In this document: one piece after another, positions 1 through 64,000 of the stretch
Layout: every line of letters begins with the position of its first letter
Numbering within the stretch: position 1 is the stretch's first letter
From: Isoetes taiwanensis
Lineage: Eukaryota; Streptophyta; Lycopodiopsida; Isoetales; Isoetaceae
Direction of reading: 5' to 3'
NCBI GenBank assembly: GCA_021234155.1
Contig: JAJEKV010000293.1
Span: forward strand, 1-64,000
DNA length: 64,000 bases
Notes under the pieces: model-generated
Told to the model about the DNA's origin: nothing
The model's database searches: none
The model's input: only the letters and a program-made list of their open reading frames with translations
Program-made: the position numbers and the translations under genes

Positions 1-2280
1 ATAACTCAGGCATTTGTATTTGTAGGCTGCGCGATCATCACGAAGCAGGCGGGTTTTCTTAGGCGGGGGCACGGGCGCTTTATGCTCGAAAGTGATTTTT
101 ATGTACACTCGCATGGACAATATGATAATTCCCGGGAAGGATGGTACGATTGGGGCATTCCGCAGACAAAGGTACCCTTCTAATTCTTCCGATTGTTTGA
201 TTTTAGCCCCTGTTTTCCTTACCTAATCCATCAATGTTAGCTCATTCACGTTGAGTAAATCATACAAATTGCTCCAAAGCATAAAATCCCCGATTTTTGA
301 ACGCCATAGCCATTTATGGCGAGGCCATACTTGTGATTTTTCTTTCAATAGCTAAGTTTCCAGTATGCAGTATGTTTTGGCAACCCGAATTCATGTTAAA
401 GCTCTCTTATAAAGAAAAAAATCATCGTTTTATCTCGAATATTGATTGCCCAAAACCGCTTCGCTTACTCCCCGTGCTTCAGAACCCGCGGAAAAAGGTA
501 TAACGGAAAGCAAGATGCTCATAATGATGGGCTAACAATTTTTCTTTTTGGAATGGACCCAAAAGTGCTTCGATGCATACATGCAAGTGGATCTTAATTA
601 ATTCGCAAGCAAGCAAACAGTAGTAGTAAAATTGCAAGAGCGCACAAATTTGGCGGAGTCGAGAGCTCGTTTGGCTCGATTCTGACTGCCTTCCAATCCC
701 GGCTCTTTAGAAGCTTATGATTTTTAATGATACTGATAGTGAACTCAAAGAGGCGTTATTAAAAATGACGTGTTAAAGACCATTTAAAGAGTATGGCTAT
801 GGCTAAAACAGTATGGCAATACACTCCTGTTCCCAAAGATGCCTAATTCCAAAGCTTCGAAATTTGCAGTTTTTGAGCTTCAACGGTTTATAGGAAAGCA
901 CTGGTGAATTGGGTGAATTGAAAACTTCGGGAAATTTTTGGATCTAAAGCGCAATAATATAGCATGCTCGGGATATATTTGAACTTGCACAATAACGGAA
1001 GTTTTGCCGTGCCCTTCATAGTAGAGCCTCTCGCTTGGCGATTTATCACAAATGGCAAATGCTTTTATTAATAGGCCGTTGGTAGTGGAGACAAATTTTT
1101 GAACTGCTTAAGTAATGGCAAATGTCGTTGTCATTAGTTTTACTCGTCATCTTATTTTATTCCATGTATTTACCTTGGTTTCTTCAAAGTCCTACTACAG
1201 CAAAGATTTCTATGAGATATGTTTTTTCACATTCTATTGCTTGTTGAGCAAGAATTTATATATATAGTGTTTGAACTTGTAATAGTCTTTGAATGGATGT
1301 TTCTTCATTTTCGATGTTGGGTGGAAGATTTTCCCATTTTCTTTCTGCTTTAGTTAGGGCCCAAAGGGCCCAAATTTTTTTTTAATATAACAATCAACAC
1401 ACAACTACCATTAACATTATTAACATAAACCATTGTATTTAACACATTTAAATTAAAATCCCCCTTAAACCCCCTTTGGTTTGGGTGCATATTCACACGG
1501 GGGTTACGTAGGGCAGCGAGAGCCCCAAAAATATATTTACAATACATGTACAAAAATTAACACCATTAAGTACATTCTCTCAAACCTTATAGTATTTTGC
1601 AAACCTTAATATACAGTATACAAAAACTTGTACATGCATACCCCACAAACGAGGATCGCTATGTACGGTCCAGATCTTGGAATAATGGGCAAATATGCCC
1701 ATCCGTTCCAGTTCCCATTCCGAATTTTGGGTCCAAGTTCCCGTTTTTGTTCAGGATAGCTATGGGTTAAACACCAATTTTATGCACAACAAAAAAGAAT
1801 GGCTCAAACGAAACTAGTTGATGGGTTCAAGATGTGAATCCAGTTGTCAATGCCATAACGCTTTACATTAGATTAGATTACATGCAGCACTACTCACGAA
1901 TTTATCAATGCATCCATTACTATTGCATGCAGGCACAATTGATCAAGAAAATCATCATCCATCATTCGTATACTCCTATTCCACATCTTATACTTTGATA
2001 TAGACACACTCCACGTGGGATAAATGATCTACATAAAACAGACCATCTAGTTACAGGAATTTGACAAATAAAGTCTCCACATACATCCACATACCAACAA
2101 GAAAATTACTTATTACAGTTGTTGTGCAGCTTAAGGTAGTTTGTAACCCTTCATCATGCATTTTCTGAAAAAGTTCGAAAGCAAGATTGTCTTGACAGTG
2201 CTACACATATATCAACGACCATAGCATTGCAAGGTTTCAAATATTTGATGAATCATACAAAACACAACTAGCCTTCAGGA
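1..2280. other. No gene seen
   Basis: AT-rich DNA with no long open frame, no recognisable domain and no RNA gene on either strand. The only local oddity is a short run of GGGCCC boxes near 1357-1371. I read this as intergenic DNA. Confidence 0.5.
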
Positions 2281-2465
2281 TTATTTGTCTACTCTAATAT
2301 TTTCTTTCTGTGTTCTATCAAGGCATCCATATTTGTACTTCGTGAGATATCTTTTAAAAGGAGTGATACCTCCTCTATGGGTTCATCAAGGTTCTGTCCA
2401 CTGCCTTCTGAATGTTTTGCTACTTGATCAAATTGAGCCTGTTCCTGCATGTGTACATCGAACAG

Positions 2466-2615
2466 GCGACAACCACCCCTGTAGGTGAAAAATGCTAGGC
2501 ACCATGCTTTAGCATGAAGTTTGTTTGCCAACAAATCTGTGCGATAACCACCCCTGTAGGTGGAAAATGCTAGGCGACATGCTTTAGTGTGAAGTTTGTT
2601 TGCCAACAAATCTGT
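2466..2615. repeat. Two tandem 75-bp units
   Basis: Units 2466-2540 and 2541-2615 are nearly identical. The 75-bp period equals 25 codons, so a minus-strand frame across 2289-2627 stays open and repeats a 25-residue block. That frame lacks a convincing ATG and matches nothing I recognise, so I do not call a gene. The repeat lies about 220 bp beyond the stop codon of the neighbouring PPR gene. Confidence 0.75.
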
Positions 2616-2837
2616 GGCATTCTTCACCAGTTTCTGTGAGGAATGATGGTGCCTAAACTTTTAGTTATTAGCAATTAAGATGTCAATTATTCCATTTGAT
2701 TTTGCAGTATCTGTAAAAGTTCCCTTTGTCATTGATCAGCCAGCTTGCAACAGCACTTCCAAATGTAAAGTCTGGGTTTATCCCCAAAACCAGTGCACTT
2801 CAATTAAAATGCTCAATGATTCTATTGAGTCCCCAAA

Positions 2838-4229
2838 CTAGCGCACTTCTGTCACAATCTGATTCTGCATCGAACTGTATTTCAACCAATCAACCCCTCT
2901 AGCCTCCAATCTTCTTCTTACCTTTGCAGCATCATCCCACCTGCCATTTGCAGAATATATATTTGAAAGCAATACAAGAGCTACGACGTTGGTTGGGTCT
3001 AACCTTATGACATTTTCTACAGCATGTTCAGCAAGAGTCACATACCCATGTATCTTACATGCACTAAGAACAGCCAACCAGACCACAATGCTTGGTTGGA
3101 ATGGCATGCCATAGATTAGCTCCTTTGCCTCATCAAGACGACCAACACGGCTAAGCAGGTCAACCATGCACGCATAATGCTTCATTGATGGAGTGATACC
3201 ATGAAGCTGACACATTAGATAGAAATAGTACCGACCTTCCTCAACTAGGCAACCATGGCTACATGCAAAGAGAACAGAAAGAAAGGAAATTTCATCTGGT
3301 TGCACAGACTCATATTGCATATGGTCGAAAAGTTCTAGTGCTTCCTTTCCATGGCCATGCTGCGCATATCCTGCAATTACTGCATTCCATGACACAACAT
3401 CTCGCAAAGGCATCCTGTCAAAATTCTCTAGTGCAGCTTCTATATCCCCAAACTTTGCATACATATCAACAACAGCATTCCCTAAATAAAGATCTGATTT
3501 ACCTCCAGATTGAATGCTGCTGGCATGAATCCATTTCCCAAGTTGAGAAGATGATACAAGAATGCATGCACATAGCACATTCACAAAAGTAACTGCATTT
3601 GGTATTCCTCCGCATTGTTGCATTTCCTTGAACAGGTTGAGGGCTTCTGCTCCATTTTCATCTCGCACATATCCTGCAATCAATGTCGTCCATGTGAAAA
3701 CATCACGCAGTTTTGCGAAGTTAAATATGAGACGACTATCTTCCAAACTACCACATTTCATATACATATCAATTAGTGTATTGCTCAAAACAAGGTTAGA
3801 CTCATATCTAGCTTTAAGGACATCTGCATGCACTTGCTTCCCCTGCCCCATAGCTAATAAGCAAGTGCAGGCACTTAGAACACTGACATAAGTGACCACA
3901 TTCGGTTTTACATCTTCCTGCTCCATTCGCCTGTACAGCTGAAGCGCCTCATTGCCATATCCATAGTAATCATATCCTGAAATGATTGTAGTCCATGTAA
4001 AAACATTCCGAGACTCCATTCTGTCAAAGATATGGCAGCTATAGTCCAAAATCCTGCACTTGGCATATAAATTAAGAAGGATGTTCTCCAGGAACATGCT
4101 CGGCGTTACAAGATTTTTCAAAAGTTGTGCATGTATATGTTTTCCCTCTGCAAGAGCTCTCTTGTTCACACAGCCCTGCAGCTGGGAGCCATAAATTTTG
4201 AAGTATTTCAAGGCATCACGATGACACAT
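2838..4229 (-). CDS. Pentatricopeptide repeat protein, PLS subfamily, truncated E region
   Basis: Encodes 463 residues without introns. PPR proteins bind organellar RNA one base per repeat and act in editing, splicing or stability in plastids or mitochondria. The N-terminus carries the usual LQGCVNKRALAEGKHIHAQLLK block. P, L and S motifs follow, with the signatures RNVFTWTTIISGY, KPNVVTYVSVLSACT, NTLIDMYMKCGSLEDS, DVVSWNAVIAGYAQHGHGKEAL and HYACMVDLLSRVGRLDEA. The C-terminus reaches an E1-like stretch (VVALVLLSNIYSANGRWDDA), then stops at VTEVR, so there is no E+ or DYW deaminase domain. The ATG at 4229 is fixed by an in-frame TAA two codons upstream. No clear transit peptide precedes the first motif, so a 5' part may be missing. 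Family assignment is firm; RNA target and organelle are unknown. Confidence 0.9.
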   Translation of the reverse strand: MCHRDALKYFKIYGSQLQGCVNKRALAEGKHIHAQLLKNLVTPSMFLENILLNLYAKCRILDYSCHIFDRMESRNVFTWTTIISGYDYYGYGNEALQLYRRMEQEDVKPNVVTYVSVLSACTCLLAMGQGKQVHADVLKARYESNLVLSNTLIDMYMKCGSLEDSRLIFNFAKLRDVFTWTTLIAGYVRDENGAEALNLFKEMQQCGGIPNAVTFVNVLCACILVSSSQLGKWIHASSIQSGGKSDLYLGNAVVDMYAKFGDIEAALENFDRMPLRDVVSWNAVIAGYAQHGHGKEALELFDHMQYESVQPDEISFLSVLFACSHGCLVEEGRYYFYLMCQLHGITPSMKHYACMVDLLSRVGRLDEAKELIYGMPFQPSIVVWLAVLSACKIHGYVTLAEHAVENVIRLDPTNVVALVLLSNIYSANGRWDDAAKVRRRLEARGVDWLKYSSMQNQIVTEVR

Positions 4230-4329
4230 GTATTATCTCTTGAACTATTATTTTTCTGGCATATCCTAGTTCCGTGTTTCACACAGCTAACCATTTACTA
4301 TCATCACGTGCAACATGCCATCTAACAAT

Positions 4330-6115
4330 CAACCGTTTAAACTAAAGGGATTTTAACAGAGATTTTAGGTTACGCTTGCCCCAAGTAATGCAGAAGATCT
4401 TCAAGATCGGCTATGGTGTGCTGAAGCACACAAAATGAGCACTAAACATAGCGAATGTGTCATGGCCATAGAGAGACCAGAATAATCGCCTTTCAAAAAG
4501 ACATGAAACTTAACATATTTTCCAGCGGGACTTTTTCATATGCGGATGGCTCTACCGTACTCGGATGGCTCCTACACATTTCGGGGAAAGAAACAACGGT
4601 CTCAAGTTCTTACCTTGGCTTTCCACAAGGAGCTGCATCGGTTATCTTCTGCCACCATATTGAACCCTAACGTTAAAATCTACTGTTGCATGGGTCGTTT
4701 GTGCAAATTTCATTTTATTCATCAAATAAGCTTGTTGTGCCAGAAAAAGACCGAAATGCAAGAATATAAGACTGGTGTTTATTATATAATAAGCCCAATG
4801 AATGGATGATCTGCATATGCATTTGTAAATACTTTTGCAGCCTTCGCGGCTTCACGCTATTCATACATCCTGCACATGCAATTTAAGATTCTAAAAAATT
4901 TTGCAACCTTCGAGATTAAAAAAACCACAAATCTATTCTTTCTTTATTTTTCTTCTCAAAAACAAGAATATGATATGCCAGTGGACCTCTAGAGGTTTCC
5001 CATTCGTTCCAAAGGGTTCCAAACAGCTGTAAATGTCCTACTTAAACCTCTCATGCATAGGGCACTCCATTCCCTCGTACATCTGCTGTCCAGATAACCA
5101 TTTCCCAACACTTCAATTTCTCTTCTATAGTATCTCCAGATCAGGCGCAAGCCTTCAGTCCTTACAGCCTCCAGGTAAGCTGCAAGTACATTCTTATAAA
5201 CCCTTTGATCTATTTCCTGCAAAATTGACCATCCACATGCTATTCTTTGTACTAGGGGGATTGACCATCCATAAGATACAGTAACTTGAAAAGAAATTCA
5301 TGTAACTGTGCCAGCTTTGGATCTGTTTTGTGTATTATATCAGAAATAATGTCATGGTTTTAAGTAAAGCAAACTAATAAACTGATTATTCTCGCAAAGG
5401 GATAATAGAATGCTGAAAGGACAAAAAGTTGGCATGTTTGTTAGACAAACAACAAAGCACTGTATCCTAACAGCAGAAACATCGTATTTTTAAAGCACAT
5501 AGCGACATTCCAGCTAAAACCAACTGCAGAATCGTGATAACCTCACAACTGGTGATTCATAACTAATGCATTATAATCAATTACTGTGATTGGCAAAAAT
5601 ATCTATATTTTGTAATGAATAACAGAGTTCCCCACTGAAGTAGAAAACCCCAATCAGATAACATCAAGTGCTTCATAAACCATGAAGCCAGGTATTTCGA
5701 ACAAACGTGAATTCAGAAAAATACTTCATAAAAATTTTGAAGTTTGGTCATGAGAGCAATCACAGCCTGCCTCTAACAGGGTCAGAGAAATTGAGCAGTA
5801 AATCTCAGGCAATTTCCAGATCCTTCCACAACTGAGATATAATGCGCATCTGAAAAGAGAAAATGCCCACCTAGCCTCAACATTCCCCAAACTGCATTGA
5901 GAAAACCTAAAATAGCAATGACATTGTCACAAAAGCAGGCTCCATGGCAAAGATGACTTACATGTGATGCAAACTAAAGCACAGGCTTGAATGGCAAAAA
6001 AGAACTACTACAATCAATGGGGTAAAAGTATAACATTATTCCAAAGGGCACTTAAGCCCACTCATTGCCCCCCAAAGCGCCGCCAACTCCCAAGCCCCTG
6101 CCCACACAACAGAAC
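4330..6115. other. Intergenic, no gene seen
   Basis: Low-complexity AT-rich sequence between the PPR gene and the sterol methyltransferase. Short open frames here lack domains and codon structure. The right-hand part (about 5900-6115) would include the SMT2 3' UTR, since that gene reads leftwards. Confidence 0.45.
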
Positions 6116-7240
6116 TCACTGATTCTGTGCTGGCTTGCGACAAACTAAAAGATGCATTGGACTGAATATCCCAGTTTCTCCGCCACGAGTAAGATACACT
6201 GCAGTCTTAAACAACATTTCATGAACTTCAACCACACCTTGAGGGGCTATACCCAAAAATGAGAGCAATGCAATTACCACATGATTCCTATAATATGAAA
6301 GCTTTCCCATTTGCAGGCGTTTCCACCATGGCAAAGCAGGGGGGAGAGCTAAATCTCTGTCCTCCAGAACCTCAAAACCCACTTCTTTGGCAATAGCACC
6401 AACCTGACTGAAGCTCCTTAATCCAGGCAAGGCATCACCATGCTCAATGCCATGGATGATCTCCCTATGCTCAGCATCATCAGCATTATACTTAGGAGTG
6501 GTAACCCATTCATAAGTTACATACAGCTGCCCAGGCTTTAAAACACGATAGATCTCAGCATAAACATCTTTTAGCTGAGGTGCATGACATGTTGCCTCTA
6601 TGGAATAAGCTGCATCAAAAGAGTTATCTGGGAAAGGCATACTCAAAAAATTGCCACAAATAACCTCACAGAGGTTATCTAACTGAGCCTTTTTATTATG
6701 ACTTCTAGCTCTTGCTACCTGGTAGTCGTTGATAGTAATCCCCACCACATGTGCTCGAGAATGACTAGCAATCGCCCTCATAGGTCCACCGACGCCACAA
6801 CCAGCATCCAACACCTTCATTCCAGGCTTCAGTTTTAGCAGATCCGCAACCTTTTCTTCATGCAAACGTGTTTCTTCTTTATGAGACTTGCCAGATACTG
6901 CCGGAGAAAAATGAAAGCTTTGGCCCCAACCCCACTCATAAATATCTGTTACCAGATTATAGAAGGTATCTACAAGCTTGGGCACTCGCTCTTTCATGGT
7001 GATCTGCGCTGGTTTGTCAAAGAAAGCCGCATACTCACGATAGTTATCAGCAACCTGCTCCCTTGCAAGAGATCCACCACCAAGATCAACAGCCCTTTTC
7101 CCCTTCGTTTCTGCAGAACCTGCAATGCAAAGGGCCCAGTATATGCCCCCAAACAAGGCCGCTCCAGTTCCAACGAGGCCCCAAACTGTGATCCAGTTAC
7201 TACCCATCAGAGCTTCCATAGCGGCTCCTGCTATTGTCAT
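6116..7240 (-). CDS. SMT2: 24-methylenesterol C-methyltransferase (SMT2 type)
   Basis: Encodes 374 residues in one exon. SMT2 adds a second methyl group from S-adenosylmethionine to the sterol side chain (24-methylenelophenol to 24-ethylidenelophenol), setting the sitosterol to campesterol ratio at the ER. An N-terminal membrane segment (about residues 14-40) is followed by GKRAVDLGGGS, the sterol-binding block YEWGWGQSFHFSP, the SAM motif LDAGCGVGGPMRAI, the block YSIEATCHAP and the C-terminal GETGIFSPMHLLVCRKP. The wording FSPAVSGKSHKEETRLHEE and the intronless structure favour SMT2 over SMT1. The first ATG (7240) is preceded by an in-frame TAA; Met8 and Met12 are alternative starts nearer the usual SMT2 N-terminus. 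The gene looks intact. Confidence 0.93.
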   Translation of the reverse strand: MTIAGAAMEALMGSNWITVWGLVGTGAALFGGIYWALCIAGSAETKGKRAVDLGGGSLAREQVADNYREYAAFFDKPAQITMKERVPKLVDTFYNLVTDIYEWGWGQSFHFSPAVSGKSHKEETRLHEEKVADLLKLKPGMKVLDAGCGVGGPMRAIASHSRAHVVGITINDYQVARARSHNKKAQLDNLCEVICGNFLSMPFPDNSFDAAYSIEATCHAPQLKDVYAEIYRVLKPGQLYVTYEWVTTPKYNADDAEHREIIHGIEHGDALPGLRSFSQVGAIAKEVGFEVLEDRDLALPPALPWWKRLQMGKLSYYRNHVVIALLSFLGIAPQGVVEVHEMLFKTAVYLTRGGETGIFSPMHLLVCRKPAQNQ

Positions 7241-7282
7241 CAGATCCGATTAGGCAGCGCCGGAGCTCGCCGGATCTGATGA
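7237..7282 (-). promoter_or_regulatory. 12-bp perfect hairpin covering the SMT2 start codon
   Basis: TCATCAGATCCG (7237-7248) and CGGATCTGATGA (7271-7282) are exact reverse complements separated by 22 bases. In the minus-strand mRNA the 3' arm contains the first ATG of SMT2. The stem could slow initiation at that ATG and favour Met8 or Met12. The structure is visible; the regulatory role is inference. Confidence 0.5.
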
Positions 7283-7324
7283 TCTAGCGCCGCCCTGCTC
7301 CTTCCTCCTCGTCCTCTTCTCTAC

Positions 7325-9650
7325 TGAAAATAGAGGAGAAAAGCAAAAACGCAGGCGTATATTCTCGTTTTCGTATGAGCAATTTATGGAATATTCCTCC
7401 CTTCGGGGAGCCCGTCGCCGGCTTTGGTCACAAATAAAAACCTGATGGAATATCTTTCTTGAATGGTATATTCTCCCGACTTAATAAACATAGGGCCTAT
7501 TATAGGTTGTTTCTCGCTTTCACAGGTTATAAATACTGGTGTCCTCTAGGGCCCATAGCCCATTTGGTCTCTATAGCCCATTTGGTCTCTGTGGATGATA
7601 AAATCTCATTTTATTTTTGTGATCTTGACGAGTTGGTATTATGATGATGTGCAATACTGGAAAACTTTTTAGCTCTAGCAAAAAACCTCCTATTGTTCTC
7701 TGACTATTCGGATATTCTAAGTTTCTAAGCGGAAATTTGTATAGCCTTTATATGAAAATTTACTCAAAATTCTCGTGCCATGCACTAACTTAACTGGAAA
7801 GTTTCAATTTTTAACTTTAAAAAGCCTTCTTTGCCCGGACGTTGTCCACAACTATTGGCTTGCAATTAATAGATATAATTATTGTTGTCGTTATGTTAGG
7901 TGTATCTCATAGGCTAGCTGGTCTTATAGATGTTATTTTTAAAACTAGCAATTGAGATAGAAAGTGTTGTTTTGAAATGAACATTTGACTGCCGTCAGAA
8001 TGCCGACGATTACTCATCTCCTCATGATTATAGTTTATGTATTCCCTTCCCATAACTAGAGCACTACTACAAAAGGAACCAACACCTTTCCTCCTCTTCT
8101 TCCTACTTGATATATTCTCCTTTAGAATACTAAACAACTTCTTTTCCTTCCTCCTCTTCTTCATGCCTCTACTTTTTGGACGATAAGACTAATCTGACTA
8201 GGCAGTCAAAAATCTTCCAAGTTGAATCATGCTTGGGTTGTGCTTAGATGTAGGATTGCATTATCATTGGTGGGGCATATGCAAAGGAGTGGCCACATGG
8301 GCCCAAGTGCTACGCTGATACCAGATGTGACTTAGCTTTAAAAGCGCACATGCTTCTTCGTCTTCTGTCTTCTATTAGTTGTTTAAAATTGTCCATAAAC
8401 TCCACTTGGAGAACAATTCCATGGGATGGTCCTATGGAGAATCAATTTTTATGTGTTGGAGCATATGGCTTCATGTTCACTACATGTAAAGTTCATAAAG
8501 TAGCAAAAATTGGTCTACTTTTGAGGTTGGATAAATGTTAAACAAATAAGAGAACTTCATGTACAGAAGCTTCGATTCTAAAATTGATAATTTTTTCCTT
8601 GTCGTCAATTAGTTAATATTAATAGAATGTGTGGTTGTAAATTTCAATGCGAGGAACATGGTCATTTCATACATAAATTGCTGGTCATTATAGCTAAAAC
8701 GTTTCTTAATTCACAAACGACGGATTTAATTTGTTTGGGAAGAATTGTTTAATGCTTTTCACGATGGGGGACTGGCATTTAGAAGGACAAAAGTTGTTTG
8801 TCAATGTATAATATGTAACATTCGCTTTGAATTCAATCTGTGGAAAATGCCAAGAGTGGCAATATTTACTATGCTTTCAAAAACTTATACTATTGTTGGT
8901 AGTACTAAGCTTTCTATATTATAGAGCATTGACTAGCCATTCAAGGGTGATAAACTTAGCATTTTAATAAGTTTGTTGTGATGATACCGACCAGTACATC
9001 TATTGTACTCAATTGGCCCTCCGTCTAATCCATTACCATTGAAATTGATCCAACTCACTAGATGAAGAATATGGAGGTGTTGAATCACCCACTCTATGAT
9101 GGGCGGATCTCTACATATGAGAAGCATATACCGTTGGTTAGAGTAACCCAAACCATATCATAACCTAGTAATAATGGCATTCCTATCATACATTGGGCAC
9201 CGACAACGTAACTCATACCTACATATGGAGATACTAATCTAGGCTTGGTGAGGGTGACTGATTGGGTATGGGTCTCAAGAGATATACATATTGATGGAAT
9301 GTTCATAATATAATAGAATTGATGGTGTATGATATTGCATTGTCTTATGCTTTCTGAACATAATGATAAGTATTTCTTCAAGATACAGTTGTCTAGGGTT
9401 GAGACACTGCACATAAGAATCAGGGTAGATAAATGCATTTACATCTCAATAGAACCGTAGGACCAAATATGAGATATTAAATCGATTATTTGTTCAATGG
9501 TTCAAGGATTAATAAGTGGTCAAATGAAAATCGAGCAGGTTATCTTTTTATATTATAAAGTTTTACCGTAAGTGTTGGACCATGCCCTAATTTAGATGGC
9601 TCAGATTATCAGATTGCATCCGAAGGCCAAGATTTATCGCATGACTTCTC
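7325..9650. other. Intergenic, no gene seen
   Basis: Upstream flank of SMT2 and further AT-rich DNA. Two short copies of a CCCATTTGGTCTCT string sit at about 7558-7590. I see no domain, RNA gene or element terminus. Confidence 0.45.
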
Positions 9651-9669
9651 ACCACTGTGATTGGTTATC

Positions 9670-10556
9670 GCTTTGATCTCTTAAGAGGAAAAGGAAAAGG
9701 GAGGATGAAAGGGAAAAATGAAGGTAAAAAGGCACGAGAAAAAAGGGAAGAGGGAAATGGGAAAAGGGAAGGGAAAAAAGGCATGGGAAAAAGGGGAAGA
9801 GGAAAAGGGTGGTGAACGGGAAAGATAGCATGGGAAAAAGAAAAAAATAAGGTAAAAGAAAAGGGGGAGGAAGGAAAAGGAAGGGAAAAAGGGCAACGGG
9901 AAAAGGGGAAGAGGGAAAGGTCGAGGAAAAAGGGGAAGAGAAAAATGGTGGAGAGAAAAAAAAAAGGTATGGAAAAATAAAAAGGGAAAGGAAAAACGAA
10001 AAAGAAGGCGGAAACGGGACAAAGGAAAATAGAAGGGAAAAAGGGCACGAGGAAACAGGAGAGGAAAATGGAAAAGCGGAAGATGGGAAGGGCATGGAAA
10101 AAATTTGAAGAGGAAAAGAGTGAGGAAAAGAAAAAAAAGGGAAAAATAGCATGGAAAAGGGGAAAGGGAAAAGGAAAAGGAAAAAAAGGGGGATAGGAAA
10201 ATGGGAAAAGGGAAGACAGTGGGAAAGGAGGAAAAGAAGCATGTAAAAAAGGTGAGGAAAAATAAATGGACAAAGGTATGGGAAAATAAAAATGGAAAGA
10301 GAAATGGAAAATGAAGGGGGAAAGGAAAGGAAAAGGCACAAAAAAAAAAAGGAGAAGGGATGAAAAAAGAAGGCAAAGGAAAAGGAAAAGGCAAAAAAGG
10401 GGGGGGAAAGGGGGGGAGGGGATGAAAAATGAAAAAGAGCGCGAGGAAAAGGGAGAGGAAAATGTGGAAGAGAAAGAAGAAAAGGGCACGTGAATAATAG
10501 AAGAGGTAAATAGTGAGGAAAGGGAAAGAAAGCAAGTGAAAAAGAGCATGAAAATG

Positions 10557-10592
<36 letters not shown>

Positions 10593-11170
10593 TATAGGGA
10601 AAGGAAAAAATGAAAAAGAGGAAGAGGGCGAGGAAATGAGGCAAAGGGGCACATAAAAAAGGTGCGAAAAAATGAATGGAAAAAGGCATGGAAAAAGAGA
10701 AAGGAAAAGAGAAAAGAAAAATGAAAGGGGGGGAAGGGAAAGGAAAAGTCACGGAAAAAAAGGGAAAAGAGCGGAAAAAGGATGAAAAGGAAGGAAAAGA
10801 AAAAGATAGATGGAAAGGGGGGGAGGAGGAAAAGGGAAAAGCGTACAAGAAAAAAGGGGAGAGAGAAATGGGAAAACGGAGGCATGGGATAAAGAGGAAG
10901 AAGACGGAGAAAGAAAGAAAAGGGGCACATGAAAAAGACGGGGAAAAGGAAACAAAAAAAGGGCGTGAAAAAAGGGAAAGGGAAAGAGAAAAGAAAGAGG
11001 AAAGAGAAGGGGAAAAATGGCACGGGAAAATTAGGAAAAAGGGGAAAGACTGAAAAGGGAAGGGAAAAAGTCCATCAGAAAAAAGTGAAAGGGAAAATGA
11101 AAAAAGGGGAAAGGGAAGGGAATGGAAAAGGAGGGAAGATAGAACAAAAGACAAAGGAAAGGGAAAGGGT
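9670..11170. repeat. 1.5-kb homopurine/homopyrimidine tract
   Basis: The plus strand is almost entirely A and G, broken every 40-60 bases by a short anchor of the type GGCAYG or AGCATG. A run of 33 A residues lies at 10557-10589. Long minus-strand open frames here would encode only Pro, Phe, Ser and Leu, in all frames at once, which is composition and not coding. It is a degenerate satellite-like array. Such DNA can form triplexes (known property of polypurine mirror sequence). Confidence 0.85.
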
Positions 11171-12205
11171 GTCGAATACACAAAAACCTATTATAGCTCA
11201 GCAATGTTGGACTTGGTTTCTATTATATTAGATTAGATTTATGAAAAGGAGTCTGAGATGAACATGTTTTAAAAGACATTGAGGTTTAACTTATGCCCGA
11301 AAGAACGCTGGCACCATTACTAGTCTTCAATAGAGATAGAGAGTTTTATCGGTCTAAGGAAATTGATGCGTTGATTCTATATGAATAAGTGCCACCAAGA
11401 ACTTATAAGATGCATATTACTGTATTTTTAGATATGCTTGCTTGATGCATTCATCATTTGGATAAATGCACGAAATGACGAAACAGATTGAATAAGAGTT
11501 CCAATGTTATAGTGATTTGCCCAATTCCAAATGAATGTATTTCGGTTTATATTGCTATAATGAAGTTTTGACCATTGAATAATTGTATTATTCCTTTGTG
11601 TCTATTGCAAATAATCAAAATGTATGACGAAGATCTTGACTTTTAGATATGGAAAGCACAAATGAAAAAGATTTTGTAAAATAAAAACGTATAGGAATTA
11701 TTGTAAGTAGATAATATTGGTGATTCTAATATTTCAGCTAGTATTCTTGTAGGAAAAAGGAAGAATAGATCTTCAGATGGTGCATTTGCAACAAGAAGTT
11801 TGGATGCAACTTCAACAAGTGGAGTCCATATGACTTCTAAGGAAAGTGATGGAGGTAAGATGAAAGAGGCCTATGCTATTTAAACCAGCAAAGTAGGAAA
11901 GATGTTAAAGATAAGAGGTAAAACTCCATGAGAAAAATAGAAGTATTTGCTCAAACACTTTGAGGAAAAAGCTTCTTCACAAATAGATATAGTTGCAAAG
12001 AATTAAGGAAACTAGGACTTAAAGAAAAGGATAATTTGACAAAGTTTTTCTCCAAGTTTGAGAATATTATGGCAGATCTTGAAGGTGCAGGGATGGTGCT
12101 GTTGAGCAACAAAAGTTGTTACATGTTGCTAGAGCCATGGAAAGGAATAGCAACTAGCCACTTTGATCAGAAATGTGGCCAAGACTCGTGAGATTGCTGA
12201 GGAAA

Positions 12206-13490
12206 TTTTAATTTAATTTAATTTAATTTATATCTAATGCTCACTTGGGACTCGAGAGGCCATGGAGCACATGAACATCTTGTTTACAGTTTAAGTAAAA
12301 AGGATCGGTGTGCATCCACCGTCCTTATGAAGAGCCCTAAACATGATGGTGGCATCAACCATAATGAATATAAATCTGTTGTCTGAACACCAAAATTGCT
12401 CCTAGTGTGCCCATATTCTGAACATTGCAGGAATACATGTTGTTCATCCTCAACGTCCCCTGAATTACATATCTTACAGAGTCTGTTTTCTGGTGGTGTT
12501 CTTGCCCATCTCCCTATTTCTACTTCGAGCTTATGGGATCCTGTTCGGTATCTCGCAATCAACTGCCTATATCCTTTTGGTATAGATGCATTTAAATAGT
12601 TTTGACATGTATATACATCCATATGGTTATCGCCGGCACGACATTGCGGCATCCTTTTCCCGTTCAGCCCATAATTTGTCCATTGCCGACTTTTCTAGCA
12701 AAACCGTGCTTCCTCTTTATCCGCGGCCGGTTTGAACTATTCAAGCCCCATTTGTTTGCCCATTGCATCAAATTTTTCTTCCAACCCCGATCACGATGCC
12801 ATCATAGCGATGTGAAAGGCGATTTGGATTACGTGCCAGCTTTCGATTGTAGAAATTAATATGATTGGTATAAGCCTTCAAGTTCTAGAGGAAACATACC
12901 TACTCCGCCGACATGATGGCATAGGGAATTTGGGATCGATACCAAGCTCCTCTTTCAAAAACATTTTACGAACTGCTTCTAACTCTTTCCATAGTCTCTT
13001 CGGAAAGTTGGTCCCCGGATAGGTACACCATATAACAGAACCGTTTGAACTAGAGTCTTAAATAAGATTCTTTTCAGCCCCCAATCTGTGAGTGATGCCC
13101 TGCCGCATCTTGCCGACATCTTTGTCTGAGGCAGCCTTGCCTCCGATGATCTCCGTTTCACCGCAGTTTTTCCGGTGTAATTTGATGCTATATCAATTCC
13201 TAAGTATTTGTAACTATCAACAGTCTCCAGTATTTGGCCTTTGTATGTGAACTCAGGTCTGTCCCTTGTGCCGAATACCATGATCTTGGATTTGGATAGA
13301 TTTACGCTCATTCTCTTTGATTCACAAAACTGCTCCAAACTGCATAAATGGTCTTGTAGCACTTTCTTGTGATTTGCTAGCAGTACCACATCATCGGCAT
13401 AAAGAAGTAATTGAATCACATACGTACCTAATTTTGTGCCTGCAAGAGATCTGGCTTTCAACCAATCTTCTAGTTCATCTATGAAAAACT
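12206..13490 (-). mobile_element. 5'-truncated LINE, reverse transcriptase C-terminal half
   Basis: Minus-strand frames hold LLLYADDVVLLANHK and CESKRMSVNLSKSKIMVFG near 13300-13420, the YADD catalytic box and thumb of a non-LTR reverse transcriptase. A second frame (12284-12652) carries RTGSHKLEVEIGRW and a Cys/His cluster RLCKICNSGDVEDEQHVFLQC, the usual C-terminal LINE motif. The 3' end is marked by a TTAAT-type repeat at 12206-12231. It lies inside copia gag sequence, which resumes near 13495. Confidence 0.8.
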
Positions 13491-14020
13491 GGTGAATGAT
13501 TCAAACTGAATTTGACCAAGAGACGGTATTCCTTGATAATTATGTTGATGCTGAAGTGTTGTTTACTTGAGAAGATAAATTTAAATGAAGGAGTTCTAGA
13601 GATTTACCTGTGGCAAGAGATAAAGGACAGGTTGGTCCTTGTTACCATTGTAAAATGCATGGTCACTTAAAAGTTGATTGCCTAAAACTGAAATATATGG
13701 AGTGTTCTAATTGTGGAAGTAAGGTATTTTTCTAATAGATGCTATAGTAATAAGAATGGAAAGAGGAAGAGCAAATAGAGGAACAAGAGCATTTAGAGGA
13801 CGAGGTAGAGGTACTAGAAGACAAAGTGCAGCAGTAAATTTGACACAAGAAATGGAAGACGAGGAAAGTGAAGAAGACGAAGATGCCGAAATATATAGTG
13901 CTACTATTTTCCTCTACTTCTAATAACGAAGAGTCTAATGATGAAAATGAAATGTTAAGCCTAGATAGTGGAGCAAAGAAACATTAACAGGGTCGGCCAA
14001 ATACTAAAGGAGAAAAGCGA

Positions 14021-14260
14021 GAATAGAATAGAATAGAATAGAATAGAATAGAATAAAGTTTTTATCGTCACCAATTGGCCTATGCGACCCAGACAGGAGG
14101 CACAGCAAGCATATTACTGTCCGGGTTAACCCCCCTCCCCCTCGCCCCGAAGGGTTGTTTGGGGAAAAAACCGTGACAGGATTAAATTTGCTGTCAAACT
14201 GTACGAATACAAATACAAACACAAATACAAATATCATGGGGAAGACATATGTGTACACGT
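14021..14260 (-). mobile_element. LINE or SINE 3' end with pentanucleotide tail
   Basis: Seven GAATA units (14021-14055) are the complement of a TATTC tail. They end a minus-strand fragment with GC-rich sequence and several TTTGTA-like repeats (about 14200-14235). The same tail ends the long LINE at 20093-20127, so this is probably the 3' UTR of the same or a related family. No coding part remains. Confidence 0.5.
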
Positions 14261-14619
14261 ATCAGGTAAGTGCCCGAGGGCCGAGCTGATCTCGGCGATC
14301 CATGATCTCTTGAAGGTATGATCCCAACTTTCGTACCGAGTGCGTGCTTAAGATCTCATGCGGAGCAAAGCTAGTTATGTAAAGCTTGAAAATAGAGCAC
14401 TCTAGAAAGTTCAAAGTGTAGGAATCTTAGAACTCTTCGATCTCAATGGGAAAGCAAGTCATGTTGACAGATGTCCTTTGTGTTCCTTCTCTTGTTAGAA
14501 ACCTGATCTCTGTTAGTCAGTTAGTTGATACGGGCTATAAGGTAGTCTTTGAGAAAATGGAACTATATTTTTCAAAATGAAATCAAGTTCCTTAGTAAGG
14601 AGCAGGTTATAAGAGACAG

Positions 14620-14880
14620 CCTGTTCTGCGTCAGAAAAATCGTCAGAAACCTTTCATAGAATAGGCAATTTGCCCAGACTCATATGGCTGACGCATATTC
14701 TGGCGTATATTCTCTAAGGAAAAATCGTCAAATTTGCATCAGAATTTTCGTCAGATTTTCCTAATGCAAAATCGTCACTTTTTTCGTCAAATTTAGCGTC
14801 AGAATTTGCATCAGAATTACGTCAAATTTTTCGTCAAAATGTACGTCAAATTTTTCGGCAGATTTGTATCAAAGTATCCG
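14620..14880. repeat. Degenerate CGTCA-rich short tandem repeats
   Basis: Roughly a dozen loosely spaced copies of units such as CGTCAGAATT, CGTCAAATTTTT and ATCGTCA occur in 250 bp. They are imperfect and variable in spacing. Origin unknown; they lie between copia remnants and the long LINE. Confidence 0.5.
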
Positions 14881-15425
14881 TTATATGCTTCATTAGTGAT
14901 TCATCAATTTTGTCATATTTTTGTCATTGCACAAGGCCATTTGCATTTTGTCTAGATTGTTTCTATATAATGATGTTTGTATAGAATGTTCATATTTTTG
15001 TCATTGCACCAGGATAGCGAGGGCTAGACCCACCAACTGGTACCCCGGACCACTAAAAACTCATTATAATACCTTGTAAGTGGTATCTCCTTATGGGCGA
15101 GATACCAACGTAAATAATGCAGGCATGCATATATCCAACTAAGCAACCTCGAAAAACCCAAAAGGATCAACCTTGGGCAACAGACAAAAGAAGGTAAATG
15201 ATAATAAAAGAGATGGACGAAATTAATTAAGTTTTAGAATTTGAAATTCAAATCAAAACGGTAATTACGGTAATTACGAATAAAAAAGCCGTTTAGAATT
15301 AGGGAATATATAGTCATAGTGGGGGGGACGACGGCTAGCTTACAGATTGAGAGCCGAGCACAAGCGCACTGCCTAAGAGCCACCACAGAGTCCTGTGGCA
15401 CAGGATTATCTTGCAAACGAAGACC

Positions 15426-16231
15426 ATGGCCGACAGCACCAATGGTAGCCAACAGAGAAGGTCGGATGTGGAAAGAGCCCCGGTGAGCCAACAGGACCTA
15501 CGGGACTTCCTGGCACAGATGGATAAGCGGCTGGAATCAAAGATCCCGAACCTGGATGCACTTAACGCGCTGGCTGAAACGTGCAACAGCAACAAAACAG
15601 CCATCAATAGCATGGACCGGAGAGTAGGAGGGGTGGAGAAGATGAATGAGGAAATGCAGCGGAGGATGGATGAAATCGAAGAAGAAAAGGCAAAGATCCT
15701 GCAAAGGTTGGTTGAATTAGAGAAATCAAATGTTGAGATGGATGCATGGGAGTCATTTGATAGGATAAAGCCACACTTAAGGGAATATGAGGAGCAAAAT
15801 AAAATTAAGCATGATGTTAGGCTAATTGGTATAGCAGAAAGGCCTAACGAGGATATATATCGAGTTACTGCAGAAGTGTTAGAAACGGTGTTCAAGGAGC
15901 ACAGGGGCGCCATCATCAAAGCCATACGATCAGGCCAATGGAGGGGGAGACCGAGACACATAAATTTGACGTTAAGGGATTTGGCCACCAAGGAAAGGAT
16001 CCTACGGATGGGACCCAGATTAAGGAATGGAATCAAGGTACAGGAGTCTTTAACTTGGGATGCAGCGAGGGGCTGCACAGGGAGTTGGCCAAAGCCAGAG
16101 ACCTGAACCAAGCAGGGATACAAGCGGGGGTCAAGAATGGCAAGGTCTATATACACAAGAGGGGGAGAGAACAAGCGACTCAACCGCAGGAACAGAACGG
16201 CGGGGTTGCGGTACGGGGGGCGCGGGGATAG
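15426..16231 (+). pseudogene. LINE ORF1 protein, coiled coil plus RRM plus C-terminal domain
   Basis: The first ATG with a good context is at 15426. About residues 45-120 form a heptad-rich coiled coil (MDRRVGGVEKMNEEMQRR, then a Glu/Lys-rich run to LVELEK). An RRM-like unit follows, from HDVRLIGIAERPNED to RPRHINLTLRDLATKERIL. The frame shifts near 16060 and continues as LHRELAKARDLNQAGIQ and GVKNGKVYIHKRG, which resembles the C-terminal domain of L1 ORF1p. I see no CCHC zinc knuckle, although many plant L1 ORF1 proteins have one. These proteins bind RNA as trimers in L1 RNPs (known for animal L1). Confidence 0.65.
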
Positions 16232-16754
16232 AAAATCAGCGAGGCAAGAGAAGGAAAACATACGCCTGAAGCCTATACAATAGGGGTGGAGAGCGTCGGC
16301 AGTATGAAGCTCAAGAGCAGGCGGTAGAGAAGGAACCAGAAGGGTAATAGGAAGAAACGAAAATGGGGAAACTAAGAGCGAAAGCAACACAAACAAGGTT
16401 GGAGGCCAACCCCGACAATGAAGACCGGGGAAGACCAAGGAGGATGGGCATTGGCAATGAAAACATGTAGATACGTGGAATGAGCAACCTCGGGGAAAGA
16501 CGTTGACATTGTGGTACCGGAACCGCACGGGGTACCCATGGGATGATGGAGAAAGGTTGAAGGTGCCCAAGGTGTGACATAATATGCTGGCGATGAGACT
16601 TGGGAGCATAACGCCAAAAGGGCCGCCAGAGGAGGAAGGATACAAATTGTTCACGTCTTTGGAAAGACGTGGAATTTAAAATAGGGAGGGGGAGTGTGTG
16701 TTTGAGGTTTGGCTTGTTATATAAAAAAACGGTCACGCTTTTAACAATGCATGT

Positions 16755-19700
16755 ATGTTACATTCAGATATCAATAAAAGAAATATGGTTTTGAGTGTCC
16801 AAATGAAAAACAATCAAGATATGGTTCTGATAATTACATATTACCCGCCGAACAGTGATAAACTAGAACTGCTAGATCTGGGAGAGAATATAACGAAATG
16901 GAAGGAACAAGGACCAGTGATTATAATAGGAGATCTAAACGCTAGAACCGGACAAGGAACAGTCACGGCAGTACATTACCTGCGGATGAGATAGGGGCCG
17001 GGGGCGGTATATCTGATGAGGGCCGGAGTGGCAAGAGGGGATAGAAGATAAGGCAGAGGTCAATGCTAGAGGTGAATTACTGCTGGAAGTATGCACGGCA
17101 ACAGGGATGATTATAGCCAATGGTGTGGGAAAATGGAGGGGATCAGGAGGCTTCACGAGCCAAAACACACATGGTAAGAGCATAGTGGATTATATAATTG
17201 TGAACGAACAAGCAGCAAAAAAGATAGAAGGGCTGATGCTACAGGAATGGCCGACCGGGAGGAGGGAAAGCCATAGACCAATTAAACTAACAATCGGGCT
17301 GGGGAGAAGCCACAAAAAGACAACCTGTAAAAGAAAGGAAGATAATAAAGGCGGGGGTGAAGATTGAGTGTGGAGAAACACGCTTGAAACTTTCACCCAA
17401 ATGATCAAGGAGGAAATGGGAGAGTGGAACCGGGGAGAGCACAAGCAAGGGAGAATGGAGACACCCTAAAATGACATCATGGTAAGGGTAGCAACAGAGG
17501 TGTTTGGGAAAAAGATCAAAATCGGGAAAAATAGGGCATTTAGAGCTTCAAAAGATGGCGATGGCGAGTGTAGGGAATACAAGAGGAAAGTAAGAAAACA
17601 TAGGGGAAAGGAGACATACCGAGAAGAAAGGACAAGATACATAAGATTACTATCAAGAAGAAGAGATACAATAACCACATTAAAGACCAATGGTATTTGG
17701 GGAAAATGTTGAAAAAACAACCCAGAAGTTTTGGAGAGGACTCAAAAAATAAAGGAGGGGAAGTAATATGAAAGCAAAAAACGGACAAGATGACATTGGA
17801 ACCGAGGGATGGGAGAGTTACTTGGATAAATTATACAAGGCAGGGCACCGCCCGATATCCATACCACTCTGACATGATCGGGACAAACCATGCTTCAACT
17901 TGCTAGATGTAGGGATGGCCTGAGCGGGGATGGCCAATCATAAAGCTCGGTTTATACGGACTCACTGCTTGAGCTGCTGAAGTGTCTTTGAATTAGAAAT
18001 CGGCGGAGACAAGTTCTGGACATTTTCAAGCGGCATCATACATACGGGACTCCCAGACGGATGGACGCCTAGCGAGTCATACCTTTACATAAAAGCGAGG
18101 GAATAGAAAAGATCGGGGAATTTGGAACAATAATGGTAAGCTCGATTTTCGCAAAATGGTTTGGAAAGGTATTGGATAATAAACTAAAAGAAATGGGCGG
18201 AAGAAGGAAATATGAAAACGAGAGGGGCAAAGCGAGGGTTCAGGCGACACTCAACCCACGAGATCATCTAGTGACCCTACGGATATTAATAGAGCGAGAA
18301 CAAATTGCGGGGAAAAGAAAAATAATTTCTTTGCTTTGTAGATTTGAAGAAAAAGCATTCGATACGGTCCCGAGAGAGAAGCTGCTGAAGAGATTGATGG
18401 ATATGCAGGCCCCGAGAAATATGGTAGGATCCATAGCAAGACTATACCACAAGGTGTATGCTAAAATGGAGCAGGAAGGACAGCCGATAACCTGTGACAC
18501 CGGGGTAAAGCAGGGATGCCCGTTATCCCCAACACTGTTTGGAATATATATAGACGCACTACAGGGATACATAGCAGAACAGAGGGGAGACGAGCATGCC
18601 CCAACGCTAGGAGACACGAAGGTACCAATAATGCTATAACGGATGATCTTAGTATGATGGCAACAAAAGAACAAAGGAATGCATAGATCGCTCAAAATTC
18701 TAGAACAATTACGTGAGGATCTGGTGGCTAAGTGAATCTAGCAAAAAACTAAGATAGTCATCTTTGGACACAGAACGAGGCATAAACCTTTTAAATACAA
18801 AGGTAGCGAGATAGAGGAACCAACAAGAAATCTGAGATATCTAGGGTATGACACGCACGGCACAGGGAAATGGACCAAAGGAGCCAATGCCAGATTTCAA
18901 TCAGCTATAGGAAGCTACTTCAACATGAAAAACTTTTGTAACAGAAGTAGAATAACTGACTGGGATATCAAATGCTATCTATTGATCAAGATAATAGCCA
19001 CCACCCAACTATCTGAGCGAAGCATGGGGGCGAGGCCTAACAGAGAAAGGGGGAAAGGGGAAGGAATTCTTAGGCAATGGCGCACAGGCGAATTTCGGGG
19101 TGAGGACAAGCACACCACTAACAATCATGGTACTCTAAAAGCGGGGTAAAACCAATGGAAGTGAGAGCATGGGAGAGAACTATAAGATACCTTTCGGAGA
19201 TAACGGGGAGATGAGACAAGAAAATCGCCATCGATGTGCGATCATAGAATCAAACAAAATCACATATCCTCGAAAAGCAAAAGGATGGTTTAAGGAGGTG
19301 GCAACATGGACCGGACAAATGGGATTGAATCCGAAGTGACCTAATAGAAGAGGGGCGATTGGAATGAGGAGGGGCGGAACAAAGCAACAAGAGCATGGTC
19401 GCCTGTGCATACGGGACCAAGACAGGCCCGGCTCATACTGTGTTTTTAATCCAGACCAACAAATAGGACATCGGATATACGAGGGATAACCTCACCGGGA
19501 AAAAGCGAAGGGACACGCTAGCCGATTTGGGATGGGAAGCCATGATCCGAGAATAGAAAAAGACAGATGGAGAGGGGTAGACAAGGAAGGCGGGATATGC
19601 GTAGAATCTGCGAAGGGGGAGAATAGAGGATGAGAATCATATGATTAGTGACCGCCATCATACGAGGAGACATCGGGGACAGATATAGTAATATAAGGTG

Positions 19701-19850
19701 GGGAGAACCAGCCCACAAGGCGATGAAGATGACGAGAATCACTAAGGGATCTAGCGGGGCGATCCACGGAATGACGACCGAACCTGAGAGAAGTACAATG
19801 AGAAAGAGGGCTTGTAATATGATTACACAGTGAAAGAGGGCTTGTAATAT
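16755..19850 (+). pseudogene. LINE ORF2: endonuclease and reverse transcriptase, frame-broken
   Basis: An APE-type endonuclease is seen as VIIIGDLNARTG (about 16918-16955), GKSIVDYIIVNEQ (about 17174-17212) and SHRPIKLTIG (about 17270-17300). Reverse transcriptase follows as KAFDTVPREKLLKRL (about 18352-18396) and GVKQGCPLSPTLFGIYID (about 18502-18555). Thumb sequence KIVIFGHRTRH and LRYLGYDTHGTGKW lies at about 18750-18870. A degraded Cys/His end (RRICEGGE, DEN.H) is near 19600. Several frameshifts separate the parts, so it cannot be active. Confidence 0.75.
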
Positions 19851-20540
19851 GATCCGTACAAAACGACTCATATAGCCTCACACAAATTACTCAGCTAAAA
19901 GCTGATTGATAACGACGCATCACTGCACGGCCAAGAAGCCGAGGTAAAAGTGGGGTGCCGGTATTAAAAGGAAAAAAGTCAGCCTTCCGAAAAGGCTACA
20001 TTGTAACAGCGTGTTGTGCTAGTAGCACCCTTTTAGGGAGCTCGCCCATGCTACACAAGTCCAGGGGCCTTATGGCACAAAGGACACAAATGTATTCTAT
20101 TCTATTCTATTCTATTCTATTCTATTTAACAGGGTACAAATTCATAAAGAGATAAGAGTGCATATAGAAGAAAAAATTTTGTATTTAGATCTAATCATAG
20201 TTACATATCAAAATTGACAATCTTTACAATGCCAACAATGCTAAGAAGAGAATGGACTACAACAAACTACATCAGCATGAAAAGGAGGAATTCAAAGTCT
20301 TTAATGAACGCTTCAACTGTAATCTTCAAGCTTTCTTAATTCCCTCCATTGTTATCTTACATAGCCAAGCAATAATCTCGCCATTAAAGTAGAAACTAGA
20401 CAACAATAAAAACTTGAACATAAAAAATAGTAGTTACCTGGTTTAGAATTTATAGTTTAAAGCAGTATAACTCTTATTTTCAACCACCAACGAACATAAA
20501 TTTATATTAGATCATAGTGTACAACTAGATGTCTAAAAAT

Positions 20541-20542
<2 letters not shown>

Positions 20543-20594
<52 letters not shown>
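20543..20594. repeat. (GATA)13 microsatellite
   Basis: Thirteen uninterrupted GATA units. Confidence 0.95.
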
Positions 20595-20595
<1 letters not shown>

Positions 20596-20981
20596 AGCCG
20601 AGAAGCTATGAGCAAGAACTATTGATGCAACATTTACATATACCTTTTCAGATTTTGTGTGTGTTAAGCCTTGAGCTGCAAGCAAGATCTCAAGCTCCTT
20701 GTCTTGAAAAGAAGGAATATTATCTAAGTTTAACTACCTTAAACAATGTCCTGAGACAATATGTCCTATTACCTTAAACAATGTCCTAAAAAGTCGCATT
20801 TAATTAAAGTGCGTCAGATCCTGATGTTTGGGTCTCAGACTGAAAATGGAACTCATACTAAAGGAAAAAATGAATTGAATGCTTGAATAGAATTATACAT
20901 CATACACCAAGAACTGGGTCACTTGTTTTCCTCATAAATTTTACAAACCACGAGTTGAGAAAGTTTTCAAGCTTCTCAATA

Positions 20982-23328
20982 TTATCTACCCTCATACAGT
21001 GCTATAGCATGGAGGTTACTCATGGCTTTGTCCATCTCTCTTTTGGGGATCATGTGGATCTTGTCCTTTGAAATGTGACAAGTTGGATATGACCATACCA
21101 CACACTCCACCAATTCCCTCCTTTGAGGATCAACATGATTTTCCCTCCAGTTATTCTCCCAGTAGTCGGTGTATTGCTCCTTCAAGTTGCCCTTCTTGTG
21201 CCTTTCAATGGGCTCCCAATATTGAATTTGGAATCCAGGACGCAGCAACTCCTCTCCATCAGGCATGGTAGTGGTAACATCAGAGAGTGCCACCCCTAAC
21301 TATATTGGACAATCCTCATCGCCAGGCCTTACTAGCACAAAGTATCCTTTCTTGATGTCCTCAAAAGGATTTCACTCAGGAAGATCAAACCACTTCGGCT
21401 TTGAGGCCTTGCTTTCCACAAACCACTTGGAGCCATTGTTAGGATCCAAGTCAACTTTCCTAGATATGCTTGCTCCATGAGAACCCTCTCATCTAGACTC
21501 TGGTAAGAACCCGTCTCTCGGCCTCCCCCTCCACATGGGCTGTTTCTGTTTCTAAGCATGTCACAACTTTCTTCCAAAAATTAATTAGGGAGTCCATGTG
21601 ATTTTTCTTCAGGGTGGAGGTGTGCTTTCCATTTTGAACATCATCCAGTGCATTATATAATCCTGATGCTCTTCACTAGTTGGCTAGAGTCTTAATAGTC
21701 TTGAAGGGAGGAAGTGGTTTTGGCTGCCCTCTAGGAATAAGAACTTCACCTGTAGCCCCCCGTTGCCACAACTCGATTTCTTGTACAGGCATCCACAACT
21801 TATCACCTGGTCTCCACTTATATTGCATGATTGGCATTCCATCCCTAACTGAAGTGGCTTTGTGTGTCCTGTCAACCGATCCTTACCATCTAACAAGTAT
21901 CCTTGACAAATGATTTCCAGTCTGCAACCTCATCCATCAAGAAAGCCATTGGGTTGGGGTTAATGCAGCTCTCAAACACATCCATTAGTTCAGGGAGACT
22001 AGTCACGTTTTCTCTCTTGAGCTTGGTAGAGAAAGTTTCGAGTAATGCATCTATATCATCATGCAATATGCCCAACCATCATGAACCCCACCTTCACAAT
22101 CTTGAATACTCCCACTGCTTCAGATATGACATTGCCCCAAACATCCATCTATTCTTTTTTTCTTTCCAACAGTTGTCCAATTGAACAGATAGCTCCTCCG
22201 ACAGTTGTTTCTCAAGTAAAGGGAAGTCATCCCAAGTCCTCCTTGTTTCTTTCGACACCTTGGATGTGAGCTCATTTATCTGCCTTTGGTAATAGAGCAG
22301 TTGATCATCCATCAAAGCCTCAAAAATGGGGGACGATTGACCCTCTCTCTAATGTTCTCAAGCACTTGAAAATAGAATTCACATGAAAATTTGGATCATC
22401 CCTCCATAGATTAAGCCAGTTCCATGCCCATGTGTCAAGACACCCGCCAGACTTACTTCCATCTGAAAAGCATTTTGACAACGTTTGGGCAAAGGATCTA
22501 GCTTTGGCAAAAAAGTCTTGTGTTAGTCCATCTTATCATGAATTATACACAAAAATCTGTCAGTTGCATCTAGAAAAATGTTCTCCACTGCCAATACAAC
22601 TGTCTACATGATATTTGGTCCCTTTGGTGATCTGGAGATTGCCCCCTGATTGCCATTCTTTCTTTCTCTATTGCAGTTGATGCAAGTGTATCCTTCAATT
22701 GAATACAAGTGTTGCACTTTGAGAATGACATGTGTTGCAAGACACACACGTCTGAGAAGTGAGTTTTCCATAACCTGCTGAAATGTGATTGAGAAAGAGG
22801 CCGACCTCCAGTAGTTTCTGGAATGGAATTGACCTCTTTAAGGCACTTTTTCTGGATGTAATATTGTGGCAACACCCTTTGGACCACTCGTACACCGTGC
22901 TCGTTCGCCTTCAACTTATGCGACATAGATTGAGACATATATCTCACAAAGCTCTTGAAGACTGCAATGGCCTTCAAAGTATTTGCTTTAGGTTTCAAAG
23001 TCAGTGCATTGCCATGCTGGAACAACCTGTGTCCTTTTCTGACCTGCTCCCAATATCTATAAAATGAAGTCTTGCTCATACCAAGAATCCATCTCAATGC
23101 TCTCAATACCTTCAGACCCCTCAATTGATAAAGTAATGTTCCTGTATTTTCATTATAGCAAGAATTTCTATACAAGGAGTAGATGAAATTAATCCTGTCT
23201 TTCTGAAGCTGTCCAATGTATTAGGACCTTATTTTTACAAGGTCATCCACACTATACTGGACGGTGCAATCTAGAGTGCAACACTCTTGTCCCCTAATTG
23301 CTTCTAGGTTTTCTTTGGTTGGTGCCAT
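20982..23328 (-). pseudogene. DUF7869-like large protein, copy A (candidate transposase-like)
   Basis: A chain of minus-strand frames reads as one protein with several shifts. From the ATG at 23328 comes MAPTKENLEAIRGQECC and a Cys cluster (ECC...DC..QYS). A helix-turn-helix-like stretch RALRWILGMSKTSFYRYWEQ and FSRLWKTHFSDV precede FSKCNTCIQLK (22701-22725) and QISCRQLYWQWR. Then come IIHDKMD, HGHGTG, QLDNCWKEKKNRW (about 22160-22200), GFMMVGH and HDDIDALLETFSTKL (about 22015-22070). The tail has KGYFVLVRPGDED and IQYWEPIERHKKGN and ends at 20982. Copy B on plus at 45880 matches block by block. I relate it from memory to the DUF7869 proteins of plants, oomycetes and animals. Conserved D, D and H/D positions suggest an RNase H-like fold, but this is inference. 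No terminal inverted repeats were found. Confidence 0.6.
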
Positions 23329-23339
23329 AAGTCCATCCT

Positions 23340-24420
23340 TTGTAAATATCTGTTACTTCTAACCCTTTTGCGCATCTTTGGCTTCCTTTTATGAAAATTG
23401 TAGCGCCTCTTCCTTGTAATCAAAGGATGCTCATTCACCACCAAACCTTCCACCACCAAACATTCCATATTGCCTGGGCTGGGCTTTGGGGTATCTACTT
23501 CAGTTGGGCCTTCTAGGTTCTCACCATTCTTGTGTGTAATATATCCACGTCAGCAGTCCGCACACCCACGTCACGCATGACATGGCCTGTACGTGCCAGA
23601 CATTCATTAAGGCACTTTTTCGAGGATCGAGGGTGCAGCCAAAAATAACTGCACTTTTCCCTTCCTCTATGCCGACCGATTCATTCTCCCTTGGTTTATC
23701 GCACTCCTTCATCCTCCTTTGTTTTTTCTGCAAGCCAGAACCTGCTGGGCGATCGAGCGATGAATAGCAGAGCGACCTATTCTTATGACAGCCGCCTGGT
23801 CAACAGATCGTGACGCATCCAGTGCCGAAGTTTTCGCGCAGATCGAGTCCTCCAAATGACGTTATTGTCTAAGAAGAAAACGAGGTTCTTTTCAGTAAGT
23901 TTTTAGCACTATTTTTACCATTGATCTTGTTATTTTCATGTGCTTTATTGTATCTTACTTCCTTCTTTCTTTTATAGCAATTAGATGATCTTACTATCGC
24001 CTGATACAATTTCCAGCCCGACAAACCCCTATTCTCGATTTACAAGTGCCTGTGTAAGTAAGGAATCAGACATGGAAGCTGCGTCTTCTTCCAGCAAATC
24101 TGCCAGGTACGCTCTTTCCTTATGTTATCTTGTTCTATTTAGGTCAGGTCAGGACCAGGATCATTGTTTTTTTTTTCTTTTTTTCTTTTTTTTCTTTTTT
24201 TTTTTGGAAGCATGTTCTGTGTTCTTTGTTTGTATTATTTAATTGAATGCTCATTGTTGCCATTTAATCATAACTCCGAATAGGGACAAGCAACCGAAAT
24301 TGCCGACTAGGAATCCTCCAAAGACAGATGGACCTTTCTAACACATGATTGAACTCTAAAGATATTAGGTAGTTTAAAGCATTGCACAAATTTTCTAACA
24401 CATAATAAAAAAGGTGCATT
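23340..24420. other. No gene resolved
   Basis: A basic stretch just upstream of copy A (minus strand, about 23340-23420) could be the nuclear-localisation part of its N-terminus in another frame. A T-rich run lies at 24167-24206. A short plus-strand stretch encoding MEAASSSSKSAR followed by a GT (about 24072-24110) could be a first exon of the remnant at 25.9 kb, but this is weak. Confidence 0.3.
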
Positions 24421-24431
24421 CTACACCCTGC

Positions 24432-25007
24432 ATTCTCGACTCGCGAGTCGAGAATCCCTCACCCAGCCAGCACTCCAGGATCTACTCTCCCTATTCTCGG
24501 CTCACGCAAACACTCCTATTCTCGACTCTCGAGTCGAGATTGCCTCACCTACCCAACACTCCAGGATTTATTCCCCCACACTCGCCTCGCTATTACACTC
24601 CATATTCTCAACTCGCGAGTCGAGAATGCCTCAGCCAGCCAATGCTAATCTACTCCCCCCATTCTCGAAACGCGAGTCGAAAATGTGGCCATCCAGACTG
24701 GATCCCTCTACTCCAGCACCTTTGAGGATAGGGGCTCAGTCTTGGTGGTCGCATACTAGATATGCGAGTCGAGAGGACCATAAGGAGGGTTGAGAGGCTT
24801 TCTCAACTCACATTCTAGTGCATTCTCGATTAAATGAAGTTGCGGTGCCTCTATCGATCGAGCCACTCTCCTTCGAACCATCTTCTTCGAATATTGCGAA
24901 GGGGAGGGGCTCAGACTGGATGGAGGCCTCTGCAACTAACCACAAGACAATGCAATTGAACTGCATCCTTAAGGAGGGCTGAGGGGCTTTATCGACTCGC
25001 GAGTCGA
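24432..25007. repeat. Cluster of long GC-core palindromes
   Basis: A perfect 24-bp palindrome with arm ATTCTCGACTCG lies at 24432-24455. Variants occur at 24518-24541, 24604-24627 and 24661-24684, a half-copy near 24764, and a 16-bp perfect core TCGACTCGCGAGTCGA at 24992-25007. Each of the first three is followed by a CCTCACC or CCTCAGCC block. Spacing is irregular (50-90 bp, then about 300 bp), so this is not a CRISPR array. Confidence 0.8.
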
Positions 25008-25225
25008 GAAGGCCATCGTCTTACACACAGCAATGCAGACTCCTTATCCCACATCCGCCCTTAACATGCCCAAGCTCCAATGCATTCTCCAGTGTCGAGT
25101 TGCAGGTGCCGCTATCCAATCAGAGCCACTCTCTTTCGAACCATCTTCCTCGAATATTGCAAAGGGGAGGGGCTCAGACTGGGTGGAGGCCTCTGTGACT
25201 AACCACAGGGGAATGCATTCCAACC
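24840..25225. repeat. Direct repeat, about 115-bp units spaced about 255 bp
   Basis: The segment around 24840-24955 (from GTTGCGGTGCC to the block GGGGAGGGGCTCAGACTGG and onward) recurs at about 25098-25215 with scattered substitutions. The palindrome core at 24992 lies between the units, so the larger repeat probably includes it. Confidence 0.7.
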
Positions 25226-25979
25226 AAAACTACCAAAACATAGAGCTGTTCGCGAGTTACTCCGACTGGTTTCTCCCTTGCTCAACATCTCTCAACCCAG
25301 TGAGTGTCTCGACCCTGAAATATGGTCAACAAAGAAACAACAAATCGATCAAGCTTTTGAGCAGTTCCACATTCTAAACAAGTCTAACATGCCTAACAAG
25401 ATCTCTGAAATAAGAATCCTAATAAAACAGTGGCTAGCACTCACCTCTTCTTAAAGTACTCTTTTGGGCCATTGGATCATAGATCATGCAGCCTCTCCGA
25501 GGGTCTTTGTTTCTTCTGTCGGTCTCATCAACAAGGCATCTCCATCAAAAACTTGTGTCAAAGTGATTCTTGTGTATCACGTCTCCATGGCGCTGCAGTG
25601 AAGAGTGCCCGTGTCCTCTAGCTCATCTCCTACTGCTAGCTTGGCCCCACGTACATCGATCAAATCATCTAGTTTCAACAAAACACTCAGTTAGACGGAG
25701 ATACAGATTAAACCGCTGCTAGGAGCTTACAGCGTCGTGGCGCCATGCTGAGAAGTCGTTCAGAATCTCTCTCGGCATCCCGTTGCTAAGACCCGATAAA
25801 ACTATACGCCCGATAAACTCCTCTACCCCGATACACTTAGTCCACTGAAATGTAAAATTTCGAATTAGTGTTTGGGCGGGCTAAAGATGGTCGTCCTGTA
25901 CCCTTAGCCCGCTGTTCTCCCTTGAATGATTGTATGTCCTTTATTTCAAATTTAAGAACACGCCGAAACCTGTTTTTTA

Positions 25980-26960
25980 CGTGCAGTCTCAAAATCACAA
26001 AGTACCGGAAGAGACTAAGTTTAGAAGGGAATTCGAGCAGCAAGAGACAGCACCAACATCAAGAGATGATGACTATAACAAAGAAGCACGGCGCTGGATC
26101 GGAGCCGGGTTCTAGTGGAACGAAGAAACGAAAGACCATGCCTCCCGGTAAGATCTCAATTTTGATTCGATTCGTCTACTTGTTCTGACGATATGTTAAC
26201 CTTGCAGCATTTATGGCGGAGACACTTGTCATCACTGATAGAACTCCCATCCTTGAAGGATTGGAGACAGAGCTGCTGGAAACCCCTGCGGATTGCTGGT
26301 GGTATGTTGAAGTAACATCTTGTGGGAAAGAAAAAGATTTGTTTTTCTGGCAAAGGGATAAAAGAAGTTCCGGCGACAAGTATAAGAAGGTCGGTGTGGT
26401 CCTCTCTGCTGCTGCCCCAGATACAAGACATGTTACTTTGTATGTGGAAGACGTGTTGAAAGGAAAATTTTACCACACCAGAAAATTGCCAGTCTTCTAT
26501 ATCGATGAGCAAGGCCAGTGCCTATAAATTGCCAGAACTTGGGCTGGAAGGATTTGGAAGGGATGAAGGAGGCTAGAACGCTCACTTCAAGGGAGCTCGG
26601 AATGGAGATTTTCAGGGTGAGGGAGAAGCTCTTTAACACAGGGATATTCACATCCAGCATGTTTAAGACTTTAAAGCACTCAACAGTTACAAAGGATATT
26701 GTTGAGAGGGAGAACAGTCCAGAGAAGAGTGCAAGGTGCAAGTGGGGAAACAGAAAGCACTCCAGAGGATTCCGCTGCGGAAGACGACTCCCAGTTCTTG
26801 GATCCAGACGACTAAATAAGGAAGTCGCAGAGGGGGACCCAAAAGATGGATCACTTGGCTCAGTTTTATCCACTGGGGATTAGCCACAAGTTGCTACTGG
26901 ACATCAGACGGCTGAAGGTTTGCACTGGTGATGCGGTCCTCTTCAACTACAGGAATTTAA
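25980..26960 (+). pseudogene. Unrecognised gene remnant, paralogous to part of the 42-45.7 kb gene
   Basis: Open segments show protein-like composition. About 25970-26150 ends in a GTAAGA donor. From 26190 to 26527, after a plausible TTGCAG acceptor, the frame encodes WWYVEVTSCGKEKDLFFW, DKYKKVGVVLSAAAPD and VTLYVEDVLKGKFYH. The frame then stops, but open sequence continues to about 26950 in other frames (DLEGMKEARTLTSRELGMEI; an acidic stretch; LGISHKLLLDIRRLK). The central block resembles the start of the minus-strand gene at 45602 (W.VEI, KDL.LFF, S.DY..LGIVI, SVEDTY) in order and spacing. No known domain recognised. Stops suggest decay or unseen introns. Confidence 0.4.
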
Positions 26961-28700
26961 TCCAGCTCGCATGCTAGAGATTCTCAACCTCATGGGACTC
27001 AGATACACATTTTGGTTCTGCAAACTTATGCTCATTAATCTGTATTTAATGAATACTCTTCAGCAGCTTACTTGCATACAAGATGGAATCCATGACTTTA
27101 GCATCCATAAGAAATTAGAGTTCCTCCTACATCATCCGTCGTTGTTCAAAAAAGCCATACATTCTTGAGGTTGAGTCCTCTAAAGTAAGCGAGCAAGCTG
27201 ATTGCGGTAGGACCAAGCTTGCCGAAATAGAACACAGATTCAAGGACATAGTTCTGCATAAAATTTGTGCCTAACCATTGAAAAATTGAGGGTTTTTATT
27301 TTTGTTACTGGGAACGACGTTCCCAAATAGTGGGAACTAGTTTCAAAACTTAGTTCTAGTAACAAGCTATATGGAAACTTCCAAGGAAGTTTCCAGAACT
27401 CCAGACCCTCGAGAATCAGTTCCAGAATGGGAACCAATTTCCTAGCTATAGGTGAGCTGCGATGGACAATAGATTGCCTACTTCAAAGGCCTATAACTCC
27501 AGTCGTAGACACTCGATTGAAATGATTTTGTTTCTTTGAATAGATTAGGTCCCAGCGTTTCTAGAAATGTGGTTTTTCTTTTGTTTTGATCAAAGAAACC
27601 CAAAAGGAAAAGGGACAGGTCTCTGTTGTGTCTAAATTGTGAGCCCACTATTTGTGGATACCCTTCCTTAGGGGACGAAAAATTCTGCCAACATTTGACC
27701 CAATCCAAAATTGTTACTTCATACTAGAGATTAATCCAATGCTTCTGTATAGTGAACAAGATCACACGGCAAGGGGATTGAAAAAGCGAAGGCTTATTAC
27801 TTGTGCAAGATTAAGTAGCCATCAACTTGAGATTGGAGTGGGACATTTTTCTAAGGACTTAGATTTTGTCCTGTGGTTGAAGATGAAGCTCACCCATTCC
27901 TGCCCTGTCCTGTCTTTGGTGAGCTTCGGAGCAAGCACAACTTTTTTTGTAATTCCTTTTATGACATGACATGCATAGATCTAATCAGGTTGAGAGACTA
28001 TCTCCATGAGGGGTGGCACCATCAAAAAAAACTCTAGAGTTGAATATGAGATTGAAGAGAGTGATTTCAAGTAATAGATTGTTTTTTTTTTCTTTTCGCC
28101 AATGGATCTAAGGGGCTGAACGGTGTGAAAACTACATTGCCAATCATGTCACCATCGTTATTGTTCTAATTTTTTAGCATCAATTGATAACACGAACGCT
28201 CACGGGAGGATAGGATACACTAGAGAGAAAAGATTTCCTGCTTCAATTTCATGTGTAGCATCTACGTAGTCACAAATCTTGGCCAGGAGATGGCCACAAC
28301 AATAGCTCCTATGGATGCTGATAAAATACAATTGGGGAATTTTCCCCGCAAAAAATCTTGGCGCGAGTAGTTTTCCAACAGCCTGTTGATGAAGATAAAA
28401 AGTGAAGTCCAAATAATTTAAATTCAAACGTACGTTTGCATCTGTACACATTTGATACACGGAAGGCATCTCCCAGTTTACGATGTGTCTCCAACAAAAC
28501 CGGTTCCTTGAACGGATTATGCTGCTTCCCTTCTGCTTTACGAAATTCAGCATGCTCCAGCGGACGCTCCTGATGGTACATTCCTTGGTTATATCTTAAC
28601 ATACTGCATCTAGCGCCACTGTTAGATCTGATGCAGCCCTTCCGATGTCATTTTTCCTTCTGCGTCAGTTTCATTCAAAATGTCATGTAACTTTCACAAA
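26960..28700. other. No gene seen; one short inverted repeat
   Basis: AT-rich DNA with an exact inverted repeat GGAAACTTCC at 27373-27394 (2-base loop). Several GGGAAC/GTTCCC boxes flank it (27308-27440). No supported coding sequence. Confidence 0.4.
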
Positions 28701-28720
28701 CGAGTTAGTTTAATTGCATT

Positions 28721-31700
28721 TTAGTGTACCAACCGAGAAAGTGGCTTCAACGTTCCCCTGACCGCTTGCAATTCTGTAAAACACTTGTTGCACTTTTCAT
28801 GCCTGACAGCATAGACATTTTGTCTCTTATTTTCCTGTGTGACAAATTGAAAGATTTCAGTGCAGACTTACCGCTGCTCAGCCTGGAGATTCACCCCTAT
28901 GGAGGGAGATGTAGAAAGTGTACTTTGTATAATTGATCCAAAGCTTTTCAGGAGAATTGACAATGTTGAAATTGCTGTTGTGATATGCCTACATTACAAA
29001 CCAGTAAAACCTTTATTAACTAGTCATAATGCAATTATAAAATTAGCAGCCATACCTGTCAACACTACTGCTCAACAGAATATTGAGCAACGGGATGACC
29101 ATCGCAAAGGTATCTAATGTCAGCAACTCACTTCCTTCAAGTATCATGCTAAATACATCACAAAGTACCTGCAATAATAAATATGAATGTCGTGTAACTT
29201 GTGAAGATAATCAATATGCACGAAGAAGATTATCAATATAAGAAGCACATACTGCATTATCAGCTAGCCTTTTCATTGTGTCAATGGCCCCCTTGAAATC
29301 TGCCCTTTCCCAAAATCTTCGCACAATCTGATTTGCCAAATGCAATCATTAAAGAACCAACACCCGTAAGAAGAGCTTGGATATCTCAACAATCTGGCAT
29401 AGTAATACCTGCAGTTTTGTAAGCCGCGACTGCAGAATGCCTGAAATATTGATATGCTGCTCCAACAATTCAGCAATAGTGTCATCATTATCCCCACATT
29501 GAGATGACGTATCCATAATCTAACATGGAGAAAAACAGCCAAAATGACATAAAGAAATGTGCAGAGAAAAAAAAACTGAAACAGGAGAAAAGTGCAGCCA
29601 CAGATCATAATATTATTATATTGTACATGACCCAGGCTATATCACAATCACCATAATGTTTACATCTCATAATCCTAATAACGAACCTCTAAAGTACTGC
29701 CATCCACAAAGTCAAAAATAACTTGGGAGAGTATAGGCTTGTTGACAGAATAAACGTGTGCGCCAGCAAACTGGACAGAACTACGAAGTGTTTTGCACAA
29801 GAATTGAAGCAAAGTATTTAGCAGTTACAAGTAGTAATGACAATGCCCGTTTAGTCCTGTTTTAATTCTTTTAAAGTCGGGACGTTAAAAAGATTTTTCC
29901 CCATATTAAAAGTAAGGCCTGCATAATATGCAATCAAAATACAATATTTCATACCGATTTGTTCAAATCAGCATCCTCAAGACATTTTTCCTTGCTTGTG
30001 TAGATGACAACAGGCACATCAAAGTTAAGGCTCCTGCTTCTCCTCTCTACATTGGCGGTAGGAGTTGTTGACTTCAAAATTTCCCCATGTCCTGCACATC
30101 ATACATATAGATTAGAAATATATGAAGATGCAGGCCCCCATCTATTATGGACTCTTAAGTAGCGTCCCTCTAAGAACTACACAAAAACGTGTCCCTCTAT
30201 CCATATGTACTTTAATGTTGATGTCATTATACCATTTTTGGAATTACAGGACTCAATATTGACATCCCCAGTTTTAATTGGCACTAGATTCTGCTGCTTG
30301 GTTGAAGAAATAGTATGTAGAAGGTTTCAATTTCATTACTTCCTCTCTTCTAGATATAGAAAGCAGAAACAAAAATGAACATCATGCAAAAGGAAAGGGA
30401 CTTGGCAGAAGTATCATACCGGCAAGGACTTGGCAGGATGTAGATTTTCTAGGTAGATGGTTACCAAGAGTAGAACTTTTTCGATTTTGAGCCGCTTCTT
30501 TCAATATCACATTTGCACTGCTATCAACTTTATCTGTGTCATGTTCTTCAGGAACATGCTGTGACAACCTTTCTGCTGAATAATTTTGAAGTTGCGAGGA
30601 GTTATCTTTTCTAACGTCATCCAGTTCAACTTGTATGTGATTATTCCTAGCCCCATTGTAGGCCAAACTAGTCTTATCAGAAGCAGCACGTATTGGATGA
30701 GAATTTGAATCCCCAGACTGAACTCTAGTGACGGATCCCTTCCTTGGAGTGAGCACATAAGGTTGTGCCACAATGTTTGCAGGTGCAGACACTCTGCATG
30801 AACGAGGAGTCTTTGGGGCAGTGGGAAAGTTCTCTACAGCATGTATATCAAGTTTTACTGCCAGCAGATGCAAAAGTCAAGAGCTAAAGCAGGGGACAAC
30901 TCTTTTATATATTGAGGACTTAGCAAACACTTACACTTAGAAGATGACATCTTCGCATTTTTCGCAGGCGACTCCAGTATGGGAGGCGTTGTGCTCTTCA
31001 GTGGATGTTGTTCTCTTGTGTTGAGAGTGTCCTTTGCCATCACAACAGCATTTTGTGCGGGAGGCTGAACTGATTTGTAATGGTGTTGCCTGCTAAAAAC
31101 AGTATAGACAAAGTGATGAACTTAGCAGCTTATGTTTCCCTTGTTTCTACAAAAAAAAAACCTCTTTTTACAGCTTTTCCTGTTCCCCCATGCCCCCAAC
31201 AAATTATTATGGCAGCCAATAGTCATTATACAGAAGAGATTCTATGGAATTATCATGATCATTTGAAAATCCACATATTTCTTTGCAAGAATCTCCATAC
31301 AACAATATAACTTGAAGTAGCAAAGCTTACCACCAAGTCCACAACCCAAACACTGACACAATTCTTGTTGTAAGAACAACCAAGAAGCTTTTCTTCATGA
31401 ACGTTGAAGTCGGCAATTTTGGACCAGCTTACATCAACCACATCGTGGTATCTTAATGGCTCCCAAGATAGTACCTGCACAAGGGAAAGGACACGAACTG
31501 AGACAGATAAAAAGCCTCTGCAGAGAGTGAGCTTGTGTGTTTAATTATGAGGAAGGAAAATACTGCCAGCCAAAAGACAGGGTCACATGACAATTGCAGC
31601 TATGATTATTAAATACATGATTCATGGAATTGCATACGTGAACTCTAAACTTTTTCGAGCCAAATTTACAATAGCAATGAATATCGAGTAGGAAATAACC

Positions 31701-32958
31701 TTGAGATTTTCATGTGCTGCACAGAGCAAACTTCGGCCATCAGGATCAAACAACATTGCACGTAAGCCAGGAACCTAAGCAGCAAAAACTTACTGTCAGG
31801 ACAGGTATCTCATGTTACACGGTCTTCAACCAACTCTAGAAATGATATTACTTACCTCTGGTCCAGACGACCCAATAAGCTCAAAAGTTTCGAGGTCATA
31901 AAATTTGACAGTTTTGTCAACAGAACCTGGAAAGGATAAAAGGAAAATATTGCTTGTAAGATCTGTTATGAGTGCAATGCATAAGGTAATAATACCTGAT
32001 GCAAGAAGAAATTCCTGAGGATGAAAATCCAGGCATTGAACTTCGCCATCGTGGTATTTAAAATCATGCATAAGCTTTCCCGCGGTTAAGTCCCAGAGCT
32101 GCACGGTTAATATGGACACCCTATTAGACATGAACAGTCTAAATACAATTATGTGGGGTGTCATACTTTGACAGTATTATCCTGGCTTCCAGAGACAACC
32201 CAGCGACCATCCGGACTGAACTTTATGCATTTGATGCCACGGGTGTGTCCCTTGTAAGTGTGGATGCAACCCTTTCTCCGGATGTCCCAGATTTTGAGAT
32301 TTGTATCGAGGGATCCAGATGCAAAAAATTCACCAAACGGGTGAAAGTCCACCGAGATGCAATTTGAACGATGGCCCGTGAGCGTGCGGACAACTGCAAA
32401 GCCAAGTTTATAGCATTTAGGCATTTTGGATGACCAATAAAGCTATTTCTGAAAGTAAAGAGGAAAGAGTTTGTCTGAAGCTATTACTTTTAGCCTCCTC
32501 TAAATCCCAAAGCTTTATTGTCCCACTGGCAGCGCCCGCGACTACCAAAGCCTCAGCAGCATCAAACGTTACAGATTCTACTGCGCTTGAATGCCCTGAT
32601 AGACTCTGCATGATCCCCAAAGGGAAGCTTTAATCTACGAATTTATTCCAACAAGCACTAGTGAGCTATTGGATCAAAGCAAATGTTTTGGGGAAGACTT
32701 ACAAGAATCGCATTGGGTTTTCCAATTGCCCACATGTTTACTTTATGATCTTCGCCTCCAGTAACGAGTACCCTGGAGGACTTTCTGCCAATCTTGAGGC
32801 AGTTGACATCTGAAGTATGTGCTACAAACTCCTCTGCGAGATCCAAGTCAAGGGGCTACATACATTTCCTTACGAACAAATAAAAAACGCGTCTCATCAA
32901 GCAAAAAGATGTTACAAGATTTCATTCAAAGGATACGGAGTTTGTAGGCCCGTTTCAT
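28721..32958 (-). CDS. KTN80: Katanin p80 WD40-repeat regulatory subunit (17 exons)
   Basis: Regulatory subunit of the katanin microtubule-severing complex; it recruits the p60 ATPase to microtubule crossovers. Exons on minus, hand-spliced: 32958-32937, 32833-32703, 32605-32488, 32393-32167, 32098-31996, 31926-31856, 31774-31700, 31474-31331, 31064-30935, 30857-30420, 30091-29955, 29770-29687, 29519-29409, 29327-29253, 29168-29056, 28988-28872, 28802-28721. Every junction is GT-AG and phases close to 726 codons including stop. The first exon is 22 nt and splices to give MKRAYKLQEFVAH. WD40 repeats fill about residues 10-300 ([50 protein letters not shown]). A variable linker follows. The con80 domain ([39 protein letters not shown]) ends the protein. 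The acceptor chosen for the ninth exon (31064) is the least certain. Looks intact. Confidence 0.93.
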
Positions 32959-33490
32959 GCTGGTCGTCAAATGCAAATAACTAGAGAAATCGATTCCCAC
33001 TCTTAAAAACTTTCCGAATCACGGACATGAATCGTATTTCATGTTGTAGAAGCTCCGTTTGGTGGAAATATATTCGAATCAGCCAAGGAAGCCCCATCTT
33101 GCAAGCGGAAAACTGAAGCAAAGATCAAGGAACCAATGGCCAAGCCACAAGCTGCAAAAACCACGGATCAAAGGGGGAAATGTCCGAAATCAACATATTG
33201 AAGGCCTGCGAGCTCAGATCTGATGATTCTGGCAGATAAAGAGCTTGGAGCCGGAGTATAAGGCGGATCGAAGACGAAGAAAAGGAAGGATCTGCCCGTT
33301 GCGTTCCCCTGCGTTTGATTTTTTTTTTTTTCAAATGTGGAAGAGCGGGCCAATGTTATTATATTATGGACACCCTTTTTAATGGCCGTGGACGCAATAA
33401 GTGGCCACGACCTTGTGTCCTAGGGTCCCCTGCTACCCTGGAATTACAACAATTTTGGGTCGCTATTGACCCACATAAGGTCATCAGGAT

Positions 33491-33735
33491 TCCTCCACTT
33501 CATTAGCTAACGTAATGGCCTACTCATGAGGCCTGAAAATAAAGTTATTCTTAATGTGGTGATGTGGCACAATCCCAACGGTTGGTGGTTTCATCCCGTA
33601 AAATACAAGTCATATATACCACTCACGATTCCTCCACTTCATTACCTAACGTAATAGCCAGATCGTGAGGGTTGAAAGTAATGTGGTGATGTGGCGCAAT
33701 CTTAACAGTTGATGATTCATCCTGTATAATCTCCA
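33491..33735. repeat. Two direct copies of an about 105-bp unit
   Basis: TCCTCCACTTCATTAGCTAA (33491) and its near copy TCCTCCACTTCATTACCTAA (33629) each start a block running through AATGTGGTGATGTGGC to a CATCC end. Spacing is 138 bp. They lie in the upstream flank of the katanin gene. Confidence 0.7.
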
Positions 33736-33883
33736 ACGGTCATGATTTTACCACGACCCAGATTAAAGGTAACTTTATTTTCATTCATGAGTGAGCATTA
33801 CTTCTTCCTCATTAGGGTTAGGTTTCATATATGACGCTCTTAATCTTCTTTCTTATTTTGGTAGGGCTTTGGACTTTGTGCCA

Positions 33884-33919
33884 GGGAACGCCGCATGTAA
33901 CGCCGCATGCGGCGTTCCC
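33884..33919. repeat. 14-bp perfect inverted repeat
   Basis: GGGAACGCCGCATG (33884-33897) pairs exactly with CATGCGGCGTTCCC (33906-33919) across 8 bases. GC-rich in an AT-rich setting. Function unknown. Confidence 0.8.
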
Positions 33920-34288
33920 AGCCCCCCCTCCGGCATCTAACTTCCCCCTGCGGGAGATCCAGTTGACGAAATTAGTGTTTTCATTTTGAACATGCCCGCC
34001 AGCATTCAATGACGAAACTTGGAGAGAAGGAGCATTTCGGTGGGCTGGTTTTCCACGAAAAATTTCTCCTTTCATTTACATTGCGCCTCAAGCGGATCCT
34101 CGGCCAGGCTCAAGGGGCGCACTAAGCTCCATCGGATGCTTAAGGTGAGTGCCGCTTTGCGGTGGATCGATCCCGCATAAAAAATCTTCTTTCTTATTTC
34201 TCTTTTCTCGGGTTTCTCAATCGAGGTTCCAACATTTCAGTATCTCAGAGTCGAGGAAGGAGGCTGTTAGTTTGGAGCCTTCTTTGCG

Positions 34289-34620
34289 ATCACGGTTCTT
34301 TGGGCCATTCATTGATATCACGGTTCTTTGGGCCATTCTCTTGCATAAAAATGAGTTTGTTATTTCTTTTCTCGGATCCGACTTAATGCCCGATTTTTTT
34401 CTTGAGTTGGAGCAACGAAGTGGGCGCCCGACTTGGAGGCTTGTTGCTCATCCCCATTCTTTGCATTTTGAGTGATTAGGTAGGTGTTTTTTCTCGAGTT
34501 GGAAGGTACATGCCCGTAAGTTTGATTTTTTCGCGGGGTTGAGCAACGAACGGGGCCAAACTTGAGGCTTCTTGCTCATCCCCATTCTTTGTGTTTTGAG
34601 TGATTAGGTAGGTGTTTTTC
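34289..34620. repeat. Short direct repeats with 28-bp and about 130-bp periods
   Basis: ATCACGGTTCTTTGGGCCAT occurs at 34289 and 34317. A longer unit starting with a GAGCAACGAA block and ending in GTGATTAGGTAGGTG occurs at about 34410-34490 and 34540-34618. The sequence looks like a degenerate tandem array without coding content. Confidence 0.6.
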
Positions 34621-35632
34621 CGAGGTTGAAGTTGAAGGTGTACATGGCCAGATTGAGGCCTTCTCTATCTTCTCTATGATTCTTAGTAGCTTTGTCATGC
34701 ATTCTTCTTATTGTTTTGCTTTAAGAGTCTAAAGAAGTTCGTGATGTCTTGTCTGATTGTAGGCGCCTGCACAAACAATAAACCTAGAATCTTTGCTTTA
34801 TTTTCCACTCGATTTTGCATTGCTCATGCGGTGGTGACACAAACTACTAGCCCTTAAGTGCTCACATCGGGGAGCTTTGGATTTAGCTCCTCCATCTGCG
34901 ACCAACTCCATTGTGCATGGCGGTGTAATTGATTCCTCGGTTATTGTAATCGTTGAAATAATAACTAGACTTAGTACAAAGCTAAAATAGGGAAAGATAT
35001 GACTGGTTATTCTAAGGAAAATGAGCTGTGGTTATGCCAAGGATAGAGATACTACATATAAGTTTTTGTCGCTTTGCTCTATGGCAAGTCGGGTCAGGCA
35101 TAACAAGGTTAGAATTCAAATTATTTCAGATTCTTTTGGGTTAATCTCTACTCCTTATTTCTAGCAACATAAGGTTGAGAAATGAAGTTCGAAAAGATAA
35201 TAACCTTAGGCTGATGTTAAATTTGCTGCTTTATATTGCTATGTGTATAAGATGATGATAAATAGTGTGGTAGCGGATGTGTTTATGCAGGTAAATAGAC
35301 AAGGAGATAATTGTGGAAGGAAACAAGAGAGACGTAAGTGATTCTTTACAACATTGTCTTGCATTTTAATTGTTGATTCAAATTCATCTGATTTCATGAC
35401 GTTAGTGATTGCATAATCTTATTTTTCCAGAAATAGTTACTTGGCATTCTGCATGTAGTGATTTTTTCCTTATGAGTCGTCATTAATCTCATATTGTTGT
35501 TCATATTCCTGTTTTGGAATTCCTGTTTGGAACTATGACGCTGTTCATATTCCTGTTTGGAACCAATTTCATTTAAATTTCAAAGCAATGCATTACACAA
35601 ATAGACACAAATAGCTATCTGCATTTACAGAA

Positions 35633-36010
35633 ATGGACGGATCATCATTGGGTATTTCTCCTCCAAGAATCAGTTCTTCCCCTCGATCCTTTTCTGATCC
35701 AATTATTCAAATTATTCACCGTTTTTTTCCTCATCCATTTAGTGTGTACATCTTAGTATTTTATGAAATGATGTGCTCGATTTGCTACTTCGGACTTGCT
35801 GCTGTTTTAGTTCCATATCTATCAGAGGATCTTAATCTGAGCTACAGTAATTCCATTCTCATCCCAACTCTATGGTCCGGCACTGGGCACATGGCAGCAG
35901 CATTGATTGAGGCATATATTAGACCTTTCAAGGCCAAAATTCTATTGAATGTTCTAAGTTTCAAAATTCTATTGAATGTTCTAAGTTTCTTGGTAATCTT
36001 GCAAATGTGA
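35633..36010 (+). pseudogene. NPF/PTR-family transporter-like N-terminal fragment
   Basis: ATG at 35633 opens 125 residues. After a Ser-rich start comes FYEMMCSICYFGLAAVLVPY, then LSEDLNLSYSNS and WSGTGHMAAALIEAYI. These resemble the first two membrane segments of proton-coupled NPF (NRT1/PTR) transporters, where E-R-..-G-A--L--YL and W-G----PL-GA--AD are expected. A 27-bp tandem duplication (35936-35962, 35963-35989) repeats KILLNVLSF in frame, and the frame stops shortly after. Full-length NPFs have about 550-600 residues, so this is a fragment. Assignment is tentative. Confidence 0.35.
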
Positions 36011-36909
36011 CATAATGCTGACATGATTTTTTCGTGAGCTTACAGGAGATCTTTGACTTGCATTCGTTGTAACCAGGATAACATAGCTTGCTGGTCATCG
36101 GATTCCCCTTGGAAGGTTAGTTGACACTTCTACTTTTATTTATTGTTTGATTTTGCAAAAGTTATGTCAATAAGGGTTTAGTGTAGAATGTCAATAAGGG
36201 ATTAGGGTTGTTTGAGTCAAAGTAGTTGCCTATAAGCTGTCCTCTACTACACACGTGTCCATGCCGTCCTTGCCTAAACTCTATCTAATTCAGTTTCCTA
36301 TTTCATGTAGATGGTGAAAATTTTGGTGCCATGGCTTTTGGTGCCATGGCTTTTGGTGAAAATTTTGGTGCCATGGCTTTTGGTGCCATGCATGCGACAA
36401 GAATGATCCTACTCCCTTTGCATTTTCCAAGTATGTCTAAACTGCAGAGATTCAAGATTTTTTATCTACAGAAACTATTTACATCAGTCTTCCTTGAGAT
36501 GAATCAACTGTTAAATTGTTAATTGGCCTAGAGTCATATCCAGCATGTTATTCCAAAAAGAAATGTATTGCTTGCTACCCTTGGTTCAGAATTTGCTCCA
36601 TGCTTTAGTACAAGAATCTGCTCCAGGGGCAGAACATATTACGTCCATAAAAAAAATCCACCATCCAGGGGCAGCCATAATACATCCATCATCCATGGGC
36701 AGACATAATACGTCCACCATCAAAAACTGTCATTGAAAGAAGCCCTATGAGTGAAAAAATTCATCCAAGAAGTCCTACCAATGTTACAGAAGGCAGAACA
36801 AAATCAACACATCCAGACCGTTTCTTTTTAGACCGTTTCTAATACAAGGAATAGAATATGCTAGATTTTTTCATTGCAGCATTGTTTCCAGCAAATGTAA
36901 GCAAATAAT

Positions 36910-37665
36910 TATTATGTGGCCCCTGAAAGTGTATGGACCAGAGTGTGATATCTGTAGTATTGTCTACCTTCTCATATTTGGTGCTCCTCCTTTCAAGGCA
37001 AGTCTGTGCATACCAAACCTTATGATGAACTAAAATTGTCTTTGTTATGTTTTTTACTTCTATATGCTTCTCTTCTGACCTTCAGAGGCACAACAAGGTA
37101 TATTCGATTCCACTCTTCAATGGCATTTAGATTTTACCAGTGTTCCATGGCCTTCAATATCTAAGGGAGCAAAAGATCTGCTAGAGCAAATATTATTAGA
37201 AGACATTTTTATTGAGTTCTTTTGCTATGCTTGCTGTTTGGAACATGGCCAATCGGTTGTTGATGTGATTTGCCTTTGTAGGTCATCCTTGGGTAAAGGA
37301 GATGGAAATGCACTAGATAAACCATTAGACAATGTGGTTTTATCAAGCTATGAGCAAGTTTAATGCTACCTTTCAGACTAATCATATTTCGCTTATGAGT
37401 ATGTGCCTTAGTTCTTCTGTACCAAGTAACTGTGACTCAATGACTTGCGGATGAGCTAAAGGTCGGCCTTTCAAAATTGGGAGCAAATGTTGGGGAGTCA
37501 GGTGGCTAACCTCATACAAGAAGTAAGAGTTTAGCTACTTGAATAATAAACATGGTGGTATGATAATCTGATGTCATATGGTTTGGTTATAACATGTTGA
37601 TGTGGATGGTAGTGGCACATTTGACTATCTAGAGTTTATAACGTCAACGTTCATGTATCTACCAT
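36910..37665 (+). pseudogene. Calcium-dependent protein kinase (CDPK) remnant
   Basis: Exon-like pieces in CDPK order: YYVAPE then KVYGPECDI and LLIFGAPPFK (36910-36997, kinase C-lobe); after an intron, AQQGIFDSTLQWHLDF and VPWPSISKGAKDLLEQILLED (about 37086-37205); HPWVK then GDGNALDKPLDNVVLSS (about 37282-37350, end of kinase domain and autoinhibitory junction); DELKVGLSKLGANVGES (about 37448-37500) and DVDGSGTFDYLEFIT (about 37597-37643), which are EF-hand pieces. Frameshifts (after GPE, after HPWVK) and a missing kinase N-lobe show it is a fragment. CDPKs phosphorylate targets in response to Ca2+. Confidence 0.7.
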
Positions 37666-38364
37666 GGTTATCATTTTATTTTAATTCAACAAGAACTACA
37701 ATTCTAATTTGTTCAATATTTATCAGCAACAAATCAATGGTCTCGCTGCAATTGTCTACCTTAACTGGATTTCCTATTTGAGAACCCAATGGTAATTCTT
37801 AAATTGACTTGATGCCCTCATTACCATGGATCGTCTATTTACATTTTATAGCAATGTGCTTTAGCACTCAATCATCTGCATGCTAAGACTGACATGATGC
37901 ACTATTCTAAACCCAAGAATATGCCCACTTGAATGAGTTGTTATTATACAATATTCGGTTCATAATCATATGCCACTTCCATGGCTATTTTAATATCATG
38001 ACTTTGGTTCACAATCATATGCCACTTCCATGGCTATTGTAATATAAATGATTTGCAAGGGAACAATATGATGATTTAGAAAAAATCATTTAGAACAAGG
38101 GAATATTGAGACTAATAACTCAGCGACAACATAAAGCAAAAAGTTTAGCATTTGGGACAACATTATCAAATTATTTTGTACCATGCAATATACTTAACTT
38201 GGTTTTTTATTTCACCATCATTGGGATGCCCCGACTACCAATTACATTATGCACTCTGTTCCATCCACACACTCCATAAATCTAGCCATTCTATATGCTC
38301 AGGACAATTGTGCTACGAGCACCCTGCAAAATGTAACCCTAAACCACACATGCCCATGACAAAT

Positions 38365-38381
38365 GCCCGGCATCGCCGGGC
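38365..38381 (+). repeat. First copy of the Helitron-type terminal hairpin
   Basis: GCCCGGC-ATC-GCCGGGC, identical in stem to the hairpin at 39339. About 18 bases upstream of it are also shared, with a few changes. No CTRR follows within the usual 12 bases (the nearest CTAA is about 19 bases on), so it may be a decayed or bypassed terminus. Confidence 0.5.
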
Positions 38382-38476
38382 TCATGTACAAAATCTGCAA
38401 CTAATATCCTGACTTCAATATAGTACATGTGCATGTGTTTTTCTTTGACATTTATTGACCTATTGAATGTGTGCAG

Positions 38477-39103
38477 AGATCATGAAGCCCTACACACCCT
38501 TTGTACCTTGGGAACTTGGAAATCCTAAGCCAAGGGTGATAGTTCACGTACATTATAGGATGGTGAGTGTAAGATTTGTTAACAATAATAATTGCTTATA
38601 TGTTTCTTAATAGGTTATTTTATCATCTTAAATCAGGAGTTTACCAATGTATTTCTCCAATTTTTTTTTTTTTGAAATGATATCTTATTACTGTAGGGAG
38701 CTATGCGATAGTTGATAACACTTGCTCGCGTGTTGCTGTGTTGGAGTCAAAAAAATTCCCCTCCAAGTATACGTGCAGGGGAACTTGCTTCAGGTCAGGA
38801 GGCATCACACACATTGGTGTTTGTGATGGGAGACGGTTTAAGGCTTGGGCATCGATCCCACATGATGCAGTTGGTGATTACGAGCTTCCTGAATTTCTAA
38901 CAAAGCATAACATTATTGTTGGTAGACCTGAGTCGCGCGTGTGGGACATGGTACCAGAGCATGTTTATACATTCATGTTCGCCACCATAGGCACGACGGG
39001 AGGAGCTTCTATACCTATCAGCTTCGGAACTGAGCTCCACATCGAGCCGACAGACATTCCTAGAGTTCTTTGGGATAGGTTCTTCATGATGTGGATCCAT
39101 TGA
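38477..39103 (+). pseudogene. Unrecognised gene, last two exons
   Basis: One exon (38477-38566) encodes IMKPYTPFVPWELGNPKPRV and VHVHYRM. A second (38697-39103, acceptor CTGTAG) encodes YAIVDNTCSRVAVLESKKF, GITHIGVCDGRRFKAWASIP and VPEHVYTFMFATIGTTGG and ends at a stop. Using the donor at A|GTGTAAG keeps one frame of about 165 residues. Upstream exons are not seen, so it is 5'-incomplete, in line with capture in the candidate Helitron. No domain recognised. Confidence 0.4.
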
Positions 39104-39338
39104 CAGAAATATTTTGTACTTGCGTGTAGACCCAGTATATTTGTTTAACATTTTGTTTGAACTTCGTATTATCTGTACACTTCAAAGGTAGAGTTTGTTT
39201 CACTATCTGTATGTGTCTATTGCATGTAAACATATATTGCCTTATGTCTACACTTTAAAGGTAGAGTTTGTTTCACTATCTATATGTGTCTATCGCATGG
39301 AAACATATATTGAATGCCTTCACATGTCCACGACTAAT

Positions 39339-39367
39339 GCCCGGCATCGCCGGGCACACGTTTCTAG
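39339..39367 (+). terminator. Helitron 3' terminus: hairpin plus CTAG
   Basis: A 7-bp perfect GC stem with ATC loop, 8-nt spacer, CTAG, then a host T. In Helitrons the 3' hairpin ends rolling-circle replication (known for the family). Listed as terminator in that sense, not as a transcription terminator. Confidence 0.6.
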
Positions 39368-39467
39368 TTTATTGAAAAGTAGAGTCATAGATGTAGTGTT
39401 AGGTTCTTCTCCAGGTACACGTACACGAGGGCAATTGTTTTTTAGTAATAGAAAACTGCCACAGGGA

Positions 39468-39560
39468 GGAGTTTCCGTGGCGGAAACTTTCAGCGGGCCG
39501 CCGAGAGCGGCGGAACCCGAAAGTGGTGCAACACCTGAAAGTTTCCGCCACGGAAACTCC
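39468..39560. repeat. 26-bp perfect inverted repeat with internal hairpins
   Basis: Arms 39468-39493 and 39535-39560 are exact reverse complements, separated by 41 bases. Each arm is itself self-complementary (GTTTCCG-TGG-CGGAAAC), and the loop contains a CCGCC/GGCGG stem. This is a strong cruciform-type structure. It begins 100 bp after the Helitron end and 17 bp before a large duplication. Confidence 0.9.
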
Positions 39561-39576
39561 GACACATGGCGGTTCG

Positions 39577-40831
39577 CTTATGTAAACAACCAGGGAGGGC
39601 TTTTTTCCGAGGTGGCGCCAACGTGTCGCCTACGTGAAAAATTATAATGAATTCCGTATGTTTCTTCTGTGTTCAAGCTTTGGCGATGGCGTAACTCCGG
39701 CAGCTCGGAGACATTTTTTTGAGGCATTGCTGTGGTGCTCGCCTCGTTGTCTAGTTTTACAGTGACGCCATCGTCTTAGCTTCATTTTGATAGCGATTTT
39801 GCTGGATTTGGAGCTTTCTTGAAGTCTTGTGGTGTCTTTTTGAGTTCTTGCGAGTTCTTGCGAGTTCTACAGTGGCGGATCGGCCTTAGCTTCAAGTTTT
39901 TTTGGATTTGAAGCTTGCTTCAAGTCTTCTGATGACTTTCTGAGTTCCGAGGAGTTGTGGCGAGTTTGTGATGAGTTCTGATGAGTTTGTGACGAGTTCT
40001 TGGGAGTTCTGGAGTCTTCTGGCAAGTTTTTGGAGTTTGTCGAGCTTCTTAAGGTAATTTTCTTAGTTTTTAGTTTCCTTTATAAATTTCTAACACTTTC
40101 TTGTTTATTTCTTGCAGTTGTGGACAGTATGGAGGAGGAAAGCAGGTTCTGCATTGTGATTTTGTTGTTGCTTGGCTTGCATGCAGTGTTAGCTGACTGC
40201 ATTCGGGCTAGCAGACCATCTTATATAAACAACCAGGGAGGGCTTTTTTTCCGAGGTGGCGCCAACGTGTCGCCTACGTGAAAAAGTTTAATGAATTCCA
40301 TGTGTTTCTTCGGTGTTCAAGCTTTGGCGATGGCGTAACTCCGGCAGCTCGGAGACGTTTTTTTGGGGCGCTGCTGTGGTGCTCGCCTCGTCATCTAGTT
40401 TTACAGTGGCGTCATCGTCTTAGCTTCATTTTGATAGCGATTTTGCTGGATTTGGAGCTTTCTTGAAGTCTTGTGGTGTCTTTTTGAGTTCTTGCGAGTT
40501 CTACAGTGGCGGATCGGCCGTAGCTTCAACTTTTTTTGGATTTGAAGCTTGCTTCAAGTCTTCTGATGACTTTCTCAGTTTCGAGGAGTTCTGGCGAGTT
40601 TGTGACGAGTTCTTGGGAGTTCTGGAGTCTTCTGGCGAGTTTTTGGAGTTTGCCGAGCTTCCGAAGATAATTTTCTTAGTTTTTAATTTCCTTTATAAAT
40701 TTCTAACACTTTCTTGTTTATTTCTTGCAGTTGTGGACAGTATGGAGGAGGAAAGCAGGTTCTGCATTGTGATTTTGTTGTTGCTTGGCTTGCATGCAGT
40801 GTTAGCTTACTGCATTCGGGCTAGCAAACCA
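39577..40831 (+). repeat. 643-bp tandem duplication of the promoter/5' exon of the Crypton-like gene
   Basis: Unit 1 (39577-40219) and unit 2 (40220 to about 40831) are highly similar. Each runs from CTTATRTAAACAACCAGGG through a Cys/Leu-coding exon start (MEEESRFCIVILLLLGLHAV). In unit 1 a donor (AAG|GTAATT, about 40054) and an acceptor (CTTGCAG, 40118) flank a short intron before the ATG. In unit 2 the donor is GAAGATAATT, so the GT is lost. Unit 1 ends where the next unit begins, so its ORF is cut short. Confidence 0.75.
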
Positions 40832-41472
40832 TCTTTTGCCATTCTTGATCCGGATGAAAACCTCTGTAGGGAAGAAAGAGGAACAGACTTGGATTCTGTG
40901 TTAGAAACTGTAAATCGTGAAGACGTTAGGGAGTTAATGGACAGTGTGGCAAATGAAGAGTGGTTTCACGTGGATTTTGTTGAACCGGACGACAAGGATG
41001 ATGAATGTCAAGAGTTTATGGCCTTAGATGAGAGAATGTTAAAGGAGATTGATGGAGGAGGTAAGGATAAGTCTCCTAGGGTAAGTCAGTGGGCTAGAAA
41101 GAAGTTTGCCAATTGGAGGGTGTGGATTGGAGAAGATGTTTATGTTCCAATCGAGGATATTCCTCACATTAAGTTGGATAATATGTTTGTGAGGTTTATG
41201 ATTCAAGTGAAGAAAATGGTCTGATATATCCTCCATCAACGTAAGTCTTTACCTTTCTTTGTCTTTTAATTGTTTTCTCTATTTCTAACTTTGTGTTTTG
41301 TTTTCTTACAACTTGAACTGCCTTTATAAGGCATTTGGCAGAATGATAAGAAAGAATCAAGATGCTACTATTACAGCAACAACACAAAGGGACGTTATTC
41401 CTTTCAATATTTTGCATGATCCTGTGTTTACTAGGTCTAGGCTTGCATTTAAGCATGGTTTCATTAATTAGA
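40742..41472 (+). pseudogene. Crypton-like (DUF3504-type) tyrosine recombinase N-terminal remnant
   Basis: ATG at 40742 opens a hydrophobic start (CIVILLLLGLHAVLAYC), an acidic middle (WFHVDFVEPDDKDDECQ), then SQWARKKFANWRVWIGED, VPIEDIPHIKLDNMFVRF and MIQVKK. The last blocks follow the pattern of the N-terminal SAM-like domain of Crypton-derived recombinases (aromatic/Arg-rich helix; ED-P---LD-ML-RF---V+K). The next codons would read NGLIYPPST but for a one-base loss in the A run at about 41212. A second exon (about 41322-41470) adds FGRMIRKNQDATITATTQRD and FNILHDPVFTRSRLAF. The catalytic R..H.R..Y part is absent. Homology is inferred from pattern only. Confidence 0.45.
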
Positions 41473-41631
41473 GAAATCTCGTTTTCTCGTTTGACAACGA
41501 AATAGGTCGTGGTCACCCCGGGGATGGCAAGAAATGATTCCTCTCAACCAAAACAAAGCGTCAATAATCCTAAGTTCAGTTTGAAAAAATAACACGCGCC
41601 ATAATTTGACACCAGGCCTGTAGCCCAAAGC

Positions 41632-41711
41632 TGTCATGACAGTAACCGAGGGGTTTGAGCAGCATCACGAGTGTCATGACAGTAACCGAGGGGTTTGAGC
41701 AGCATCACGAG
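41632..41711. repeat. Two exact tandem 40-bp units
   Basis: TGTCATGACAGTAACCGAGG and the following 20 bases repeat exactly at 41632-41671 and 41672-41711. TGTCATGACA is itself palindromic. Confidence 0.9.
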
Positions 41712-41721
41712 TGGTCGTAAG

Positions 41722-44700
41722 GATCGCCATTGCGATTCTTGCGAGAACAAGTGAATGCAAAATACAAGAAGCACATTGTGTGCTTCGTGGTCAAGTTACC
41801 ATCTGGGGGATGTATAACTGGTGTACAGAATCGCCACCGCGATCTTCCAGACTACTTTGTTTATCCAATTCAAAGTTGAGATAACACAAAAGCATAGTAA
41901 ACAAAAGTATAACATATAGTGAACCCAAAAAGCATTAATTATAGTGAACCCGAAAACAGGTGAAAATTTTAAGCAGTAATGCGAAGGCTATATCACTGGG
42001 TCTCAAATACAGTCTCTGGATCAACACCATGTTGAGCAGCTATTCTTGCAATATGCTCCTTTCCAATAGCAAGGGTCTGTGATAGGTCCATTTCTGTATA
42101 TCCAGTTGTTTCTGGGATGTCAACATCCATTGCCTGTGCTGCGTTCTTAACACGCTCTGACATAGCTTGGCTATCAAACAATTCGTCCTGCAATGCCTCA
42201 GAATATTCATTAGAGGGTACCAGCTTCTGTCTTTTTGGTGAAGCGTCGGGGGAGGTTCTCTCACTTCCATCGGCGCCTTCAGAAGTTCCCACATACTCAA
42301 AATTAGGAAGGGGCTTGTCCAGTTGCTTGGTTACCAGTGGCATTAAGGAGTCCAAGTTCTTGTTCAGTGCTTCAAGCTTCTTGAAAGTTGGATCTAGTTT
42401 TGCCTGTGCCTTCTCAGTCTGCTCTATCAGTTCCCGGGTCTCCTTTAGCCTCTCTTCGAAGCTTTTCTGATCCAGGCGGTCTAGCATCTTATCCATGTGG
42501 CTGAGATCCGTTCCTTGTGTTATACTAATATCAGGCATGTCGGGACGTTGCTCTTCACCTTGCTCAAACCCATCACCTTCCTCTTCCTTGTAAGGCCTTG
42601 CCATTTTCTCTAGAATCTCAAAGAAAGATCTAAGGAAACGGCAAACCTTGTCGTCATACTCAAAAGCAACACTCCGTTTTCCTTGCATCAAAGCTACCCT
42701 AGAGATTCCCTGAGAGAAGAAATCCAAAAGCGCAACCTTCTAATGGAACCAGCTCCTTCACTATATAATAGACATAAGAGGTTTTTGCTTGGCTCTTGAG
42801 GATGAAGTCGCCTTCCATAGCTGCCCATGAGAATTTGGGTTTACCTGTAAATAACTCCAAATACTTTCTTTTTGTTTTTGCATCTACCTCTTCGTCGCCA
42901 GTAATCGGATATTTTGGAAGAGGAGTGCTTTTGTGGTGCTTTAGTGACTTGAGTGGTATGACTCTAAGTTGGGCTTAACGGGCAGCACCCGAACGTCACT
43001 CCTGTTTATTATCACATGGCTGACATAATACTGGAATTCTTTTATATTTTTTTTGCTCTCCCATCCTTTCTCTTCATAAGCCCCTAGGGAAACATGGGAG
43101 CTACCTTTGTATCCGCTCGGGGATCAGACAAAGCAGTTTGGCAAATGTGCCGATCTGAGGAACATGACTATATGGTACACTTTTGCATGTGTCATGCCTG
43201 CAACTCTGCTAAAAAATCTGTGTATTTTTTCACATCCCACAGCGTGGGAAAACTACGCATGTCAACAAAAATCAAACTGGCATTTTCTGACACCGATGCA
43301 GACACAAGGATGCCAGTTTTTGTGACGTGCTGCACGGTGTTTTGCTTCTCTTTCAATTTTCTGGCCTCTTCTGGCCTCATTATAGCAACAATAGCTTCCA
43401 AAAAAACTGTTGGCAGATTACCTTGAACTGCCTCCTTATTATAATTCGCCCTGACGTATTCAAAATCCGTGTCTGCAATATCCAGGAGACGTTTGCTCAG
43501 ACAGCTCTGGAAAACATGAAGCCAACTCTTCAAAATTATTGTATAGCTTCTCTGAGATAGAATTGGCATATGATAACACTTCACGATGCATGAGTGAAAG
43601 TGTTCTGATGTCTAGAGCCCTCTGACTGCAATTAAAACGTCCTGCATATCCTTGCTGCACTCTCAGGAAAACCTTGCCCTGTAAGATTTCCTCCATCAAT
43701 TGGCTTACCTCAGCATTGTTCATTCCTCGTAGGTTTCTTAGGAATGTCTTGTTGAAGAAATCCTTTGAAGGTTTCTCTGGTAATTCCCCCTGATCATCAG
43801 TGAGCTTTCGGCTTGCCCATTTGTTGACAACTTCTACAAGTTTAGACCAGGAAGATTCTTGCATAAAAATGAACTGTTTCTCATCCTTCAGTTCCTTAAC
43901 CTTCAAAGTTGTGGTAGCCACCTCGACAAAATCCCCTTGCGAAGTCTTTGGTTAGGATCGCGACGGCGATTTTATCGAAAGCAAAAAGCGGAAAACATAC
44001 CTTCCAGGCGGATGTCACTGCAGTTCCTGTTGGGCCTTGTGGAGGACATCCGAATGCCTTGTGCTGGTTTCTTAGTTGTTGGAGCTTCTCAATGAGGGGT
44101 TATTTGTATACTGTTTCTGCGATTACATCATTGCACTGTATAGAAATCTGTTTGTATTCCTTGTTGGAGAGGTTACCATTTAATACACGACTTCTTCTTT
44201 TTGTTCGACATTGCCCACGCATGTGCATAAAAACTGTGCAGCAAAAATGCTGTGATTACCAGAAATAATAAAAAATTTCTTGTTTGCCAGTTCTTCTGGG
44301 CGCGACCAAGCGACTAATTTCCTGCAAGTGACCAAGATACACTAGTTAGTGCAAGTTGTTCACGAAGATCGCGACCGCGATCCGGTTGAGCATATTCATA
44401 TATATAACCAATATGTCAAGAAAGAAATAAATATGATGTAACAGACCTTGTTACTGGATCGAATGGAACGACATCGGCAGGCGTAAGAACCTTCGTTGGG
44501 TATTTCTTGAAGCTTTTTATCAGTATCTGTACATGGTCATTTGACCGGACTCTATGTGTCATATTAGCTGGAAATGGCTCGCAATCGAAAATGCTCACCC
44601 TTTGGAACCAGTTTACACCTATTGGGTAATATCTTTTGAACTCCTCGAGCTTAGATCTTTGTCTCCGAGCTAGTTTCTTTTCTTAAATGCGGATTAAACT

Positions 44701-45691
44701 TCAAATCTTCCGGCATCCGGGGATCGGTTCTCAGGCAACAAGTGGCTGGTAGGTGTTGGTTTAGTGGACGAGGAAGGAGTAGAAGATGTCGAAGGCTGCG
44801 CACTGTCATCCGTGCACGACTTTGTAAGCTTTATCTTGAATGGCTTGATCCTCTTTCTTCGGGCCGTTCTTCTCGCCTCCGTAGTCTCTCGGGGAGCGGT
44901 CAAAAGCATGATTTGAGCTGAAGGGTCCACTACTGTAGAACAACCAATAATTGCCGAGGGGACTACAAAGATTTATCGAGGAACAATAACATTTGCCTCC
45001 ATGGGCACTACAGTATCCTTTGGAGTGGATGGTTCGCCAATAGCCTGCAAAGGGGCCACAGATCTCTTCTTTGCAACAGCTCTGAGCCAGTTGGTGTCCA
45101 TCCTTGAAGGCAGTTTGTTGTCCTTAGTAGCCTTCAAAGCAGCGGAAGGAGGTTTCTTATCAGCTGAAAGACCCTTTCTGCACATACTAAATCCAACAAG
45201 TATATCCCTGTTGCACTTTATACCCGACAAACTTAAGGAATCATAGGACGGCAATATCCAGCCAAATCCCTTTGCACTGGTTGGCATCCCCTTGTCGCTT
45301 GCCGGTTTGTTGACTTTACTCGCAATCATAATGGAGGGATCATAATTCTGCCACCGCAAAACGTACTCCACAAACTGCAGCTGGTAAGTATCTTCGACGC
45401 TGCAAATTATTGCATCCTGTACATTATTTTTGGTGCCTTCCCACATAGCAATAACTATACCTAGCTGCTCGTAATCTTCTGAACCCTTGCCATTCCTGAA
45501 GAACAAGCACAAGTCCTTTCGGCGGTCTCCAGTGACATGAGGTTTGGCCTGTGAAATTTCAACACACCACTTCCTGCTTTTATCGGGTGTGACAATTCTC
45601 ATCGGTTCTACATTGGGCCCGCAGAATATTGAAGACAGGTTAGATACACTAGTATTGGCAGAAGGTGTTCATGAAGATCGCGGCCGCGATC
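41722..45691. repeat. Five dispersed GATCGC-N4-GCGATC palindromes
   Basis: Sites: 41722-41737, 41829-41844, 43956-43971, 44367-44382 and 45676-45691. All have a 4-base spacer (CATT, CACC, GACG, GACC, GGCC) and at most one mismatch in a stem. The last two share about 30 bp (GTTCAYGAAGATCGC on the left, CCGGTTGA on the right). All five fall outside the open segments, in introns or the 3' flank of the unrecognised gene. Role unknown. Confidence 0.75.
41993..45660 (-). CDS. Unrecognised multi-exon gene
   Basis: Open segments on minus: about 45660-44976 (contains MRIVTPDKSRKWCVEISQ, then KDLCLFFRNGKGSEDYEQLG and a basic Ser/Pro region). The same frame continues 44972-44694 after one TAA, with TARRKRIKPFKIKLTKS. 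Next come 44690-44456 (LARRQRSKLEEFKRYYPIG, then FDCEPFPANMTHRVRSND; donor near 44453), 43921-43460 (MATTTLKVKELKDEKQF), 43530-43192 (RANYNKEAVQGNLPTVFL) and 42727-41993. The last is an acidic coiled-coil-rich C-terminus with RLKETRELIEQTEKAQAKLD and an SPKRQKL nuclear-localisation-like motif. No known domain recognised. Composition suggests a nuclear protein. The single TAA at 44973 may be an intron or a lesion. Exon borders are approximate. The first part resembles the remnant at 26.2 kb. Confidence 0.4.
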
Positions 45692-45879
45692 CGGTTGATC
45701 AGTAGCTAAGTAAGAAAGGGTGTTGTCTCACCATTATGCTGGTAAGAAACGCGGCCGCGTGAGGCATTTCAAGGGACGAGCTAGTAGAGAAAAATTGCAC
45801 ACTACTCCATGACTGCTGCAACACGGTGTATGCCCTTGGGGTGATCATCTTCATTGACCCTAATTAGGCTGTCGGTGAC

Positions 45880-48362
45880 ATGATATTGGGAGAAGACTAC
45901 TTGGCAGCAACCATAATGAAGACATTCCCTATGCCAGATAGGCCGACCATGCGATGCCAAGCATGTGCTGAAATGCCACGGTTGCACGACCTGGTGAGGT
46001 GGCCGATTGCTTTGGTGTTAGTAGACAATGTTGCTGTGTCAACACTCATAAAGACTGCGAAACAGACAGTCATTGAAGCAGAACCCTATGCCATGCAAAT
46101 TGAGCCTGAAAAGGCACCAAAGAGGATGTACAGAATGGTGAACCGGACCCCACGTTCACCTCCTGTGGCCACTAAAGCTGAGAGAAAAATCACAGCAGCT
46201 TCCATTTTAGACTTTAAGTCTTCGCTCTGCTGCATGCGAAGATGTTGCGCAAACTTCTCAACAGCCGAGATTGCGTGTATGCGTAGGTTCTATTGGAACT
46301 TGCGAGCTTCAGACAGGACCACATTTGTTTTCAACATGTTAGACGTCTGTTCACAGAACGGCCTGGTCCAGAAGCTGATGCTAAATAATAAGCAGGTATG
46401 CTTGAAAGCATGGCATAGAGCCTATGGTATTCCAATGTCCACATTCTATAAGTGGCGAAGACTTTTCCTTGCTGGTCACGTGAGTTCTTTGAGCATGGTA
46501 ACACGGGCACTAAAAAATCGAGGCCTCACACTCTCGTAGGAAGGCCATACTCTCTATGTACATAGATGAGAATGCAGAGGCGATGCCCCATGATCGAAAA
46601 ATCACTAATTGAAGGGGTGAGAGAGAATGTGAAGAGGCTCCCCTCTGTCCTAACTAAAAAGGACATTCTTCAAGAGGTGGACGCCAATGTGATGGAGATG
46701 ACGGGCAAGCACATCTCACATTCTTCATTCTCACGTGGGTGGAAGCAAAATCACGCAGAGGTTGCAATAGCAAAGAGGACAGCTTTCTCCAAGTGCAATA
46801 CCTGTATTGTAATAAAAGAGAAAATGGCTAAAACCAGAGATCCACGGGAGAGAAGAGAATTGCAGATGGAAAGGAAGGAACACATGACAGCCCAGATCTC
46901 TTGTAGGAGCTTGTACTGGTCATGGAGAGCTTTGTCCCATCGATCACCGGACCAGGCACTCACTATCATACATGATAAGATGGACCAAAACAAAACTATG
47001 ATTCCAAGACTTGAGAAATTAGCCAAGTCGGTATGGAGAGGTGAACGCTTGAAAGTTAGCGTGACTGGTGCACTGATGCATGGCCATGGCACAGGTGCCT
47101 TAGGATATTTCTCACTCGACCTTTGGAAGGATGATTCAAATTTTCATGTTGGTTCCTTGAATCATGCTATCAAAACACTGGAGGACACTTCCGAAGACAA
47201 TTGGGGCCATTTGAGAGAAGAAGCTCGGCCTGAGGGCATGTGGGGAACTGCACTCCTAAACAGTCTTGAGGGTTGAAGAAAAAAAACAATTGCACCTTGG
47301 GGTAGACTTTGTAGCACCTCTTAAGCAACCAGTAAGACCTTAAGAGGTTACCTAGGGCGGCTCTACTTGCAGCTAGACAAGCTTGCAGGCGAGAACAAGA
47401 ACAGAGATATCTCTTTTCTTATCTATCCTATCTTGTGTGGTTGGGTGTTTTTGATCAAATCTGAGGTTGGCTTCATGATGGTAGGCCACACTCATGATAA
47501 CATTGATGCGCTCTTGGTAACTATTCAACGTTAATGCGCAGGTCGGATGCTCTAACCATTGCAGAACTAATGCAACTCTTCCGAGAATGTAGCACAAAGG
47601 CACCGACACCATACCTTGTTACCGAGGTTCCCGATTGGAAGGGGGTTCGTAAAATGTTACATTCCTCGATAAGAAGGACCGTTTGGTTGGTCACTTGGAG
47701 CCCTTATCATTTTAAGTTCGCATGAATGATGGGTGGCCATTAATGTATTACAAGATGAGACACGGTCATAGAGAATGGTTGCTTTAAAAGGGTATTCGGA
47801 TGTGGAAAGCGATGACAATGGTTTGCCAAAGATACCGATTGGCTCGCCCAAGACCGTCAAGCCATATGCATGCCTCAAGGACATAGGAGCATTGAGGTCG
47901 TCCATTGGCGGGTACATGATGCATTGGGCTAACATCTCCGGGGGCTGGTGTGAACTCGTGGTCTAATACCTACATGAGCGAGGTCATGGACTCTTGGGTG
48001 CAAAGTGATGCGTGTGCTAGGTGAAGTACCCAGGGCAATCCGAAATTGAGAACTTCGGCCTCAAACAAGGCAAGTTTTGCTTGAAGAGCCCCGAATCTAT
48101 TCAGTGTCGATCGATATGACGCTCTTTTTTGCCTATGTAGGACACTGCTAAGGATAAACCCAAGAATGCAGTGGAGATATTTGACCCATACCAAGATGTA
48201 CAGAAAGGTATGTTTCTGCTTGTAAGACCGGCAGATGCATGTCCTACATGGGTAGCCTATGCAGAGGAGGATCCTATACAAGACCCCACTGCCCCTCATT
48301 ATAATGAGGTTTTTGTCTCTTGGTGGGAGCCTGTGGCTAGGAAAGGAACCGCATACGCTCAA
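45880..48362 (+). pseudogene. DUF7869-like large protein, copy B, 5' part (interrupted by the chromovirus)
   Basis: Starts near 45880. A Cys cluster SSLCCMRRCCANFSTAEI (about 46225-46280) is followed by a helix-rich stretch ending MSTFYKWRRLF. A shift near 46600 follows, then RLPSVLTKKDILQEV, SFSRGWKQNHAEV, FSKCNTCIVIKEK (46785-46823), QISCRSLYWSWR, IIHDKMDQNKTMIPRL (about 46968-47013), HGHGTG (about 47079-47096) and DDSNFHVGS. In a further frame come LQLDKLAGENKNR (47367-47405) and GFMMVGHTHDNIDALL (47469-47516). A C-terminal block GMFLLVRPADACPTWVAYA and VSWWEPVARKGTAYAQ runs straight into the retrotransposon at 48363; the rest resumes at 61957. Same order as copy A, but well diverged. Proposed RNase H-like core with Asp in IIHDKMD, Asp in LQLD and His/Asp in GHTHDNID; catalytic role is inference. 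Confidence 0.6.
48358..48362 (+). repeat. Target site duplication CTCAA, left copy
   Basis: CTCAA directly precedes TGTGACGT of the 5' LTR. The same five bases follow the 3' LTR at 61957-61961. Confidence 0.9.
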
Positions 48363-50111
48363 TGTGACGTTCGGGGGCCGATATCGGTCCCGGGGTGATC
48401 GATATGTATTGCCTACACGCCGCATTACACGCCCACTCCGGATCGATGTGTACGCTAACGTGTAGCCAGGTGGGTAGCCCTAGGGGGCAACTTGCCAGAA
48501 ATATGTGCACATTTTCCAATGTACACATTAATGTGGGCACACATTTCCATGTGGACACTTGATGCCAAGTGGGCCATACCCAAGTGTGCAATTAATGTGC
48601 ACATTTTCCAATGTACACATTAATGTGGGCACACATTTCCATGTGGACACTTGATGCCAAGTGGGCCATACCCAAGTGTGCAATTAATGTGCACATTTTC
48701 CAATGTACACATTAATGTGGGCACACATTTCCATGTGGGCACATTTTGCCACCTAGCCATTAAAGGCAAGTGGGCCCATTACCATTATCCCACATGCCTA
48801 AAGGGGATAATTGGAAACCCTAGCCAACCCCTTGTCTATTAAGGGAGGGAAACCCTAACTTGCCCAATTTTCGTTTCTAGGGGGTTTAGAACTCGCTTTG
48901 GCCCTCAATAGCCAAAACCGCCTCCCGAGACTACCGAGGGAATTGCACCATTAGTTTCCCTTGATTCGGCGTTTGGCCGGGATGGTCGAGCTCAGTCGGG
49001 AGGAGCCACTCAAGGATCAGGTATTTGGCCAATTAGATAGTCTAAACCCTATTTCAAACCATAGAATCAAGAGGTTTAGCCTATTAAATTGCCCATAATG
49101 ACCTTCTAGATCTCTAGATACCGACCTCTAACTAAAGAACCTAACTCTATGATGTAGATTAGATATAGTTCTTTAGTTCTTCCGCGGATGATGTATATGG
49201 ATGATGTATCTCTATGAACTCCTTGTATTGGGAAGGGGTAGAGACCTAAAGCTTGGTAGTAGATGCTCCTAGAGTAGCCTCTCTAGCACACTATAGATTC
49301 GCATGTGCACAAGAACCACACCGTTGTGGGTGAAGGGGCAGACCGGCTTAGAAGGAGGTTCGTGTCTCGACTCTTGAACGATCCCTATGGTGTGTTAGTG
49401 CACGGGGATCATTGTGACTAGGTCTAATGCCTTGCCACCTGGCGTGTGGGCAAGGCATGGGCTCGACACTGCGTGAGGCGGTGGATACGGACCTTCCATT
49501 GAGTTCAAGTCGAGTACGGGCAAAGGGCCCTCTAGCCACCGTGAGTCGGCATGTAGATCTCGGAGGGAGTGATCCCTACACGCCCCATCGGAATCGGGAG
49601 ATGAAACCCGTGAATAGCCCTTTTGGCTATGCATCCGTGGCGGCTATAGTCAGGTCCCAACACTTTTCAGCCTACCGCAAAGTGTGTGTGCTGGAGGGGC
49701 GGATGGAGTGGACAACCCTATGCCATGTTCTTATGCCAGCCAAATCCATTGCCATGAATTCTGTCTGAAATGATCTCTGGAGACCCAAAACGTCAGTCAT
49801 TCCCTTGAGTCTGAGCCTTGGGTAGAACCCCCCCATATGTATTGTGCTCGCCTTGTTTATGTAGATGTGATGGACCACCCTTCGAGGTGGCTATGTGCTT
49901 ATGTTATTTACTGACATGTATGTTTACGTTTCCGCAGCTAGGTAGACCCTGAGGGAGACGGGGTAAAATGACCCCTTCACTCTTCCCACTGGAACCCGCC
50001 ACGGTTTTGCGGTGTCATGTGGAGGGCCCCAGATCGGCATGGAGCTGGTATGGGGGATGAACTCCTGTTTGTATACGGTGAGTGCACCGTATACGAGTAG
50101 GGGACGTCACA
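48363..50111 (+). repeat. 5' LTR
   Basis: Begins TGTGACGTTC and ends ACGTCACA, 1749 bp. About 2.7 copies of a 92-bp tandem unit start at 48505. Followed by one base and the PBS. The first 100 bp are less similar to the 3' LTR than the rest. Confidence 0.92.
48505..48760 (+). repeat. 92-bp tandem repeats in the 5' LTR
   Basis: Units start at 48505, 48597 and 48689. From the second unit on, ATTAATGTGCACATT and AATGTACACATTAAT flank TTCC, a 15-bp near-perfect hairpin (one mismatch). The same array lies in the 3' LTR at 60351, 60443 and 60535. Position in the LTR suggests transcription-control repeats (inference). Confidence 0.85.
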
Positions 50112-50112
50112 G

Positions 50113-50124
50113 TGGTATCAGAGC
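50113..50124 (+). promoter_or_regulatory. Primer binding site, initiator Met tRNA type
   Basis: TGGTATCAGAGC one base after the 5' LTR. This is the common plant LTR-element PBS complementary to the 3' end of tRNA-iMet; it primes minus-strand DNA. Confidence 0.9.
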
Positions 50125-50316
50125 AATGTTCTTGGTGACCAAGAGCAAAGCACTGGCCATGTTCCCAGTAGTACTAACTTGATAGGATCCTTAAACCTCG
50201 AAAAATGGGAAAAAAAATTTCTCATTTTTTTAGTTTTGCTAAGCTAGTAACAGTTAAAATGAATGAAAACATAAAAATATTAAGAATTGGTGAGCCAACA
50301 TCCAAAAAGTAGGGTG

Positions 50317-50383
50317 GTCTCACACGTCGCGCCAGGACAGGAAATGAGATTTTCATTTTCGGGCTGGGCGCAACGTGTGAGAC
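50317..50383 (+). repeat. 67-bp imperfect palindrome, copy 1
   Basis: Runs from GTCTCACACGTCGCGCCAGG to GGCGCAACGTGTGAGAC; the ends pair over about 20 bases with few mismatches, and ATGA/TCAT steps continue the stem. Copy 2 lies 200 bp on. Confidence 0.9.
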
Positions 50384-50516
50384 ATTCAGCTTAAACACTT
50401 AAAAAGTCATAAATCACAGTAAAATAACTTGATAATTCTAAATTTAAGCTAAGAATCAGTAGAATTGGCATGTTACATGTTTAAAAAGTACAAAATTTAG
50501 TAGTGGGTCCCACCAT

Positions 50517-50583
50517 GTCTCACACGTCGCGCCAGGACAGGAAATGACTTTCTCATTTTCGGGCTGGGCGCAACGTGTGAGAC
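50517..50583 (+). repeat. 67-bp imperfect palindrome, copy 2
   Basis: Same length and stem as copy 1, with changes only near the loop. Confidence 0.9.
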
Positions 50584-50658
50584 CTTGCTTAACTAGGTGT
50601 TTTAGATGTTTTAAGCAACCCAAAAAGGTAGTTTAAAAGTTGACCTAAAATCGACCCC

Positions 50659-50666
50659 TATAAATA
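50659..50666 (+). promoter_or_regulatory. Internal TATA box before the H3-like frame
   Basis: TATAAATA 142 bp after the start of palindrome 2 and about 110 bp before the ATG. Downstream, AGGCGATCTTCC (50724-50735) recurs after the second TATA box at 52687-52698. The paired arrangement suggests a real promoter module; activity is untested. Confidence 0.5.
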
Positions 50667-50768
50667 GACCTAGACCCCTCCCATTTCCACGTTCTTTCCT
50701 TAGAAATTTGCTCGTGCCCGCCAAGGCGATCTTCCGGCGCTTAGCTCCGATCGACGAACCAGCAAATG

Positions 50769-52039
50769 ATGGCCCGCACGAAACAGACTGCTAGGAAGCC
50801 TGAGGAGAGGCGAATCCTCCGGCGCCCAATGATTCCGCCTCTTCGGAGAGAGTCCTTCAAGAACGCCTTTTCCGGAAGGCGAATCTTCCCAGCGAAGATG
50901 CGAGGATCGGATCGGGCCGACCACACCGAGATCATAGACGACGGCCGCCGACATCATGCATCAAATCCTAGAGGAGATCGCAGTGGAGGAGGAGAGGACT
51001 AGGAGCAACGGGGCCGACCGAGCGACCAATAGTTGAAGAGCAGCTCGGGCCAAGAGACCCACCTGCGGGAAGAACAAGGAGAGAAGAGCAGCGGCAAACA
51101 ACACTTAGCCCCGTGAGAAGAAGCCGATCTTGTGCGCTTCATCAGCAAGCACGAAGCCAAAGAGCGCCCGGGAGCAGTAAGACGAAGAGTGGGGAAGACG
51201 ACCCGACCACGGCAAGTAGCCTAAAGAAGAGGAAGGCTAAAGCCATTAAGGCGTGGCAAAACAAAAGGTCGAAGGGTTGGTAAGCGGGCCGGGGATCAAC
51301 ATCAACGAACCATCGGTTAAGAGAACCATCAGGCGAAGAGACCAGCCTTCACCGACGACTCGACGAAGACTACTGCGTGCGACACGAGAGGGAGCGGAGT
51401 TAGGTCAAAACCCCACTTTGTAGAGAAGAAAGTGCTGACAAGTAGTAGCACCTGGCGGAGGTGTAGCACAGAGCGGAGGAGGCCGAGCAGTGCGAAAGCC
51501 CCACCTTTCAGGCGTGGGATAGGGTCAAAGCCCCCGGCCACAGCGGGAGGCATATGTGATAGACCTGGCCAAGGTCTATCGAAGAGGATCAAGGAGCACA
51601 ACACCTACATGGAGAAGTGGGAGGCATACAATGCCTACTACCAGGGAATGGTACCCGGACAATTGAAGGCGGACACAGACGAGTCGGACTTCTGAAGCCA
51701 CCCCACCAAAGCCCAAGCCTCCCCGAGCACCGGGGAAAGAAGCGGCCCGGAGGGAAGAAGTTGGAAAAGCAGAGCCCTCAAAGAAACCGACACTTCGGAG
51801 AGAATTTGGGACTCGATCCCAGGGCACCATTTCAACGTTTGGTCCGCGAGGTCATGCAGGAGTACAACACAGACATGCGCGTGACCGATGAGATGTTGTT
51901 GTGCTTACAGGAGGCAGCAGAGGCAAAAATAGTGCAGCATTTTGAAGATTCAACGGCCTGCACGGTGCACGCAAAGAGGGTCACCCTCATGAGGCAGGAC
52001 ATGTATCTTGCCAGGCACATCAAGGGAGAACGCCCTTGA
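50769..52039 (+). pseudogene. Histone H3-like protein carried by the retrotransposon (frame-broken)
   Basis: The ATG at 50769 (better context than the ATG at 50766) opens with MARTKQTARKPEE: nine residues identical to the mature H3 N-terminal tail, including K4 and K9, with Pro for Ser10. A long basic linker follows, with frame changes near 50945, 51695 and 51820 (pieces [20 protein letters not shown] and [20 protein letters not shown]). From 51827 to the stop at 52037 lies an H3 histone fold: [37 protein letters not shown] and LARHIKGER. It aligns to canonical H3 over 70 residues without gaps, about 39 identical by my hand count. Loop 1 is not lengthened and the end is GERP, so it is not CENH3-like. 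The length would be about 420 residues against 135 for H3. I infer capture of a host H3 gene. Confidence 0.8.
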
Positions 52040-52183
52040 ACTCCTTGTAAATAATGAACATTTTTTGTTAATATAAGGAATTTTTGTGTGAATAATGTGC
52101 CTAATCTTGTTTAAATATGTTAAGAAACTGAATTCTAGCTTTTGTTTTAGTCAAATTGGAGTTTTGAGCAAAATTGAGACGAT

Positions 52184-52250
52184 GTCTCACACGTCGCGCC
52201 AGGACAGAAAATGAGATTCTCATTTTCGGGCTGGACGCAACGTGTGAGAC
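52184..52250 (+). repeat. 67-bp imperfect palindrome, copy 3
   Basis: Same 67-bp unit as copies 1 and 2, about 145 bp after the H3-like stop codon. Confidence 0.9.
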
Positions 52251-52382
52251 CATGCCCAAAAATGCCCAAAACAGCTCCAAATCGACCAAATAAGGGGTCA
52301 ATTCTGCCTAACTCGACGAGTTTAGTGGAATTACAGCCTTAGATCACCCAAATTGGTCAAGTTTAGCCCAATTAGAGCCCAT

Positions 52383-52449
52383 GTCTCACACGTCGCGCCA
52401 GAACAGAAAATGAACTTCTCATTATCGGTCTGGGCGCAACGTGTGAGAC
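52383..52449 (+). repeat. 67-bp imperfect palindrome, copy 4
   Basis: Starts 199 bp after copy 3, matching the 200-bp spacing of copies 1 and 2. Slightly more diverged (AGAACAG, TTATCGGTC). Confidence 0.9.
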
Positions 52450-52629
52450 CTCCTACCATTTTCTTCACCAAATGATCTCCAAGTTGTTGCAATAGGTTCA
52501 TTAGTTGTTCTTAGCATGCTCAAACCCTAGAAGTAGTCTTCAAACTCGCAATTGCACCCTTTAATAGATCAGAATCACCTAATCTCAGTAAATTCTAGGT
52601 CATCCAAAAATTAGGGTTTCCCCCTTTTC

Positions 52630-52637
52630 TATAAATA
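52630..52637 (+). promoter_or_regulatory. Internal TATA box before the gag-like frame
   Basis: TATAAATA 115-122 bp before the ATG at 52752, repeating the layout of the first module. Confidence 0.5.
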
Positions 52638-52751
52638 AGCCCCCCGTTTCTCATTTAGCACCCTGCAAGTTTGCTCTCCACTGCTTAGGCGATCTTCCAG
52701 CTCCCTAAGGCGCTTCTGCATCCGTTTGATTTTTCCTTCTTCGCTAGATCA

Positions 52752-53381
52752 ATGGCCACTGCTGACTTCAGGCGATGGTACAGCGCCCAAAGGTGCTATG
52801 TTGCCGAGGCGGATGTCGACGACATCTTCCAAGTCTTTGGGAAGGAAATTGATATCCAAGCCACGCTAAATGCAACCCCAGAATATAGGCAAGTGCTAGC
52901 AGAGTTTCAAGCTAGGTAGGACCCTCCCTTGTTCAGTCCCCCCTTGCATAGGATATTTCGTTCCCTCGCCATCCCTTCAGCGGCTTTGGGCGATGTCCCC
53001 AACATCGCCAAGTACCTAACTAACAAGGCGCAGAGGCTGCCAGACTACATGGTCCTGACAGCCAACAGGACCAAGTATTTCTCTTATACCACCGCCCTAG
53101 CTATTTTCTTATCCCACCGCGCCGAAAACCCGATGGGGGCAACCTCTATCCCTCCGATGGAGGTGGACCCCATAAAGGTAAGAAGAAGAGCGGATGCTTT
53201 TGGCAATATCGGCCGGGAACAAGAAGCAAGAGAAGAAGAAGAGGAGTCGGACGGCGAGGAATACCGCGAGCTCGACTTCGGACGAAGAATGGCGCCAAAG
53301 CCCGAGCGGAGGCATGTCGGCTTGGCGGGCCGTGAGCCGTCGAGTTGCTCCACCACTTGGGTTTGGGCATCACAAGCCTAG
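52752..53381 (+). pseudogene. Retrotransposon gag-like N-terminal frame
   Basis: ATG at 52752 (ATCAATGGCC) opens MATADFRRWYSAQRCYVAEA. One in-frame TAG (52917) interrupts it. The frame goes on with FSPPLHRIFRSLAIPSAAL, VPNIAKYLTNKAQRLPDYM and a highly acidic/basic stretch to 53381. I do not recognise a known gag domain here; position before the nucleocapsid/protease region makes a structural gag product likely. Further charged open pieces follow to about 54900. Confidence 0.5.
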
Positions 53382-53399
53382 CCCCAATCATCATCGACG

Positions 53400-54900
53400 G
53401 AGGAGGAATATCTACTCCTCGGTGACATTCAAAATCTTCGAATGCAGGGGAGGGAACTCGATTGGATGAGTTGCTCCACCAATCTTGCGAGGCCCGGGCA
53501 TGGGCGGCTTTCCGTCAGGGGGAGTCTCAGACTTCCGCACAAGTCGAAGCCGACACCTACCAGGCGGCGACTTCGACATCAAGCCTCACGGCAATATCCG
53601 AGGCAGATCATGGAGGTGACCCGGGCTGCAAATAGACTAATGGCGGAGGAAGAGTTCCTTGCTTTCTGGGAGCAGATGGGGATGGGAGGCAAGACCACTA
53701 GCATCGATCTTAGGAGTCCCTCAACACCACCTCCAAAGAAGAGGCGGGGAATCGACCTCGGCGAATGCCACTCAACAATCAAGACTAAGGGGAGCTCACC
53801 AAATCGAGGTCCACGATTATCAGTGTGACATAGAGCGAGGAGGCTAAACAAGTGGGGGAATCATCCGCGACGCGACAACGCGGTCAGTCGGGTACTACGG
53901 TCACGCTGGCTGGATGGGAGAATAAGCGGTGATAATAATCGCAAGTTCAGTCCCGAGGGGAGGAAGGTTGTGTTCATGCTGATTGCACTCTCGAGCTTCA
54001 GCATGCATGCTCATTAGCAGCAAATGTCGACTATGCCGTCCCGGGTGAAGAGTAATGGCACTTGACCTATTCGACTTAGCCATACCCCATCGACGCCAGC
54101 GAGATTAGCGAAGTGACGGACGCGCCCTTACATCCGTGGAAGCCGGGCGAGATACCTTGCGGAAATGCCTGCCGTCAGCAAGCCATCGAGGAACTTGGGT
54201 CATTCAAGCAGGAACGGCCCAAGTTAAGAAGTTCTTGAGGACAACCCGCCCACCGCTGATTTCAAGATTAGTTAGACTCTTGATCCAGGAGATTTTTGTA
54301 CTAAAATATGATATAATATAAATATGATTTACATTTGCACTTTAAATGTTTTGTTGATGTATTTTTGCCCCACAACTATACCAACAAACATAAACAATGC
54401 AAGAGAACAAGTAAAACTAACCATATAGCCATGAATTATTTGTGTATGCGGTTAGAGGCCTAGGCTCGGGAGGGAACGACAACGCCAAGACCTTAGAGAA
54501 GAAACAGACCCTTGAGACCACCCCGGCAAGGAACTTATTTGAAGAAATGGAACCCATGACCCCGAGGAGGAAGAGATATCGGATGAGGGCGGACCTTGAA
54601 GCGGATAAAGGCTCACATTAGCCGCTGCAGCGAGGAGCGAGGTTCGGTGGGCAATGCTCAATTGCCACAAGCATCAACTCGAGAAAACAGGAAGGGACAA
54701 GAAGAGGAGCAAGAGAAGGAGATCCCCGGTTCGGATTCCTCCGAGCTCAAGCTCGACTTCAGACTCGACTCAAGAAGAAGAAGAGCGTGGCCAGGACCGA
54801 ACAGATGGAAGACAAAGGAACACTGAAGAGGGAAGGCAGAGGAACACGGATGGACGACAAAGGGACACTGGGGCCTCGACTACGAGAAGAAGGTAGATTC
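53400..54900 (+). other. Charged, frame-broken gag linker region
   Basis: Short open pieces rich in Arg, Glu and Ser in changing frames (for example about 54600-54830). Stops and indels prevent a single model. No separate gene seen. Confidence 0.4.
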
Positions 54901-54949
54901 GACCGGGCAATGTATGGAAGGCCCGGAATCGGAGCAGGTTCGGGGAGAA

Positions 54950-55670
54950 CAGTCGGGGATTAGAAGTGGAGGCATGGCTGGATGAAATGAGTGAGTATGC
55001 GGCAACGCTTTTTTTTTATGGCATGAAGGATAAAGACAAAGGAAGAGTGACAATGTACCAACTTGAAAGGAGCCGCGACGGATTTGGTGGAAGGGTTATG
55101 CAAAGGCCCATGGCTTGAGCAGGATGCTTGCGGTGTTCAAGAAGTTTGCTAAAGCCTTCAAAGCGCCATTACGTCCCAAAGGGAACATAAGTCCAAAGAT
55201 GATGCAAAGAGTTCTACAGTTGCAAAGAAGGCAACAAATGGCCCGTATATACGAGGAATTCATGAGGTCGAGGTCAGGATGTGCCAAAGTTGGGTGAGAA
55301 GCACGCGATATAAAGCTATATTGAGGGGCTGAATGAGGAGATCCAGTAAGCTTGTGAGGGAATAAACCCTAAGACAATGCTCAAAACAGAGTCCAAGGCT
55401 ATAAGCTTGCAAGGAAGCGGGACCTCGAATAGTGGGCGTATGCAGCAGTATTTCCGGGATAAAGGCAAATGATGACAGAAGCTATAGCCCTAGGGCAGCC
55501 GGGCCCGAAGTCCAGCTTAGAGCCCCATATGGTGGCAAACCGTGGGAAAACAAAGGAGAGAAGAAGCAGGTGTCCTTCAAGGACAAGCGGGAGGGGTCAA
55601 ACTACTCCAAAGCAAAGGCGATCCTTTTTGCGGCGATGCCCAAGGAAAAGAGAGCGGGGAGTGCATAGAA
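54950..55670 (+). pseudogene. Gag core (Retrotrans_gag-like) remnant
   Basis: EVEAWLDEMSEYAATLFFYG, then NLKGAATDLVEGLCKGPW in a shifted frame, matches the plant Ty3 gag pattern (V--WL--ME-Y----; L-G-A---W). Further pieces include FKKFAKAFKAPLRPKGNISP and GRMQQYFRDKGK. A Cys pair near 55685 may be a decayed zinc knuckle. At least three frameshifts. Confidence 0.55.
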
Positions 55671-55998
55671 AAGCGGCTACGCTTTCAGTGCTTCCAGCCA
55701 AAGCCATAGGACAAATGAACCGCCTCTACGTCATGAGTGCTGGCTAGCGGAGTTGGGAGATTGGGACATCCCGCCCCGACGACGACGGCCGAGGAAGGGC
55801 GACTACATTCAAGGTGAGTGTCATATCTTTGCCGCAATAGATACAGAGCAAGCAGAGAGCCAGTATAAAGTAATCTCCACAGTAGGGAAGGCTAATACCA
55901 AGACTCAGGAAGTAGCCATAACTTTGCGTCCCCCAGAATGGTTCAAATGTTGAAGTTGAAACCACTAAAGTCAAAGCCAAGGCCCGTTGTCTTAGCAA

Positions 55999-57267
55999 GT
56001 GGTGCGAAGAAGGCGCAGCGGCAGCAAGAGAATTAACTTCGACATCGACTTGCCATGGATTAATATCCAGATGGGGGCAGAAGTAATGGACATTGGCAAG
56101 TACGACTTGATCATAGGAATGGAGTATCTTGGACCAGCAAGAGCCATCATTGATTGTGGAAAGCGGAAGGTGACCTTCCCAACACCCGACGGCAAGATCA
56201 TCGAGATCACAGGTAAAGAAGTTATTCCCATCATGCAGTGCATGTCTTCTAAGCGGCTGTTCAAGTGCATCAAGAGCGAGCAGGTGGCATACATCTTCAA
56301 GCTTGAGATTGACGAGCCAGAGTCAAAGGAAAGCAAAGAAGACAGGGAGCTCAGCAAGTTGCCGAAGCAAATAGCTCAGCTGATCACGGAATTCCATGAT
56401 CTCTTTCCAGATGAGATCAAGCAGCTTCCTCCTTATAGGGGAGTCGAGTGTGAGATAGCACTCGAACCAGGAGCAAAGCCGACAAGCAAGGCTCCATACA
56501 GAATGACGACGCAGGAGTTGACGGAGCTGAAGAAGCAATTGCAGGAGTTGCTCGACCTAGGCTTCATTAGACCTAGTGTCTCGCCATTCGGAGCGCCCAT
56601 TCTCTTTGTAAAGAAGAAGGATGGCAGTTTAAGGATGTGCATAGACTATAGGCAGTTGAACAAGCACACCATTAAGAACAAGTATGCGCTTCCCAGATCA
56701 GATGACTTGATGGATCAACTCCAAGGTGCGAAGGTCTTCTCCAAAATTGACTTAAGGTCAGGTTATCATCAGATCAGGATAAAGGAAGAAGATATCCATA
56801 AGACGGCCTTCAGAACGCGGTATGGGCATTATGAGTTCACAGTAATGCCTTTCGGCTTATCGAATGCCCCCGCGACATTCATGAGGCTCATGAACGATAT
56901 CTTCAGGGAGTTTTTAGACACCTTTGTGATTGTATTCTTTGATGACATTTTGGTGTATAGCAAATCCCTTGAAGAGCACGTACAACACTTAAGGAGAGTG
57001 CTAGAGAAGTTGAAGAGGCACCAGTTGTACGCCAAGTTGTCGAAGTGCCACTTCGCAACAGAGAAGGTGGAATACCTTGGTCATGTGATATCAGCAGAAG
57101 GAATCTCGACGGATCCTGCCAAGATTGAAGCCGTCATTCAGTGGCCGGCACCGAAGAATGTGCATGAAGTCAGAAGTTTTCTCGGCCTAGCAGGGTACTA
57201 CAGGAAGTTCGTGAAGAACTTTGCTAAGATAGCGGGATTAACGGACTTGACGAGGCGGAGAAAGTGA
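55999..57267 (+). CDS. Pol: protease end and reverse transcriptase
   Basis: Open for 422 codons. The protease C-part ([20 protein letters not shown]) is followed by the RT domain: [97 protein letters not shown], the catalytic box FFDDILVYS and [20 protein letters not shown]. The usual YVDD/FIDD is FFDD here. The frame stops at 57265, before RNase H. Copies element RNA into DNA in cytoplasmic particles. Confidence 0.9.
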
Positions 57268-58030
57268 AAGATTGGGCGAGCATTGGCACAAGAAAGCTCA
57301 AGCAGTGGTTTGAATTGTTGAAGGAAGCTTTAACAACCGCCCCCTGGGGATCTTAACCGCCGGACCGGAGAAAGATAAGCTTGTAGCAACAGACGCGATA
57401 AAGTAAGATAGCTATAGCAAAGGCTCATGCAAGAAGAGCGTGTAGTAGCATTATGATTCGGGGAAGATGAACGGCGCCGAAATCACGGTACCCACCCACG
57501 ATCAGGAATTGCTTCTTGCGGTTGTCGGGGGCATTAAGAATTTGGAGGCACTATCTTTGGGAAGGAAGTTCGGTTGGATACGCACCATGAGCCTCCAAGA
57601 TGTATTCACGCAACCACACCTTAACCTGAGGCAGAGAAGGTGGATGGAGTTCCTGGAAGAGTATGACTTTGATATAGTCTACAAGCCAGGGAAGCTCAAT
57701 GTGGTAGCGGATGCGCTTTCGAGGCATCCCCTGACAACTAGAGTGCATTGCAATGCAATTTCGACGCTCTCCAGCGACTTTGGTAAGAAGATTGAAGAGT
57801 ACTTGCCAACGGATGTGGATTTCAAGGAAGTATGGGCAAGCCTCTCGAGGGAGGCTAGAACAGATAAAGAGCGGGAAGCCTTCAAACATTATAAGAAGGA
57901 AGGCAACCTGTTATACCATAAGAACAAGTTGTGCGTACCCGAATCATCAGGCGTAAGGAAATTGATCCTCCACGACACGCACAACAGCCCAATAGCTGGC
58001 TCCTCCACGACACGCACAACAGCCCAATAG
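57268..58030 (+). pseudogene. Pol: RNase H end and integrase zinc-binding start
   Basis: Broken sequence 57268-57466 keeps LKEALTTAP and ATDA. The open piece from 57467 has MNGAEITVPTHDQEL, TQPHLNLRQRRWMEFLEEYD and IVYKPGKLNVVADALSR, the RNase H end. The integrase HHCC domain starts at KLILHDTHNSPIAG but is broken by a 35-bp tandem duplication (57966-58000, 58001-58035). Confidence 0.8.
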
Positions 58031-58059
58031 CTGGCCATGCGGGATTCATGAAAACATAT

Positions 58060-58600
58060 TTCAAAGTGCGCAGCAGCGCCTATTATTGGCGGGAATGAAG
58101 AAGCAAGTAGCTCGCTACATCGAGAGAATGCCGGCTATGTCGTGGAACAAAGGCGGAACAACTCAATTCCGGGGCCTTAGAGCCATTATCGGTGCCAAAG
58201 CGCTAAATGGGAGGTGATTAGCTGGATTTCATCACGGGACTCCCCGGGGCGACCGTAAGAGGGAAAAGGCGCTTTGATGGTAGTAGTCGACAAGTTGTGA
58301 AAATGGCACATTTTGTGCCTTGCAGACCACAGATACCGCCATGGACACAAAAGAAAGCTCTTCACCAAAGAGATCTTGGGCTTCATGGCATGCCAAAGGA
58401 GATTATATCCGCGAGGGATCGAAGTTCATGGCGCCTTTTGGCAAGACCTCTTTGGCGACGATCCGGACCAAGCTATCCATGAAACGCGGTATCATCCTCG
58501 ACGGATGGCCAAGCGGAGCGGACCAACAGGATTTTTAGAGGACATGCTACGAAACTATGTGCGGAATAAGCAAGGTATGTGGGAAGAATTTATTCACTTG
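58060..58600 (+). pseudogene. Integrase catalytic core, frame-broken
   Basis: KMAHFVPC (about 58300-58323) and LHGMPKEIISARD (about 58381-58420) are integrase core signatures (D,D-35-E enzyme). Several indels. The expected DRD reads ARD. Confidence 0.7.
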
Positions 58601-58739
58601 CGGAGTTTGCCTACAATAGCACCAAGCGAAATCATCCCAAATGTCATGGTTTATGATCAATTACGGCTATCGGTGCCTAACTCCGGACACTTGGCACAAC
58701 CCAGGTGTCAAAAGTGGAAGTTTCGCAGCAGATGTTGAC

Positions 58740-59318
58740 CGATATGCAGCAGCTGGTGGAAGAGGTTCGAGGGTATTTGCTAGCAGCAAGGAGTCGACAA
58801 AAGAGCATCACCGCAAGCATCGAACAGTAAGAGAGTTCAAAGTTGGAGATGATGTATGGCTCAAGATCAAGGTGAAGCAGGCGAAGCTCAGGATCGGAAA
58901 TTGTAAGAAGCTTGCTCCAAGGTGGGCTGGACCTTTCAGAATAGTCGAGAGAGTAGGTAATCAAGCCTACAAACTAGACTTGCCAGCACACCTAAAGATT
59001 CATAAGGTCTTCCACGCGAGTTTGTTGAAGAAGCATACTCCAAGTCCAGACGAAGTCTTGGACACTCCAACGTTGTTGGAAATGACGGAGGAGGAGTTGG
59101 AGATAGTTCCAGAATTGATTCTTGATAAAGCTTTCAAGAAAACAAGGAGGTCGGAATTCCTCCAATACTTGGTCAAGTGGAAGCACTTGCCAGTGGAAGA
59201 CGCGACATGGGTACTCAAGAAATATCTAGTAAAGCAGTACCCACAGTTTATAGAGCAATGGGATGGCAAGGTCATCTCCGAAGAGATCGGCTCAGGCATG
59301 TCGATCTGTGTAGATTAA
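58740..59318 (+). CDS. Integrase C-terminal domain plus chromodomain
   Basis: Part of an open frame that begins about 58641. It shows KHRTVREFKVGDDVWLKIK, LAPRWAGPFRIVERVGNQAY, the LP.HLKIHKVFHASLLKK block and a chromodomain PELILDKAFKKTRRSEFLQY, LVKWKHLPVEDATWV and VKQYPQFIEQW. In chromoviruses this domain steers integration to marked chromatin, in some through methylated H3K9 (known). The aromatic cage cannot be judged fully by eye; W in LVKWKHLP is kept. Ends at 59318. Confidence 0.9.
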   Translation, partial: RYAAAGGRGSRVFASSKESTKEHHRKHRTVREFKVGDDVWLKIKVKQAKLRIGNCKKLAPRWAGPFRIVERVGNQAYKLDLPAHLKIHKVFHASLLKKHTPSPDEVLDTPTLLEMTEEELEIVPELILDKAFKKTRRSEFLQYLVKWKHLPVEDATWVLKKYLVKQYPQFIEQWDGKVISEEIGSGMSICVD

Positions 59319-60160
59319 TTCTATGTTTAGTTAAGATTAATCTATGCATGCAACCTATGCTTGGTATGGGTCGCATGCGTTGTTACCGATGATGGGACCA
59401 CTACGGTGATCTCTAGGGCGTGGTGTAATGTCAATGTAGGCATAACCGCGTTTCCGCTTGGGCGAGTGGAAGGTAGATTAGAAAGTCTACCTCTGTCCCA
59501 CGGAAGTAGACGACCTCGAGAGAAAGGAGGTCATGAAGGAATGCACTGATAGGAAAAGCACCTCTAGCCCCATATATGCTTTGATAGGAGGAATCAGGCC
59601 TTCACGCCCCATATACTGGGAAGGACCTATCCTCCACGCTGGCAACTAGGGTGTAGGCATGAGCGGCATATAGGCATATAGGCTATTTGTCTCCACGGCC
59701 ATAATGGAAGATTCACCCTCTTCCTACGCCGGGAGATTAGCCATGCATCCATGTAGATAAGTGGGGTGGTCACCATATAACCAAAAGTTTATTAATAATT
59801 AAATGGTACTAACGTAGTGTCGACACCTTGCAGCCAATAGAGCGCTCGGGAGGGGCAAGGAGGTCGAACTATTTAAGACTTGCAACACAAATTTTGTTGG
59901 AATGTGTTGCAAGGAATGAAGAGTACCTCGGGACGCTAATCTTAATTTTGATAAACTTAATTGTCATGTTAAGTGAATTATTGAGTAACCTGTTTTAATG
60001 ATGTTATGAATTGATAAGTTATTTCATAATATAATGGCGTGATAATGTCCTAAAAATATTACCTTAAGGTAATCTTAATAAATGTGTAAGTATTATAGTA
60101 GTTTATAGTATGTATCAGGTTGATTGCAGGTTAGGATGATCCCAAGGTGGGGAGACCCAC
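59319..60160 (+). other. Non-coding 3' region of the chromovirus
   Basis: About 840 bp between the pol stop and the PPT region, with no supported ORF. Short inverted pieces (GTAGATTAGAAAGTCTAC near 59473) and a CCCCATATA repeat (59569, 59608) are visible. Confidence 0.6.
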
Positions 60161-60196
60161 GATGCTGCGGACAGCATCATTTCAAGGTGGGGAGAA
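60144..60196 (+). promoter_or_regulatory. Polypurine tract, duplicated around a hairpin
   Basis: AAGGTGGGGAGAA (60184-60196) abuts the 3' LTR and is the PPT priming plus-strand DNA. A second AAGGTGGGGAGA lies at 60144-60155. Between them is GATGCTG-CGGA-CAGCATC (60161-60178), a perfect 7-bp stem. Confidence 0.85.
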
Positions 60197-61956
60197 TGTG
60201 ACGTTCCAGGACGATATACGGTCCCGGGGCGATATCTTTATCTTGCCTGCGTCGCAGCATTACGCCCCTCCGCCAATCGACGCACGCTAACGTGTAGCCA
60301 GGTGGGTAGCCCTAGGGGGCAACTTGCCAGAAATATGTGCAACTATTAATGTGCACATTTTCCAATGTACACATTAATGTGGGCACACATTTCCATGTGG
60401 ACACTTGATGCCAAGTGGGCCATACCCAAGTGTGCAATTAATGTGCACATTTTCCAATGTACACATTAATGTGGGCACACATTTCCATGTGGACACTTGA
60501 TGCCAAGTGGGCCATACCCAAGTGTGCAATTAATGTGCACATTTTCCAATGTACACATTAATGTGGGCACACATTTCCATGTGGGCACATTTTGCCACCT
60601 AGCCATTAAAGGCAAGTGGGCCCATTACCAATTATCCCACATGCCTAAAGGGGATAATTGGAAACCCTAGCCAACCCCTTGTCTATTAAGGGAGGGAAAC
60701 CCTAACTTGCCCAATTTTCATTTCTAGGGTTTTAGAACTCTGTTTTGGCTGCCTCAATGCCAAAACCGCCTCAGAACTCTCGAGGGAATTGCACCATTAG
60801 TTTCCCTTGATTCGAGCGTTTTGCCAGGATGGTCGGAGGCTCGGGTCGGGGAGGAGCCACTCAAGGATCGTATTTTTGTAATTAGATAGTCTAAACCCTA
60901 TTTCACCATAGAATCGTGAGGGTTTAGCCTATTAAATTGCCCATAGCAGCCTTCTAGATCTCTAGATACCAGCCTCTAACTAAAGAACCTAACTCTATGA
61001 TGTAGATTAGATATAGTTCTTTAGTTCTTCTGTGATGTATATGGATGATGTATCTCTATGAACTCCTTGTATTGGGAAGGGGGGTAGAGACCTAAAGCTT
61101 GGTAGTAGATGCTCCTAGAGTAGCCTCTCTAGCACACTATAGATTCGGCATGTGCACAAGAACCACACCTGGTTGTGGGTGAAGGGGCCAGACTGGCTTA
61201 GAAGGAGGTTCGTGTCCTGACTCTTGAACGATCCCTATGGTGTGTTAGTGCTACCGGGGATCATTGTGACTAGGTCTAATGCCTTGCCACTGCGTGTGGG
61301 CAAGGCATGGGCTCGACACTCGTGAGGCGGTGGATACGGCCTTCCATTGAGTTCAAGTCGAATACGGGCAGTGGCCCTCTAGTCACCGTGAGTCAGCATG
61401 TAGATCTCTGGAGGGAGTGATCCCTACCTGCCCCATCGGAACTGGGGAGATGAAACCCAGGAATAGCCCTTTTGGCTATGCATCCGGCGGGCTACAGTCA
61501 GGTCCCGACACTTTTCAGCCTACTCTGCAAAGTGTGCACAGGAGGGGCGGATGGAGTGGACAACCCTATGCCATGTTCTTATGCCGCCCAAATCCATTGC
61601 CATGAATTACATGCGAAATGATCTCGGAGACCCCAAGCCGGGTCATTCCCTTGAGTCCGAGCCTTGGGTAGAACCCCCATATGTATTGTGCTCACCTTGT
61701 TTATGCAGATGTGATGGACCACCCTTCGAGGTGGCTATGTGCTTATGTTATTTATCGACATGTATGTTTACGCCTAGCAGGCTAGGTAGACCCCGAGGGA
61801 GGCGGGGTAAAATGACCCTTCACTCTTCCCACTTTGGAACCCGCCACGGTTTGCGGTGTCATGTGGAGGCTGTACAGATCGGCATGGAGCTGGTATGGGG
61901 GATGAACTCTGTTTGTATACGGTGAGTGCACCGTGATACACAGTAGGGACGTCACA
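60197..61956 (+). repeat. 3' LTR
   Basis: TGTGACGTTC to ACGTCACA, 1760 bp, collinear with the 5' LTR with many small indels. Tandem 92-bp units start at 60351, 60443 and 60535. Confidence 0.92.
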
Positions 61957-62152
61957 CTCAACGAAAGGGGATGGCGGCATAAGAAATGGAGGCCGAATCC
62001 TAATGATGGACCACGTTATCGACCTCTCAAAGCGATAGACTATGCACGGTTAGTCGAACGAAGCCATTATTGGTTTTGATCCCGCATTGGTAGGAATCCG
62101 TGCACGGGAGCTATTGGCTAAAGAGGCCTCAGAGGATGGAGATGAAACTTGA
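61957..62152 (+). pseudogene. DUF7869-like copy B, 3' end after the insertion
   Basis: After the CTCAA duplication the host sequence resumes in a frame encoding HKKWRPNPNDGPRYRPLKAI and ARLVERSHYWF. With one shift it goes on as DPALVGIRARELLAKEASED, ending at TGA 62150-62152. It fits the tail of copy A (ENNWRENHVDPQRRELVE). This joins the two halves of the gene across 13.6 kb. Confidence 0.55.
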
Positions 62153-62292
62153 GTCTTAAAGGTACAATAAAGTAGTTAATTTTTATTGCTCTCTGCTTTG
62201 TATAGATTAATACAAGTGCTATTATGCACTACGTCTTACATTTTTCTTCTTAACACAAGAGCTCTTACATTATAACATGTTGAACATATGAT

Positions 62293-62535
62293 TCATTCAT
62301 CTTCAGCATCTGTAGTAGTGATCCCTGATATCTCATAGCTATTGCGCTCAGGAAGCCAAATCAGATGGATCATAACACGAATTGACGCAGGGCAACGAAT
62401 CTCAGCGCCCAAAGCTTTTCTTCGCAGGTAGGGATCAAGAAGAAGACCCCTGTCTAGGCAGCCGACAAGATCAGAGTGGCTCATTGAGCACTTGATCGCC
62501 TCGATGTGGTGAACTGATGAAGGCGAAAAATCCAT
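62293..62535 (-). CDS. Small 80-aa protein, tandem paralogue 1
   Basis: ATG at 62535, stop at 62293. Contains HHIEAIKCSMSHSDLVGCLD, LLLDPYLRRKALG and HLIWLPERNSYEISGITT, ending DAEDE. No signal peptide or known domain. A TATAAAAG box lies 37-44 bp upstream of the ATG (62572-62579). It shares layout and about half its key residues with the next gene, so both are probably real. It begins 141 bp after the end of copy B. Confidence 0.6.
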   Translation of the reverse strand: MDFSPSSVHHIEAIKCSMSHSDLVGCLDRGLLLDPYLRRKALGAEIRCPASIRVMIHLIWLPERNSYEISGITTTDAEDE

Positions 62536-62967
62536 GGGAGATGAATGAACTTTAGCCCCGAAGTGAGAAGCTTTTATAGTGAAGTAGAATTATTGAGGTG
62601 AATTATTGGGGTAGACTTTACCGCCATTATTGCGCGTGTATAAGACTGTTGTATACGTACAACTATAATACATCTTTCGAACGGAGATGTGTGTGCTTTT
62701 AAAACATGTTTCGTGGATTTTAATATGGTAGAAGTTTTTGTGCTTGAGTAATTCAGGTGTGATTGAAAATAGGGACTGCTTGCAGATATAGTGGAAGTCG
62801 AAGAGCACACCCTTACACTACACTCAGGTATGATACATCAAACCTTATTCTATGTGCTATTACATCCTTACTTCCTTACAAATACAGTAGTCATCACTGA
62901 TAACATTGATTGTAATACATAGTTCATAGGTACTCATGTCATTATTATATCCTTAGCAGATACAGAT

Positions 62968-63210
62968 TCACTCATCATCAACACCAAAGCTCGTGATGCT
63001 ATTCAGCTCATAGATTTCCTGATCAGGAAGCCAGTAAATGTGGACCACAATACGAGTGAGCTTCTTGCAAGCACTAGCAGGACCATCAGCTTTAGATTGG
63101 AGCCATGGATCAAGATTAATACCATTTCTGGCGCATTCGTTCAGATCGTTGTAGCTCAAGTAGCACTTGAAAGATCGGATGTGCTCTGGACGAGGCATCG
63201 AGGAAGCCAT
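62968..63210 (-). CDS. Small 80-aa protein, tandem paralogue 2
   Basis: ATG at 63210, stop at 62968; same length as paralogue 1. Contains EHIRSFKCYLSYNDLNECAR, INLDPWLQSKADG and VHIYWLPDQEIYELNSITS, ending VDDE. Shared pattern: H-I----KC--S--DL--C---G--LDP-L--KA-G ... WLP----YE---IT---DE. A TATAAAAA box and the leader ATTCATCTTCCATGG match the first gene. Function unknown. Confidence 0.6.
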   Translation of the reverse strand: MASSMPRPEHIRSFKCYLSYNDLNECARNGINLDPWLQSKADGPASACKKLTRIVVHIYWLPDQEIYELNSITSFGVDDE

Positions 63211-63478
63211 GGAAGATGAATGACCTCTACCCCCGAAGCTATTTTTATAGTGAAGTAAAATTATTGATGTGAATTATTGGTGTAGAATGTAGGGCCATTA
63301 TTGGGCTTCTACAAGTATCATGTACATGTACATGTACAAGTATAGCACATCATTTGTATGTATATGTGTAAGTCAATTACCTAATGTTTCTTGGGCTCGA
63401 GAACTATGTGAAAGTATTTGTGCTTGAGCAAAATAGGTGTGCTTAAAATTCTCAAAATTGCGTTATTTTCTCCAATTA

Positions 63479-63886
63479 ATGAAATCATGCTTATTTATAG
63501 GAGCTTCAGATAGATCTAGGTTGGCTAGAGTTGTCACTAGAGCAAAGAAAGTCCCAGTTTTATCTTTTAGGACTGAGCTGGACCTACTAAATGACTATGA
63601 CTATGAAATATCTCATAGTAGGGGCTGTCAGAAGAGACTTTGTTTCTATTTGTGTTCAAGATTTGCTATTAGAGCTGCTGGTGAGGTTTGGAGTGTAATG
63701 GATGTTGATTTAACCATTGAGTCTGATAACTCGAGTGAGTTTTTGCTGTATAATGGAAGAACAAGCAAGAATTGGGGTACAACAATTACCAAATTCGATG
63801 CTTCTCACTTTAGACCTCATATCCTATTGTTTAAATTCGGTTTTTCCGTCAAGTGGAAAATTTTTTGGATTTTTTTTCCAGGTTGA
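63479..63886 (+). CDS. Unrecognised open frame, possibly an internal exon
   Basis: Open with protein-like composition: LARVVTRAKKVPVLSFRTEL, YDYEISHSRGCQKRLCFYLC and GRTSKNWGTTITKFDASHF. A TTTATAG acceptor at about 63500 could start the exon at GAGCTTC, in which case upstream exons are elsewhere. No domain recognised. Confidence 0.3.
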   Translation: MKSCLFIGASDRSRLARVVTRAKKVPVLSFRTELDLLNDYDYEISHSRGCQKRLCFYLCSRFAIRAAGEVWSVMDVDLTIESDNSSEFLLYNGRTSKNWGTTITKFDASHFRPHILLFKFGFSVKWKIFWIFFPG

Positions 63887-64000
63887 TTTTCTAAGGTTTT
63901 GAAGCATTTAACTACCGGAAACAATTTCCGGTATTCCAAAAATCGTGTCCGTGCCTTTTCCTATGATTTGGAAATTTGCATTTGGAGACTTCAACTATAT

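Follow-up and report, generated by a model that had tools for sequence, protein, structure and literature searches.

Core histones carried on mobile genomes are known from DNA viruses, and we found none described for retrotransposons. Bracovirus H4, for instance, is described as joining host nucleosomes (PMC5423620, PMC9145170). The plant Ty3/gypsy chromoviruses (Tekay, Galadriel, Reina, CRM, Tcn1) resemble the element reported here, from the quillwort Isoetes taiwanensis, in their LTRs, primer-binding site, reverse transcriptase (RT), RNase H and integrase-end chromodomain. Unlike them, the quillwort element has two further genes 5' of gag, the first of which ends in a histone H3 core. Our search for a retroelement-encoded histone covered the open-access literature and returned none, in line with the statement of the original prediction, made from the sequence of this locus, that no histone was known in LTR elements; in the main text of the viral-histone review PMC9145170, the word “retrotransposon” is absent.

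An H3 gene inside a Ty3/gypsy chromovirus

The window, that is, the whole stretch of 64,000 nucleotides analysed, contains a Ty3/gypsy chromovirus at 48363-61956, flanked by the target-site duplication CTCAA (48358-48362 on the left, identical to the five bases after the 3' LTR, 61957-61961). Its 5' LTR (48363-50111, +) and 3' LTR (60197-61956, +) start with TGTGACGT and end with ACGTCACA. A local alignment of the two, which overran the LTR starts by some 160-180 bases, shows 94 mismatches over 1827 aligned bases as well as 84 gaps totalling 192 bases. Tandem repeats with a 92-bp unit occur within both LTRs (48411-48876 and 60257-60722). The primer-binding site TGGTATCAGAGC, presumably of the initiator-Met-tRNA type, directly follows the 5' LTR (50113-50124, +), and a polypurine tract, recognised by position and composition, lies at 60185-60196 (+). 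A probable gag region (54480-55660, +) is placed by position and gene order. The pol domains identified with Pfam come in the usual chromovirus order: the protease end and RT (55996-57267, +; RVT_1 7e-42, RVP_2 0.0028 and below cut-off), the RNase H region (57449-58030, +; RT_RNaseH 1.2e-6) and the integrase C-terminal region (58620-59318, +; SH3_Tf2-1 4.9e-22) with a chromodomain at about 59106-59264 (Chromo 6.4e-10). Among the frames searched in this broken copy, the integrase core gave no Pfam match. By eye, and in alignments to Chd1-type chromodomains only, cage positions Y24 and Y48 of the window chromodomain are non-aromatic (two of three cage residues absent), as in the group II chromodomains defined in PMC3350952; according to that paper, the factor interacting with group II chromodomains has not been found.

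The H3 gene, ORF1 (50769-52039, +), begins at an ATG at 50769 that opens MARTKQTARKPEERR. Its translation starts with the H3 tail tip MARTKQTARK (50769-50798, +), and a frame at 51563-52036 ends in a 70-residue H3 histone fold (51827-52036, +) with Pfam and PDB matches. The window histone frame matches Pfam Histone strongly (E 1.7e-20) and has histone H3.3 as its best PDB match (E 2.3e-21, no gap across the fold). This confirms the predicted H3-like gene within a Ty3/gypsy element, running from MARTKQTARK to an ungapped 70-residue fold. The predicted indels are also present: tail tip and fold lie in different frames in the window, and ORF1 is one open frame in other copies. These indels are either real or assembly errors. 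The published assembly (1658.30 Mb, 204 scaffolds and 909 unplaced contigs) is described as built from Nanopore long reads with polishing (PMC8566536), so that part of the indels in repeats may stem from assembly and our open-frame counts, obtained from 1,658,258,908 bases in 1110 contigs, are lower bounds. The fold length of 70 residues given by the prediction holds for the window; in the copies with one open frame the H3 homology extends over about 90 residues, back to the alphaN helix ALKEIRHFQ, a part damaged in the window copy.

The H3 gene does lie between the 5' LTR and gag, as proposed, but a second extra gene, which the prediction had not mentioned, intervenes before gag. This ORF2 (52752-54270, end approximate, +) encodes an acidic protein; it is broken here, whereas many other copies have it open over about 530 aa (noted also at L061-L064), and pieces from other copies gave no Pfam match above cut-off. 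The modules 5' of ORF1 and ORF2 are alike, each with two 67-nt hairpins about 200 nt apart, the motif TATAAATA and a similar leader. The hairpins lie at 50317-50383 (z -7.4) and 50517-50583 (z -6.9) before ORF1 and at 52184-52250 (z -6.8) and 52383-52449 (z -8.0) before ORF2, all on the + strand, and TATAAATA occurs at 50659-50666 (+), 110 nt 5' of the H3 ATG, and again at 52630-52637 (+). All 28 family-A loci, L001-L028 with the window among them, have the motif upstream of ORF1, its spacing to the H3 core being similar throughout; the second one, upstream of ORF2, is found in 23 of the 28. These 28 loci contain 104 hairpins of this type, 77 of them exactly 67 nt, with long stems and nearly invariant outer arms. 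Since ORF1 is set in the same promoter and hairpin surroundings across family-A loci, a host H3 gene merely adjoining the element is ruled out, a reading also contradicted by the window and by one family-B copy, where ORF1 is placed after the LTR and before ORF2.

Elsewhere in the window, the open frame at 48141-48398 is the insertion site of the H3-bearing element; together with a frame at 46566-47276 that has a weak DUF7869 match below cut-off, it possibly belongs to another mobile element. A direct duplication at 39601-40835 has units about 610-640 bp apart and 90-96% identical. The minus strand carries genes for a PPR protein (2838-4232) and a sterol methyltransferase-like protein (6116-7249), as well as a further reverse-transcriptase fragment (12979-13500).

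Element families and selection on ORF1

When the whole genome was searched with the window histone frame, 9534 loose candidates came up. Scoring covered 150 of them, and 37 of the scored rows have open frames of at least 400 aa without a stop. Twenty of these 37 loci were fetched, and in 15 of them one frame of 398-451 aa runs from MA[R/C]TKQT to the last H3 residue. This single frame in 15 copies establishes that the tail and the fold are parts of the same protein, as had been claimed for the two separated ends of H3 in the window. In this family, A, the protein opens with MARTKQTARKP. A charged region containing a basic stretch of KKRKAK type follows, then a middle part that is conserved (AYVIDPVKVYQKRIKEHN...NAYYQEHRVR.IEGG), and a link rich in proline leads to the H3 core with its alphaN helix. 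The extension between tail tip and core measures about 318 residues in the window family, the two being some 300 residues apart in A, C and D alike, and the family-A core shares about 57% identity with host H3. When at least 6 of 10 matching residues are required, 25 tails are recognised in 28 loci (window included), 18 of them exact and all with K4 and K9; K9 is followed by proline, not serine, in the family-A tails found and in families C and D. MARTKQTARKP is encoded exactly at 419 genome sites, and among the 100 of these that were listed the codons vary synonymously. An 11-residue degenerate pattern of family-A type has 751 exact matches in the genome and none in a reversed control, these counts, like those for family B below, being pattern matches at sites not individually placed within elements.

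Queried with ordinary H3, the genome yielded 9022 candidates: 15 intact frames at 96-98% identity, which we take for the host H3 genes (intron-containing H3 genes would not appear whole in a frame search), followed by at least 135 further rows at 71-86%. The H4 query gave 69 candidates; of its 43 matches, 16 are full-length, with 99-100% identity. The genome-wide spread is thus specific to H3 as against H4. The 15 intact H3 frames are near-identical, as are the 16 full-length H4 frames.

Fifteen of the 135 further rows were cut out (L044-L058), and all have the core of a second family, B, and form one clade with it; on average these cores are 87% identical to host H3 (15 cores, 90 residues). 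In the intact family-B frames, an N-terminal domain starting MAITKSAPDP or similarly is fused to the H3 core and ARTKQTARK is absent; L048, whose start MAITKRAP was missed by the pattern, is not counted among them. Outside the H3 core, family-B ORF1 has no detectable relation to that of family A. The N-terminal domain is about 300 aa long (L055:592-1491); a search of 5.8 billion proteins gave 2777 candidates for it, none of them a relative with an E value of 10 or better; a guess made by eye that it is an ORF2 homologue was unsupported by hhalign. The family-B-type signature RVTIMPKDLAL, as an exact degenerate pattern, occurs at 731 genome sites and never in the reversed control. One family-B copy followed outward has LTRs 95.6% identical, with ORF1, ORF2 and pol between them; blastn aligns this pol region to that of the window (66% over 2905 aligned positions). 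Family-B ORF2 matches that of the window family with blastp (5e-13) and hhalign (probability 96.5 over 389 columns).

Four of the 100 listed tail sites, chosen for unusual codons, were fetched (L075-L078). Two belong to a family C, in which ORF1 is open from MARTKQTARKP to the H3 core in L078 and frame-broken in L075; L077, frame-broken as well, represents a family D with tail, middle part and H3 core. At the fourth site, L076, MARTKQTARKPR is directly followed by a stop and then by a Retrotrans_gag frame, and this site is a remnant, a shortened relative keeping the tail only. Besides the tail, A and C are 42% identical over A residues 136-413, the stretch between tail and residue 136 being unaligned, and D is 43% identical to A over its C-terminal 167 residues, the only part compared. 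Downstream of L078, an ORF2 resembles that of the window family piecewise (46-65%), and a pol frame of 1207 aa encodes an RT sharing 86% identity with the window RT. A family-C search in which 105 candidates were scored gave 109 rows, 30 of which span residues 1 to 393/394 without a stop. Families A, B and C thus have an H3-core gene beside ORF2 and pol, with ORF2 homologous across the three, and D is seen at gene level.

The element proteins match Pfam Histone at 9.2e-27 (A, one copy), 2.5e-41 (B), 5.6e-22 (C) and 7.2e-24 (D), and the best PDB matches of family A are H3. The alphaN helix and fold align gap-free to H3, family D being one residue short. The H3 tail through K36 is not retained: A, C and D, which share ARTKQTARKP, keep residues 1-9 only, and family B, from which this motif is absent, matches H3 from about residue 25 onward and not residues 1-9.

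The element-borne H3 sequence is preserved by selection. Here, dN/dS was calculated pairwise on related copies and not by a likelihood test on a tree. The 15 family-A copies used are those with the single frame described above; they had been ranked on how well they matched the C-terminal part and picked for the length of their open frames. The other five loci fetched (L011, L012, L015, L017 and L019) were left out because of a shifted N-terminal frame or an absent start. Pooled over these 15 frames, dN/dS is 0.024 for the H3 core (bootstrap 0.016-0.033) and 0.032 for tail residues 2-10 (0.000-0.087), against 0.380 for residues 11-25, 0.212 for 26-235, 0.077 for the middle part (236-297) and 0.247 for 298-330, with an overall dS of about 0.54. 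The synonymous variation of the tail codons indicates that the constraint acts on the protein. In family B, core dN/dS is 0.035 (7 intact frames). Because similarity ranking and the choice of long frames could lower core dN, a control sample was drawn, consisting of ten sites found through ORF2 and chosen by eye as absent from the list of the histone-frame search. The H3 fold stands at the expected place in nine of these ten and is lacking there in one (L066). Leaving out L066 and the frameshifted L068, the eight remaining ungapped copies have a fold dN/dS of 0.064 (0.042-0.111) at a dS of 0.64. The constraint on the H3 fold stands in this sample, somewhat weaker, and the comparison of dN/dS across copies that the prediction had asked for shows strong purifying selection. 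The nine H3-bearing sites, together with the 751 signature sites, also rule out chance or a one-off insertion: H3 is a standing feature of the family. Of the two outcomes named beforehand as refuting the prediction, an H3 segment missing from all other members and a failed histone match in HMMER, neither was observed.

Origin and possible role of the element H3

The capture of a host-type H3 gene, as originally proposed, is supported. In core trees, B forms a supported group and A groups with C with support, the support values of the second tree (with C and D) not having settled; a single clade of all element cores is compatible with the data (p-AU 0.36 for A and B, 0.139 with C and D). The common gene position and common ORF2 favour one capture in a shared ancestor, and the unrelated remainder of ORF1 in B leaves room for two, in which case family B might have taken up its H3 independently and put it to a different use. 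Relative to host H3, synonymous sites are almost saturated with differences (0.88-0.93 of sites). This points to a capture long ago, although codon preference could contribute. The proposal that the linker arose by extension of the H3 tail found no support. Alignments with an extension inserted after K9 looked good but failed against shuffles: 3805 (A), 4343 (C) and 3514 (D) of 5000 shuffled linkers scored as high against H3 residues 10-45.

The maintenance of H3 through family divergence implies that a transposon benefits from altering nucleosomes or from imitating the H3 tail. With a probability of roughly 0.55, we interpret the element H3 as a chromatin-bound, long-armed H3 variant that would pair with H4 and tether or protect the element. 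A Ty3/gypsy chromovirus lineage would have acquired an H3 gene that became its first gene and that selection has kept in diverged families. The core of its product would dimerise with host H4 and enter H3-H4 tetramers and nucleosomes, or chaperone-bound H3-H4, while the long charged arm would hold out a modifiable H3 tail; the protein might then tether element proteins to chromatin and/or keep element chromatin permissive. In doing so it could direct integration, protect the element from silencing, or both. In one representative each of families A-D, C110, H113, R116, D123, L126 and I130, positions that we take to form the H3-H3' bundle, are as in host H3 (position 129 varies), and so are R52, R72, R83, K115 and T118, presumably DNA-contact residues; R63 and K122 are altered in the family-A representative and R69 in that of D. 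At positions 87-90, which we assume to guide chaperone choice, every family differs from the host at one site at least, L90 being kept in A, B and C. The kept interfaces and the altered 87-90 fit a protein that still has to bind H4 and DNA without being tied to the normal path of deposition. In family-A ORF1, the tail tip ranks with the core as most constrained, and it is identical in C and D; ARTKQTARK is a substrate of K4 and K9 enzymes. The chromatin-bound variant is also favoured by the fact that H4 has not spread (69 candidates versus 9022 for H3), and has a precedent in the bracovirus H4 that joins host nucleosomes. Against it count the identity of only about 57% between family-A core and host H3, the differences at 87-90 and the changes at R63, K122 and R69, the lack of ARTKQTARK and of any relation beyond the core in family-B ORF1, and the one ORF2-picked site in ten without H3.

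It is possible, but rather unlikely, that the protein acts instead in soluble form, its tip occupying the host enzymes or readers of H3K4 and H3K9 so that silencing is weakened, and its fold serving for import or stability only. A tail tip as constrained as the core and the proline after K9 (in the family-A tails found, C and D) would suit such an imitation. The core, however, could then dispense with the H3-H3' and DNA-contact residues that it retains, and family B has no tail and yet a core 87% identical to host H3. To return to the chromatin-bound variant, the element H3, once deposited with H4 and displaying its K4/K9 tip on the arm, might dock the chromodomain of the element's own integrase, the mark and its reader being both self-supplied. 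We consider this extension doubtful; it would provide a possible answer to the question of the binding partner of plant retroelement chromodomains.

A role in packaging, in which ORF1 with or instead of a nucleocapsid would condense element nucleic acid in particles through its fold and host H4 (or itself), seems improbable to us. Retroelement particles contain RNA, the element already has its own gag-pol region, H4 shows no genome spread, and packing would not call for an exact ARTKQTARK, although by dN/dS this tip is as constrained as the core. What speaks for packaging is the place of the H3 gene before gag, the richness of the ORF1 extension in charged residues and Marseillevirus, whose DNA is described as packed by the virus's own histones (PMC9145170). 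We find it very improbable that the protein resembles a centromeric variant, providing replacement chromatin or centromere targeting and steering insertion to one type of chromosome region. An H3 core behind a long divergent N-terminal part is CENH3-like, but CENH3 also has a lengthened loop 1, and the element cores align to ordinary H3 without a gap, so that loop 1 is not lengthened and CENH3 identity was rejected; moreover, the first 100 listed places of each signature, A-type and B-type, lie on many contigs. We give hardly any credence to a functionless H3 gene transduced and copied along with the element since, although LTR elements do acquire gene fragments and the window copy is broken, core or fold dN/dS is 0.024-0.064 at a dS of about 0.54-0.64, families A, B and C all carry a gene with the H3 core, and the constraint would have to be an artefact of copy picking, against which the ORF2-picked sample argues.

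Comparison with known systems

The full-length family-A protein was also compared with 5.8 billion proteins; 8000 candidates were scored and 2461 passed. The best 120 of these 2461 matches cover 29-48% of the query, the histone part only, and where judged by name and domains they are histone H3 proteins. A full-length relative should have ranked first. The quillwort elements open a new source of H3-like proteins within a plant genome and are a natural experiment on which parts of H3 matter to such a parasite. They also have a practical side: H3 annotation in quillworts and antibodies to the tail tip may pick up element proteins, if these are made.

Bracovirus H4 (CpBV-H4 / CvBV-H4) is, as far as described, likewise a captured core histone with an extended N-terminal tail on a mobile genome; it differs in being an H4, in belonging to a wasp-borne relic of a DNA virus and in acting on another species. 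Bdelloid rotifer LTR retrotransposons are likewise reported to have extra ORFs beside gag and pol (PMC5408684), but the extra gene of the quillwort elements is a histone. The H3 genes of NCLDV and of the Manila clam xenomavirus are described, like ours, as single H3-like genes with a host-like core and an altered tail (PMC9145170). Those genes reside in DNA viruses, whereas the quillwort H3 resides inside plant LTR retroelements, in a lineage with more than 1000 signature sites in one genome and a long internal extension; the tail tip is intact in its families A, C and D.
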